Shown: positions 1-64,000 of the stretch, one piece after another
Numbering within the stretch: the stretch's first letter is position 1
How the letters are laid out: every line of letters begins with the position of its first letter
Assembly: GCA_037576195.1 (NCBI GenBank)
Contig: CM075102.1
Location: 9,858,001-9,922,000, forward strand
Direction of reading: 5' to 3'
DNA: 64,000 bases
Origin: Phytoseiulus persimilis
Lineage: Eukaryota > Arthropoda > Arachnida > Mesostigmata > Phytoseiidae
Position numbers and translations under genes: made by a program
The notes under the pieces: generated by a model
Seen by the model: only the letters and a program-made list of their open reading frames with translations
What the model was told of the DNA's origin: nothing
The model's database searches: none

Positions 1-2
1 TT

Positions 3-479
3 GCCAAAGTTAAAGGAACCATCGATTTTTGTGTCACTCAGAGGCTTCCGTCAGGAAATTATCCCTCATCTTTGGGGTCAACCTCAGATCGGCTTGTTCA
101 CTGGTGCCACGGCGCGCCGGGATTCGTCTTCATGTTCGCGAAAGCTTACGAGATTTTCGGAGAAGATGTCTACTTGCGAGAAGCCCGTCGATGCGCTGAT
201 GTGATTTGGGAGCGTGGATTGCTCAAAAAAGGCTACGGCATCTGTCATGGTATTGCTGGCAACGCGTATTGCTTCCTCCGATTGTACAAACTGACTCAGG
301 AGAATCGGTATCTTTACCGGGCGTGCCGCTTCGCCGAGTTTTGTTGCGCGTATGGGAAACACGGCTGCCGCGTAGCCGATCGGCCGTACTCGTTGTTCGA
401 AGGAATGGCTGGTACCATACACTTTCTAGCCGACATGCTTCGACCTCTGCAGAGCAAATTTCCTGGATTTGAACTGTGA
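3..479 (+). CDS. LANCL: LanC-like protein, C-terminal part (5' partial)
   Basis: The frame is open from the window edge to a TGA at 477-479, so this is the last exon of a gene that begins outside the window. The 158 visible residues match the C-terminal half of eukaryotic LanC-like proteins, relatives of bacterial lanthionine cyclases that bind zinc and glutathione. The family's zinc site is present: the Cys of WCHGAPG (codon 105-107) and the Cys-His pair of GICHGIAGN (243-248). The ending RPYSLFEGMAGT followed by a short hydrophobic tail is also typical. No intron interrupts this part. A poly(A) signal AATAAA lies at 530-535, about 50 bp after the stop. The family call is firm; which paralogue (LANCL1, 2 or 3) cannot be decided from this fragment. 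Confidence 0.9.
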   Translation, partial: AKVKGTIDFCVTQRLPSGNYPSSLGSTSDRLVHWCHGAPGFVFMFAKAYEIFGEDVYLREARRCADVIWERGLLKKGYGICHGIAGNAYCFLRLYKLTQENRYLYRACRFAEFCCAYGKHGCRVADRPYSLFEGMAGTIHFLADMLRPLQSKFPGFEL

Positions 480-849
480 GCTAATTAATCCTAGCGTCGG
501 TAGTGTCTTTCCAAAATTGTCCGTGCTGAAATAAATGAGGGTTTGCGATGGCGATCGTTCGCTTGTTTCATGCGGAATCCTTGTGGGCGGAGAATAACAA
601 TAATCGCAGGGTGAATCCGAGGTGTCTCGTCTTTAGTGACTTGGATCATATTACCACACGCTCAAGTTTTCCCTCAGCCACATCCGTGTTGGCACGACTC
701 GTAGAGTTTACTCGTAGAAAGCCCTGGTGACGTTCCTGCATCTCTCTCGAGACGTTCATCTTTGAAAATCGTGATTCTTTCGCATATAGCTCGACATTGA
801 TGTGCATGTTCCATTATAGGTAAGCATTGCATCTGGAGGTCCGGGAAGC
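480..849. other. Intergenic: LanC-like 3' end and NF-YC 5' flank
   Basis: This holds the LanC-like 3' UTR with AATAAA at 530-535 and then the upstream flank of the NF-YC start codon. No further gene is seen. No convincing TATA box or initiator was found. Confidence 0.5.
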
Positions 850-3005
850 ATGTCTTCAGAGCAGAACTTCAGTCAACCGGCGAACGCGTCGTCAAATGCG
901 TTACACCCCGTAATGCAATACGAGAACCCGAACCATGCCAAGGAACACCTTGAGACGTTCTGGGTTCGGACGACAAACGAGATGCTGAATCTCAATTTTG
1001 TAAGTCAGCTCCCCGCGTATTCAGGTATCAAAAACCATGTATAACCATAGACTGTGGGGAACTCATGGATGTGCACTAAAGTGGTCATTGACCCCACAGA
1101 TAGACGCGAAACCGCCAGAGTTGCCTCTGGCACGTATAAAGAAAATCATGAAACTCGACGAAGATGTCAAGGTGATTCCCGTTCTGCGAAACATTCTGCG
1201 CGATCTATTCACAAGGCGGTTCATTCCAAGCGAAAGTTCGAAGAATGCATCGAACGTTTGAGGGACTCCGTTGACCGAGATGTCTCCTTGCAGATGATCA
1301 GTGCAGAGGCTCCGATTCTTTTCGCGAAAGCGGCAGAACTCTTCATCATGGAACTCACCCTTCGAGCCTGGATCCACACAGAGGATAATAAAAGGAGAAC
1401 TTTACAAAGGAACGATATCGCTATGGCAATTTCAAAGTTCGACATGTTCGACTTCCTCATTGATATCGTTCCGAGAGAGGAGCAGAAGCCGCCTCCACCC
1501 ACCTCTACAAATCAAGTGAGTTGAAGGGAATGTTTGATTGGTTGTGGTACATGAGGCAGCTGTCTGAAAACTCGCCAAACTCACCAACCCCGCGGCTTCG
1601 TTTCAGGGCAGCGCTGCCAAGACAGCTGCGCAACCCACCACGAAAGAGGAGGTCATAAAGTCGGCTACAGCCGTCAACCCGGAGCAAGTAAGCTTCTTCC
1701 AAATTGTTTTCTTGGATAAACCCCCTATTGTTCCATCGAATGCTACGAGTGGCTGATTCGCAGGTTCAATATCTTCTGCAACTCGCCGCGCAACAAGGCG
1801 CAATCAATCACCTCCAAACACAGCAGTCAACCCTTACCACAGCGGGCGGACAACAGATTCAGATCATCCCAGCCGGTGGAGGTGCTCCACAGACCATCCA
1901 GCTCACCACTGCGGCGCACCAGAACTTTCTCACACCTCAGGTCTGTGGGCAATTGCTTCCACACGAATGAACAGACTCTGCCTGATTCGTGTGCGCTCCT
2001 TGAAATCCGGAGGAACAGTCCCTCCTCCCCACACAGAGGGCGGCGGGTTCTGCCGATCGTTTTGAGGCCGTTGACCGTGAACGTCCAAATAGGGGGATCT
2101 GTTCGAATAATGTTCTGGTGGGGGAGACCTTCAGAATGTTCGAGAGAAAAGATGGGAAGCGGAATCCATGGAGGAATTCTCCACCGGGCGGTTCAGAACA
2201 ACAAAAGAACATTCTACCGCTAGAGCGTTGACGGTACCTGAGAATGGAAGAGAACCCAATTTTTCCTCCGCGATCGCATAACAAGAGGTTTTTCGTTTGA
2301 AGGTGGTTCAAGTCCAGTCTCTCGATGGAACGCAAACCCTGGTTCAATCAGGAGTCACTGGTGGGCAGGTAAAGTCGGAAGAATAGCGCTGTTCCTACTG
2401 TGGTCCCTCTCCCGCATAATCTGGCATGAGTTAGATAGGGAGAAACGAATAGAACGCTTCAATATCCAATTCTTCCCAATTACAGGTGATGCAAATACCA
2501 CAGGTGATTCAACAGCAAGCTTCTGCTGGCGGCCAGCAGCAGCATATCCAACTCGTTCCACAAGTGATCGGAGACCAACTGCAGCAGTTGCCTCTGCAGG
2601 CGCAGATTGGAGCAAACGGACAGTTCCAACTTGTGCGGGTCGCTGGGCAAGCAGCGAACGCTCATGGACAGCCTATAATCATTCAAGCGGCTCAACAATC
2701 GTCGGCGCATTCACAGCAACAAGCGATCTACCTACCGAACGGTCAACAGGTGAGACGATATGATCCCATCTCAAGTTTTGTCCAGCGAATGCCGCTTTCA
2801 ATCAACATGGGCGTGGAACATCAGGAGCATCAGTTCAATCTGCTGGACCCAGACGTGGCCGAATTCCTCGCCAACTCGTTCCCTGGGACTTACCGTTCCT
2901 CTCACTAACCCCATCAATTCCTCACAGGTTCTTCTTCAACCAGGCACTACCATTCAACAAGCTTTGCATGGCGAGGAAGAATCAACCGTGGCTGTGGGCC
3001 ATTAG
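850..3005 (+). CDS. NFYC: Nuclear transcription factor Y subunit gamma (NF-YC)
   Basis: Eight exons join with all phases at zero: 850-999, 1100-1171, 1294-1515, 1607-1687, 1764-1940, 2303-2368, 2486-2749 and 2928-3005 (TAG), giving 369 aa. NF-YC pairs with NF-YB through a histone fold, and the dimer with NF-YA binds CCAAT boxes in promoters. The histone-fold core is nearly identical to vertebrate [21 protein letters not shown] at about residues 58-74, then [27 protein letters not shown] and [10 protein letters not shown] to about residue 135. The rest is a Gln-, Val- and Thr-rich activation region, as in other animals. The start ATG at 850 opens a 50-residue leader ending in the conserved FW and EM motifs before the fold. 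Exon 2 is only 72 bp. The last exon was chosen because it joins in phase and is the first to reach a stop; the C-terminal exons are the least certain part. Confidence 0.93.
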
Positions 3006-4903
3006 TGATTTCACATGAAACTCAATTTTCTATATGATAGCGTTCGACACGAACTCTTCGGAAATTCGTCGTATCTGTGCACGTGAACGTCAGAGATGCG
3101 TGTTTCCCTTCGTTGTGTCCGGCGAAGTAACTCCGGTGTTCCGAATTCCAATCGGCGTGGTTGTATGCGTGCATCTCCGGATTTATGGAACGAATCTGCG
3201 AATTCCTCTCCTTTCGAGAACTTCTCAACAGCGCTGTTCACAGCAAGAGAACAATTTTTCGACTTCATCTGGAACAACATATTGCAACCGGAAGTACGGG
3301 AAGGCACTTCGCCGGCTGAACGTTTCTGTGAATACTCCTAGTTCGAATTGTGCAGGAATTCATTTCATGGAGTGATGTGGCGACGGTCGTCAACGTCTGT
3401 TGAATCTGTAGATATACTCCGCCTCGAGGAATTCGATCTCGTGGTCCCATCGGATGCGGTGTCCTCCGACTAGGCTCAAAATTTTGGAATGGTTATCCTT
3501 GGCCGCGGAGGACAACACGATCTCTGATCCTGGAACCATCGATCCGGCTGGTGCGAGCTTCTAGACGTGAATGGGGAAACCAACGCAGAAAATATCTGTC
3601 CAAGCGTCAATCGAGCCGATGACATGACTAAATGCAACAAGGACAGGAATCCGGGAAAAATCAGGGTATTCTGCTGAGCAGTTTTCTATCGCAGTCATGG
3701 ATTATACGTTTTGTGATCTGTAATTACTCAATGAACGTCATGAAATACTGTAAACATGTATATGACACAGACACTCGAGACAGTCTCACTAGTAAAGTGA
3801 AATTCGATCCAGTCCTGACAAACGAATTTTCTTTGCGGACAGGAGCTTTCATTCGCTGGCGCCCTTGATGAGTTGCGTATAAGGCTTTCAGAAGCTGTTG
3901 ATCTCACCGATGGAAATGAGACTGACGAATCCATGTGACGTTGGGGAAATTCTCCCGATTGGGCGGTTGTGCTCACGGGTTATTCGAATATTCGTGTGCT
4001 TCGATCGGTTCTCTTCAGTTTGGCAAGAAGCTCACTGATTCGACTGGGGGTATGGGAGACTTCCATGAGATTCATTTTTAGCCCTCTCAGGATCATCATC
4101 ATCATCATCGGTTGCTCCCCCTTGATGGTGCCGCATTGACCTCGAGCGCCCGAGCTGCTTCGTCAGCTTTCGTTCACGGCATTCTGTTCACCGAATCAAA
4201 TACTTTCCTCTCCGCTTCCCCCACGCTTGAGGAGCCTCCACTTTGGATTGCGTGTCAATATATGGTAGCTATGCGGATCTAAGAACGAGCAGACGAGGAA
4301 CAAAACAACGATGACAACCCTTCCCAAAGAACCGATGTCGGGGAAGCCCAGCCTTTTCCAGGATCTTTGGTTCCGAACCTCAGCTCCAAGGAACGGAATT
4401 CAGTTTGAACCTTTCAGCGAAGATGTGCCCGACGAACGCACCTGGTTCTGTCGCTCCTCGGGGAGAATGCCTGAGGACCACTGAGGTGCCGCGAGCCGAC
4501 GGCGCCCTGGGCGGGAGGAGTAGATCGAGCTGCCACGGTGACAATTTGAGGTGAGCCGAACCGGAGTTCATTCGAGCGAAGTTCGGTTCATTCAACGATC
4601 CATAACTTTGTTGTCGTTCTGGACAACTCGTGTGGTGTCAGTGTTTCCCGGTTTCCCGCGCCCTTCGAAGAGCGGTTATGCGTTCATCCAGGCGAGGTGC
4701 AGCTCTGCCACTCATCCTCTCAGTCGGTATGAGATGTGAGGAGAAACTACATTGTAGTTCGAAGATCAAACTGCAGTTTCCAGTTTTCCTGCATCAAGTT
4801 CCATTTATGAGCCGCAGTCTCGTAACTAACCGCGAAGAGTGCCCGCCCGTCTCCTGATCAAATCGAACTCAATTGAGCTGGGAGTGCATATAGAGCGTTT
4901 GCA
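3006..4903. other. Intergenic between NF-YC and HINT3
   Basis: About 1.9 kb without a gene I can support. The first few hundred bases are probably NF-YC 3' UTR. A short open + frame (3096-3341) has somewhat protein-like composition near its end but matches no family I know and has no clear splice partners. A short ATC microsatellite lies at 4092-4109. Confidence 0.4.
4092..4109. repeat. (ATC)6 microsatellite
   Basis: Six tandem ATC units in intergenic DNA between NF-YC and HINT3. No function is suggested. Confidence 0.9.
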
Positions 4904-7079
4904 ATGGGAGATGAAGTAAGTGAATGACCAGATGAAGTATTCAATGTTCGGCTCCTGAGGCTATATGAGAGCTTTTCGAGAGCTCTACAGATTTCATTGA
5001 TTTCTCTCATCAAAGAGCTTCTCAGACAAGAAAATATATTATCAAGCAAGTAGATTTGTACTTCGGGCAAAACTTCTCGTGAGAGCCGGGCCAAGCCCGG
5101 GCGCCGAAACGAGGCTCATTCAGTCTCAATTGTTACAGCCGGGTGAAGCATCGCTGTTTGGGAGATTCCTGGCGAAACTTCTGAGTGTGCTGCGTTGGGG
5201 TAACCAGTCGCCGGAATGCATCTTCTGCAAAATCGCGGCCGGTAAGTCAGTGAAGATTCACCGTTCCCGTTCTGGCGGTGCCGCTCTTTGAGAATGTTTC
5301 CAGTTCAATCCATCCCCAACTTGCTTAGGAGAAGCTTATGGATGGAGGTTCCGCTTCCTTGGTAACTGCTATCTCACGGATCTTGTTATCGATGTCTCCG
5401 ATTCTCAAGACAATAGAAGTGCTCTTTTTGGTAGAATGGCATCGTGCCTGGCCGGTCTACTCCATATACACGCATTCAAATGTCGCAAACAGCGCAGAGA
5501 CCTATAGAACGAGAATCCGTCAGTATCACGAAGAATGGAGGGTGAAAAACCGCTGACGAGACGAGGGAACCGCACACCCCCGTCCATGGAGGTCCACTTG
5601 GACTGGACCTCGAGCTCTCGGAAAGAACGTCCGAAAGACCTGATTGAAAAATCTTTCAAACACTGAGGTATACTAGCTGCTCGTGGGTGCTCCGGGGATG
5701 GCATGATACCGTGCTCCCGAGATGACGGCTGTGCATCGTCCGGTTCGAGACGGCTCTTCGAGGTTCGTGCCGCCTCTCGTAGGGTTTGTTGTAGGTGGGG
5801 TTCGTCAGACGTTAGGTTTGTTATGAGCGGCACTTCAGGGTGCCCACGATGAGAGGCGTATCCAGGTGTCTCTCAATTCTTTCGAAAGTGCCCTCTGAGC
5901 TCGTTTGCCGGCAAAATCGGTTGGTTTTCAAGGAAAGTCTTTGCCTCTCACGCCGGTTGAATCAATAGAAGTACCCTCTCCAATAAAATGGCTCCCTCGG
6001 ATAGAAGTGCTACCCTGGGGAGGGTTGGAACGATAGCAGAAGTGCACACGTATCAGAGAGAATAAGGTATGTCCATTGGACGTTTGGATGATTTCTGAAG
6101 TATGGCGTCGGCGTCTTTTTTGGTATGAGGAGTTTGGCGCCTGATGGGTCTCGGCAGTCCCCGTAATCTAGGCCTCCGAATCGATAGAAACTCCAGGATA
6201 TGCTGCGTATGATTGGGGGATTGGATGTACATGCTGAGATGGCCCTCTGACCTCAACAATGAACTTCCTTGGTGGAATGGAATGAGAAAAACCATTCTGA
6301 ATCCATCTAAGTACACGAGAAAAACTCCAACATCGTCAGATGCAGCCATAGCTAACGACCGAACGCGGTGTGTTCGCGCTCCTTTGCATAGCGTTCAGCT
6401 GGTTCTTCATCCTGAAGGTAACGATCCATCGGCCGAAATACATTATCATGATTCGAAGTACGTGGTGATAACAGACATCGCACCGGCATCCGATCATCAT
6501 TATCTGGTCATCCCCAAAGAGCACATTAGAGATGTCAAATCGTTAGATGACATGCATATTGAAATGGTGGAGGAAATGTCGAGGATCGGGAAACAGGTTC
6601 GTAACGACTTTTTTCATTATCAATATGGAGTCCGGTCACGCGCTGTTGGACAAGGCCTCAACGAACGATATTGGTTCCCAGGTGCTTGAGTCGAGAGGAG
6701 GGAAGTGGGAAAGCTGTAGAAATGGTTTCCATTGGCCACCATTCATTTCGGTGAGTGTCAAATCAGTTCTCGCAATCTATTCAGAAATACATTCCACGAC
6801 ATTAGGCTCGTAACGTAGGTTCTTGAGAACTGCTCTGATTCGTTCGTGCTTTGAGTGAATAAACTACTCGAAGGAACTCCGCTCATTCATCGTGTGTTCC
6901 AGGTCTCGCACCTCCATATGCACATCATCTCCCCAGAGTCTGAACTGTCAACGAGGATGGACCTAACTTTCAGACCCGATTCCTACTGGTTTAAGACGAC
7001 AGAAACCTTGCTCGGAATACTCGATCGAATGCGACCTCCGGTGACACAAATTCAGTCGCCTGTTGATGATTTGAGATGA
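4904..7079 (+). CDS. HINT3: Histidine triad nucleotide-binding protein 3 (HINT3-like)
   Basis: Model of five exons: 4904-4915, 5139-5241, 6418-6596, 6682-6750 and 6903-7079 (TGA), 179 aa, close to the human length of 182. HIT proteins hydrolyse adenosine phosphoramidates and related acyl-AMPs. Visible family marks are ECIFCKIAAG at the N-terminal strand, the HHYLVIPKEH segment, GFHWPPF, and the catalytic triad motif HLHMHII. The tail containing SYWF is specific to HINT3 rather than HINT1 or HINT2. The first exon is only 12 bp (MGDE, ending at a perfect GTAAGT donor). It was chosen because the next exon has no in-frame ATG and the acceptor at 5138 keeps the phase; this start is the least certain part. 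Intron 2 (5242-6417) is 1.2 kb and splits the Gly codon after CKIAA. Confidence 0.88.
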
Positions 7080-7454
7080 GGTCATCTTACGTCATATGCC
7101 TGCGCGTCGCCGCAGTATCGTAACAGATAGCCTGTCATTTCCAGCCAATCGCAGGATGACACAACGAAATGTAACAAAGAATATTCCGTCACAATTTCTA
7201 CCAATAACAGTAGTTCCGATCTGTCGGGAAGACTCATCACTTGTATACTTGAGTTCGTTCAGTTTGCGAGCGGTTTGAAATCGGGGAACCAATCATAGGT
7301 ATTGAAGACTATGGGAGCTCCACGTCTTCATTTGTTGAACTTCAAGTTTTCAAGAATGTTCATTTATTCAACGATTCAATGAGAGATGAAGTTCGTATCC
7401 GAATAGGTTCTCGCATAACTATCGTTCGATGTACAAAAATATGAACACGGATAG
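7080..7454. other. Intergenic between HINT3 (+) and a convergent - strand gene
   Basis: The 3' ends of two convergent genes face each other across about 375 bp. No coding signal, repeat or RNA gene was seen. Confidence 0.4.
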
Positions 7455-10400
7455 TTAGTTGTATCTGGGAATGCTAAAAGTCATCGCTTGCCTCATTCTG
7501 ACTTTTCCATCCGCGACGTGAGCCATGAGAAGCGTGGCGTCCCCAGCCTCCAGGGACAGCTTCAAGAGATCATTGATTTTCAGAACACTGCTGGCTTTCA
7601 GCCGGACAACGCGATAGTCGGGTGTACACGGTTTCGTTTTTGAGTAGGCGGAATCCGTGAATACATCGAATATTATTTCGGGCGGACCACGCTCCGAGCA
7701 GGAGTCACTCTGCCTCTCCTCAGGAGAACATCCAGCGTGAGCTGCGCTCTTGGTTCCCGATGAGTCCTCGAGTCGTTTCCTGAACTCAGAAACTTCGGTG
7801 ATTTCCTGCGTCAGCTGGAGCTCTCCGAAGATCAATTGAGTTTGGTTTTTCTTCGTCCCAGTCATCAGAGGGGTCGTGTTGCCTCGACACAAGCAGTTGT
7901 TCTGCGGGAGATCTTTACATTAAATTCGGCTGAGTCATCCTTCAAGTGCCTAACTACGAACGCCAGGCTCAAATTTTCGAATAGTGATGGTGGTTTCGCC
8001 AGAGCTTGCTCGCAGGAAATAAGATGAGAAAATAGCGATTCTTGATGGCAATATCGAAAAAACCTCTCTCTGGTCGTGAGATTCCTTGACGAGCTTCGCG
8101 AAAACGTTCTTATATTGTGACCACGACTGAGCAGATTCGATTCTTGGTATCCCATCGCCAGTGTATTTGTGCAGTGTGTCTACAATGGATAATGAATGCA
8201 CGCCCAGTTCAACTCCGTCGAACCATCGGGGAAACCAGCGACGGCTGTAACGCTGTCGGGGGAAAAACTTGGTTACATCCCTTTGGCCACAACATATACT
8301 TCCAGAGGAATCTCTCTGCTACGGGGTGTCAGCGGCGAGAGAGTTATCTTCGTATTGCGGAGGGCCTTGGATACGGAACTCACTTCTTGCATCGCGCCGT
8401 TTTCACCCGATTGAGGAAAACATTCACGGTTGGAAGATTGATTATGATTTTGATGAGAAAGCTTTTGCTGCAAAACGTTTCCATTTTTGTTAGCTGATTC
8501 CCGGGACAAAAAGCTTTTTATGAATTCTGGTGAGGATTCCAAAAAGCCGACTCGGCTGTCTGAGGATACCTTTTTTCTCTGGGCATTGGTTTTGACAGAG
8601 TTCTTCCGTTTACGTGTGCGTTTCGGCGTCGCCTTGTTCTCTTTGACCTGTTGTACGATTTGGAATCGAAAAAGTTGAGTTCTTCAGATGACCAAACTCA
8701 TATGCCGATGTCATGTTTGGATAGCGTTCCAAGTGACGACTGTGACGCAGACAGGCAGAGACTTACCCGTTCAGATTCTTCCCTGCCCTCTGCTGTGAAC
8801 CAATGCGGCTGGAGCTTCACGTTGAGACCAGTCACAGGTATCCTGACAAAAATATTTTTTCAACTTCTCACGCCTCGATCCTGCTCAATAAAGAACGAAA
8901 TAACGGCAGACACTGAACTCACCTAGGGCTCAGTGTGCCTGGAGCGCCTGGAGAGATCGCCGTCCGACATTCCGGCAAGAGTTCTCGCGGAATCATCCGC
9001 AGAAGCGCATGATCCATCGAGACACTTACTCTGGGGAATTCAATCTCCGGACCCTGGATGAACATACAGAAATATCCTCAAGAGTATGTTGGAAGAGTTC
9101 CGAAGTTTACATGTCCAAGGGATCGGGCGCCTCGCTTACCTCATATGGTGAGCTCTGCTCGTAGGTCAAAGCGGTCTCTCTCACTTTCGGGGCTGTCGGC
9201 ATACTGCACGAAAGGACCTGGAATAGTCAAATATCATTCACGACTTTAACTCTGCTGTCGCTCTGCATTGGCGGAGGTTGGAGGGGACGGAATGTTCCAA
9301 GAAGTTTCAGTTCCGTCCTAGGGGGCACTTCGTCTACGCAGGTGATTCGTGATAGCTCCTGAATGCTGAATATTTGTGGCCAAAGGCGATCAGCCCAGAG
9401 CTCTACTCACTTCAAGGTCAGAATCGGAGTCGTCTTTCTTGTAAGCTGAGAAAACCGATGCTTTCGGGGGCTGCACGCTCGGAGGGATGTTCTGAGCGAT
9501 ACTTTGTTCTCCGGGGCAAGAGGAGTCTTAAATTAGAATATTCCCTTCATGGGTACAGCTTCTCCTAGTTTTCTTTTCTTTGGAACGGATTGACCTGTGG
9601 GATGGCTCGGTTTCGGAAAACATTTTGCTGTATCAGGCTCGTCGAGGTACCGGATAGATCAAAACCTATCACGGTTTCAGATCGGTCAGAGAGAACGCTG
9701 ATTTGAGTATTCGAGGATCTCATTGCGTGTTCCGATCGCTCTGCTGAATGTGGAACACGTGGAGGAAATACCTCCGAAACGATTGAGCGCCCGAGGCAGA
9801 CAATCTGCACTCTGAAACTATTCCCATCTGGGGGACCGAAAGCCCTCCATTCTAGGAAAGCTGATCCCGGATTTCGAGAGCTTGCGCTGTCGGCAGCCGC
9901 TGAAGTACATACTATCGTCTCGTTCGCCGGAGAATGCTCAAGAATATTGCCATGCGATGTTCCGACTTCGATCAGAGCCCCCACCGCTACGGCAATCAAC
10001 CTAGCTGGCGAGTCGACTGAATGGGCAGAATACTAATCATTGCGCACATGAGACACACGCAGAATGTGCCGAACGGGCAGCGGGTGGCGTCTGAAGACAG
10101 ACGAGCATTCTTAACACTCACCATCGGAATGATTCGTCGTTTTACGTTTGAAAGACCTAAACGGAGCGACGATGGCGCCAGAATCCATTAGGTGTTCATA
10201 GATTGAATACAGCTCGGAATCTTCATCGTGTCGTATCATAGCATCGTAGGCATCGAACACTGTCATCGGAGTCAGATCCGCAAGGAGCAAGCGAAGCTTC
10301 ACACGCGTCATTAAGTACCTGCGCGTAGATCGTCTGTTAATAGAGGGCACGTGTATCTGGAACAAGGCTCGGTGCCTCTGTATCTTGTCTGGGAAGTACC

Positions 10401-11877
10401 ATTTTAACATATACTAACATGGCTTCGTAAAACTCCAGGAGCATAGGATCCCCTGCAGACCCAACTGTCTCAAGCTGCTTTCCGCGTCGCTGTACCACCT
10501 GGAAACGAACAGAAGCCGGATCTGAATAAGAACGGAGACATTCGGAGAGAACTTCATTCGTTGGGCTCATACACTTCAGGCCGTGGACTTCCACGTTGAT
10601 TTCAGTTACCTCTGCTTTTCGCTCTTCCGGTCTCCATATGGCTTCCGATATCGTAGAAACCTGGTATCTTTTCAGAGCCACAACCGACGGTGAGTCTGGA
10701 TCGTATCTGATTGGAAGGAGACCGAATTCAATCCCACCTTCAACCTTTGTCCCTCAGAATCCGGAAATTTAGGTTCATCTGGACCCAAAGATAATCTCTC
10801 GAATGAAAGCTTACTTTCGATTTTTCTTACTAGCGGACGAATCCTCGCACCAGGTAACAGAAGTACATCTGGTATCGTTCCCTGAACCTTTCTTACAGAT
10901 ACTCCTAGCACTCGGAAAATCAACGGTCATTTTGCGACCACTGGTCAACGTAACCTGAGGGAAGGAAACGAATTTGAACGAATGACTCCCATCGTATCAA
11001 CGGCTAGAGACAAATCCAGGCTGCGCAGAGGAGCTCTTCCGGAATACGCCTTCGGACCCATCCACTGATGTCTACCTCGAAGGGAGAAAGGTCATCTACT
11101 GAGGGAAGTCTTCGCTCTATCGCTTCCTGAATGTTGAAGGGCTCAGGGCTGCTTGTGTAGTCCCTCGATGATTCCCCCGAAACACCTCCCGGAACACTGG
11201 AATACTCGTTATCGACGGTGGGGAACACGAGACTGCTTGCCTGGAGATATTCCTTGGGGAAATCGTCTGCGTTAATCAAATGGCTCCCGAAGATCAAACC
11301 ACGACCTGCAGGGAGATAAGGATTCGAGCTGCTCACCGTCAAGAAGAGTCTCGAATCTCGGAAGTCATTGTCAGGCGACGGGCTATTAGACGATTCAGAT
11401 GCCGTTGAAGGACTGCAAACATGAGACGAGTGTTGAGTTACCGTTCCTATATGAAGCCTCCAATATACAAGCGAAACATTCGCCGATCACTCTACCTTGA
11501 GGTGGCATAGGACGTCGTTCCCTGCTCAAGGCTCTGACCGCTGCTATCCGAAAATGAATCCTCATCTTCTGAACTGACTATGATAACTTCATTTCCGGGG
11601 GGCTGATCCATGAGAGAGTCATTCCGCTGACTCGAAGTCTGTGAGTAACCCACTGATATGTTATCTTGCTGCGAACGAATTCCGGATGCAGTCGGAGTGA
11701 GAACTTGACCATCAGAGAAGAGTAATCGCTATTCCTCTCGCTTTCTCATCGAGCGTTTACCTGATACTGAGCTATCGTCTGCAGCGCTATGGCCATCGGA
11801 TTCTCCAAGAGAGATTCGTCACCAGTTTCCGTGTCACTGTCACTGCCACTCGTGTCTGAACCCCAATTACCAGCCAT
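7455..11877 (-). CDS. Uncharacterised multi-exon gene with an N-terminal SUMO-interaction-like motif
   Basis: I do not recognise the family. Seven exons close in phase from the 5' end: 11761-11877 (ATG), 11496-11668, 11076-11412, 10815-10954, 10419-10667, 10122-10318 and about 9595-10016. Further likely exons are one ending at 8923 (start unresolved) and 8767-8842. The 3' end is an open block whose coding part lies within about 7455-7870 and ends in TAA at 7457-7455. Exon 1 encodes an acidic Ser/Asp-rich start (GSDTSGSDSDTETGDE). Exon 2 contains EVIIVSSEDED, a hydrophobic core followed by acidic residues that fits the SUMO-interaction motif consensus. Later exons look like globular protein with no zinc cluster, transmembrane segment or catalytic motif that I can name. 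Exons between 7.9 and 9.6 kb are unresolved, and the block could be two genes. A nuclear, SUMO-linked role is inference from the motif alone. Confidence 0.6.
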
Positions 11878-13565
11878 TCGAACACTGCCAGATATTCTGA
11901 TGCTAGAAAACTCGAAGGGTCACTAAAAGTCGTTGCACATGAAGCGTTCGGGGTTCACTGTTTGGGAGGGTCTGAGGCAGCGAAGGGATAGAAAGATCAT
12001 CCGGTCAGAGACATTGGGAGTGAGAATTGAGCACGAAAGGAGGAAGCCTCACGATCTCATCCTCTTCCAATTTGAAGACTCCGCGATCGGCATTTGTTCA
12101 CTAACAACCAAACCGCTGTTTTCTCTGAGTTAGGTCCCGAATACTCTAAAAATCACGGCATGAAACGCCAGATGTCTTATGCTCTTATAAATACGCACTC
12201 TTTCGCGTATTAGTTCTAAGAGAGTTTTTAGAGAACATTCTGAAAGAGACGAGTTTTCGTCGTGCCGCAGTTGTTTACGAGGACGGTACATACCGGCATG
12301 TCGTTGTTGTTTACCGCGAGTCCTACAATGCCTTACGAAGTGCCGGCGGCGGCTCACGATTATGCCGGGCACTTGTGCGGTCGCCATCCGGAGCAGCCTG
12401 CGGGGCGAGTCTCTGAAGAATTGATGTTCCATCGCAGCGATTCGAGCAAAGATATGAGGACTCGAGACCTTAGTTTTCTAAGGGAGGGGGGGGGGGCAAG
12501 GGATGTTAGGCTGATGAAGATCATGATGGTCATCATTGTCCCGAGCTTTCCAGGACGCAATCGACGTGGTTTTCGAACTTTTGAGGATGTGTCCGATGAG
12601 ACTGTATCTCTACGGCCTACTTTCATCGCTACAAGTGGAATATGATCAACCCTTTCCACCATGATCGAAGAGGGGGCTGGACATGGGGAGCATCGTACTA
12701 AGCCCACAGGCCAAGTCATTCTCGAAGAACAATGTCCAGCGACTTCGGAGACGCGGTGGTTCCAACTCATGCTGTTCTGCGAAAGCTGCCATGAAAATCC
12801 CGACATGTGTGTCCAGAAATAATACTCAGCACAAGATGCTGAGTGTCATGTTTGAAACTTGAGTTTTGCATGAGAGGACGGTCATAGAGAATTATTGAAT
12901 AATTCACGGAGTGTGGAGAGTCAACGAGCAACGGTGCAGTTCAGGGATAGGCCAGTGCAGGACGCACCATGTTGCCAACCCCTGGTCCAGATCATATCGC
13001 AGCATTCTTTCAAGTTCGGCTATACTCCGGACATCAATGAGACCATCGGAAGACGGTGTGCGGTTACCAACCTGAGCACTGAATTCATCCCTATTCAGAG
13101 AAACTCGAAGCTCCGACACATCAAAGGACGCGCGGACGTTATCGAAATCAAGTTGAGGCCCCCGGATCGTGTATGTTCGTAGAATTGTAGCAGCTCCAAC
13201 GGCGGTGATTCAGAAATACGGGTACTCGAGTATAATTTCGGTCTTTGCGAGCAGAGAACGACACTGAGCAGATGCACCGCTCACACAGCTAGAGCATGTC
13301 GATTCAAAGAACTCAAGTGTTTTCTCCAGTTCTGGCCCTCAAGACAGAGTTTCGGAATACCACTGTTTCAGAATAGCATCGATCGTGGTTCATTCGGGGA
13401 GCTCTCTTTCTGTGTTCCCTAGATAGGATATCCGGCAAGCCAACATCAATCCGCTTAGCCTAGTCACATATTCGCAGTATTCTGAAGAGGTTTACACCCA
13501 TGCCACTGCACAAAGAAGCGTAGTATAACGGGGACAAATAGAAATAAAAGGTTTTATTTGGATCT
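11878..13565. other. Intergenic between the SIM-like gene and PSMA3
   Basis: About 1.7 kb. It includes the 5' flank of the - strand gene starting at 11877, an 11-bp G run at 12486-12496, and one open - strand frame at 12904-13208 listed separately. I see no other coding signal. Confidence 0.4.
12904..13208 (-). CDS. Possible coding exon, unrecognised
   Basis: This - strand frame is open for about 101 codons between stops at 13211-13209 and 12906-12904. It has protein-like composition and mixed codon use, ending with a hydrophobic and aromatic stretch (TWCVLHWPIPELH). There is no ATG near its 5' end; the first internal Met is mid-frame. If real, it would be the last exon of a spliced gene, but I could not find a convincing acceptor or a partner exon. 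Chance openness is a serious alternative. Confidence 0.2.
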
Positions 13566-13569
13566 TTAT
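13553..13569 (-). promoter_or_regulatory. PSMA3 polyadenylation signals overlapping the stop codon
   Basis: On the - strand an AATAAA hexamer at 13569-13564 contains the TAA stop of PSMA3 (13568-13566), and a second AATAAA lies 8 bases further at 13558-13553. The 3' UTR is therefore probably extremely short. Confidence 0.55.
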
Positions 13570-14703
13570 TCTTCCCCTTCGTCTGAGTCGTCTTCCATGG
13601 CTTGCCGCGCGAATGCTTCGGCTTCGTTGTAGAGCTGAAACAGAATTCCAGGTCAGGACAGGAAAGTTTCGAGGCGGCATCGTAATCCCGAGAGTGTAGT
13701 AACATTCTGAGCCATCAAGATTCAAGAGGAATGTAGACGTGGAGAGACACTCACTGCTTGAGGGACAGCCTGATGGAGACCCTCGGACTCTTCGCAAACC
13801 CAGCTGAGCTCGAGTTCGAAATCCTTGTCCTTGACCTCGTCGTGGACGATGTGAATGATTTTCGCAGCTTCTTTAACCAGCTCCCGGCAAGTCATGTTGG
13901 AAAACTTCAGTTTCTCCATCTCTGTTTTCGCGGTCTGTTTGGCTTTCCCAATGGCGCATCCGTAGTACCTGCAGCGGAAGGAATCCCTCATTTTCTTGCG
14001 TTTCGTCTGACCCCATTCGGCCCCCCTGACGAGAAGTCTTACTCACCCATAACAGGTACCGGAGGGCTCTACGCAATACAACTTGCTGCCTTCTGCTTTG
14101 TTATAGGTTCCCATCAGTACTCCGGCACCATAGGGCCGAATCGCGGAATACAGCGTGTACGCGTGAACGTAAAGGGCTACTCTATCCTTCAGATAGCTGA
14201 TCGGAACGGCGGAGCCGTATTCACTCCTGAAAAGCTCCAAGAGCCGGATTACGAGACACACATCCTCTGCGATCACTGAAGCACGGAGGATGGAAGCTTT
14301 CGCTCACCTGTAACTGGCAGCTTCCTTCGCAGCTGTTTCGATCATTTGCTTCGCGTCTGCGAGCAAACCCGCTACAGCACATCCGACGTGACGATCCACC
14401 GTGAAAATTCTCTTGTTCGATCCCTACGGTCGATACAGGAAATTGAAAAATAAGAATACAATTTGCGGGTTGCAAATCAGTTTGAGAATACTTCGTCCAA
14501 ATCTACCGCATTATCGGTACCTTTTCGTAGAGCTTTGACGTGACAAGCTTCTCCACCGCGAAAACTACACCGTCCTTGCCTCGCAGAGCGATGGCAGTCC
14601 CTGAATTTTCAACCGCTTTGAGAGCGTATTCTATTTGGAACACTCGTCCATCAGGTGAGAACTGCGAGGCCGAAAGGTCGTACCCGGTTCCGATTGAAGT
14701 CAT
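13566..14703 (-). CDS. PSMA3: Proteasome subunit alpha type-3
   Basis: Five exons join in phase: 14521-14703, 14308-14423, 14047-14226, 13755-13968 and 13566-13634, giving 253 aa (human 255). The protein is one of the seven alpha subunits of the 20S proteasome outer rings, which gate entry and lack catalytic activity. The N terminus [19 protein letters not shown] followed by [10 protein letters not shown] is the alpha-subunit signature, with Thr/Ser-rich start and gate helix as in PSMA3. Later matches are [55 protein letters not shown] and an acidic C-terminal tail (EDDSDEGEE). All introns have GT-AG ends and are 80-130 bp. The gene lies head to head with HUWE1 across 2.4 kb. Confidence 0.97.
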
Positions 14704-17121
14704 GCTGGAATGTCAAGCACGAATTAATTTTGATTTTACGTCTGCCGGCGAAATATTTCTGCTCGTGCTAATTCCTCACTTCAAACTCTCGGAGCTCAAG
14801 AATGAGAAAGTCTAAACGTATCCTCTGCAAGAGCAGGTGCAGTGTATCTGCAAACTCTGCTTTTCACAGTTCACTTCCACGGAGTCAGGAGAAAACTCGC
14901 TCCGAGTTTGTCACGAAAACTTTTGTTGCCGAGTCACACAACAGAGCATGCAGACGACTCTGTTCCGAAGGAGCGGGCAATAACAGATAGATCAACAAGC
15001 GGGAGCTCCTGTGCCTCGCTTCTTGACGGCTGGTGTTCCGTTCAACCAGACACCTAATTCCGTGTTGTGTGGGAGTTCGTCTGAGACTCAATCTCGATTC
15101 CTCAAGAGGAACAGAACTCCGAAAATGGCTCAGAATGGTTCCGAATGTTAGGCAACCGCAGCAGACGGCTCCAATCACGGGGTGACTGTAATGATCTTTG
15201 CTGTATATACCTCTTCCGATTCTCTGGATCGAGCTATTAACCAATTTGTCATTTCGCTGTACTTATCTCTAGGAGGCTGATGTCTTCCCCTGTCTCCTTT
15301 CTCATCGCATTGGTGAGGGCCCAACCACTGTTGATGACGGCCTTTCGCATGGAGCCCCATTGGACGGTCGAAAATCCCGGCGTAGCTTTGGCTCCCCCCA
15401 GCCCACCCCGTACGCACGTCACGCGAATTTCAGCCGTTCTGAATCCGAGCTCAGCGGAGAGTTGGCCCACGACCTTGGGGTCGGCATCAAACGAAAGCGT
15501 TCCTGATGGGGAGACAAACATGCAATTCATCTGGAAGCATAATCAGCCGATCTTCACCGAAAAACTCCAGCAATCGTCGCTTCGCTATCCGTTTGTCCGC
15601 GAGGTTCCCGTCGCTTGTACTGATTCCGTCATGAAACATCGTGGATGACCTGACCTCGTCGACTGGCAGCCAGCATCTTAAGTAGGAAGCAGTTCTCCAT
15701 AAAAATGGAGACTCCTTGAGGTAGCTCGACCCGCAATCGAGCCAAACAGGGAAATGACTGCGCCTCAGTCAGTATTTGACTTCCTCTGCGCTATTATATC
15801 TGTTCTAGCAGCCAGAAAAACGGAGGATAATGACAGCATGTCCCCAGAAGCAGTGGATGGGCTCTGGCGGTCTGCGCCCCGGTATTTTAGTTCGGAGAGA
15901 GATTGAGATTATTCCTGCCCTCGATGACAAGATAAACAAAAACGCTGATCTCAGCCGCACGGGACTGGCCGAGCACGGAAGAACTGAATCCACGATAGGG
16001 ATGGGGCCGTTGAAGAGTCCCACCTTCCCGGGAGTTGCAGGGGTGCAAGAACACCTTAGGCTGATTTCATCGATGTCCCCTGTCAGAGATATCACGCACG
16101 ACCAAATGACGAAATCCTGGAATTTCTCTCAGTGTTTCTTCGCTATCCGCCCTCTGCGTCCCGTGAGAACGTTTACTCGAGATACAGTAGCACTGAAACG
16201 GGAGACAGAGAGGATAAAAATCGGACTTCTCAACCAAAATTTGGCAGAAATCATCAGCATCAGCACCATACATAGACTCTTCTGCTACGGTGTCCTCAAA
16301 TTTCCGACCCGTTTCAGTCGTTCCCCGTGTTCTGCTCCTCCGCATCTGTGGAAATCACGGTCAAGGAACCATCCTCAGAGTGACCGTTTCTTCTGGTCCT
16401 CCGACTCCGAGATTTCCATGCCGCACTCGCCCGCCCACCTGTCCGCTCCGAGAGGCGAGTCCGGAGTGAGCGAAGTCCTGGTGATTGTTTCGACGGATCG
16501 GAAATGACTCTTGTTCCGCGGGAATTTTTTCTGAGCTCCGCACAGTACATCGTACCTCGTCTGATAGCTTTCAGAAACAGTCCGAAATTTATTATTTGCC
16601 CTGGGTTGCCCGCCGCTGATAGCCTGCGGCCGGAGTGGTCTAAAGATTGGCGCGTCATCTTTGAGAGCCGTGGCGCTGCAGTCTTGCGAATCATCAGTAA
16701 CGCAGGAGGGACTTCTGCACCTTGACGATGTAATCAGCTACCAATTAGCTCCGAGGTTGCTCTCGACCACCATCTGTAATCATTCATCCTCGCTCGAAGA
16801 CTCTCATATCTGCTCGTTAGAGTTCATCGCAATCATGATCAGAATAATTTGAAAATTGGCGCGACTACTTTTGCGGAGCTAAATCTGTTTTCATGACCAA
16901 GTTGCATTTGCAGTCGCAGCTTGGCAGTGGCAGCTAAAGGGTTATTTTGTAAAATAAAATCAGCAATAACCAGTAAGCTATAACTGCCCTGCGCATTCAG
17001 TTAGTGATTTGGTGGCGAGTGCGCGTATGCCCGCACTCAGCTCAGGTGTTCATCACCCAATTTGAGACTATGATAGTTGCTGGGATCTTGTTCCTTAGCA
17101 GCAGTAGCAGCGACAACAGTC
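14704..17121. other. Intergenic between PSMA3 (-) and HUWE1 (+)
   Basis: This 2.4-kb stretch separates the divergent PSMA3 and HUWE1 starts and must hold both promoters. It also has several long open frames: 15249-15541 on -, 15830-16507 on + (225 codons) and 16314-16694 on -. None matches a family I know, they overlap on opposite strands, and none has a convincing splice partner. The - frame at 15249-15541 is the most protein-like and is listed separately. Confidence 0.4.
15249..15541 (-). CDS. Possible terminal coding exon, unrecognised
   Basis: The - frame runs from an acceptor-like CTTCCAG at about 15542 to TGA at 15251-15249, about 94 codons. It has balanced composition, Gly- and Val-rich in the middle, ending in an acidic and amphipathic segment. 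I do not recognise it. It could be the last exon of a small gene whose upstream exons lie in 15.8-16.7 kb, or a chance open frame. Confidence 0.25.
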
Positions 17122-20100
17122 ATGAAGATTGAACGGGCTAAACTCAAAAAAGGTGCTTCTGAAGTGGTAAGTTCCGAACAGGCAATACCTGTGGGCCCCC
17201 ACTCCCACACTGTCGATCACACGCGGGGACGTCCGAAACGCAACTCCGCTCAGTCGTTATGTTTGGAGTTTTGTCAAACATTCAATACGACTTCTCATAA
17301 GCTCTCGCTCACAGTACCGGTTGCCACCTGCTCAGGCCTGTTGTGTATCCTCGGAAGTCGGGGGTAGGAGAAGAGAGCCCGATCGGTTCCAGAGTGATAT
17401 TTCCATCAGAAATCTTTTGTCTCTGCCAGATTCGACCCGGGCTATGAACGTTGGCACATGTTACCAAAGCCGAATGAGCATTTCGGGTTCCCTTAAAGGA
17501 GTCGTTTCTCATGATCGAGACTCATGAGGAAATAATCATGCGGAAGCCGACTCCCGCATGACGTATCGAGAAGGGAACATTTCTGCCTGTCGAGTCTGGT
17601 CACTTGCGGTTCGCCTCCTGTATCGCTGTGTCTGAGCGGGCGATGGAGCAAGAACCGAGAACCATTTCGGAAGATTCTCTTTTGAGATCAGTTCACAGCA
17701 AGCCTGCAATCTGATCGTACTTTCGGCGCAGAACAGACGAATCTCGTTGTGTCATAGACAATGACGTTTTATTGACACGAGCTCGATTATGCTGGAGCTG
17801 TCTCGATGAGTCACTCGCAAAGCGCACTGATCAGGGAGAGGAAACTTATGCTTGAGATTCTTAGAGATGCTCGTTGGAAACCGGTATTTGCTGTTTATTT
17901 ATCTTTGCGATCGTCGGTGCTATGGCCGCTATTCCCTGAATCCGTTCGTTCCCCGGTTCAGACGCGAATCATCTGATCCACTTCACCGAGTGACTGAAAG
18001 TCGAGGAAAAGAAGATCGTCATAAACACTCCAAACCTCTAAACTATTCTTCTCCGTTCACAGCCGCAAGATTGCAAAGTTCTCATCGAACGTTTGAAATC
18101 TTGCTCCGAAGCTGATCTCTATCATGAGCTTTCTTCGATCCGAGTTTGGAATTGGGGAAAGGTGAGAACAGGGATGACAACAGAGAAGCGTTCTATGATG
18201 AGGCCATCGTAATCTTAGTCGTAGATGTGCTACCTCAGTTGTGGAAAATCACCGATCGGCTAACATTTTCTACCTGCAGTGTGAACTTTTTCACTGGATC
18301 GACGTCCTCGACCTCTTCGATGGCTATCTGGCCGAAGCTTGTGGTTCCGATGGGAGCGCCTGGGTGCTCCCGTGTGACGCCGAGGAAAACAAAGGTCGAC
18401 GAAAACTTCTGTTGGCCATCTTGCAGTTCACCGGTGAGCAAAGAGTCCTGATTGGGAGCGTTCTACGTGCAGGGGTCCGTCGATTTTGGCTCTTCCTACG
18501 AACCGTAATCATTCATTGCAGCTCTCCTGATCGAACATAGCTTTTCGCGACATCTATACAACTCGATGGAGTATCTCACTCAGTTGCTGTCTTCATCTGA
18601 TATGCAAACTGTCTTAGATGTGCTGAACCTCCTCTATGTGTTCAGCAAGAGGAGTAATTTCATCACGAGACTATGCGCTGAAAGGTAACCGGTCCGGCAG
18701 TTGTATCATCGACAAACTGGCTGCTCCAGAAACAGCACGTGGTACAGCTCGGAGCGATCCGGTCGCAAGATTCACGAGCTCACATATGCTTCCAGGCGTC
18801 AATACCTGCTCGATCGATTAACACATTTGGCGGACAATTGGGGCGGCAAGGAGAACGGCTTCGGTCTTGCGGAATGCTGTCGTCCGGCGCCGATTTCAAG
18901 TTTCCCGAGAAGTGCCACGACTTTGCACTTCGAGTACCATGTGGAACCAGCCAACGCGAAATGGTACGCTATGCTGACCTTCTTCGCTGAGGGGGGAGGG
19001 GGTGGGTCACACTTGTCGAGTGCTCTCTTCTCGGGTATTCAGATCACGTGCGCTCAATCAGCTCAATAGCTAACTTTGTTACTCCCGTAGCGCGGTCGTG
19101 GGCACCATTCACCGCGAACAGGTGCATACCTTGGGACCATCGGCCGGTCACATCATGGCACAACTTCTCGAAGCATACCCGGACGTACCGGAGAACAAGC
19201 GGATGCTTCTTTTCACTCATCTCCGTCTGGCTCACTGCTTTGCGTCGTATGACCGCAGGCTGCAGTGCGTCCAAGCGCGTCTTCAGTCCCTGAGCATTCT
19301 CGTCTACTGTTCTGCCATTCAGGATAACTTGAACTCGCTCCTGTACAACGGACTCATAGAAGAACTCGTTGACGTGCTGGAGCTGCAGTTGACTGACCAG
19401 AGTGCGAGCCACGATGAATCACTGATAGAGATCAAAGCGGCCGCCTTGCGCACGTTGACGGCCATCATCCATCTTGACGGGAATCCGAAACTGCAAGCCA
19501 TCATAACAACGACGGGCGCTACATCATATCACGGGTTCCTGCCCTCCCTAGTGAGGTCATGCATTGAGAGACTCACAGCTGCCGGAAGACAACGGGAAAT
19601 CGGGGGCTCGCAGAGTCCGGGCATGCCCAACCTTGCTTTTGCAACTGCGCTCTTCTCCTTTCTTTACCACTTGGCCAGCTACGAAAGTGGGTGTGAGTAC
19701 GATTCCTATCCCATGCTATGTATCCTGTGAGAACTTCTTGGTGAGCTCGCCGCCATTCCTCCGTCTTTTCGTCACCTGCTTCTTCCTCTTCATCGGAGAA
19801 TATTTCTGTTTTTATCGATTCGTTCATCGCGCTCACGGTTGATTGAATATTTCGCTCATTTCGAAAATCTATTCCAGGTGAGGCCTTAGTTGCATGCGGC
19901 ATGGTCCAGTCCCTGCTCAAGGTTATTGAGTGGCCCGGCTGCGAACCAGAACACGTCACATTTGTGACCCGGGCTGTCAGAGTTATTGATCTCATAACTG
20001 GCCTGGACATGTCGGCTTTCCAGTCGAATGGAGGCTTGGCGATTTTCATCCGCCGCCTCGAACAAGAAGTAGACATTTGCAGGCTCGAGCAACCGAACGT

Positions 20101-23100
20101 CATTCTGTAAGTAGCCGCCACGACGATACATTCGCCACCGTAACGCTTCTGCATCTAACCGCGCCGTTTCGATGTGCGCGCAGGTCCGGATCAGACATGG
20201 AAGAGAGTGGCCCCTCTTCCGCGCACTCCTTCGAAGACAGCTCGTCGTCGCTGGCGGCCACAGGATCCCCGAGAGGACCTCTGCCAGGACCTTCGGCACC
20301 GTATTCCACAAACTCCAACTTCAACGGGAACATTCAGTGCTATCCACAACGGGCCGCGCTGCTCAAATCAATGTTGAATTTCCTCAAAAAAGTGAGTTTC
20401 CTCATCCCCCCCCCATTCCACCCCCTGCCCCGAACCGGGCCGAGCGCTCGTTCTTCAGATATCTGAGTGCAGTCCAGTTCAGGGAAACGCCCGATTGATT
20501 GACGTTCGCCGAATTCCAGGTGATCAATGATAATTCGCAGAATTCTGAGTCCAACCGCCACATGATGGACGGCTCATTGCCCAGATCGCTTCAGCACATC
20601 ATCTCTAACTGCGAATACTATGGAGCCTCTCTGTTCCTCCTCGCGACCGACGTCGTGACGGTGTACGTGTTCCAAGAACCCTCGCTGCTGTCGTCTCTCC
20701 AGGACAAAGGTCTCACCGATGTGGTCCTTCACGCACTATTAGTAAAGGAGGTGCCTGCCACGAGAGAAGTAATCGCCTCTCTCCCGAACGTGTTCACCGC
20801 TCTTTGTCTCAACACACGCGGTCTCGAAGCGTTCATGGAATGCAATCCGTTCGAGAAAATCCTGCGGGTGCTCGTTTCGCCGGAATACCTGGGCGCGATG
20901 CGACGGCGGCGCAGTTCAGAGCCTTTGGGTGACACGGCGTCGAATTTGGGCAACTCAATGGACGAGCTCATGAGGCATCAGCCGTCGTTGAGAGCGCCGG
21001 CGATGGCGGCCATCGTTTCCCTCCTCCAAGAACTATGTGCAATGGGTTCCGATCCGAAGTACGTCTGCCTGAAAGTGCAGGGGAGCAAAACGGGCTCGGG
21101 CTCCAACGGAAGCGGGGGAAGCCCAGGAGCGGACCCCGGTGGAGCCGACAACAAAAACGCTGTGATTGAAGTTTCCTCGGAGAGCGATGACGACGAAGAC
21201 GGCGAAGACCGAGAGAGCCCAGAGACGCGACAGCCCACGTCTCAGGCGACGAGCACCGGCGGCGCTTCGAACGACGGCGTCGGGGGCTCCAAGCTGCAGA
21301 GCCCAGCCACAAGGAATTCCGATACGAAGACACAAGTACCTCTCGTAGACTACATCCTCAACGTGATGAAGTTCGTCGACGCCATTCTGTCCAACAACTC
21401 GACCGACGACCACTGCAAAGAATTCATCAAGCAGAAAGCTCACGTTCCTCTGTTGAAAATCCTGTCTCTGCCGAACCTTCCGCTGGACTTCCCTGTGGTG
21501 CCGGCTTGCGTCGGCGTGGCCTCGGTGTGCAAATCCAACCTGACGTTGGCGCACGAGCCGCTCATCCTCTCGGAGGGGCTTTCCCAACTCAACGAAGCCC
21601 TCTCGCGGCTGGAACCGCTCTATTCGGCCCACAACACCGCGCTGGGCAGCTCCGTGCTCCTCCAAGAGCTGATCGACGCCCGAGGAGCGGAACAGAGCCC
21701 GCAAACCACTCCGTTGTTCTACGCCATGTCAGCGACCCACGCGTACGTCGTCATGTTCGTCCACGTCTGCCGGACCGGTCAGGTCGACACGCGCAAGATC
21801 TCCGTCAACCAGTGGGGCTCGGCGACCGGTTTGCGCGTGCTGAAAACACTTTCGCAGCTCTATCTCAGTCTCGTGTGGGAGAGCACCGTGCTACTGTCGC
21901 TTCGGTCCGAGAGCGCGATATCGTCTAACGCGAGCGTGGCACGTCAGCAGCTTGCCAAACTCGTCGGGAACCTTGACAGCGGCGAGAACGACGAGGCATC
22001 TTCGCCGATGGACGTCGACCAGCCGGCCGCGAGCGAGGGCGCGAGCAGGGGCCTGGTCCGAATGCAGGGAGCCATCAAACAGATCCAACCGTTGCTAACA
22101 GGAGCCTCCAGACTGGGTCGGGCGCTGGCAGAGCTGTTCGGGCTTCTGGTAAAGCTCTGCGTCGGCAGTCCGATGAGGCAGAGACGAAACCAACAGCTCA
22201 CTTCGACCCCGTCGACGCCGAGTCCAGCGGCGACGTCTATCGCGATGGCGCTCACGAAACTGCTCGCTCAAGGCCTTTCGTGGCAGCCCCCTCCGGAAAA
22301 CCCCGACGACCCTAGTCCGACGAAAAGTTGTTTCACGCTGTACATCTGCTCAGTAGGATTCACCTCTCCGATGTTGTTCGACGAACGGAAGATGCCATAT
22401 CATTTGATGCTACACAAGTTTGTGTCGTCGGGCGGTCTGAACGCGTTCTTCCAGGCGTTCGAGTGGGCAATGAAGTACTGGCCAGGGGAGGATCAGCAGC
22501 AGAAGGAAACCGGCGGCGGCGTCGTCAAGAAGGGTGGCGATTTCGCCGATGTCGCGGGAGAATTCCTCGACGCGTGGCTGATGCTGCTCGAGAAACTGGT
22601 AAATCCCAAGGCGGTGCTGGAAACGCCGCATGTGTTGCCCAAGAACGTCCAGCCCGCAGCGGCCGGTAGCGGCTCCGGATTCAACTTCGATCCTGTGCAG
22701 TACTTGATCCACGTGCACAGACGAACCTTCGCCGCCTGCACGATGCTGTGGACTCGGAAGCCGCTGAAGGCGTACGGAGATCGCATGACAGAATCCATCC
22801 TCGCCATCCTCTGCCATTTACTCAAGGGCGAGAGTATAATCAAAGAGAAGCTGCAGCAGAGCGCTCCGACTCCCGCCGCGAACCCGGACCGGCGCACCGA
22901 CGCGGCGGCGGCGGCCACGGTCACCGCCGCGGCCTCCTCGGTCGAAGCTGCGGCGAGAGCCGCCGCGATCGCGACCGTCAACGCGGCATCGGCCGAGTTC
23001 AGGAACGAGTCCTCAGCCGGACTCGACGGACTCCAGGCGTCCGCCGCCGCCGCCGCCGCAGATGCGGGTCACGATAGCGCCCTGTCCGCGTCACTGTTGA

Positions 23101-26100
23101 CGTTCGGCTTCTCGCGGTCCAACACGCAGGCCAGCGAAATCCAACAACTGGTCGACATGGGCTTCGATAGACAGAGGGCCGGGGCGGCGCTAACGCTCAG
23201 CCGCAACCTGGAACAGGCCGCTGAACTCCTCCTCACAGACCCTGAAGCCCATCAGCCGCCCGCGAGGTCGGCGAGGTTCCCGGCCGTCGCGGGCGGCCCC
23301 GCAGCCGCCCCCTCGTCGTCTGCGCCGTCGGTAGCTCCCAGCCAACAATCGGACTTCGCTCAAGCGTCAGGTAAATCCCCCCCCCCCCCCCGATTTCCCC
23401 CTCCCGCTGAACTGGATAGAAACCGAAGGGTGACACTCGCTGACCACCCAGCGCCCAGCTAACCGATGTCTGATTTCCACAGGGACGCAAGGCAGCCAGT
23501 CAGCTCGAGAAGACGAACCCCCCCAGATCGAGTCTCCAGCGCAGACTTCTCAGTCGAGCTTCGGAGACGACCACGAGGAGATGATCCTTGAAAACGAAAC
23601 GCCGTTGGACAAAACCTCGATGGACTCGTTCACCAACGAACAACTGCTCCCCGGCTGTATGAATCTGCTCCAAACGTTGCCCGAGACCGTTTTCCGCGTT
23701 TGTGATCTCCTTGTCGTGGTGGTCCAGAGGAACGGGAACGAATGGAGAGACTTCGCGTTGCAGCAATTGCTGGGTGACATCAAAGCGAGAGCGACCCAAA
23801 TGTTGAATTCCCTCACCGATTTGACGCAATCGAACAATGAGACTTCGTTACGACTCGCAGTTATTGTTCATCTTGTCACGTTGCTCTTCGTCGAAATGAG
23901 GTGAGCGAAGATACGTTCTCTAGGCTGGCTCCTACGTCAACAGAACGGCGGTGCTGTCCTGCTCGTATTTCGCTGAGGCAAGTTCTTGCTTTCAGGGTTG
24001 CGTGCGCTCAGCTCCTCGAACAGAGTGAGATGGTGCCGTTGTTGTGCCTGTTGGTGGAGAAATACGCGTCGAACGCCCCGACCATCCAGGCGAATAACAC
24101 TAGTGAGATAACTTCACCCAAATGGCTGGTCAGTGTCCTGATCCTCCTGGATCTTTATGAAAAAGCGGTCGTGGCTTTGAATCGACGGACCCCACTCTTG
24201 CGTCTTTCGCGTCGTAAATGGAAATGGTTCGAAGAACGGAGCGGGAAATGGAGCGCCTACAGTCCAGCCAACAATCAACAAATCGACGAAGCCTACGTCA
24301 ACGGTCTCCAAAGAGTTCGTTTCGCCGCCGGGAGGAGGAAGTACATCGCTGACTTCACGGCAATGGTATGTTTGTTTCATTTTTCCCCAACAGATCGCGT
24401 TTTCGTTTCCTCGTCGCCCTGTCTCTGTCATTGTACCTCCGTCGAGGGAATTATTGTCCGGCTCAAGACCTTCGCCTTCCCTCCAGATCCAAGTCAACGA
24501 AGATTCAACTCACTGGAGACCCATCATGGTGTCTTGGGACAGGTGGGACGCGGACGAAGACACCAGCACTTCCACTTCGGGCAGTTCGTTGTCCGAACAG
24601 CTGGAAGGTTTGCGGCCCGGACAGAAAGAGGTGAGCCCTCAGCAGATCGTTGACACCCGCGCGGGCGTCCATGTGCGCAGCGAGAACTACATTGTTCTCC
24701 CTATTTTTCGTTTCAGCTTGTCATTCGCTCCTGCGTGCAATTGATATCCACTCCCGTCGACGCTCATACGCTGCAAGCCATCCTCCGCTTGTCTCTGAAC
24801 CTGACCAGGGAACACTCGGAGGCAACTCTGTTCGCCGAACTTGGAGGTATCAAGGTGCGTGTTCGCCCTCCCCCTCGCCCACCTTCCGAATGGGACCACC
24901 GGTCGTCGGACAGAACCGTTGAGTAATCGCGGTTTTCCCCTTTTCCCACAGTCTCTCCTCTCGCTGGATGGCACAGCCGGTGCCTTCCCGGGGTTCACGT
25001 CGCTGGTGACGCTGGTTGTTCGGCACGTCATGGAGGACACGAAAACACTGCAGGCAATCATGGAACGGGTCATACAGTCGATGTTGGTTTCTGGAGGCAG
25101 TTGTCACGTAGCAATCAAGGTGAGTGCGGACGGGCGGCGATTTCGCGGAGTCCGACGGCTCCGGCCCGAACCCTCTTGTTGAATTTCGCTAAGATACTGT
25201 CGACTGTCGCAGGAAATGCACTACATTCTCCGCGTGCTGAGTCCCGCCGCCTGCCGGAACCCCCAACTGTTCAAGGAGATCGCCAAGAACACGCTGCGAA
25301 TCTCACTGATTCCCACCAGCAAGCGATCGAACGACGACGACGACGACGCTCGCTTCGTGTCTGCCTCCGCCGTCCAGAGGCTGCGCGCTGTGCCGCCGAC
25401 AGCGAAAAGCTGCCCGCCCTCGCTGCCCCCCGTCGCGAAACAAGTCGTGGCCGAGCTTTTGGAGACTCTCGTGGCCGACGTGCGAAGCGGACTGGACGAC
25501 TCTCCGCCGAGCCAGCCGTTGCTGCCGAAGTCAGCGATCTGCCGACTGCTGGCAGAGCTCGTCAAGAGCTATCCCGCGGTTGCGAAACTGGTCATCGAGC
25601 ACCGATACCATGGAACGGAGCCGTGTTCGGCGCTGGCTTTCATTATCGATAATCTCCTCCCGACCCCGTCGCAGCCGCCTACCGCCCAGCATCAGGGACA
25701 ACAAGCGCAACAGACGACGGCGCAGCAGCAACAACAAGCGTCGCAACAAGCGGGACAGAGCACGTCGCAAGCATCTCCCTCAGCCGTAAACCATGACAAG
25801 GACGCTGCCGCTCTGTCGAGGGTTCTCATCACCACGTTGGCCAGCTGCAGTCATCCGTCTGAGGTAAGCCCGATCGAACGGTCGGTCGATCGGTCGAACG
25901 TGCGCAGGTCCGGCGTCGTTCTTCGGCGGAGCTAACCCGGTCCCGGTCTTGCAGGTGCAGAACTCACTTCTCTATGAGCTCCGTGCGGCTTTCCAGCGAG
26001 CTCTCACCCTCCCCGAAAGCAGTGAGAAACATTCGCGCATTCAGGCTCTGACCGGATTGGTCGGCTGCATCGCCCGGGTCGCCTCGACGCCGTGTAAGTC

Positions 26101-29100
26101 GGCGCCCCCCTCGCGTCTCATCCACCTCCTCATCAAGAAGGGGATCCTCGGGGACCTAGCTCGCGTCTCGCACTCCCTCGACCTTTCGTCGCCGCATCTG
26201 GCCGCCACGATAAATTCCGCCCTGCGGCCACTCGAACTCCTCACCAATCCTGTCAGTCTCCAGAACTCGAATCCCTTCAAGAAAACTTCGAAGAACCGCT
26301 CTTTCGCCGACGTTGTCGCTGGTCGAAGGGACGACGACGAGGGCGCCGACGACGATCAGGAACTCGACGCCCTTCGACGGAGCGATGACGTCGCTTCGGC
26401 GGTCGTCAACGGGGCCGGTTCGGTGATTCCGAGCATCGACAACATCATGGAGATGATTTTCGACAACGACATCAACGGAACCATCAACGCTGTTGTGAAT
26501 CGTTCGATAGAGATGGATTCCGAGCGGGAGCTCCGGGTTCAGGGACCCGTCGAGGAGGAGGAGGACGACATGGACCTCGAAGAGGACGAAATCGAGGAGG
26601 AAGAACCCCCGCCGAGAGGTCATCGTCCGACCCGAACCATCCGTGTTGAAGAAGACGACGTCGAAGGAGTGGACGACGATTCTCAGATGATGCACGACGA
26701 CGATCACGGTGTGGAACCTGCGCTCCAACCCGAGGAGGACGAAGAGGTTCGTTTGAGATTATCACTCCCCAGCTACCTAGGGATGAATCCTGGGTTAAAT
26801 CGGCTTCTAACATCCTGTCCCGATCGGGTGTTCTCCTCTCAGGTGGTCGTGGAACCCGTGGAACCCGACGATGATGAAGACGACGAGGACAGCGACAGTG
26901 AGGTGACGGCGGACCGTGAAGACGCCGTCGAGGACGCCGCCGCTGGATCGGCGGGAGAGAGATCAGGCGCCCCCGTGGTCTCCGGCGCTGGACAAGCCGC
27001 AGCCGGTGTTGCCGAGGAAGACGAAGAGGCAAGTTCCGTTCTCTAGCACTCTGAGTGATCATCGCCACCAGTCACCGAATAACGAATTTTCCCGATTTCG
27101 CGTGAGCAGGAGGACGACTTCGACGAAGAGGATGACGAGGACGACGACGATGACGACGAAGAGAATCCCTTCGGCGGAAGCAACAACGAGGTCCTGCACA
27201 GCACTCTGTTGGCTCGAATGGATCGCAGCGTCGGCATGGGACGTTCGGCCGTCAATCCTTTCACGGAGAGCCTCCTTCTTCAGGTGCTGCCATCCTTCCA
27301 GAGTTCCGGGCTCGAGTTGCCCGGCGTTTCCAGGAACATATCCTACTTGCGACGCCACTTTGAGTCTCGCCGTCGGAAAGCTAACGAACGGCCTCCCTTC
27401 CCCAGGTGAACTTGGAGGACATGTTCCCCAACCACATCTTCTCCGACACCGACGGCGTCAGCCGATACTTGCCGAACATAATGGACTGTTGCGATCCCCC
27501 CGACGGCCTGTCGGTGATTCCCCCGGCCCCGGGAGCCGTTGCGTCCAGTCACCCACTTCTAAGCCGTAACAATGAAGCCGCCGGCTCCTCATCCGGAACC
27601 CAGGGACAGGGCGCATCGCGCAGCAGTAGAGGGTACGGTCGCACACCTGCCCCCCCCCCCCCACCCTCTGCATCGGCCGCCGCAGTCCGCTCGAGAGACT
27701 CATGTCTATTTCATTTTTGCAGACGCGCGTTGGGAGTACAGAGCCGGATGGGTGCCACGAGTGGCTCTCGTACGACGATGAGTGCGGCTTGGCAACTTCT
27801 GAGCGGGAGGGCGAATCCGCCCGCCATTCTGCAGAGACTTTTCGGGCCCGCTCAAGATCACCACATGCCGATCCAGATCTCCACCAACGGGAACCAGTAC
27901 GGCCACGGAGCGGGTGCCAGCTCGGGTTCTCATCATGTGACCACGACGCCTCGCGTGCTGTTCGCCAACACAATGCTCGACACGCCCGAGGACTGGTTCG
28001 TCGATCTTTACGATGAAAACGTGCCTGGCTGCGCGAGTCAGCGGAACGCGGCCGGGGGCTCAGGCACGGTGCCCACCGCTCATTCTCGGTGGATCGAGGA
28101 GAGCAGGGTGTTGGACGGGGACTCGCTCCACGACTGTGTCGCGTTGCTCAAACCCGAGATCATTCCTCACTTGGAGAGGCTGCGCGACGAGGAATTGGCG
28201 CAGCGCAAGGAGAAGCGAAAAGACAAGACGAAAGCCGCCGGCCAGGAGAGAAAGGACTCAGACGCCGCGGATGACAACAAGAAGCCTCGCGACGGCGACG
28301 AGGACAGAGAGGAAGAGCATCGATTGCTGCAGCAGCAACCCCTCTCGGCCACCGCGTCGTCCGCAGCGGATTCCGTGAGTGCGATTCAGTGCTCGTCCTC
28401 GAGCGACAACCGGCAGGGCAGCAGCGCAAACAGCAGCAGACACGCCGAAGACCTTCAGGAGATGGACATGACCATCGTCATCGAACCCACCCAAGTTCAC
28501 GAGGAGTTCGCGCAGAACATCGTCGAGGGCTTGTTGCGACCAGCCGTGATCGCGGGTGACTCTGTCTCGGGAGACGCCGCGGGAGATCCGGACTCCGGGA
28601 GGCGCGACCAGCCGTCGCCGAGACCAGTTGCAGCAGCTTCAGGTGAGCCCCGGGCGCAATGTTCGGCGGACGAGAATTCCGAAGCGATCGTTTGCCGAGA
28701 TGTGAAGCTGATGATTTTGTCTTCCAGGTGGGCCAACAGGCTGCGTCCCGTTGGACTGGATGCAGGACGACCACGCCGCACAGGGCGAGCCGACGCCCAT
28801 GGACACGGCTTCGCCCCCGTCCCGTCGCAGTGCGGAAAGAACAGAAGCCCAGCCCCAACATCCGAATCTGTCCAGGTGAGTGTCACGGACCTCGTGATCT
28901 TCCCCATCGCCGGTTGGGTCGAGCGAGCGAGCACTAAACCCGGATTTTTGCAGTTCCGACGATTCGAGTCCTCTGATGGAATCTCACGGCAGCGCGAATC
29001 TCAACGTGCAGAGCGATGTGCCGATGATCTCGCCCGAATCGGCGACCAATCAAGAAGACCTCACGTCGCACCTTGAGCTTGCCGGCACCAGCGCCGCCGA

Positions 29101-32100
29101 TCTGCAAACCGGCGGACCGACAGCCGCCGCCGCCGCCGCCGCCGCTCAGGAAGACCAGGGCGCGGGTCAAGACGTCGGAGCCTCAGGATCGAACGAGTAC
29201 TCGGCCATCCTCGGAGACATCGAAGTTCCCGAAGGCGTGGACCCTTCTTTCCTAGCCGCGCTGCCAGAGTCGATGAGGCAGGAGGTCATCCAGGATCACC
29301 TCAGGATGCAGAGACTCCGCCAACAGAACCAAACGTCGTCCTCCACGACGGCAGCGCCTGGAGGAACGACACAAGGTGCACAATCCAGCTCAAGCGACGT
29401 CCCGCCTTCGTCGTCGTCGTCGTTCACCGAAGTGAACCCGGAGTTCCTGGCCGCGTTGCCCCCGAACATTCAGGAGGAGGTCCTCGCTCAGCAGCGAGCC
29501 GAACAGCAGCGACTCGCGTCGCAGAACCAAGCTCCCGACGAACCCGCTGATGCCAGCGCGTTCTTCTTGACGTTGCCGGCCGCCCTCCGGCAGACCATCC
29601 TGCAGGATTTGGATGATTCGCTCCTGCCCATCCTACCACCCGACCTCGCACAAGAAGCGCAGACACTACGGGCTCAGGCGCTTCAACAACGGGAAATCCT
29701 CCAAGATCGACTGTTCTCAACCCACGGAGGAACTTCTACCCTGTCGCGCATCCTGCGCACGGCAGTCAATCGCATGGGAAGTGCCGGCGTGACTCGCTAC
29801 ACGATTCACAACCTGCCGTTGCGGCCTTCGGGTCGCGGCGGCTCGAGCGCCTGGGGGTGGAACGCTTTCGGAGGTTCGCACATGGTGCGGCACCGGAACG
29901 TCAGCCGTCAGCTCATAGACTTCGAAGCGTTGTCCTGCCTCCTTGTTCTGCTGTTCGTCGACGAGCCCCGTCTCAACACCAACCGGCTCCACAAGGTTCT
30001 GCGGAACCTGGCCTACAACGAGCCCACCCGACTGTGGCTCGTGCGGGCGCTGTTGTCCATGATCGAAAAGGCCACCCCCGCCTCGGCGGATGACTGCAGC
30101 GATCAGCTGACCTACTTCAACAAGAAAACTGCGGCCAGTTGGCTGTCCGTCAGTCTGGACGCCGCCCTCGGCTGCAAGACAAACATATTCCACATCTACA
30201 ACGGGCAAGTTCTCATCCATCCGCAGGCGGCCAACATGGTGTGTCGACACGCCCTCGACACCCTCATCTCGCTGGGGAAAGCATTTCCGAAGCATTTCAT
30301 GCCGTCGCCGCGGCACCAACAGCCGCCCTCGACGCCGTCGCAGCAAGATCCCCAAGGCAAAAACGGAAAGCAGACGGACTTCTGGTCGTTGATCGTCAAA
30401 CTCGAGCAGCAGTGCCACGGCAAGTCGAAGGGCAAGCACTTGTCCACTCCGATCAAACTGCCAACGGGAGCCGGTGGCTCATCGTCCAAGAAGGACGACG
30501 ACGAAGAAGGCCAAGAGGGCCAGGGAACCAGCCGGGATCCGCGAGACTCCGCCAACAGTGTGATGAAGATCGTCATCGAATCGATGACGGGCTCCCAGTT
30601 CAAAGCGAGCCCGTTGTTCCAGCTGATTCTGCTCCTGGCGCATCCGGTGATACAGAACAGCCAACTTCTGACCGATCGACTCCTGCGACTCCTGGCGCTC
30701 GTCGTCATAGCCGTCGAGGACCGACCCAGCTCAATCGGTCCCGCGGTGCAGAGGTCATCCCAACAGATTTCAGCCGCCGCCGCCGGCGCTGCAACTGCCG
30801 CCGGAACCGCCTCGACCGAGATGAGCTCGAGCAGCACCGGGGCCGATAAGAGTGAGCCGCAGGGGTCGTCCAGCTCCGGCGCATTCGACCCCTCGATCGC
30901 CGACCCGGCTGAAAGCGGAGGCCCCGACCCGATGGCCACTTCCGACGCCGACGATGAGGAAACGGAGCGAATCCTCGAGTCGCATCTCAAGCTCGCTGTC
31001 AATACGCTAACGTCGAAGTCGTGCTCCGAAGCCGGTCTGGAGGATGCGACCGCGCTCCTACTTAAACTGTCCAAAGGGTCGTCGCTCGTGAGGAAAGTCG
31101 TCCTCAAGCTGCTGCTCGACGGCGCCCGTCAATTGGGACACACGGTCTGCGAACACATCCGTCAACTCGAGGACGAACTACGCGGCCTGACCGAGAGCGC
31201 CGACTCCGAAAAGCCGGGACCCAGTGGCGGCTCCGCGATGAAGGGAATCATTCAAGATCGGTTCACTTCCGGTTCGGTTGTCATCACGGCTCCGAAGAGT
31301 CGTGTGAGCTCTCAGGCTGGAGGCAAAATGGCGGCCGGGGCTTCGAGCCGAGAGCTGCAGCTCGCGTCGATGGCTGCACTCACGTCTAAAACATCCAGTC
31401 AGGCTTTCCTCCTGCGAGTTCTCAAGGTCATCATCCAGCTGCGCGGCTGTGCGCAAACCAGCGCTGCGAGCAACAGCAGCAGCGGGGCAAACAGCAACGC
31501 CAACGGTCTCCCCATCAATAGCGATAAACCAAAACCGCCGAGCCAGCAGCAGTCACAGCAGCCGCATTTGGCCACGTCGCTGAGTCACGAGTTGGCTCTC
31601 GATGCGCTCTGGAACAAACTGTCGGACTGTTTGACAGAACTCGCCGATGCCCCGGACCAGCACGCGGTGCTCGTCCTTCAGCCGGCCGTAGAAGCCTTCT
31701 TCCTCGTGCACGCTGCATCATTCCGGAACAGTTCCACCGCTGCCGGTGCCGCCGGAGCGAGCTCCAGCGGGGCAGACGGAGCCGGGGCGGCTGTTGTCCC
31801 CGCCGTGGTGGCCAACCCGGCTGCCGCTGGCGGGAGTGCCGACCGGGGTCTGCACGCCTCAGATCGGTTGCCTCAGGCTGCCGAACAAAACCAACCAACA
31901 GCTGAACCTATGATGATGGAGCCCAGCGAACTGGTACTCGAAATGCCGCCCGTATCGCCGCCCGATGTCGTCGTGCGGAGAACCGGACACGATGACGATG
32001 ACGCTGCAGCAGCAGGAGGCTCGAGTGACGACAGTAGCAATGCCGACATGACAAAGTTCCTCAATTTCGCCGAAACGCACCGAATGGTTTTGAATCAGAT

Positions 32101-34219
32101 TTTGAGGCAGTCTACCGTTCATCTGCCCGACGGGCCGTTTGCTGTTTTGGTCGATCATACTCGAATTTTGGACTTTGACGTTAAACGAAAATACTTCCGT
32201 ACCGAGTTGGAGAAAACGGATGTCAGCGGACGCAGAGAGGACGTTGCTATACATGTCAAACGTGAACTCGTTTTCGAAGACTCTTATAGAGAACTGCACA
32301 GGCGCCCCCCAGAGGATTGGAAAAACAGGTTGTACATCGTCTTCGAAGGCGAAGAGGGCCAGGTGAGTCCGGATGTGGCGCCGCGTGCTTCTCTTATCAA
32401 ACTTCCATCCGATCTGCAACTGAATTCTAACTCTCTCTCTCTCTCTCTCCTCAAACCAGGATGCTGGTGGACTACTCCGTGAGTGGTACACAATCGTTTC
32501 CCGCGAAATCTTCAACCCCATGTACGCTCTCTTCACGACCTCACCTGGGGACAGGGTCACGTACATGATCAACCCCAGCTCACACTGCAATTCCAACCAC
32601 CTGTCGTATTTCAAATTTGTGGGCCGGGTAATCGCGAAGGCCATCTATGACAACAAGTTGCTCGAGTGCTACTTCACAAGATCATTCTACAAACATATTC
32701 TGGGACGGCCCGTCAAGTATATCGACATGGAGTCGGAAGATTACGATTTCTACAAAGGGCTCGTTTTCCTTCTCGAACACAAAGTTGAGGAGCTCGGCTA
32801 CGATCTCACTTTCTCTCTGGAGGTAAGCTGATTCTGTTCTGTAGTGATTCCTCCTCCTCCTCCTCGCTCTGAATTCGGAATTCCTGGCCTCGGCCAGGAG
32901 CGTGTTTGTTCCTCACACCTGATTCGAAATTGCGCGCAGGTCCAAGAGTTTGGAGCGAATTCCATCAAGGACCTAAAGCCCAATGGTCGTCATATCGTCG
33001 TAACGGAAGAAACAAAACACGAATATGTTCGACTCGTCTGTCAGGAGAAGATGACTGGAGCAATCAGGTGAGTTGGCTTCGGTGGGGAGCGTTCCCTTCT
33101 TACCACATTTCGGTGGCCAAAGATCAGTCGGCTCTATTCACGCTGTTTCCCTGATGGAATGGCGCCCTCTGAACTCATGGCGACAAGAAGAGACTAGAAT
33201 CATTGCCTCGCTGCCGGGACTACGTATGAGGGTCCCGGATCGTTCGCTGAGACATTTCCCGAACATCCTGAAGCGAGAATCGGGGAATCCTCCAATTTTA
33301 AATTTTAATTTTAATTTCTCAGTGAGACATAACATTTGGCCACCTTGTTAGATAATAATGATTGCTAACAATATATCCCACACGTGCACCGTGCGCACCG
33401 AGAGCGAAGCACGCAGTTGTTGCCTACATTCACGTATTGAACGAATTTCAGACCCCAGCTGAACGCATTTTTGGAAGGCTTCTACGAGATCATTCCGAAA
33501 CAGCTGATCTCGATTTTCAATGAGCAAGAGCTTGAGTTGCTCATATCCGGGCTTCCCAATATCGACATCGACGATCTGAAACAGAATACCGAATACCACA
33601 AATATCAGAATAATTCGCTGCAAATACAGGTGTGCAGTTGGGCTGAACGATGTATTTGTCGTTGATGGAAGAGACTTCGCTTCTAACTAACGTCCTCCTC
33701 TCGAATGAATTCCAGTGGTTCTGGCGGGCGTTGAGAAGCTTGGAACAAGCGGACAGAGCCAAATTCCTGCAGTTTGTCACAGGAACCTCTAAGGTTTGTT
33801 CTTTCGGCGTTCGCATTCTATCGAAAACCCTTCAGGTCGCCCTGAGGCCCGCGTCGTGCCCGAACTATTTCCCAAATCAGGAGTTTTTCCTTCCTTTCCA
33901 GGTTCCCCTGCAAGGTTTCAGCTCCCTCGAGGGTATGAACGGGGTTCAAAAGTTCCAGATTCATCGGGACGACCGGTCTACGGACAGATTACCGTCGGCG
34001 CACACCTGGTAATATTTCTGTATATTCGCATGATTTCCGTTCCTCGGTTCTATTCGGTTGGACCAGTAGGCATCACAGGCCGACAGACCTTGTTACAATG
34101 TGATGCTTCTCTTCAGTTTCAATCAACTGGATCTTCCGGCCTACGAAACCTACGACAAACTGAAGGCTATGCTGCTGAAAGCCATCAGGGAGTGTTCGGA
34201 AGGATTCGGATTCGCGTAA
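17122..34219 (+). CDS. HUWE1: E3 ubiquitin-protein ligase HUWE1 (HECT, UBA and WWE domains)
   Basis: HUWE1 is a giant HECT ligase that ubiquitinates many nuclear and cytosolic substrates. 28 exons close in phase: 17122-17166, 18063-18161, 18280-18433, 18522-18684, 18796-18963, 19091-19692, 19878-20106, 20184-20391, 20520-23370, 23483-23900, 23996-24365, 24487-24630, 24717-24854, 24952-25119, 25213-25863, 25955-26746, 26843-27028, 27110-27283, 27406-27632, 27723-28642, 28728-28875, 28954-32362, 32460-32822, 32940-33067, 33452-33629, 33716-33793, 33902-34008, 34117-34219. The product is about 4406 aa (human 4374). The start [10 protein letters not shown] matches the family start. Visible domains: armadillo-like N terminus ([11 protein letters not shown] onward), UBA near residue 1427, WWE near 1720-1795, long acidic tracts near 2200-2560, ubiquitin-binding LP motifs ([18 protein letters not shown]) near 3046-3130, and HECT from about 4070. 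The catalytic Cys is in PSAHTCFNQLDLP, residue 4373, 33 from the end as in human. Intron 17 is GC-AG. Confidence 0.97.
23377..23391 (+). repeat. C15 homopolymer in HUWE1 intron 9
   Basis: Fifteen consecutive C residues start six bases after the donor of HUWE1 intron 9 (23371-23482). A second run of 13 C lies at 27650-27662 in intron 19. Such runs are length-unstable and often misread. Confidence 0.9.
27029..27109 (+). other. GC-AG intron in HUWE1
   Basis: Exon 17 ends ...GAAGAG followed by GCAAGT, and the frame hits a stop 18 bases further on, so splicing is required. Cutting at GC and joining to the acceptor at 27109 keeps phase zero and continues the acidic run. The donor fits the strong consensus known for GC-AG introns (AG before GCAAGT). 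Confidence 0.75.
32431..32449 (+). repeat. (CT)n tract at the HUWE1 HECT intron acceptor
   Basis: Nine CT units just upstream of the acceptor at 32458-32459 act as the polypyrimidine tract of intron 22, directly before the HECT-coding exon 23. Confidence 0.85.
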
Positions 34220-35785
34220 CAACATCGACAGTAAAAAACGAATGCGAGCTGAAACTCCTCAGGGAGACAAGTTCCATGTTTGCTGAATATCGTGCGCGTT
34301 CAGCCTCAATGTACGAGGAAAGCAAAAAGATCTCCAGTGCTGAGAGCGAGCGTCGTCGCGTTGCACATCGGCCGGGACTTGCTAGAGAGACACCGATAAT
34401 TAAGATTTGTAGTGGCTGTCATGAATTTCCTCGACCAATCAAGCAAGCAACTGAGCAACGCCGCCGCCTGTGTGGAGCGGAATAAAATCGCTTTATAATT
34501 TTTGAAAGCTGAAACTCCGAGTCGAGAAGTATAAGCCGATCAGCGGAACAACTCAGGAAGCTGAAAAGACTTGAAAGTTATACCTACGCAAAAAACATCA
34601 ATCGCGACTCTGCCAGAGAGTCATCGTTGTACATTTGTGTAATATGCTAGCCGAAATAGGGAGAAAGCAAGCGAAGAGAACAGCGGACAACGGAAGAGAG
34701 AAGAAAAAGAAGAAGCTAACGCGCTCAACATCTCATGCGACGGAGGCGGACACCCCTCCAAAGAATTGATAGATCGATAGGTTTAGAAGTATTTTACGAT
34801 GAAGTTGCCGAAATTCTTCCGACATTAGAGCGTCCACGTGTTGACTGAAAGGATGGCAAAAAAAAAAACTTTGACGCCTACTTGATATCCTACCAATCCA
34901 TGTTTTCGGCTTTGAGTCAAACCAGGTGTCGGTCGAAGAGTTCATCCATCCATCAACCACCCCTCCATCGGACCCTGATGACTTGTTCTGGTCAATTCGA
35001 AGAGAATACTTCTTCTTTCTGCGTTGAGGCTGACGGTTCAGCAGGATGGCCGCAAAGGGAAATCGAGGAGATGGAAAGGATATTACAACAAAACAGCACT
35101 TGACTTTGCGGTGGAGGCAAGAAGGGCGTGTTGTTCCTAAACGTGTGAGTGTGATAGGATTATGAAAGCCACTCCTTTCTTCGAACAGACAATGTGAAAA
35201 TAAACTCAAACATATTACTACTTGTGAGTTGTGTTTTGACTGGGAGAGAAGCAGGGAGCAGCAACATAAGATGCAGGGCAAATGACACGGTGCTTTCAGA
35301 TTAGAAGATCTTTCAACGATCTCGATTCGAGCGCCATGGGTGCCTTTTCCGCGGCGGAACAAAAATCGATACGAAGTTCATAGTTCAGCATTTATTCAGT
35401 ATGTACAGCTTGACAACCTTTGACAACCCGCCTCGAAGACTTGCTCGTTCGTCTCTTATCAGCGACTCTCATATATTTTCTCATTAAATAAATTCAGCAT
35501 ATTTTATCCACACTCGTGACCTCTGTCGTACGCAAAAGTTGGCCTTGTCGTTATAGTTAGTCAGCACCCGCTCGGTTCGTTCGACAACCTTGTATCGACC
35601 CCGGACAGATTCTCATCAGAGTCCGGACTCGAGGTGCTTCAAGAGGAGAGACTTCAGCTCCACAGGCTTCCAGTACTTACACTGAAGATTTATGGCAATA
35701 TTTCCAAGTCGGGTTGAGACTCCTGGATTTTTGGCCAGCCCAAATTGATCTATAAATTACAGCCGAGCTTACTGGCACTGGAACA
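34220..35785. other. HUWE1 3' UTR and convergent intergenic region
   Basis: HUWE1 and the peroxidase gene converge here. AATAAA on + lies at 34481-34486 and 35199-35204; AATAAA on - (for the peroxidase gene) lies at 35396-35391. The + signals allow a short or a 1-kb HUWE1 3' UTR. A 209-codon open frame on - (34733-35362) has irregular composition, no known family and sits in this UTR zone; I treat it as chance. No RNA gene was seen. Confidence 0.5.
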
Positions 35786-38700
35786 TCACGCAGCGGCTGC
35801 GGCACCAGGGTTCTCTCTCCAAAATGCGAGATTCGGTCCCTGTATGCTTTGGCATGAGACGCGAGGATTCCTGTGGAAGAACCGCGGGTGTTTCTCGTGA
35901 GAAATGTTCCTTCGGATACGACGACTCATCATTGTCCGGGAGCGGCGGAATGTTATACTCACAGGAATGGATCATACACGTCGAGCACGTTCTTGGTCAC
36001 GAACTTGGTGGTATCCATGTTCTCGCAGAGAATTTTTGCCAAAGTAGCCTTTCGTAATTCAGCCAGCTGACCTTCGGTGAACTTCACGGAGTGCTCGTCG
36101 TTCTCATGCCAGTACCTGTGGAAATCATCATGGAACGAGAACGTTTAGAGAAACGAGAGATGCGAGTGATTTCCGATAGCAGTGGAGGAGCGAAGTGAAC
36201 TTTGCCGACCTGTCGCATCGTCGTAACCGCTGGAATTGGAAGCCGATGATACAAGCGAACGTTGGTCCCACCACGCCTCCAGGCAGAGGGATCTCCGAGA
36301 GCCCACCGGAGAAGAGGTCTATGTCGTCGACGTGCCTGTGATGAGATATGTTCATGAGTTGAGCTTGCGGTCGAATCCCGCCGACATGTTCTCATGCTGG
36401 ATTGAATTGGCGTGTGATCCGCCCCCATTTGGCTCAACAATGACAGCCCCAACTAACCTGTAGACATTGGACAAGCCTCGAATGGCGTTCGGATTGACCT
36501 CTCCCTGCAAATCTTGGAACGATCTCAAACGTGGTTTGCCGCAGAATTCACGATAATCGTTGTAGCCGCGGATGCCGTGATCACGGCCCCTTTGTAAATT
36601 GATAGCTATGAGATCGAGACCCGAGAAAGGAATGGTCTTCGATTCGAAGAGATGCTCTGTGACCATGTTCGTCACATGATTGTCGAAGTTCTCCATGGGA
36701 GTCGCCATGAGACCCCTAACGATCTGATCCAGTTGATCACCTGAAAGGTTCCGTGAGCTCTCAACTAGAGGTTCGTCGGTGGGTGCTCTCATCGGTTTCA
36801 TCATCGGATCAGCAATACATCTGAGTCTGATTGTTCCGCTTTTGAGCGAGAACGGTTAGTTATACACGACGTGGATTCGTCGACTCACGCTTATAGAGAA
36901 TTTGCGAGTTGAAGAAGGCGTCCGTCAGTTTGATTCTTCCGATTTCGTTGTAGGCTGGCCCGAGCAACTTGAACGCGGGGGGCAGCAGCGTGTGGCCGAA
37001 GCGGAAGGCGGCCGTGGCGAACTCGTTGAACACACCGACGTCGCACGTTGGGTCGTAGCCCGCGTAATATCCCGAGTCCAGAAGGTTCAGGCCCCATTGA
37101 CTGATGGCCTCCCAGCCGAGCACCCGCGGCAACCATTCGTTGTAAATGACACGTTGATACATGGCTGTCAGGATTCGCCGCGCTTCTTGGAATGCGCGTT
37201 CATCGTCCCAATGAGGGTTAAGGCGCGACAGCTCCAGCGAAATACGGTTGTGCTCCCTCGCGAAAACCGTGTGCATCGACGTGAGGGCCGGCTGCTCAGA
37301 AACCCTCGTGTCCCCGGCGATGAAGCATCGGTCGTTCGACGAGAGGCAATCGGCAGCTCCTTGAATCTCCGGCAGGAGAGGTTTCAGCGACGGGTCGGCC
37401 GGATGAGCGGACATGTTGAGCTGACCGTCCCTGAGCAGGCGGAGCTCTTCGCGGGCGCAGTTGTCGGACCCGTACACGGTTGAGAGATCGAGGAAACCTA
37501 GAGGTGGCAGATGAATTGAGTACAAAGCGCGGTTTGCATTTCGTCGCGAAATTCGTCCAAATTCCAACTCACCTGTCACTTGATTTATTTGTTCGCGGGA
37601 GCCCAGCGTTCGTTGGCCGCTCATCGAGCGCGTGAAGGGCAAGCACAACGGCCGACCACTTTTGGCAGACACCGACGGGAAGAACGGATCTCCATGAGGT
37701 ATGGTTATCGGGAAACACTCCTGATGGTTCTCCTTCAGTGGCGAATCACACTTCCGGCACTTCAGAGTCGACTCGTTCGGACCTTCGCTCAGCGGGGTGT
37801 GGGCCACGTCGTGGTCCATGAACTGGCCCATCTGCATCAGCATCTGGGTGTATTTCTGGTGGGGAACGGACAGGTCGCTGTGTACCGCGGCGGACACAAC
37901 TCGGCTGGGCGGCAACGGCGTGCCCAGCACGGATGTCTGTCTCGCGGCGCTGATGTTGTCGTCGTACCTCGACGGCACTATCCTACGGAACGAGTGGGAC
38001 ACCTTGCCGAAGTTGGGGCTCTTCAAGTTGTTGCAACGACCCGACATCGTGCGGAAGGGCGTTCGCGGGTTGCACGGCTGGAGGCGCGTCGGCTCGCACG
38101 CCGCGGGCTCCTCGAACTCTCGGTGGAACTTGCTCAGGTCCACGTGCCGGAGGGCGGGGATGAAGTTGTCGTCGATCGTGCGCCGCTTGTCGCGGCCCAG
38201 CTCGTTCATGAGCTTTTTCGTGGCGAGCTCCAGCACCTCGCTCTGATTGTGCACGTTCCGCGAGATCCCGTTCGCCCGCATGAAACCCTTGCTGCGGAAG
38301 TTCGGACCCAGGTCGCTGTCGCCGTGGACGCTGTCCCGCAGCGCGTTGCTCGCATCGTTCAGAGCGTCGACCAGTTGTCCGTTGGCCAGGTTCTTCAAGG
38401 GGCTCTCTTCAGCCCAGGGCTCCAGGTTGACCGAGCTCAGAAGACGATCGTTGCACGATTGGAGGTTGTTCAACCAGGGGTCCGGTAGCTGCATGACTCG
38501 CGGCTGGATGACGCCGCCATGGAAGACGTTGTCGCAAATGATCCTCGCGAGCGAGGTTTTCCGAATTTCCTGGAGCTGATCCTTGCTCAGAGAGCTCGGC
38601 TGTCCCGGGTTCTCGTACCAGAATCGGTCGGAAATACGTAAATGCCGGAACTGATGGGCGTAGACGCAAGCCAGCGTCGGGCCGACCAGACCGCCCTCGA

Positions 38701-41700
38701 CGGGCGTTTCGGCCAGGGCGGCCACTATCAGGTCGATATCGTTCACGTTCTCGTAGAGCTCGGCGAGCTTCGAGGCGATCTCCTTGTCCATGACCTGGGC
38801 GAGATTCTCGAACGACTCGATGTTCCTCAGGCCGCAGAACTGCCTCCACTTCGTGTATCCGGCCAGACCGTGATCCCGACTCTGCTGTATCGAAATCGCA
38901 GCCAGGTCGAGCCCCGGCTGACCGGGCTCCGAGGCGAACATGTCGTGGGTGACGTGAGCGCTGAAGAATGCGTCCATTCTCTGAGCGCGCTGCATCAGTG
39001 CGCCCGCCACGTACTGCTTGAACCTGTTGGAATTGTACAGGTCTTGGGGACGGAAAGCCGTTTCTGTCGAGGCGATGGAGCCGAGTTTGCGGAATCGGAC
39101 AGCGTCGAAAAGCTCGTTGTTGCTCGGCATGGCTGATAGCAGAGCCCAGAGGCCGATGGTTCCCATCACGTTGGTGACTCCCGGCAGCCGCTTGTGGTCG
39201 TAGCCCGAGAAGAATCCGTTGCTGTCCATGCGGAGCCCGAATCTCTCAACGACTTCGGGACCGACGAGCGTCGGCAACAGCTCGTTGTAAGCAACGTGCT
39301 GAATTTCGGCACCGACGACTTTTCTGGCTTCTTGATACAGCTGCTCGTCGTCCCACGCCGGGTTGAGCAGTTTCAGCTCCCTGGCAATGCGATTGTGCTC
39401 CCTGATCCAAACGGATGTCATCCACGCCAATCCGATGTTCTGATTCATTCGGGGATCTCCCGAACTGAAGCACGGAGCTGTTTTCGATCCACGACAATCC
39501 AGAGAAGAAGCGTCCCCCACCGGGATCTCCTCGCCTGCGTCGTTACGTTGCGTCAGGAGCAGACCATTTTCGAATGAGCGGAGAAAGCGAGCTTCTGCTT
39601 CTGACGATCCGTAGATCGTTGAGCCGTCGATAAAAGACGTAACTTGATTGTTCTGTTCGCGGGGTCCCAGACCACAGGTCTCGCGGGGCGCCGTTGAAGA
39701 TCTGACGTAATCGAGACACGTCTGGCCGAAAGAGCCGTAGAAGGGGTCGTCAGCTCCGACAGGGATCTCCATGCATTCGGGGTGCTTCAGGTTTTCAGGA
39801 ACTCCGCAGCACTTGAGTCTCGCTCCTTGGAAGCCTGTGGAAGGTAAAGTTTTGTGCTCGAGAACGGCGTGGTCAGAGGCGGTCATTGATTGACCTCGCC
39901 GACGGCTGAGGTTCGGATTTCTCGCGACCGATGAAAAACGTCGTATCGTCTTCAGATTTTTGATAAGGAAAAAACTGAATGTTGTGTATTTGAATCCGAG
40001 TGATTGTGAATGAATATTTCTCAAGCAGCCATAGAATGAATCACTCCGTTCGCGAACAGCGGCAGTGGACAAAAACCATCTTCGTCTCTTGCGAAAACCA
40101 GCGGTTCGAGAAGCCTGAAGAGCGGCGGCATGAGCTTACCGGCGGTTTGCGGCGTGTGGGCAACGTCGTGGAATACGAAATGGCCGAACGCGACAGCTAC
40201 CATGGACGCGTGTTCGTGAGGGATGTCTCTGTCCAGGAACACCGTAGAAGAGATCTTCCGCGCCGACGGAAGCGGCGAATTGGACTGTGCGGTACGCGGG
40301 ACGGATACTCCTGCCAGAAGAATAAGTTTTGTACCAAAATTCGCAATCGGAAGGGACCTTCTGTTCGATTGTCTCTCTTCGACACCGGCGCTTCCTCATG
40401 CGGAACGGGACTGGCCAGAGAAAATCAAGTTAGCGATAAGACAACTTCTCAGCCGAGAAGAGAATCATCCTCACCATCGGCGTAGACTGGGGGCAGGAAA
40501 CGGAGGAACCTAAGGTTCGCGGAGCCCCAATAAGGATTCTCGAGGTTGTTGCAGAAACCGTCATACGAGCGATATCTCTCGGGCGCGCACGGTCGGACGC
40601 CGATTTTGTATGGGCAGTTCGATTCCAGGAAAGTCCGCTTGATATCCACCTGCAAGGGAACAGCTGTACTTCCGGTCTGAGGTCTCCCACGCCGCGTTCG
40701 TGATCCGCTAGTAGTTCGTGGATTTACCTTTGTGAGGCCGAATGTTACGTCCCTCGGCGAGAGGTTGAGATTCTGAGCGACATCTTGAGTGGCGAACTCG
40801 GCGATGGATCCGAGCGCCGAGAGGTTCTTCGATGCCACCTTTGTTTTCTCTATGGCACCCAAGAACCAGAAAGGTTCCCGAGGAGTACTGGCCACGCCCG
40901 CGGCGAAAATTCCGGGCTCGGTCGTGTTGAACAGCAGCTGTTGTCTGTGGGTGGAAGGGCGATTGAGTTGAGAGTTATCCGAGCCGACGGGAATTCATTC
41001 CGGCTCCCGACGCGAACCGACTGTCGCATTCTGGAGCGAGGGAGGGAGCGAAACCACTCGTGCTGGGAGTCGAAGTCCGGGAAGCGTGCACCGCAGTGTG
41101 ATAACGCAAAACCAGACAGGATACGCAAGAGGAAGCGCGTCGGTCTGTTTGCGCAGTACGACCCCGCGCGGAGCTGTGGGCGTTGAGCGATGACGTACAA
41201 CGAATCGAATACCGGTTGCCGTTCAAGCGCTTTCCGTTATCCGACTACTGAGCGAGAGGAAATGCGAAATTCACAGAAGGGATGACGGTCGCTCGCTCGT
41301 TTGGCCTTTCGAATAGCCCGCGGCAAATGCTCATTGAGCGCCGAGAGGCGATGTCGTATCCCACCGCAGCAGTGTTACCAAAACTTATCCCATTCGAGGA
41401 CGCAGAAATGAAGCGCTGAGGTCTCTCTCGTCGCATCGAGTTACGATATCGCGTTCTCGATCGACGGCCGTCCCTCCCGAGATCCATCCCATCCCCGGGG
41501 TGTCGTTCCTGCTCTCGCTCACATTCGTTCCCGAGAAGTTTCGTCCCCGGGAACGTCATCGTGTACGGCTCGCGATACACGGACGCGAAACTTGACGCCG
41601 TCGCATCTCACGATTCAACGATGAGAAATTTTCGCACGCCAGCCGAATTTCTACGAAGGGGGAGCCAAGCTTAGTTCTGTTTTCAGCGATTGGGACCGGC

Positions 41701-44700
41701 ACCGGACCCAACAGAATCGAAAGTTTATTGACCGGAGGATGACTGGTCAGATCAGGGGCTTCGTTCTGTGGAAGAGCGCCGAGCGAGAAGGCAATGCGTG
41801 ATGGAGCGCTTACAAATTCGTGATACATAGCCCAAACAGAGCACCTGAATTCGAGCTGATCACCGTTGTTCGTTCTGGGAGCGGACGTTTCTGCGCCGAA
41901 GCGTTTGTCTCGATGCACAGCCTGTCTGCCGCCTTCCTTATAGTTCAGTGACTTCTGGAAATCTGGTCGCCGCGTGCCGACGGTGTTTGCCTCCGTCCAA
42001 GATTCGAGCCCTCCCCGAGACAGAGCCGCGTCTGCGAACGGTTCCCGCGAGCTCTCCGGACGCCACCGGCTTCGCAGCTCAAGAAGCCGAATACGCTCAC
42101 TCAGGACGTGCCTGAGGCCCGATGTACCAGGGGCACCCTCCTTCCCGAGCTCGATTTTTCACGAATGAGCGGAGGAACCGAACGTACATCCTTCGTTTCC
42201 TCTCGTTCCGCTCCTTCAACTCCGAAAATGTGCTCTTTAATGTCGCTCGAGCGGCTGGTTGACCGAGCGTTAGGGGAATGGAACAACAACCTTCACAACT
42301 GCGATGGTCGTGAGGGTTAGCGCACACCCGTCGCGTAATCAGCAAATCGTCGTCAATCATGAAAGCTGCCCGTACAGAGTGCCACGGGCATACTTGTCGA
42401 AGTAGGAAACTCGCGGCGTACGTCTTTTTTCATGTAGGCTCGGTTCGATTCCGCGGGGAACGGGTGAAAACGGTGAAAAATGAGCAAGTCGGCGGAATAG
42501 TTCTTCTCGGCACAGAAAACGAGGATATCCTTCTTGACAGTTCCGGTGACGCGTGAGGGCTACCCTGCAGAGGACTTTCGGAGCTCGCAATTATTTCCTG
42601 CCGATCCGCCGCTATCCCCGAGATGCGTACAGAGCTGCCAGTGGTTATTCCAACCAGCTCAAACTCCGCCAGAGTGACACCAGAGGCGGTCCGGTGATTC
42701 TGTGGTTTGGGAGTTTCTCTGGCGCCCGTGAACCCTGCCGATGAGCATGGCACGCTCGACGGCGCACGTACTCTGAACCCGAACATCGTCTGAATGTACT
42801 GTCGGCTGGTGCACGCGGGGCATTTCCAGAGACATTGACGACGCGTGAAACGAAGTCAGCCGTGTGCTACGCTTCAGTCTTGTTATTCGGTAGCCGTTAG
42901 TTCGAACGACCTTGCACCTACGACCTCGGAAAGCCGACAGGTCAACTTTGTACCGCTGTGGGGTTGGTATCGCCTCCGGCATAATGTAGTGGGCACGCCT
43001 TCGCCGCTTCAACTGCTTTACAATGCGACATTCAGGCAAATACGATTTCCGATATTCGCTCCGCGAGACGCCGCCAGTGCTGCGGAGCCGAAACGCATCA
43101 GGAGATCGAGAAGCCGATCGGCGCTGGAGTCGCTCCAGCCTAGGCGTCGGGTCGGAACTCTTGGCTCCTTGGGACGGGAGCTCGTGAACCTCGGACACTC
43201 GCTTGCCCGTGAGGAGAGCTGCGGACCGCTAACGAATGTCCGTTGCCCCAGTCGCACGCCACGCCAACGTCAATGAATACCGAAAGATGACCGGGCAGCC
43301 AACCGGACGGCCCAATGACTGTCAACAACCGCCGTCATCAAATCCTGAGAAAAGAGACAGCTCCAAACAAAGCTCCTGCGGAACAATGACTTTTTGAGAC
43401 TTCTCGCCTCTGAATAGACACTCCTTTGGGGAAAATGCGGAGCTTTGACAAAGTTCAGCGTGTCTCAGCTCAGTCATTGACACGAACCCCATGCGAAACT
43501 TGGACAATTTCCCCATTTCGTTATGATTCAGCCGGGAAGCGGGGCGCACTGAGGCCTCAGCTTCTGTTCTCATACCACCGAATCGGCCGGAGTGAAGCTC
43601 TCCACACTCGGCTTACTCGGGTCCGGGTTTCCAGGAATACTGAACGAAAGGATCACGAGGGCCGCCATCCCTCTTTCGGCCCTCCATGAGCTGCTGCCGA
43701 TTCCAAATGATTTATTCATGTATTAGAGCTCAAAGTTCGGGGTCGGATAAGCGACAACTATGGAAGAGGAGCAGAAGAAAGGTATTATACCCAAGGCAAG
43801 CCAATGTCAAGCAGCTGTCAACTTGGAAATACGTCGGCCTCGACTAGGATTCGAATTGGATTTACGAGCAGGCATCCATTCTTTTGAGCGGGTCGGAGAA
43901 TTTTTCTGTCGTGAACTGTAGCGCATTCGCGAAGCGGCATCATTCCGAACCTTCCGGGGGCCATGGGCTCGTGAACCTCTCCGTTTTATGGAATGTTTAC
44001 TGGAGTCAATTACGACAGCTTTCGTCATTCGGGGTGGAATCGCTTCGTTTCTGGAGCTTGTCTGCTCGATTTATCAAAACGCCCATATTCGCGTCGGGCT
44101 CAGCATTTTCCCCCATCCGAGCGGACCATAGGTGTTCTAGTAAAAATTCTAGCTGGACAATTATTGCGCAACTGGGTTGACCGAGACAATACATCGCCCG
44201 GAACCCACCTTGGAGTGGTGTTCCGGATCGATTCCCTCAATCAGATCCGCAGTCCCTCACACACCCGAATCAGGCACTCGCTGCACACAATATGCGAATG
44301 ATTCATTGCTCAAATACCGCAATCGTCGACCGCAGATGTCGGCGCGCGTCTTCTTCGCGCATTATCGCCCCCTTCGTAGACGGATGACGAATCGATTTGT
44401 GGGCCATAGCGTTCTTTTCGCTTACGGCCTGAACCAGGAAACCGGAGAAGACGACAACGACGGGGAAAGCGAACGAAAAATCCTTCGCCCGATTACTTTC
44501 TCCGATGTCAAGTGAGCCGACAACGCTGACAACAAAACCGTTACGACACACGCAAAAGAATAATAATCCAGAATGAGGAGGGGGCTCGGTGAGGAAGAAT
44601 TCTTTTGACACACAGACTCAGCGCAGGATGGAGCTCCGCCTGAATCGATAATGACTGACCGCGGGCGTTGTCAACCGTCGAGCGCTTCCCGCCAGGAGTC

Positions 44701-47700
44701 CAAACTCTCAGGTGGGCTCTCGCGGAATCTCCGAACGCGCATTCGGGCTTTTCGATACCGGACGCTATTTTGAACTCTCCGGCCGGGAAGCATTCCGTCC
44801 GCGGCAAGCATTAGGTGGCCGTCGATCGAAGCGGTTACAGTCCAGTTCGATGCTCCCCTCGATGAATGCATGTTCGCGCGGCTGCCCGGCTCGGTAAAAA
44901 TGCTCGTTGAGAAAATTTCGTATTGACGAAGAGTCCACCGGTCATCGTCTAGACTGCGACGGAACGATGACCCGGAGTGGCGGTGTCGACGAGTGTACAG
45001 AGTTTGGAAACTTTTCGGACAGACGCAGGCGAAAGATCGCGATTTCGTTTCGTAGCGACGAGTCGCCATCTCTGGCCCCCACCGAACTCTTGCATGAATC
45101 GGAGGTAGTTGTTACGCGGAGAACAGGAAATGCCAATCGAACGGAAACGAGAAGCATCGTGTTGAACTAGCTCGAGAATGCCCTTCGGCTCATTGTGCAT
45201 TTGCAGCTTCTGGAGGCTTCTTCTGTTCGCCCATCGGTATAATAATGGAGCCGCGATGCTTTAGTGATTCAACATGCTTCGTTTGACTGGCACAACAATT
45301 AGCAAAGGTCATATCATCCCTTCTGGAGCCCTGTCAGTTAGTCAGCTAGCCAGCCCGCCCGCCCGCCGAAGGCTAGACGCGAAAGTCGAACTTGGCGGAT
45401 TCTAGAAGTTCTTCGAGCGAGATACTGATTGAGCCCACGAAACCCTGCTCCTCTCGATAAGGACGATCGTGCTCGTGCATCGGACTGCAGCGGTCTTTGA
45501 CGAGTGTAGTGTCTGTCCCATGGTGGGACCAGGCTGTTGGGACACTGTTCATGGCCAGCACGCGACAGCATCGGTGTTGATGCTCTTTTCCGGCGCCTTC
45601 CACTTGACTTTGGTCGAATCACGGTTCCATGATCTCAGCCAGCTGCCTGCAGCGAGCGACGAAAACGAATCTGAAGCTTTTTCGGAGTTGATACAAACCA
45701 TGTTCTCGCGCAAGCTTGTGTCTTCACACGTCGGCAATCGTCGCGAACTATAGCCTTCGGACGACGACGGTTTGAGAACAAAGGAAACGAGGCCTCTTCA
45801 AGATAAAAATAATCATTTGTTCCCCTTAATTGCGACAGCGTAACGCATATTACATCACAAGCGTACGGAGCCGCGTCTAAGGGCTATTCTCAGGCGCCGG
45901 CACCGTACATCATCCCGGCTCTCCGACCACGTCCAGTTGTCTCATCCAATCGGCATCACGGTACTCTTTGCCCTCCCGTGTTATCCCGGCTCGGCTAGCC
46001 GGCCGCGGGCCGGAGAAATCATCCATCCATCCATCCATTTTCCTCCGGCCACATTCACACGAGATATCGAGCGCAGATAGAATGTCAGCTTATCTCCATG
46101 TGTCGAGATGTTCGAAAATTGAATGACTTTGCGCACACAGATTCACAGAAAATCGGCGACGGTGGTTTTTGCCAAAAATAACAAAAAAAAACGGCGGCGT
46201 CAGATGCCTTCGCTGATGACCCAACGTTCTTGACTGAAACTTGGCGGACCGCGAACCTAGTTGACGCGAAACTCTCGTGAAGTAGTGAATATCCACGTAC
46301 ATCAGGAGTAAATAAACGACCGCGTCATGAAACGATACGAGATATTCTGATGCTTGCTCATTGAGCGTCGGGATGAGCTCAGCGAAGCCAACTCCCGAGT
46401 AGCGCCGCGCCTCAAACTGCCTCCGCACATATTCGTTTTTCGTTCTGGATGAGCTTCAGAGGATGTCGACTTCGTTCCTCCTGTCATCCTGCCATGCGGA
46501 ATGAAGGTGACCCGGGCTGTTGGTCGGGTCTGAAACATGACATGATTGGAATCGTCGGGATCGATCTACAACATCCTTCGGCTCTTGGAACTGGTGGCCC
46601 GGCGATGGGAAGTTCGGTTGCGGGTGACCCTGAAATACCCATGCCGACTTTTTCATCGTTTTGTGAGCGAGTGTCTCATGCCTCAGTTTCCTCGAGACTC
46701 GATTCCGATCCCTTTTCTTACGCAATTCCCATCTAGCGGAAGGGTAGTCCCGAGCCGATTTTGTATTCCGCACTCATTCATCGGCTGACGCAGATCCCGT
46801 GGAAATTTTGCACGTTTTAACGCCGGACACTTTTTTTGTCTCGTGTATGTCAGTGGAACAAGTTCCCTTTCAGACCGTTTTTGAAGCGTTCGAAAAGTCA
46901 AGTGGAACACGGAAACGTCAGTGAACGTTGGATGAAGTTTCGTGATTCGGCGGGTGAACGGGGTTGACGGAAGTTCACTCAATTTCGAGAATTTATCGGT
47001 TTTCCTCTGAAGCTTCGAAAAGAGGTTAGCCCACAGCTTGGAACGATGCTAGCGCAGTCGATCGTGGGAAATTCCCAGATGGACGCACATCGCACACGCC
47101 CGCTGCGTCCCCGGGATATTTCCGGAAAATGACTGACTCGTTCGAGAACAGCAGAGTTCGGTCTTCTGGATCTCCCTTTCTTTCCAGGCCGCTCCCGATG
47201 AAAGAGGCTCGTTAGCAGCAAATCCTCTTCACCTTGGTTCTTTGAGTTCGCCTGAACCTCGGAGGCACTTTGGCGGGCAACGCCGCCCTGGCTCGGCCGA
47301 GTCTTCCTAAGTCGGGTGGACAGGAGCGGGAAATCATGCACCGAAGACTTGAAGAGGATCGGCCGACCGCGAAGCACCTGACTGACGGAGGGGAGAGCAA
47401 GAAGGCCACGTGCTGGGTCCGTTGGCGGCTTGCACGCCAATCTGGCCACAATACCAATCCTTGCCCCAGTGGAGCACGCGCTGGAATCTCCCTCAATGCC
47501 CTCGCTGAACGGTCCGGCATGAGGATTGTACGTGCTTCCTCCGGGTCGCAATGCGATGCGTTCCCAAAATCGATTCCACACAGCCCCTCCGATCGTGTGA
47601 ATGAACTGCACCGACGAGCACAGCGTATCCGAAATCGCAAACGAGCAGCCGGATCGGAAGTCTTCAATCAAATTCATGAGGCTGCCAGGTGTTTTCCCGA

Positions 47701-49417
47701 TCGTTGGAATGTCTCTTCTCGGTGGATTGTTGCGATAATCAACGAATCCATGTGGGTCCATCGGGCGTGGCCACCCGCTCCTCTGCTTGCTCACCAGTTG
47801 CTTTTTTGTCTCTCCGTCTGTTTCCAGCCGGCTGGTTAGCCTGTAGAGGCGGGATTCGACGAACAGAAATCCTCTCGCGCGGTGAATGTCCACGAGCAGC
47901 TCGTGTCGATGCACTTACAGCTGGCTGATCGTGAGCAGTCAGTCCATCAGACTCAGGTCACCCCTGTGCCTGAGTTCCCCGCCCGTCTGGCTGCTGTTCG
48001 ACTCATACGCATTGTCAAGTCCAGAAGTTGCATCGAACCGAACAACAGCGGGCGATGGCTCGGTGGGAGATCTTCGGAAGCGTCTTACAAGTTGCCGTAA
48101 GGGCATGGGCCTTCAATCCGAACCCACACAGAGAGCGGCGAGACGCAGGCGTCTCACTGCGATGAGAACGCCCTCCGTCACGATGGCACGTGAACTTCCG
48201 CCACAAGCCGGTATTCTGGAGCTGTTTCTCCCGAATTGCATTGACGGAGCTCGATGCTTCCGGTCATGAGCGATTTTGGATTCCGTCGAGGTTTACATTC
48301 CTCGACGAGCAAGGACTCCTACCGATAAAGTAGTGGACATCACACAGCGTGTCGCGACAGCAGGTGCCGTCGCTACACTCGGGTGGAGCGCGCAGAATTC
48401 AAACAGTACTCTAACGAACTCTGGACGGAGCGGCGACTGATTCCGGGTTCCGTCCCAATCGATTCTCGGCTTTATTCTCGCGATTTTCGCGCTACGTGTA
48501 TTCTTTGCGTTCTGTTCGGAATGGCCCTGACATCTGGCAGCGATGTCCAGCAGAACGATTTAAAGAACTGCTCGTTCGTGTTTATTCTATGTTTTCACTC
48601 CGCGCATCGATTTTTGCAACGTCAGGTTCACTCTCATCCACTAAGGAGGACTAAGATTCCATGCGCTGGACCAACGTCTGAGTTTTTTCAAACGAACCAT
48701 TCCGCTGGAAGGTCCCAGAAGGCCTGATTCTCTGGCGATGCAAAATCCTCCTGGATTTCATCTCATTGCCACAGAAGAGCAGATGCTGAGCACGTCTCCG
48801 CCGACGACATCGAGGATCGGGCACAACTTCGCAACGGTCGAGGCAGACTCGGAGAGCGAGCCGCGATCATCGATGGCGGCACCCGCTCCAAGGAAAAGTA
48901 TTCAAGTTTGAAGGACGAGAACTCCCGAAATACTGACGTTGCGAAGCGCATCTGCTACACTGAACTTTTTCAAAAACTCTTGATCGCACTCATCGGCCAC
49001 GAAACGGTACGCCGCGTTGCCTGCCTTCAACACGAACACGACCTCCGAGAGGACACCGAGAAAATTGAAAACGTCGATCAGAAGAAGGAAGGGACTTGAG
49101 CTCGAAGGCTCCGAAGCCTCCTTGCTCTTCATCGAGAATACATTCGTCGGACCTCTCTATTGCAACTGTCTCACACGATTTCTCGGAACGCATTGCATGG
49201 GAGACGAGTTAAAAATTCATAGTTGAGATCGCCTCTTTTGAATCGTGCGGCCGGTTGCTGAAATCGAGATAGTTTTCCGAAAACGGTGGTGCTCCACTCA
49301 CCTGTGAAACGCTCTGTTGAGGGCCCATTGGAGGAGCTGGGGGTTGACCTGGGCTCTCTGTGCCGCAGACGGTCCCATCAGACAAAGTATCAGAGAGAAC
49401 AGTAACAAGTCATCCAT
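35786..49417 (-). CDS. Secreted tandem-domain animal haem peroxidase (chorion peroxidase / peroxinectin-like)
   Basis: Ten exons close in phase: 49302-49417, 40728-40944, 40475-40649, 40140-40310, 37573-39834, 36889-37497, 36458-36740, 36210-36335, 35963-36115 and 35786-35870 (TGA), about 1398 aa. Animal haem peroxidases oxidise substrates with hydrogen peroxide outside the cell, for example in cuticle or eggshell cross-linking and defence. Exon 1 encodes a signal peptide ([19 protein letters not shown]). Domain 1 spans about residues 120-640, domain 2 about 750-1395. Domain 2 has the distal GQFMDHD (His about residue 900), GDTRVSEQ (about 1045) and proximal RFGHTL (about 1149), so it should be active. 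Domain 1 reads [15 protein letters not shown] and lacks a proximal His (IGLWALL near 455). Four short introns are typical, but intron 1 is 8.4 kb; the remote first exon was chosen because its phase and coding content fit. Confidence 0.93.
45373..45540 (-). CDS. Possible terminal exon inside the peroxidase intron
   Basis: A - frame ends at TAG 45375-45373 after a very protein-like amphipathic tail ([18 protein letters not shown], then FDFRV). The 5' limit is uncertain, with acceptor-like CAG sites near 45490-45530. I do not recognise the protein. If real, it would end a gene nested in the peroxidase intron on the same strand. Confidence 0.25.
   Translation of the reverse strand, partial: PTAWSHHGTDTTLVKDRCSPMHEHDRPYREEQGFVGSISISLEELLESAKFDFRV
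46301..46444 (-). CDS. Possible exon resembling a receptor ligand-binding (ANF-receptor) segment
   Basis: A 144-bp - frame lies between an acceptor-like ATCCAG at about 46447-46445 and a donor GTACGT at 46300-46295. It encodes a basic start followed by [15 protein letters not shown] and [17 protein letters not shown]. The FHDAV plus hydrophobic helix pattern resembles the extracellular ligand-binding fold of receptor guanylate cyclases and relatives, but this rests on a short motif. Partner exons were not found. Confidence 0.2.
46979..47914 (-). other. 311-codon open reading frame in the peroxidase intron
   Basis: This is an unusually long - open frame for non-coding DNA, starting MHRHELL and ending at 46979. 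Composition is Arg- and Ser-rich and irregular, with no recognisable domain, signal peptide or membrane span. Long frames are open on the other strand and in another - frame over the same stretch (47270-47839 on +, 47212-47667 on -), which suggests locally low stop density rather than a gene. Confidence 0.2.
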
Positions 49418-52400
49418 TGCTATCGAGCTAGTTTGCTACTGACTGACGATTGGGTTTATCACTTCGGAGCACCCTTCACAGGCCTCCGCGGCCTCCGAAG
49501 CAGTAGAACGTACGCTCTTTGCGATCAGAAAGCCACTCACACAAAATTCACTTAACCAGTTTTCGCCTGCCTGCCTGCCTGCCTGCCTCTTCTCTACTGT
49601 GCGATAGCTGCTCAACCAAGTGACTGCCTGGCTTTCTTGTAAGCTGGCGGTCTGCCCGCAGTGGCAACTTGTCTCTTGCCACCACTCACTTGATGACGAC
49701 CCTTCCCCATGGCTTCTTCTCGGTTTCCATCTTCTGCTTAATCTGTGCCGCACTTCGCCCTCTCACAACCAGCTAATCGCATTGCTCTACCGATGCCCCA
49801 GCACCTTGTCTATGGTGCTGAGCCGCCTGAACAAGCTTCGTAGCGGACGAAGCGGCGCGGCGCGTCTGCCCCGCCACCAACTCGCTCAGAGAATTACATG
49901 AATTTCGAGCTGGTTCGGGAGCTTCGGGTCTGATGACTTTACCGTTCGAAACGGACGAAGCGGCCGGTTTCGACCCGGATTCACCCGGATCTCTCGAGGC
50001 GTGAGTACGCCGAAGTTGGGGTCCTCGCCGAAGCTCCCCTCATCCACCCAAGTCAGATACATTACTTTTACTCGCGGAAACCTCTAAGCGATGTGATCCA
50101 AAGAATTCGACCCTCTTATCTTCCTTGAACTCGACTCTTTTCCAATCTCCTGATTCCTTCGGTTTTCGGATAAGAGCCATTTTTCTCTCAAGGTCTACTT
50201 GTATTCCTCACTCTCGCAACTCGAGTACCATATCCTTCCTCGAGGCTTGAGCTTCGCGGCCGGTGATTCTTATCGGATTCTCGCATTCGAGAATCTTGAA
50301 ACAACTTCTGAGTACGATTCCGACTGAACCACTCTGTGGAATGTGAACTGGGACGGAGCGGAGTCTTCTCGAACCCCCAACCACAAAACGCAAAGTCTAC
50401 GGCTGGAACCGCGAGGCTTTATGCGGTATGCTTGTTAGCGAATCACATCACCGGACGATATAACGCGTTCTTTCTCTGCGAGAATCGGAAGTAGAACTCA
50501 TTCGCTTCCCGTCATCGTCAATGTTTTGGTGTCTGGGACGTTGAAGCTACCAGAGCAGGGGTCGAAACGTTGGTTTGAGTTGAGTGCATGATGATAGAAT
50601 CTTTGTTTTTAGGAATTGTTGTATTGTTGGAGCTGACAAGTTCATTGCGGTGCCAATGTCAGCTTGACGTCTGACTGCGGCGAACTTCCTGAAAACTTTA
50701 ACCCCAGCGTCTGGGAAGATAGCTTCCTTCGTCTTTTCGAATGTGTTCCACTAGTCATGGGGTCCATTTTTCTATCGCTGTCCGCTGAATCATCGAAGAC
50801 TACAAGCTCAAAATACCGACTTCGGAACGCCGCATCGCCTGGACTTTAAGTGAACTACGAGCTAAGGGTCCTTCCGGGCATGCCGAGGGCTGGGCTTGAG
50901 CGAAAATGATCTAGATTCCTGAGCGGACTTCCGAAGAAAGTTTTGCTCGGATTGCTTCCAGTATTAATGTGAACGGGGTTCGACGGGAATCTGTACGAAT
51001 GATCGGGAAGTATACGAGAGCGTGACCTCAGCTAAAGAGAAGTCACCCATGGAGAACCGCTGTACAAAAAATTTACCCCGAGTTTCCGGCGAACGGTCCG
51101 GGAGTTATTCATGTTCTGGTTAGCGCGCTCGGCTCGACGGGTCAGAGAACGTTTCGTATTGGGCTCTGAATACTGGATCATCCGTGGTTCGTGTTCGACT
51201 CAGTAGAGCCACCGCAATTGGCCAGGAACGACGAACCCGTCGTTTCTGGTTGTGAGGAGGACCACTGGATTTTACTCAAACAAAGCTTCCGGAATCCACA
51301 CGCAAGAATTCCCGTGCTTCTGAGCCGTCAAAAAAAGAGATCGAGGGTTCGAGCGCGTCCACAGAGAACTTTTCCCTGAGTGTTCTGAATTTATTTTCGT
51401 ATGGACGTCATCGTCGAAACGATGAGTGATGAGCTTATTTGAGCTAACTGGTGACTCGGATATCCTTCAGGGATGTTCTCCTTGCAACACGGAAGCCGGT
51501 CGCGGTTGCAGGCAAGGAACGCACAGCACGAATTTGTGCAACTTGCATGCTACACATGATGTTCGCCGAACAGAAGGAAACTAATCTTGGTGGTTTTCAT
51601 ATAACGAGAGGGTGGTCGCCTAGTTAAACTTTTTCAAAACACTCCTGGAGTAGATTCGAGGTCCCATCGGGGGAAATCTTGACTTCTTCGGGCAGAAGAC
51701 TCCAAGAGGTTCTGGGGCAGGATGGCTCGTTTTGGGTTCCTCGTGGCCAGAATGCACGGAATGATTCGCAAGCTACGGGTCCTCTCGGCGAGCTTTGCGG
51801 CTTCCCGTCATATTCAATCCGCGGTACTGCTGACGACAGCGCAGGTTCCGTTTCATCAATGGAATGAGTTTTTGAGCGAGCTAACAGAGTTCGAGTGGCT
51901 GTCACCAAGGTCCCAGCGAGGTTCATTGCGAGCTGGCGTCACCGCTCGCGCTTTTCCGTGAGTCGCTCCCGCGTCGCTTCTTTCGATCCGATTTCTCTGC
52001 TCAATTTCCCCCATGACGCGGCCGATAGGAGAGAGCCGTGAACTGGTTTCCCTGTCCAAATTCCGATCTCTCATCCTGCTGCTCGACGGGCCTCTCAGCC
52101 CGGGCTTGAGCTCGACGTTCTGTTTCGAAGCCGAACTCCAAAACAGACTCCCTGATTGGCGGGCCAGGGCGCGGCTTCCAGGATAGAGTGCAAACCGCTC
52201 ACCCCTGTACCAAATGGTTTCTCAGGAGCGGGCTGAAGTTCGATGTCCTCTGTCGACCACGGTTACCGCATTCATTTGGGCTCACGATAAAGGGGCGAAC
52301 GATCTCCATCCATCGATCTTCGGGGTAATCCGACGACTCGTCTCGGAGACTATAACGCACAGGAAACATACACATTGAGCTTCATGGGAAGGTTACAATA

Positions 52401-55224
52401 TGAGAGCCGAGGATCCCGAGCACTGACCCTACTCTGAAGTGGGTCTGACATCATGGGGCTCAGAAGCTAGCGCGCGTTTCCCCTTGGCAGCGCGAAACTT
52501 GTTGACAGCATCCGCGTCATCCTTGAAGAAGTTCGAAACCTCAACCCGCTCGAGGAATAGTCGTTGTGATCACGCAGACCTGGACCGTTCCGAAAATTCG
52601 GTCGTTCCAGCGTTCATGCCTTTGATGAGATGATTGAGCACATGGCGTGGGCTTCCTGAGCTTCTGAATGAGTGAACTTCAGGAGATGTTTACTTACGAC
52701 GAGCGGATCTTGAGATGACTGAATGGTGAATGTGATTGCCCGGCTGAGGGTTAACTGCCCCGAAGCTTTAGCTGTGGATTTCATCACGGCTATCTGTACG
52801 AATCGTTTTTGTCCTTCAAAATATATGAGCATACGCAGGATACGCAGGACAACGTGCAGAGCGTGCATGAGAATATGCGGTTTGCATGTACATATGTGGT
52901 GCGCATGGAAATATGCAGCATGAATGGGGATGATCCCGACGTGTTGTCAGAAATCATCCAGGAACCCGAAACTGAAGGCACGCCGCTTGCGGCGGGATGA
53001 ATTTCATCCGCGGAGATGCAGGCGATTCGCAGTCACCGGCTGAGAAAGAACGTCAATAGTTTTTGAGAGTAACTTCGCTTCTAACAACTTCGTCTGATCG
53101 CCGCCTCACGATCGGGCGACCAGAACGGAGCGATCGTCGAAGGCATCGAATGCAGTATGCAAAACCTCGTGATGCCCGGGAGCCGCAGCGCCCGGCCACT
53201 CCCGGAGGGGTGGCACACATTGGTGCAGAGCACCTTGATCACCCTGGCGTTTCACACAGAACCATACTTCCGAGGTTTTTCTCTGAAGCAGTGTTCTCAA
53301 CTCTGCGCCTTCATAGACCTCAAGTCTACCCGCCGTCAGCCCCTTGGCGGTCAGCCCGCTAACCCCGGGGTCGGTAATTGCCCCGCTGCGAAACACCGCT
53401 CCAAAGAAATCACCGGAAACAGGATGGAGTGAAGTTCGATTTAGAGAGACCATATTCGCCTTCTTTTCATTTCTCCTTCCGCTGGAAGACTCGTTCCCTT
53501 TCAGCAATTTTCATCATCGGTGTTCCCTTATCGATTCTAAGCCTTTTGGAATGGTCCTGGTTATTGCCATAACGTCCTCGGTGATCACTATCATGATTGA
53601 GACCAACACTGATTTCAGCTATCATTTTCCAGGCAACCTGGAGTTTCGCGACCTGAGTACCTGGATTCCCCCGCTATTTGTGAGTAGATGCTGTCGAGGA
53701 TTGCGGAAGAATCGTCACTAGAGTGGAGTCAGGCACTGCAATTACGATTGTAGCAGTCTGCAACAGCTTTTCGGGCAATCTGGTTCGAATATTCGACCCA
53801 AGCAGTTTTCGATGCCCCGCGTAGTTCTTCACTTCGTACTTGGTCAGCTTTCTTCTGGCTCTTCCCAGCTCGGGTTTCGGCCGAGTTATCGCGGGAGAAA
53901 AAATCGGTATTCGTAACTTCTGGAACTTCGGTGCTGGAAATTCGTCCAGTTTCTCGAGACAACATTCAGCAGGGAACTCATTCCAAAGTGGTGGAATCGC
54001 TGAAGTCGCATCCAGTACACGAAATGTCGGGGTCGACCTGATGTAAATTCCGCAGGAGAGGTTCTCTATCACAGGCATCTCCTCACAACACTGCTGCCTC
54101 CGGCTCCCTAGGGAGAGTTGCCGGTTGAGGCCCTGGACTGTATTAAGGTTGGCCTGGTGCAACCCCAACGGACCGATTCCGATAACTTTTCGCTCTCATG
54201 CACGTGGAAAGGCTCATGATTCGAACCTGGATTGGCTCCCATGAAAACGAAGGTAGATTCCGGATTAGTATAAATGAACTAGTATAGTCACTATATCTGA
54301 CGAAACTTCGGAAAAGACGCAGAAACGTGCGTCTTCCCATATGTACCCACTTGTTTGGAGTCATTGACGTTGTTGAATGATCAACGCCTCAACCTCGGAA
54401 TTGCCTCGTGCAACATACGCGTAGGAGCAACATTTTCGCTCTGGACTCGCGAACATTGTACTCTTTGTCGGGGGGCCAAAGCGTCTCCCACCACCCTGTG
54501 CGAATCGGAACATTTTCGTGGGAGCAGCGCTCGATTCGGAGGCGATCATCGAGCGAATTACTCTCCGAGATCTCTGTGGGAACGATATGCCAGCAGACGA
54601 CGTTGAATTCCTCTTGGATAGTTCAGGTTGACCGTAATAGAGGATTCCGGTGCAAGAGGCTAGTAGTCAGTCAGCCAGTCAAGTAAACCATTTTCAGGAG
54701 ATCTCCTTCCGCTTTCTAGTGCTTCCCCGGAACGCGCAGCAGCATCATCTGTGATAAATATCGTATTCAGGGACGAGAATCGTGGATACGTCCAGGATGG
54801 CACTCCTAGTCTGAGACATATTACTGCTTTTCCACTCGAGGAACTCAACCTCGTTCATCCACACTTCGAAGTACATTTTTCAACTGCTCAATTCGGTTTC
54901 TGACGACCGGCTCTACTATTCGAGTTTCTTGAACTGATTTTGTTTGAGATTTGAATGCACAGATGGAGACTGAAAACACCCCCAGATCAAGGCTGACAGG
55001 AGTGGCAACGGATTCATTGCATTCCATTTCGCCATGAATAATGGTGATTGGATACTCCTCAACCGATGAGCGAACGCTTACTGAATCCAATCTCGGAAGC
55101 ATAATTTTCTTTCGATCGAACGAGAACGAAAGGACTGGCGGCTGGGGAAAGAGTCAGGATGTCCCGCATGGGATTGACAGTGAAGTTCACTCTTCGGAGT
55201 ACACGAAGACGATCATTTGGGATC
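49418..55224. other. Gene-poor region upstream of the peroxidase gene
   Basis: About 5.8 kb holding the peroxidase promoter side and no gene I recognise. A GC-rich segment at 53106-53420 is open in several frames, the longest on - (53106-53507), without a known family or splice partners. Other frames are short and irregular. No tRNA passed a check of the A and B box spacing. Confidence 0.4.
49566..49588. repeat. (CTGC)n tetranucleotide microsatellite
   Basis: Five to six tandem CTGC/CCTG units lie about 150 bp upstream of the peroxidase start codon on its 5' side. Confidence 0.9.
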
Positions 55225-55301
55225 GGACATTTTGGCTTCAGACATTGTGGCCTCGAAGACATATCGGCTCCGGACATTCCGGCTTGGGAAGATTTGGCCT
55301 T
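55225..55301 (+). repeat. Degenerate 15-bp minisatellite, forward copy
   Basis: Five tandem units with consensus close to GGACATTTTGGCTTC: 55225-55239, 55240-55254, 55255-55271 (two extra bases), 55272-55286 and 55287-55301. A related array in the opposite orientation lies at 58485-58543. Confidence 0.75.
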
Positions 55302-57455
55302 TCATATCTTGAGGTTTAATTTACAAAAAAGTTTGCGGTCAGCCGGTAGCGTAACAATGTGGGGGCGGAGGTGCGGACACCGCCTGACCGAGCAGTAACG
55401 GGGGCGCCGTTCCCGGCATCCGACTGGAGCTCCTGAATTTCATCAAGTAGTATATTCTCGAAAGCGGCTTTCCGAACTTCGTCATTCCCCTCTACCTCCA
55501 TCTGACCGTGGCTATCAGTTTTGCAAGCTGTGAAAGAGGCTTGGGAATCAATCAAGTAATATCCTCGCTCCAGTTTGAGTCCACTGCGACTCTCGAGCCT
55601 GGCTGTCCTGTTGATCGAATCGCATGTTCTCTCGAATGACATAGATATTGGCGATACGATTAATGAACTCACGATTATAGGAACTCACGAGGCTCAGTCC
55701 TGGAGCTTGGATCCGTCTGACTGATAAATTTTCTGGACCGAGTCAGTGAATTTGATGTTTTCGTTCATGTAATTCTAGCTGATGTTTTCTGACTCTGTGG
55801 GAGGAGCGGGGGGAAGCGCCATTTTCGTTGACCGCCCCGGGCCCCAGAGACCCTGTTACGCCACTGCGTTCAGCGCTCACACCGCCAGCTTTGTAACCAG
55901 GATTAAGGGATACATTATGAGCGGGTTATACGGTCCTCCCTCGAGTTCTAAGCGGTACCGTCTGAGTGTACCTGGGACCTCAGACGCAGCCAAGAATAAA
56001 CAATAATTTCGGTTTTTCATTGAGACCGATTCCTATGCCGATGTGTAGAGCTCCCACATGACCGGACGCGTCTTTTTCCGTCCGTTTGTCCGGTTTTCTT
56101 GAGCAACCGAGGAAATGTCCGGTTTTCGGGCTCACAGATCGACTGACCAACCATGACTTTGAATGAATTTCCCCACCGAAAAAATCGATGGGCTTCGGGC
56201 AACAGAGCGCGAAATGATTCCGGGATTGTAAGGGGATGAGTGAAGAGCGGTTTTCCAGCAGCCGGAATATCGATCCTCGCTCTTTATTTGCGGAGCGATG
56301 GAGGTAATGCCCTCTGGCGGCCTCGTCGATATGAACCCCCCTGAGCCAGTGATTACACGCTGAGTACATTTCTGAGCACCGCATTCCACCCTCATGAAAA
56401 TTTTGAGGAAATCAAACTGTTCGTCTCGAAGATGAAAGTAAAACCTGCGGACAGCTCTTGCTGAAACCCTAAGTCGATGACCAGTTTCTCTTCTATGTAC
56501 AAGAACTTTTTCCCGGGCAGGACACATAGCTTGTCACGATCGAACACAAAGAGGCCCTTATCGATACAGTTTATGCGGACCTACTTTTCGGCGAATAAAA
56601 AGCCTTTGACGGTATCTAAGCTAGTCCGATGAAAGAGGTCCTCATTCAACACTCTCAAACGCTTAATTTATCTGGAGAAAGTCCGAGATTTGCATGTCCG
56701 CCTCCTTGGCCGGTTTCAGGCAAAATGTCCGTCGGACAAATGTCCGCTTTTTGCAAAAAAAAATGTCCGGTCATATGGGAGTTCTACCGATGTGTTAACG
56801 ACCTTCCTCGAAGAATCCCTCATACTTCGGTGGTCTTGCTCTGTCGAGTGGGGGCTACCAAAGTCAGTAGACCACGGTTGGAGCTTTTGGGGAAAGTTCG
56901 CTCCGCAGAACCCACTCCGCGGTGATTCGTCGGGATTTAGCTTCTGTATTGCAATGCTTCCGCCATTGCGTGATTGTGCCTCTTCATAACTGATGGATTT
57001 TAAAATTGTTATGTACATCTTGTTCCTGATCTGACGCCCACTAGGGGCCCTAAATAGGTCGAATGGTTATTGCTGCTCTTTTCCTCATCAGATGTCATCT
57101 GATATTATTTGATCCCTAAGAAGGATGGGTAACTGTCATCCCAACTCGATCATGCGCGCTCGAGTTCTGATTGAGCTTGAAACAGATGACGCCTCACGAG
57201 GACAGAGAGCGGAAAGAAAACAACACGAAGTTACCGACCTCTCAATCTGAGATTCTAGAGGAGGAGAAGACTACGCGCTGCGAAGAGCAGGAATGATTTT
57301 ACATTATTTTCTGAGGGTATCTCCTCAAGAATTATTAACCCTCTGAACGTTGATTTCATGTTGCTGAGCATGATCCTATCGTGAACTGTTTGGAAACGAG
57401 GCTATGGCTGAATCACTGAACCACGCTCCGTCTGTCTCCTTGACAGTTTTCCGGC
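55302..57455. other. Gene-poor region with scattered TGTCCG motifs
   Basis: No gene is supported. TGTCCG/TGTCCGG words cluster at about 56075-56130 and 56695-56775, the second beside an A9 run. They may be decayed relatives of the neighbouring 15-bp minisatellite, whose complement contains TGTCC. Confidence 0.35.
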
Positions 57456-57675
57456 GTCGACCTTTCGATTATTTTCGGAGTCTGAGGAGTTAGCTCCGGG
57501 GTCGATCCGACCAAACTTCTCTGGATCAGAGAATGTGATCCCGGGATCGATCTGACCATACATTCCAGGTTCTATGGAGATGATTCCGGCGTCGCTTTGA
57601 CCATACTTTTTCGAGTCTATTGAAGTGATTATGGGGTTGACCTGACCATACTCGTTGGGGTCTGTTGGGTGACTT
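57456..57675 (-). repeat. 45-bp tandem repeat array, open on the - strand
   Basis: Units start at 57456, 57501, 57546, 57591 and 57636, exactly 45 bp apart, giving four full copies and one partial copy with moderate divergence. The - strand frame 57716-57402 stays open through all of them, so each unit encodes 15 residues with the recurrent pattern YGQxDPGI followed by S-D/E-P. The + frames contain stops in the array. Confidence 0.8.
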
Positions 57676-58003
57676 GACGTATACGAACGTCTGCGGGACC
57701 GTCTTCGACAATCCACAAGACCGTCTCCAAGAGCTTATAGACCGTCTACGAGACAAGGAACAGTTCAGAGTCAGATTCGAGGAGCTGACACTCATTCCAG
57801 GGGGAGGGCTTCAGAACCATCCGAAAGTAGGATTCAACGACGATTTCAATGAGCTGGAGTGCAGACTACAACACGAGATCCTTACAAGCACGATGAGGCG
57901 CTTCAATGTCATATCAAAGAAGCTGGAGCAAAACCAACGAGAGAAACTCCAAGGACAGCGGAAGACATTCCTCGATTCCAGTCAATATTTTCAATCAGTA
58001 TAG
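57641..58003 (+). CDS. Possible coiled-coil protein fragment
   Basis: The + frame is open from just after a stop at 57638-57640 to TAG at 58001-58003, about 120 codons, with no ATG in its first 80 codons. It is rich in Leu, Glu, Arg and Gln with helical heptad-like spacing (DRLQELIDRLRDKEQ, then FNELECRLQHEI and SKKLEQNQREKL). It resembles real protein more than chance sequence. The 5' part contains three short direct repeats of GACCGTCT about 21 bp apart. It could be the last exon of a gene or a remnant of a transposable element. I do not recognise a family. Confidence 0.35.
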   Translation, partial: PDHTRWGLLGDLTYTNVCGTVFDNPQDRLQELIDRLRDKEQFRVRFEELTLIPGGGLQNHPKVGFNDDFNELECRLQHEILTSTMRRFNVISKKLEQNQREKLQGQRKTFLDSSQYFQSV

Positions 58004-58869
58004 AGCAAACAGCCACACAGGAGACTGACATCATGTAACGATAAGCCGAAGATGGTTCTAGAAATGATGCTGTCCCAATGAAGAGGGAGAAAGGTGCCTC
58101 AATGACAGGAACCGCAGTCCGACCGCGGTTAGAGGTCGGCTGGTGTCATTTCGTATGGTGGAGACGATCAATTAAGACCATTGCTCCTGAATAACATAAG
58201 GGACGAAACCCCCCACGCCTCGCATCTGAGCCTCCAAGTCGGACGGAAGCTCTCCTGTTGTTGTTGACGAGGCGATCCCACCTTTCTCATTGGACTCCAT
58301 GAACGGACATTTTTCATAGTTCTTCAATGGATGGCTCGGCAGAAGATAAAAGAAAGGTTCCTTCAGGGTTTTACAGAATGCGTGGAAGGTAGGCGGACGA
58401 AGAAATAATCCAGCCTCTCCCCAGCGAAAATCCCGGCTACACCACTGGTCCCAGGCCAAGAAAGTCTTGTGCAAAGACGCCTGCAAGGCCGAAGTGTCCG
58501 CGCCAAAATATCCGAAGCCCGGATGTCAAAAGCCAAAGTGTCCCAGATCGTGCCAATTGCGCATCGGTTGCGTAGGAGGCCTTCATCTCTTGGGAACATG
58601 CGCTCGAGAACCAAGCTCTCACGTCCGGAGGTGAGTGAAGCTCAAAAAATAAGTTCTCCTCGACAGGGTATTTATTATAGATCAATCGCAGCGGAATTGC
58701 TGAGCGACTTGCTTCATTTTCTTTAAAACATATCCTCACCGAGAATCGCTCAGGTCGTCGAGGCTCCGATTTCAATTACCGAAATCGGAGCTCCACGCGG
58801 AAAATCATTGAGTGAGAGAGCTCTTGGTCAGAGGTTAACGAAGAGCGCTGCTCTTCCCATGCATCAGAG
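58004..58869. other. 3' flank of the transporter gene and minisatellite
   Basis: It contains the inverted 15-bp array (58485-58543) and, for the transporter on -, an AATAAA at 58676-58671 about 195 bp after its stop. No gene is supported. Confidence 0.4.
58485..58543 (-). repeat. Degenerate 15-bp minisatellite, reverse copy
   Basis: Four units of 14-16 bp (58485-58499, 58500-58513, 58514-58527, 58528-58543) whose reverse complement fits the consensus GGACATTTTGGCTTC of the array at 55225-55301. Confidence 0.7.
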
Positions 58870-60355
58870 TCAGTGACAGTCCGTCGCTGCCTCCTCAACA
58901 TTTTTGATCCCGCTTAGATCAAAGTCTGTTGGCCTAGATTGTTGAGGCCCAACTTCGTTTATGGCCCAAGGCTGGAGGACTGCACTACCGAACACCAAGA
59001 AAATTAATCCAGTTATGATGCCGACAGTCCCTGCCACATAAAAGCTATACGACCATGTCGTGGTAGAGTTAACTTCATCCGTTAGAAGACCTGTCACATA
59101 AGGAACAATTATTCCGCTGAAGCTGCCAAAGGTGACTGTCATCCCAAAAATCGTTCCCGCGAATCTGGGCGCCATATCTATTGCAATCGGTCCTGTGGAA
59201 GATTCCGCAAGTCCTCGAATCGCGCCCGCGACCAGGAAGAGTAACAAGCTCAGTTTTCCATCACAGTTCGCTAGAGCGACGACAGACATTAGAACGATCG
59301 AGGATCCAAACATCGCGATCGAGTTAAAAAGTTTACGAACAGTCGTCACGTTGAGAACATTGTGCTCGACTAGGTAGTCTGACAGCAGCCCGGCAATCGT
59401 AGACGTAACAATGGCGCCGAAATACGGCAACGCGGAATATAATCCATTGCTGCCTATATCAAACTGTAGAACAGTACCGAGATAAGTCGGTAACTCTGTG
59501 ATCAGCGTATACTGAAGATAAAGGAAACCGAACGTCGTTGAAATGTAGGCCCACACCGGAGCTGATGAGAGTATTCTCTTCAGAGGTAGCGGCGGACGCT
59601 CAGTTCCGGTTCCATGATGACTCAAAACCGTTCTGGATTTTTTTGACTTCACGAGCCGAGATAAACGGGTGACCTTCAGGCTTATCAGTTGTCAGCAAAC
59701 TCCAGAAGAAGAACCAAACGATTGTAACAGTTCCGAAAACGTAAAAAACCGAGGGCCAGCCTCCGAGGAATTCTGACGCTGCAAGCTTTCCCGAAACCAG
59801 CATCCCTATCACTACTCCCAGGAAGCCTCCTTGATGTACGAAGGTGATTGCGGAGCACCTTTCGCTTTTGGGAATCCAAAACGCTAGCTGAGCTTCGAGC
59901 GCTGGATAAGTGACTCCTTCACAGAGTCCTTGCAATGCTCGGATCCCGATGAGACCCAGGTGTCCATACATGGTGGTTATGATCGGTATCAACATACCCA
60001 AGATACCCGTAAGTACGACGCCCATCCCAAAGAGCCATTTGCCGCCGAATTTTTCCGCCAAAAATCCACCGGGGATGGGTGTGATGATGTATCCCCAGAA
60101 AAAGGCCCCGAGGATCACACCTTGTATCTTCGGACTCCAGTTGAACGGTCCGTTTTTCAAGTTCGTTGAGTTACTCTGTGACATCCCTGGCCCTCGGAGA
60201 CCTGCGGGATTGCTACAATCGCTCTCCCTGTTTCTCGTTTGAGGTGCTGCGTGGTTTACCATTGACACTATGACCACGTTCATGTTGACACGCATGGCGT
60301 AAATGCACACCGCTCCCACGAAGGCCAGAAGAATCAGTACTCTCCTGTACTGCAT
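58870..60355 (-). CDS. SLC17-family MFS transporter (sialin / inorganic phosphate cotransporter-like) with a frameshift
   Basis: Two adjacent - frames together give one complete SLC17 protein of about 495 aa: 60355 to about 59602 (N-terminal half) and about 59652 to 58870 (C-terminal half). SLC17 members are 12-span major facilitator carriers for organic or inorganic anions. Visible marks are the first helix with RVNMNVVIVSMVN, a glycosylation-rich first loop (QSNSTNL), GVILGAFFWGYIITPIPGG, GGKWLFG, EGVTYPA in the first half, and P(V)WAYI, GLYSALPYFGA and the SGIIVPYVTG helix in the second. The halves lie in different frames; a one-base shift within 59600-59652 would join them, and a 7-T run (59638-59644) lies there. 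The gene has no introns in 1.5 kb, unlike its neighbours. It may be a sequencing error, a recent pseudogene or a retrocopy. Confidence 0.85.
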
Positions 60356-63300
60356 GGATGTCTCTTTAGTAAGGGATAGGCCTGATTTCGAGGAGCTGAG
60401 CGTCGTAGGGCGCGGCTTTCGTAGGTGAAACGGTCAACAACTTCACTCCGGAACATTTATACGGGACCGACAACGATTCGATTTGTTCAGGCCGAGCTTT
60501 CGGTGAGAGCTTCCACGAAATTCGGTGTGTTCCGGCGGTTCCTGGTGCCTTGCGCGTTTAGATTCTGCCAAACGTGTTGTGATCGTGAATTTTTCGAGAG
60601 CGAGGCAGCCGATCTCTTCCCCTCCGACGAGGAGCTGTGTTGGAAAAACAAAATCGCTCGCAAGCCAAAGTCAACGTGGGGAGGAGGGTTCATCCGATTC
60701 CTGTACGTGAGTCTTATCAGAGGACCGCGGAAAGCAACAGCTATACTGTTACACAGCATGAGAGCGGCTTCGTTCATCCAGAATATTGAGAATGTTTCAA
60801 TTCATCCGCTCCCAGGAGCAGTTGGAATATCCTGGGAATCACGTCATGGCTGGCGGTGTCTCTCGGCGGGTTTTGGCGGTCAGTTTCCGCGGTACATCGC
60901 CTCGCTCTGGGTCCAGGTTCTAGCGTCCCGAACTTGCTGAATCGAGAATGAAGATCGATTTGGATTACGAAATAAGTCGGCACACTCGGTCCAAGTTTGC
61001 TGAGCGATGATTCGGCCGCGAAATTTCTATTGGACCAGCTGGAGTGCACGGCACTTAATGGCGGTCACGACTGCTGTCGATATGATGTCGCCGACGGAGG
61101 GAAAGATCAACTCGAAGAGTTAAATTCGGGCTCCCACCTGGACTGCTGTCCGCGTGACGTTCAACAACGTTGTAAGCAGTTTGTTTGCATTTGAGAACGA
61201 TTCAGGCCTGCAATACTGCGGAAACACGGCCGTTCTTGCCGTCTCAAGTGAGCAAGGGAATAGCAGGAAGCACTTTCATTTTGATGAAAAATTACGTTTT
61301 GTCGAGAATTTCATACGACGTTGGACTTGGCGAAGGTGGGCATTTGATCGAGGGTCAAATTAGTGTTGCCCCCGAGGAGGCACATGTGGCAAGGCCCATC
61401 AAAGAAGCGCTGGTTCACGGCTACGCCGATTCCCTGTCCATATATCCGCCCTGAGCTCGTGCGTACTCAGATGCCTATCTTGGAAGGAAGGAGCCTTTCA
61501 AGCACGGGCTGTGGTCGGGAAGCGCGAGACTCGAAAGTCCTCGTGAAAGTTGAAGGGCGGGAAAATATTTTCGAGCAATGAATCTACTTCGCATCCGATC
61601 TCAAGATCTTTGCTTCGAAGCTTCCTCATACGCGCGAGTTTGGGGCCATTCTGAAATCTTGCGTTAGAGGCACATCGCTCTCCCCGAACGTTCGCAGTGC
61701 TCTCGGAGAATTGAGAGATTTTCCTGAATTCCTGCTCAATGCGCAGTGGTTCTGCGCTTGAGCGACTCGAGCGGTCAGAGGATCTGCGAGTGTATCGGTG
61801 ACCGAGGCTCTCGACTCCCTATCCCGGCTGGACCATCAAACCTAACCTAATTCGAAGTTCAAGGCCAGATGATTTAGTCACAAACTGTACTCCTGGAGCC
61901 AAGCATTCGACGCTCCTCAGGGCGCTCCTCAAAGCTTCGCGTACCGGGGTCAGTCGCATCCGGTATCTAAGCGAGCAACCGAACCCACAGCTCACGGCTT
62001 GACTCGACGACGGCGAGAACATCAAAGCAGTTCGAGGTTCACCTGATCCCTTGGAGAAAATTCTTACCGGAATCATCCACGAACTTTCCCAACACGTACA
62101 CTGGTAATCAACTCTCAGACGGGAGAGGAGAAGGAAAATCTATCGGGATCTCACTTTAGATGTGACTAGAGTGCTTTTGTCCGGGGACTTGGTCTTCAGA
62201 AAAAACTATGGAGCTTGCAAAGCAAACTTCCAACGCGAGTGAGAATACCCCACCCACAGTCAGCTCGAGGTTGTGCACAGGGGGGCGAAATTCTGCAAGA
62301 AAAAGGAGCGGAAGATATCGAAAGCTATCGGGGACAATGACTGCTTGCAGTTGGGAATTCTGGGAGAGAAACATCGTCCAAGAGTGCATGGAGAAGTGAT
62401 GTCTTTCGCGTTCATCACCTCAGCGGAACCGAACACAGAGATTTCGCTTGGGTGATGCCTCCCTATAGGGTTCCTTTCTCTCCGATTCAGCTCGTCCCGA
62501 ATTTTCGGTGAGAAATTACGGAGATGACTTTGAATTTTCGAACCTTTTTCTTCGCCCGAGCTGTCAGACCTGGAAAAGAATCCCAGGGGGACAGGCGTCA
62601 ACGGCTGTGCGACCGACTGTGAATAAAACAGCAGATTCACTCTGAGTCCTGATTTGAGCATTGAACTGTCAGATGATCTGTTATCGGCAACAGCGTCAGG
62701 ATGTGAGAACCGACCTGCCTTCTTGGTGGAACCGGAACTGAGGAATCGACTGTTTTCATGCAGTCTTGTTGGACTTTCGTTATCATCTCCAGCAGAGAAT
62801 CCCTTCACGTTCAGGAAGTTCTAGGTCATTCACTAAGGGCTTGACGGGTGAGCGTACCTCAGGGTTATAGGTACATCTGCGACATTGTTTTCGTCGAGCC
62901 AGAAGAGGAGCGCCGACATGGGGACACTATCCTCACGAAGCCGAGAACAGTACGAGCGAACCGGCAGGGGCCACAACCATATAGTCCGAGAAGGGGAGCA
63001 GGACAGTGCACGAACAGAATCGGAGATGAGCGACGCGTGGACCGAATCGACGCGGTGGCGGAAGAATCAATGCTCCCTGCAGACCTCGGCCTGAACGGAC
63101 GTCATGGCTCGTCTGGCTCACAAGCAGTGATAGACCTCGGCCAAGTGTGCGTTGGGTTACAAAAGTGGCGGAACAACCTCGATTGTTCCCTATTTCAATC
63201 ATAATACAATCCGAATAATTTCAATTCCCAATGCAGCCTCGATTATTTCAACGTTTTCTGCATAAATTGGTTGAAATAATCGACGTTGTACTTTACTTGC

Positions 63301-64000
63301 GAGTGACTAGTCGAGACAGGGAACGCATGTTCAGGACGTGTGAATTGGTTTCATCGGCTGATTTTCGGACAAGACAGTGCCCAGAAAACATCCAGACGCG
63401 CAAGATGTCCCCACGGATATTATGATTTATTCTTCTCGCTCGTTATTCTCAACAAGCTCTTTTTCACTTGGGCTTGAAACCACCTTCACGTGAGCTGAAT
63501 CTCGGTCCCTCCTTCCTCCCGGGATCTGGGAGACGCGATTCGTGCAGAACTCCGCTGGGCGATGTCCGACGCCCGCCGAATGTTACATCATGCGCCGAGC
63601 AGGAAAATCGTGACTAGAATGTTCCAAGTTTCCCCAGGAAAATTGTGTCCGGGTCATTCACGAATGCTGTCGCTTCGATGGAGACTTCAGCAGTTGTACG
63701 GTGGGAATTCCCCGTTTCGTCAAAGTGCTGTTCGCTTCGATACCTGTAACTGTATATTCAACGGGAACGTATTATTTCCGAAGCTCCGATCTCTCTGAGC
63801 ATCACCACAGGAGGGTAATGAAGAAAGTACGTACCCGGGTTCTTGAATCGCTGTACTTGTGAGTAAAGATGGCTGTGCCCCGGTTGCAATAACTGAGGCT
63901 GATTCACTAAAGGCTGCCCCCAAGTTTGGAAATTGAGAGGAACCAAGCTGAGAGCCGTGAGGAACGGACCGAAAACGGTTATAACGACCAAAGGAGCTAG
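60356..64000. other. Right-hand region without a recognised gene
   Basis: Several open frames occur: 60425-60940 on + (171 codons), 62260-62808 on - (182 codons, Ser-rich) and 62848-63204 on +. At the edge, - frames in 63720-63991 end at a donor-like GTACGT near 63830 and could be an exon of a gene running off the window. None matches a known family. No RNA gene or transposon terminus was found. Confidence 0.35.

Follow-up and report, generated by a model that had tools for sequence, protein, structure and literature searches.

The window, a stretch of 64,000 nucleotides of contig CM075102.1 of Phytoseiulus persimilis, contains a minus-strand gene running from about 35786 to at least 40944 (positions counted from the first letter of the window), in which two animal haem-peroxidase domains are encoded in one polypeptide. 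The gene model was computed, the spliced profile alignment was done with a purpose-written program and the codon positions were counted by eye. All of the exons below lie on the minus strand. A probable upstream coding exon (40728..40944), encoding a pre-domain segment that ends in FGLTK, was assigned from its open frame and from a 5' acceptor (CCCACAG) and a donor (GTAAAT) read by eye. No first exon with a start codon and signal peptide was found upstream of 40944, and the signal-peptide scan of window positions 40500-48000 gave a single weak candidate, which was rejected. The N-terminal exon of domain 1 (40475..40649) is covered by the spliced profile alignment over 40475-40631, with its start at 40649 set by eye, and has a PF03098 match at C2:9898467-9898574. 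The exon with the degenerate distal motif GHFVFHD (40140..40310) also has a PF03098 match and is bounded by GT..AG introns on both sides. The domain 1 core (38405..39834), the counterpart of the MPO heavy chain, the interdomain linker of 96 residues (38117..38404, with exon and frame unchanged) and the first part of domain 2 with its intact distal motif GQFMDHD (37573..38116) form one exon, an open frame of ~2.26 kb that is intron-free in the model. The rest of domain 2 is encoded by the exons 36891..37497 (with intact GDTRVSEQ and proximal FRFGHTL), 36458..36757 (with intact Asn421), 36210..36335 and 35963..36115 (both from the spliced model) and by the last exon 35786..35870, which ends in PGAAAAA and a stop codon. 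The splice junction before 36458..36757 is uncertain, the model having taken a GC donor with a GT donor two bases further on.

PF03098, scored at 488.5 bits on domain 1 (positions 87-530, cut-off 25) with positions 1-90 in two further exons, was the sole Pfam family in the three stretches of the locus that were scanned. The stop codon lies 7 residues past the modelled domain 2, which leaves no C-terminal NADPH-oxidase module. A VWC domain was absent from the single downstream frame scanned, and the integrin motifs RGD and KGD were absent from the encoded protein; the single LDV present, in the final part of domain 2, was given no weight. The span of 37573-40310 given in the initial annotation covers the distal-motif exon of domain 1 through to the end of the long shared exon; it omits 36891-37497, which encodes Arg, Glu and the proximal His in domain 2, and 40475 to about 40649, the first exon of domain 1. 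An artefact, in the form of two neighbouring genes or of sequence errors in domain 1, could be argued from a gene model that is computational and without a transcript, and is hardly credible in view of the domain 1 core, the linker and the start of domain 2 being read in one open frame and of the same pattern at another locus (L018, see below). Two neighbouring genes were rejected on account of the exon common to both domains.

Haem-site residues are numbered, and their roles assigned, as in MPO. Domain 2 keeps 10/10 of those tested, with the Gln, Asp and His codons of GQFMDHD inside 37825-37811, the Arg and Glu codons of GDTRVSEQ at 37306-37304 and 37297-37295, respectively, and the proximal His codon of FRFGHTL at 36994-36992. 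All of the motifs that the initial annotation had quoted as intact were thus recovered on the minus strand, and domain 2 is taken, from these residues, to be a working haem peroxidase. Eight of the ten are lost from domain 1. In its distal motif, Gln91 is replaced by His (40182-40180) and Asp94 by Phe (40173-40171), with His95 kept (40170-40168), and in GDPRMNQN, Arg239 is kept (39451-39449) and Glu242 is replaced by Gln (39442-39440); the His, Phe and Gln replacements beside a kept distal His, as claimed previously, could therefore be traced to their codons. The other core substitutions are Arg333 to Trp (39148-39146), Gly335 to Leu, His336 to Leu (39139-39137), Asn421 to Ser (38893-38891) and Arg424 to Gln. 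Those at Arg333, Gly335, Asn421 and Arg424, as well as an intact Ca2+ site, had gone unnoticed in the initial annotation. The two residues looked for in a catalytic peroxidase, His336 and Asn421, are thus Leu and Ser in domain 1, and the distal trio Gln91/His95/Arg239 is incomplete by the change of Gln91 to His.

The proximal segments of domains 1 and 2 were aligned gap-free, with Leu in domain 1 opposite the proximal His. In the alignment with lactoperoxidase, the His stands opposite the first of two adjacent Leu of domain 1 and a one-residue gap falls just past the site, so that Leu occupies the proximal site in either register. Since domain 1 has zero His between model residues 323 and 403, no alignment was found that places a proximal His there, in agreement with the earlier claim that this ligand is missing.

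The concentration of loss at the haem site was estimated from columns that are invariant among reference sequences. With our own references, which are free of motif-retrieval bias, domain 1 has lost 8/10 haem columns and 17/104 other invariant columns (p = 6.5e-5), a set of ten that R333, N421, R424 and G335 joined only after the domain alignment had been seen. With the set narrowed to the six residues named earlier, the result is weaker: 4/6 are lost in domain 1 of the window (p = 0.012 with our own references and 0.023 with prokaryotic ones) and likewise in the first domain of L018 (p = 0.0064 and 0.047, respectively). For a set of eight residues, 6/8 are lost in both first domains (p = 0.00088 and 0.00036 with our own references, 0.0024 and 0.0071 with the prokaryotic ones). 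The prokaryotic references, the 80 of 519 closest to domain 1, had been retrieved with a pair of motifs of which one lies in the Ca loop, so that kept columns, above all the Ca columns, may be favoured there; in these 80, His336, Arg333, Gly335, Arg239 and Glu242 are each present in 80/80 and Asn421 in 78/80. The rest of domain 1 is well preserved: invariant cysteines are kept in 10/10 cases, the Ca ligands D96, T168, F170, D172 and S174 are all present, and the core predicted by AlphaFold (pTM 0.79) matches MPO, EPO, LPO and DUOX1 domain structures among the Foldseek matches listed. The earlier reading of domain 1 as a pseudo-enzyme is therefore upheld at the level of sequence, by a disproportionate loss at the haem site, by kept fold markers, cysteines and Ca2+ site, and by recurrence at L018.

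L018 is a second tandem locus in the genome. Its first domain has Glu91, Ala94, Asn95, Gln333, Met336 and Leu421 and its second domain is intact; the two domains probably form one gene, judging from their strand, their spacing of ~0.7 kb and their resemblance to the gene in the window. The proximal Met of this first domain is in principle able to ligate iron, which counts against a haem-free state. A third locus, L019, is a decayed tandem relative whose models were broken (366 and 498 residues); neither the tree nor the dN/dS count nor the column tests include it. A fragment of 74 residues, L022, was also dropped. L018 and L019 were split between their domains before each domain was modelled. 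Viral contigs were scanned for relatives and none was found.

In the tree, the first domains of the window gene and L018 pair with support of 91/93, which is below the mark of the tree program for firm support, and the second domains with 96/99; the split of first from second domains was recovered in 100% of 200 bootstrap trees. The first domains share 42% protein identity, with pN 0.415 and pS 0.742, and their identity at fourfold sites is 0.34, compared with a random value of 0.27. Protein identity of this extent across synonymous sites near saturation indicates purifying selection on domain 1. Among 77 strongly conserved columns away from the haem site, 15 are lost in domain 1 and 11 in each of the second domains, and the branches of the first domains are longer (0.87 and 0.77 vs 0.58 and 0.63), from which the constraint on domain 1 is somewhat weaker. 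These two differences, as well as the presence of decayed L019 in the same genome, are what would be expected of a relic that is tolerated and on its way out. Such decay is nevertheless very unlikely, because the intact-site single-domain paralogues L015, L016, L011 and L017 have lost 20, 22, 14 and 18 of the same 77 columns, respectively, so that domain 1 is retained as well as they are, and because the cysteines and the Ca site, an open frame with GT..AG introns and purifying selection across a near-saturating distance all speak for maintenance.

His336 is present in 11/11 single-domain paralogues of the genome by model alignment (with a one-residue gap beside it in L010, L013 and L014), Asp94 is missing from 6/11 and Glu242 from 7/11. 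Inactivity deduced from the missing ester-link acids alone was rejected on these counts, since paralogues with His336 also lack them. The absence of some haem-site residues from several paralogues whose frame is still open, together with the presence of His95 and Arg239 in domain 1 of the window gene, could point to non-canonical haem binding by domain 1, with the distal His95 as ligand and a weak catalytic or haem-sequestering function. This is improbable, as His336, Arg333, Gly335, Asn421 and Gln91 are lost jointly and the first domain of L018 also lacks His95.

We therefore favour, with a probability of roughly 0.68, the reading of domain 1 as a haem-free, Ca2+-stabilised pseudo-peroxidase domain that is a structural or binding partner of the intact domain. 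With the proximal ligand, its Asn partner, the haem-edge Arg and the distal Gln all missing, domain 1 should bind no haem and run no peroxidase cycle, and it is predicted from these residues to be without haem. The retained fold markers, cysteines and structural Ca2+ site would leave a folded body whose most probable role is that of a permanently attached structural or binding partner, in cis, for domain 2, a parallel to the haem-free peroxidase-homology domain of DUOX as an assembly domain. The scaffold or binding role is thus suggested by the DUOX analogy and by the evidence of selection. Against the preferred reading as a whole, His95 and Arg239 are kept and some ligand binding by domain 1 is possible. 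In a different use of the same fold, the emptied haem cavity would hold a lipid or other hydrophobic molecule, to be passed to domain 2 or sensed. Large hydrophobic residues (Phe, Trp, Leu, Leu) account for four of the eight replacements at the haem site of domain 1, and lipoxin A4 synthesis in the mosquito reportedly requires the double peroxidase (PMC9754258); the L018 replacements differ and are partly polar (Glu, Asn, Gln), which argues against one conserved ligand and makes this repurposing rather unlikely. Under the preferred reading of a structural or binding partner, a pseudo-enzyme fused to a live relative allows a direct test of the service of a dead copy to a working one, and one genome offers two natural versions of it, with first domains that are dead by different substitutions and both under purifying selection.

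Double peroxidases are found in other arthropods, including Drosophila, where CG10211 is presumably the member concerned. The arrangement of a dead first and an intact second domain is already in print for LsPxtl-1 of the salmon louse, and a haem-free peroxidase fold is known in DUOX; among the matches listed and in the open-licence literature, no arachnid protein with the LsPxtl-1 arrangement was found, which does not imply its absence from print. As far as the available part of PMC10579435 describes it, LsPxtl-1 has two peroxidase domains with the classical distal GQxxDHD and RxxE in the second only, proximal GHSxI in the second and Ca-binding sites in both. The window gene agrees with this description in degenerate distal motifs in the first domain, intact ones in the second and Ca residues in both, and differs in that the first domain of the crustacean protein has GGxxAHD and RxxH, as compared with GHFVFHD and RxxQ in the mite. 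It is possible, and suggested here only tentatively, that the dead and live domains became an obligate pair once, before the split of arachnids, crustaceans and insects, and have stayed together ever since, with the former haem pocket of the dead domain free to vary and domain 1 as a dedicated regulatory or binding partner of the peroxidase tethered to it; both genes here and the salmon louse protein would then descend from that event. The importance of double peroxidases in arthropods is indicated, in the portions of these papers at hand, by the death that followed knock-down of LsPxtl-1 in nauplii (PMC10579435) and by the part of the mosquito protein in the synthesis of an immune-priming lipid mediator; these portions assign no role to the first domain.

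Like LsPxtl-1 and the DBLOX type, which includes mosquito AGAP008350, called a double peroxidase in the available parts of PMC13043729 and PMC9754258, the window gene encodes a single polypeptide with PF03098 domains as a tandem pair. Aphid DBLPX likewise has two peroxidase domains per protein, described in the accessible text of PMC11673278 as consistent across other insects, with a haem-binding site ascribed to its 31 proteins collectively; it also has an N-terminal transmembrane domain and a C-terminal VWC domain, and no counterpart of either was found in the mite gene, whose model is missing the N-terminal exon. The mammalian MPO, LPO and EPO share the fold of the domain 1 core, with 31 to 34% identity among the Foldseek matches listed, and are set apart by the proximal His and most of the haem-site residues, which are missing from domain 1. 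The genome also contains a putatively DUOX-like locus (L021, named from its sequence) with His336 kept and the distal His95 absent. A parallel in function would be DUOX1, for which the part of PMC7794343 available reports no haem density in the peroxidase-homology domain and a failure to co-assemble with DUOXA1 when the second cation site of that domain is mutated; that cation site is probably equivalent to the Ca site of domain 1, judging from the residue pattern. In both proteins a peroxidase fold without haem ligand keeps its cation site and lies N-terminal to a catalytic module, with an assembly role in DUOX. The partner module is an NADPH oxidase in DUOX, whereas that of the mite domain 1 is a second peroxidase.

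One minus-strand gene of the window was found to encode two animal haem peroxidase (PF03098) domains, most of both lying within one open frame of 1091 codons (36860-40135, minus strand). With no stop and no intron in the model, the shared exon (37573-39834, minus strand) ran through the domain 1 core and a linker of 96 residues into the beginning of domain 2, so that the two domains form one polypeptide. The rest of domain 1 was encoded in two exons further upstream, at 40475 to about 40649 and at 40140-40310 (both minus strand), and that of domain 2 in five downstream exons on the same strand, the frame ending with PGAAAAA-stop at about 35786. GT..AG borders were present in six of the seven introns modelled within the domains, and for the remaining one, whose position is uncertain, the model used a GC donor. 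The upstream sequence yielded neither a start codon nor a signal peptide. A ubiquitin ligase gene (19074-34213, plus strand), presumably HUWE1-like by its domain order, lay in tail-to-tail orientation to the peroxidase gene; it showed DUF908, DUF913, UBA and UBM matches, and its HECT exons were at roughly 32493-34213. Two open frames at 58873-60433 on the minus strand belonged to a Major Facilitator Superfamily transporter (PF07690).

All ten haem-site residues were kept in domain 2, namely Q91, D94, H95, R239, E242, R333, G335, H336, N421 and R424 (MPO numbering). Only H95 and R239 were kept in domain 1, the other eight being replaced (Q91H, D94F, E242Q, R333W, G335L, H336L, N421S and R424Q). 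The initial annotation of a dead domain 1 and an intact domain 2 was right. The proximal segments of the two domains were aligned without gaps, and Leu was found at the proximal His position both in this alignment and in that of domain 1 alone with lactoperoxidase; no His was present at residues 323-403 of the domain 1 model. The losses at Arg333, Gly335, Asn421 and Arg424 had been overlooked in that annotation, as had the kept Ca2+ site of domain 1 (D96, T168, F170, D172 and S174).

For the estimation of how far the loss was concentrated at the haem site, six domains with an intact site from the same genome were used as a reference, giving 114 invariant columns (10 haem-site and 104 other). 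Domain 1 lost 8 of the 10 haem columns versus 17 of the 104 others (one-sided Fisher test, p = 6.5e-5), and all ten invariant cysteines were kept. With the closest 80 of 519 prokaryotic (bacterial and archaeal) relatives as the reference, the losses were 8/10 versus 15/77 at columns at least 95% conserved (p = 2.6e-4) and 8/10 versus 26/109 at those at least 90% conserved (p = 6.5e-4). Some of the ten haem columns were picked after the alignment had been seen, and smaller sets were therefore tested: 4 of the 6 residues discussed in the initial annotation were lost (p = 0.012 versus 17/104 and 0.023 versus 15/77, respectively), as were 6 of a set of eight (p = 8.8e-4 and 0.0024 with the own-genome and prokaryotic references, respectively). 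No haem column was lost in the intact-site paralogues L015, L016, L011 and L017 (other losses 20, 22, 14 and 18 of 77, respectively) or in the second domains of the window gene and of the tandem locus L018 (11/77 each). Since domain 1 lost 15/77 versus 14-22/77 in these single-domain paralogues, its erosion outside the haem site was no greater than theirs, but somewhat greater than that of the second domains.

At least 75 PF03098 exon matches in the genome were grouped into 15 loci: 11 single-domain models, the fragment L022 and three tandem loci, namely the window gene, L018 and L019. In L018 (C2:51.63 Mb), two domains lay on the same strand with a spacing of about 0.7 kb; both were open in the models and were taken as belonging to one gene. 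All ten haem residues were present in its second domain; in its first domain R239, E242 and R424 were kept and the others were replaced by E91, A94, N95, Q333, V335, M336 and L421, the losses being 7/10 haem versus 14/104 other columns (p = 2.3e-4, own-genome reference) and 7/10 versus 19/77 (p = 0.0067, 80 prokaryotic relatives). L019 (C2:20.69 Mb; C2:20689500-20697500), a tandem peroxidase with models broken into short pieces, was 58% and 64% identical to L018 in the alignable parts and seems to be a decayed relative of that locus; its first-domain remnant had neither the distal nor the proximal His. Arg333 and His336 were kept in all 11 single-domain models as aligned, with a one-residue gap beside the proximal His in L010, L013 and L014.

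These three loci (C1:22.50, C1:39.47 and C1:48.29 Mb, respectively) formed a clade (support 100/99), each with the peroxidase domain in essentially one exon and with degenerate haem motifs (Ala or Val at Asp94, Gln at Glu242 and a residue missing next to the proximal His), and may be old retrocopies with the open frame kept. In the DUOX-like peroxidase domain of L021 (C2:34.39 Mb), the proximal His was kept and the distal Asp-His was replaced by Ser-Ser. In three of the 80 closest prokaryotic loci (L084, L096 and L042), a single open frame matched the peroxidase profile twice; two-domain bacterial peroxidases are described in PMC3396595.

For the tree, 15 domains were used, with L019 and L022 left out. 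The first domains of the window gene and L018 were paired with support of 91/93, just under the firm-support mark of the program; for the second domains the support was 96/99, and first domains were separated from second ones in 100% of 200 bootstrap trees. On the simplest reading of the tree, both the tandem structure and a dead domain 1 predate the two genes, the pocket having drifted later. The two first domains shared 42% protein identity, with pN 0.415, pS 0.742 and fourfold-site identity 0.34 (random expectation 0.27); the two second domains shared 50%, with pN 0.356 and pS 0.836, synonymous change being at or near saturation in both pairs. Because of this saturation, domain 1 must have been under purifying selection, somewhat weaker than that on domain 2; an exact dN/dS is not meaningful at such a distance.

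Structure prediction was done by AlphaFold with the domain 1 core encoded by one exon (476 residues, 39 prokaryotic alignment rows), the distal helix, on another exon, lying outside the model. The pTM was 0.79 and the mean pLDDT 77.5, with pLDDT below 50 for 77 residues, including 1-22, 38-56 and 452-476; the proximal segment (residues 221-234) was still helical and the confidence of the Ca loop was only moderate. MPO, EPO, LPO, a cyanobacterial peroxidase, Dictyostelium peroxidase A and the DUOX1 domain were among the 50 Foldseek matches listed, with TM-scores (query length) of 0.69 to 0.75 and rmsd of 3.6 to 7.7.

Domain 1 is most likely free of haem and stabilised by Ca2+, acting as a structural or binding partner for the catalytic domain 2. 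The double peroxidase is an already known kind of protein, to which the window gene adds a member: such proteins are described in aphids and other insects (PMC11673278) and have been studied in mosquito (PMC13043729, PMC9754258). The present analysis adds a count showing that the loss is concentrated in haem-site columns, evidence that domain 1 is under selection, and a genome in which two loci carry dead pockets of different make-up. The nearest studied parallel to domain 1 is the peroxidase-homology domain of DUOX1, in which haem density was absent and the haem ligand His missing, and whose cation-site mutants did not co-assemble with DUOXA1, an effect ascribed by the authors to folding (PMC7794343).
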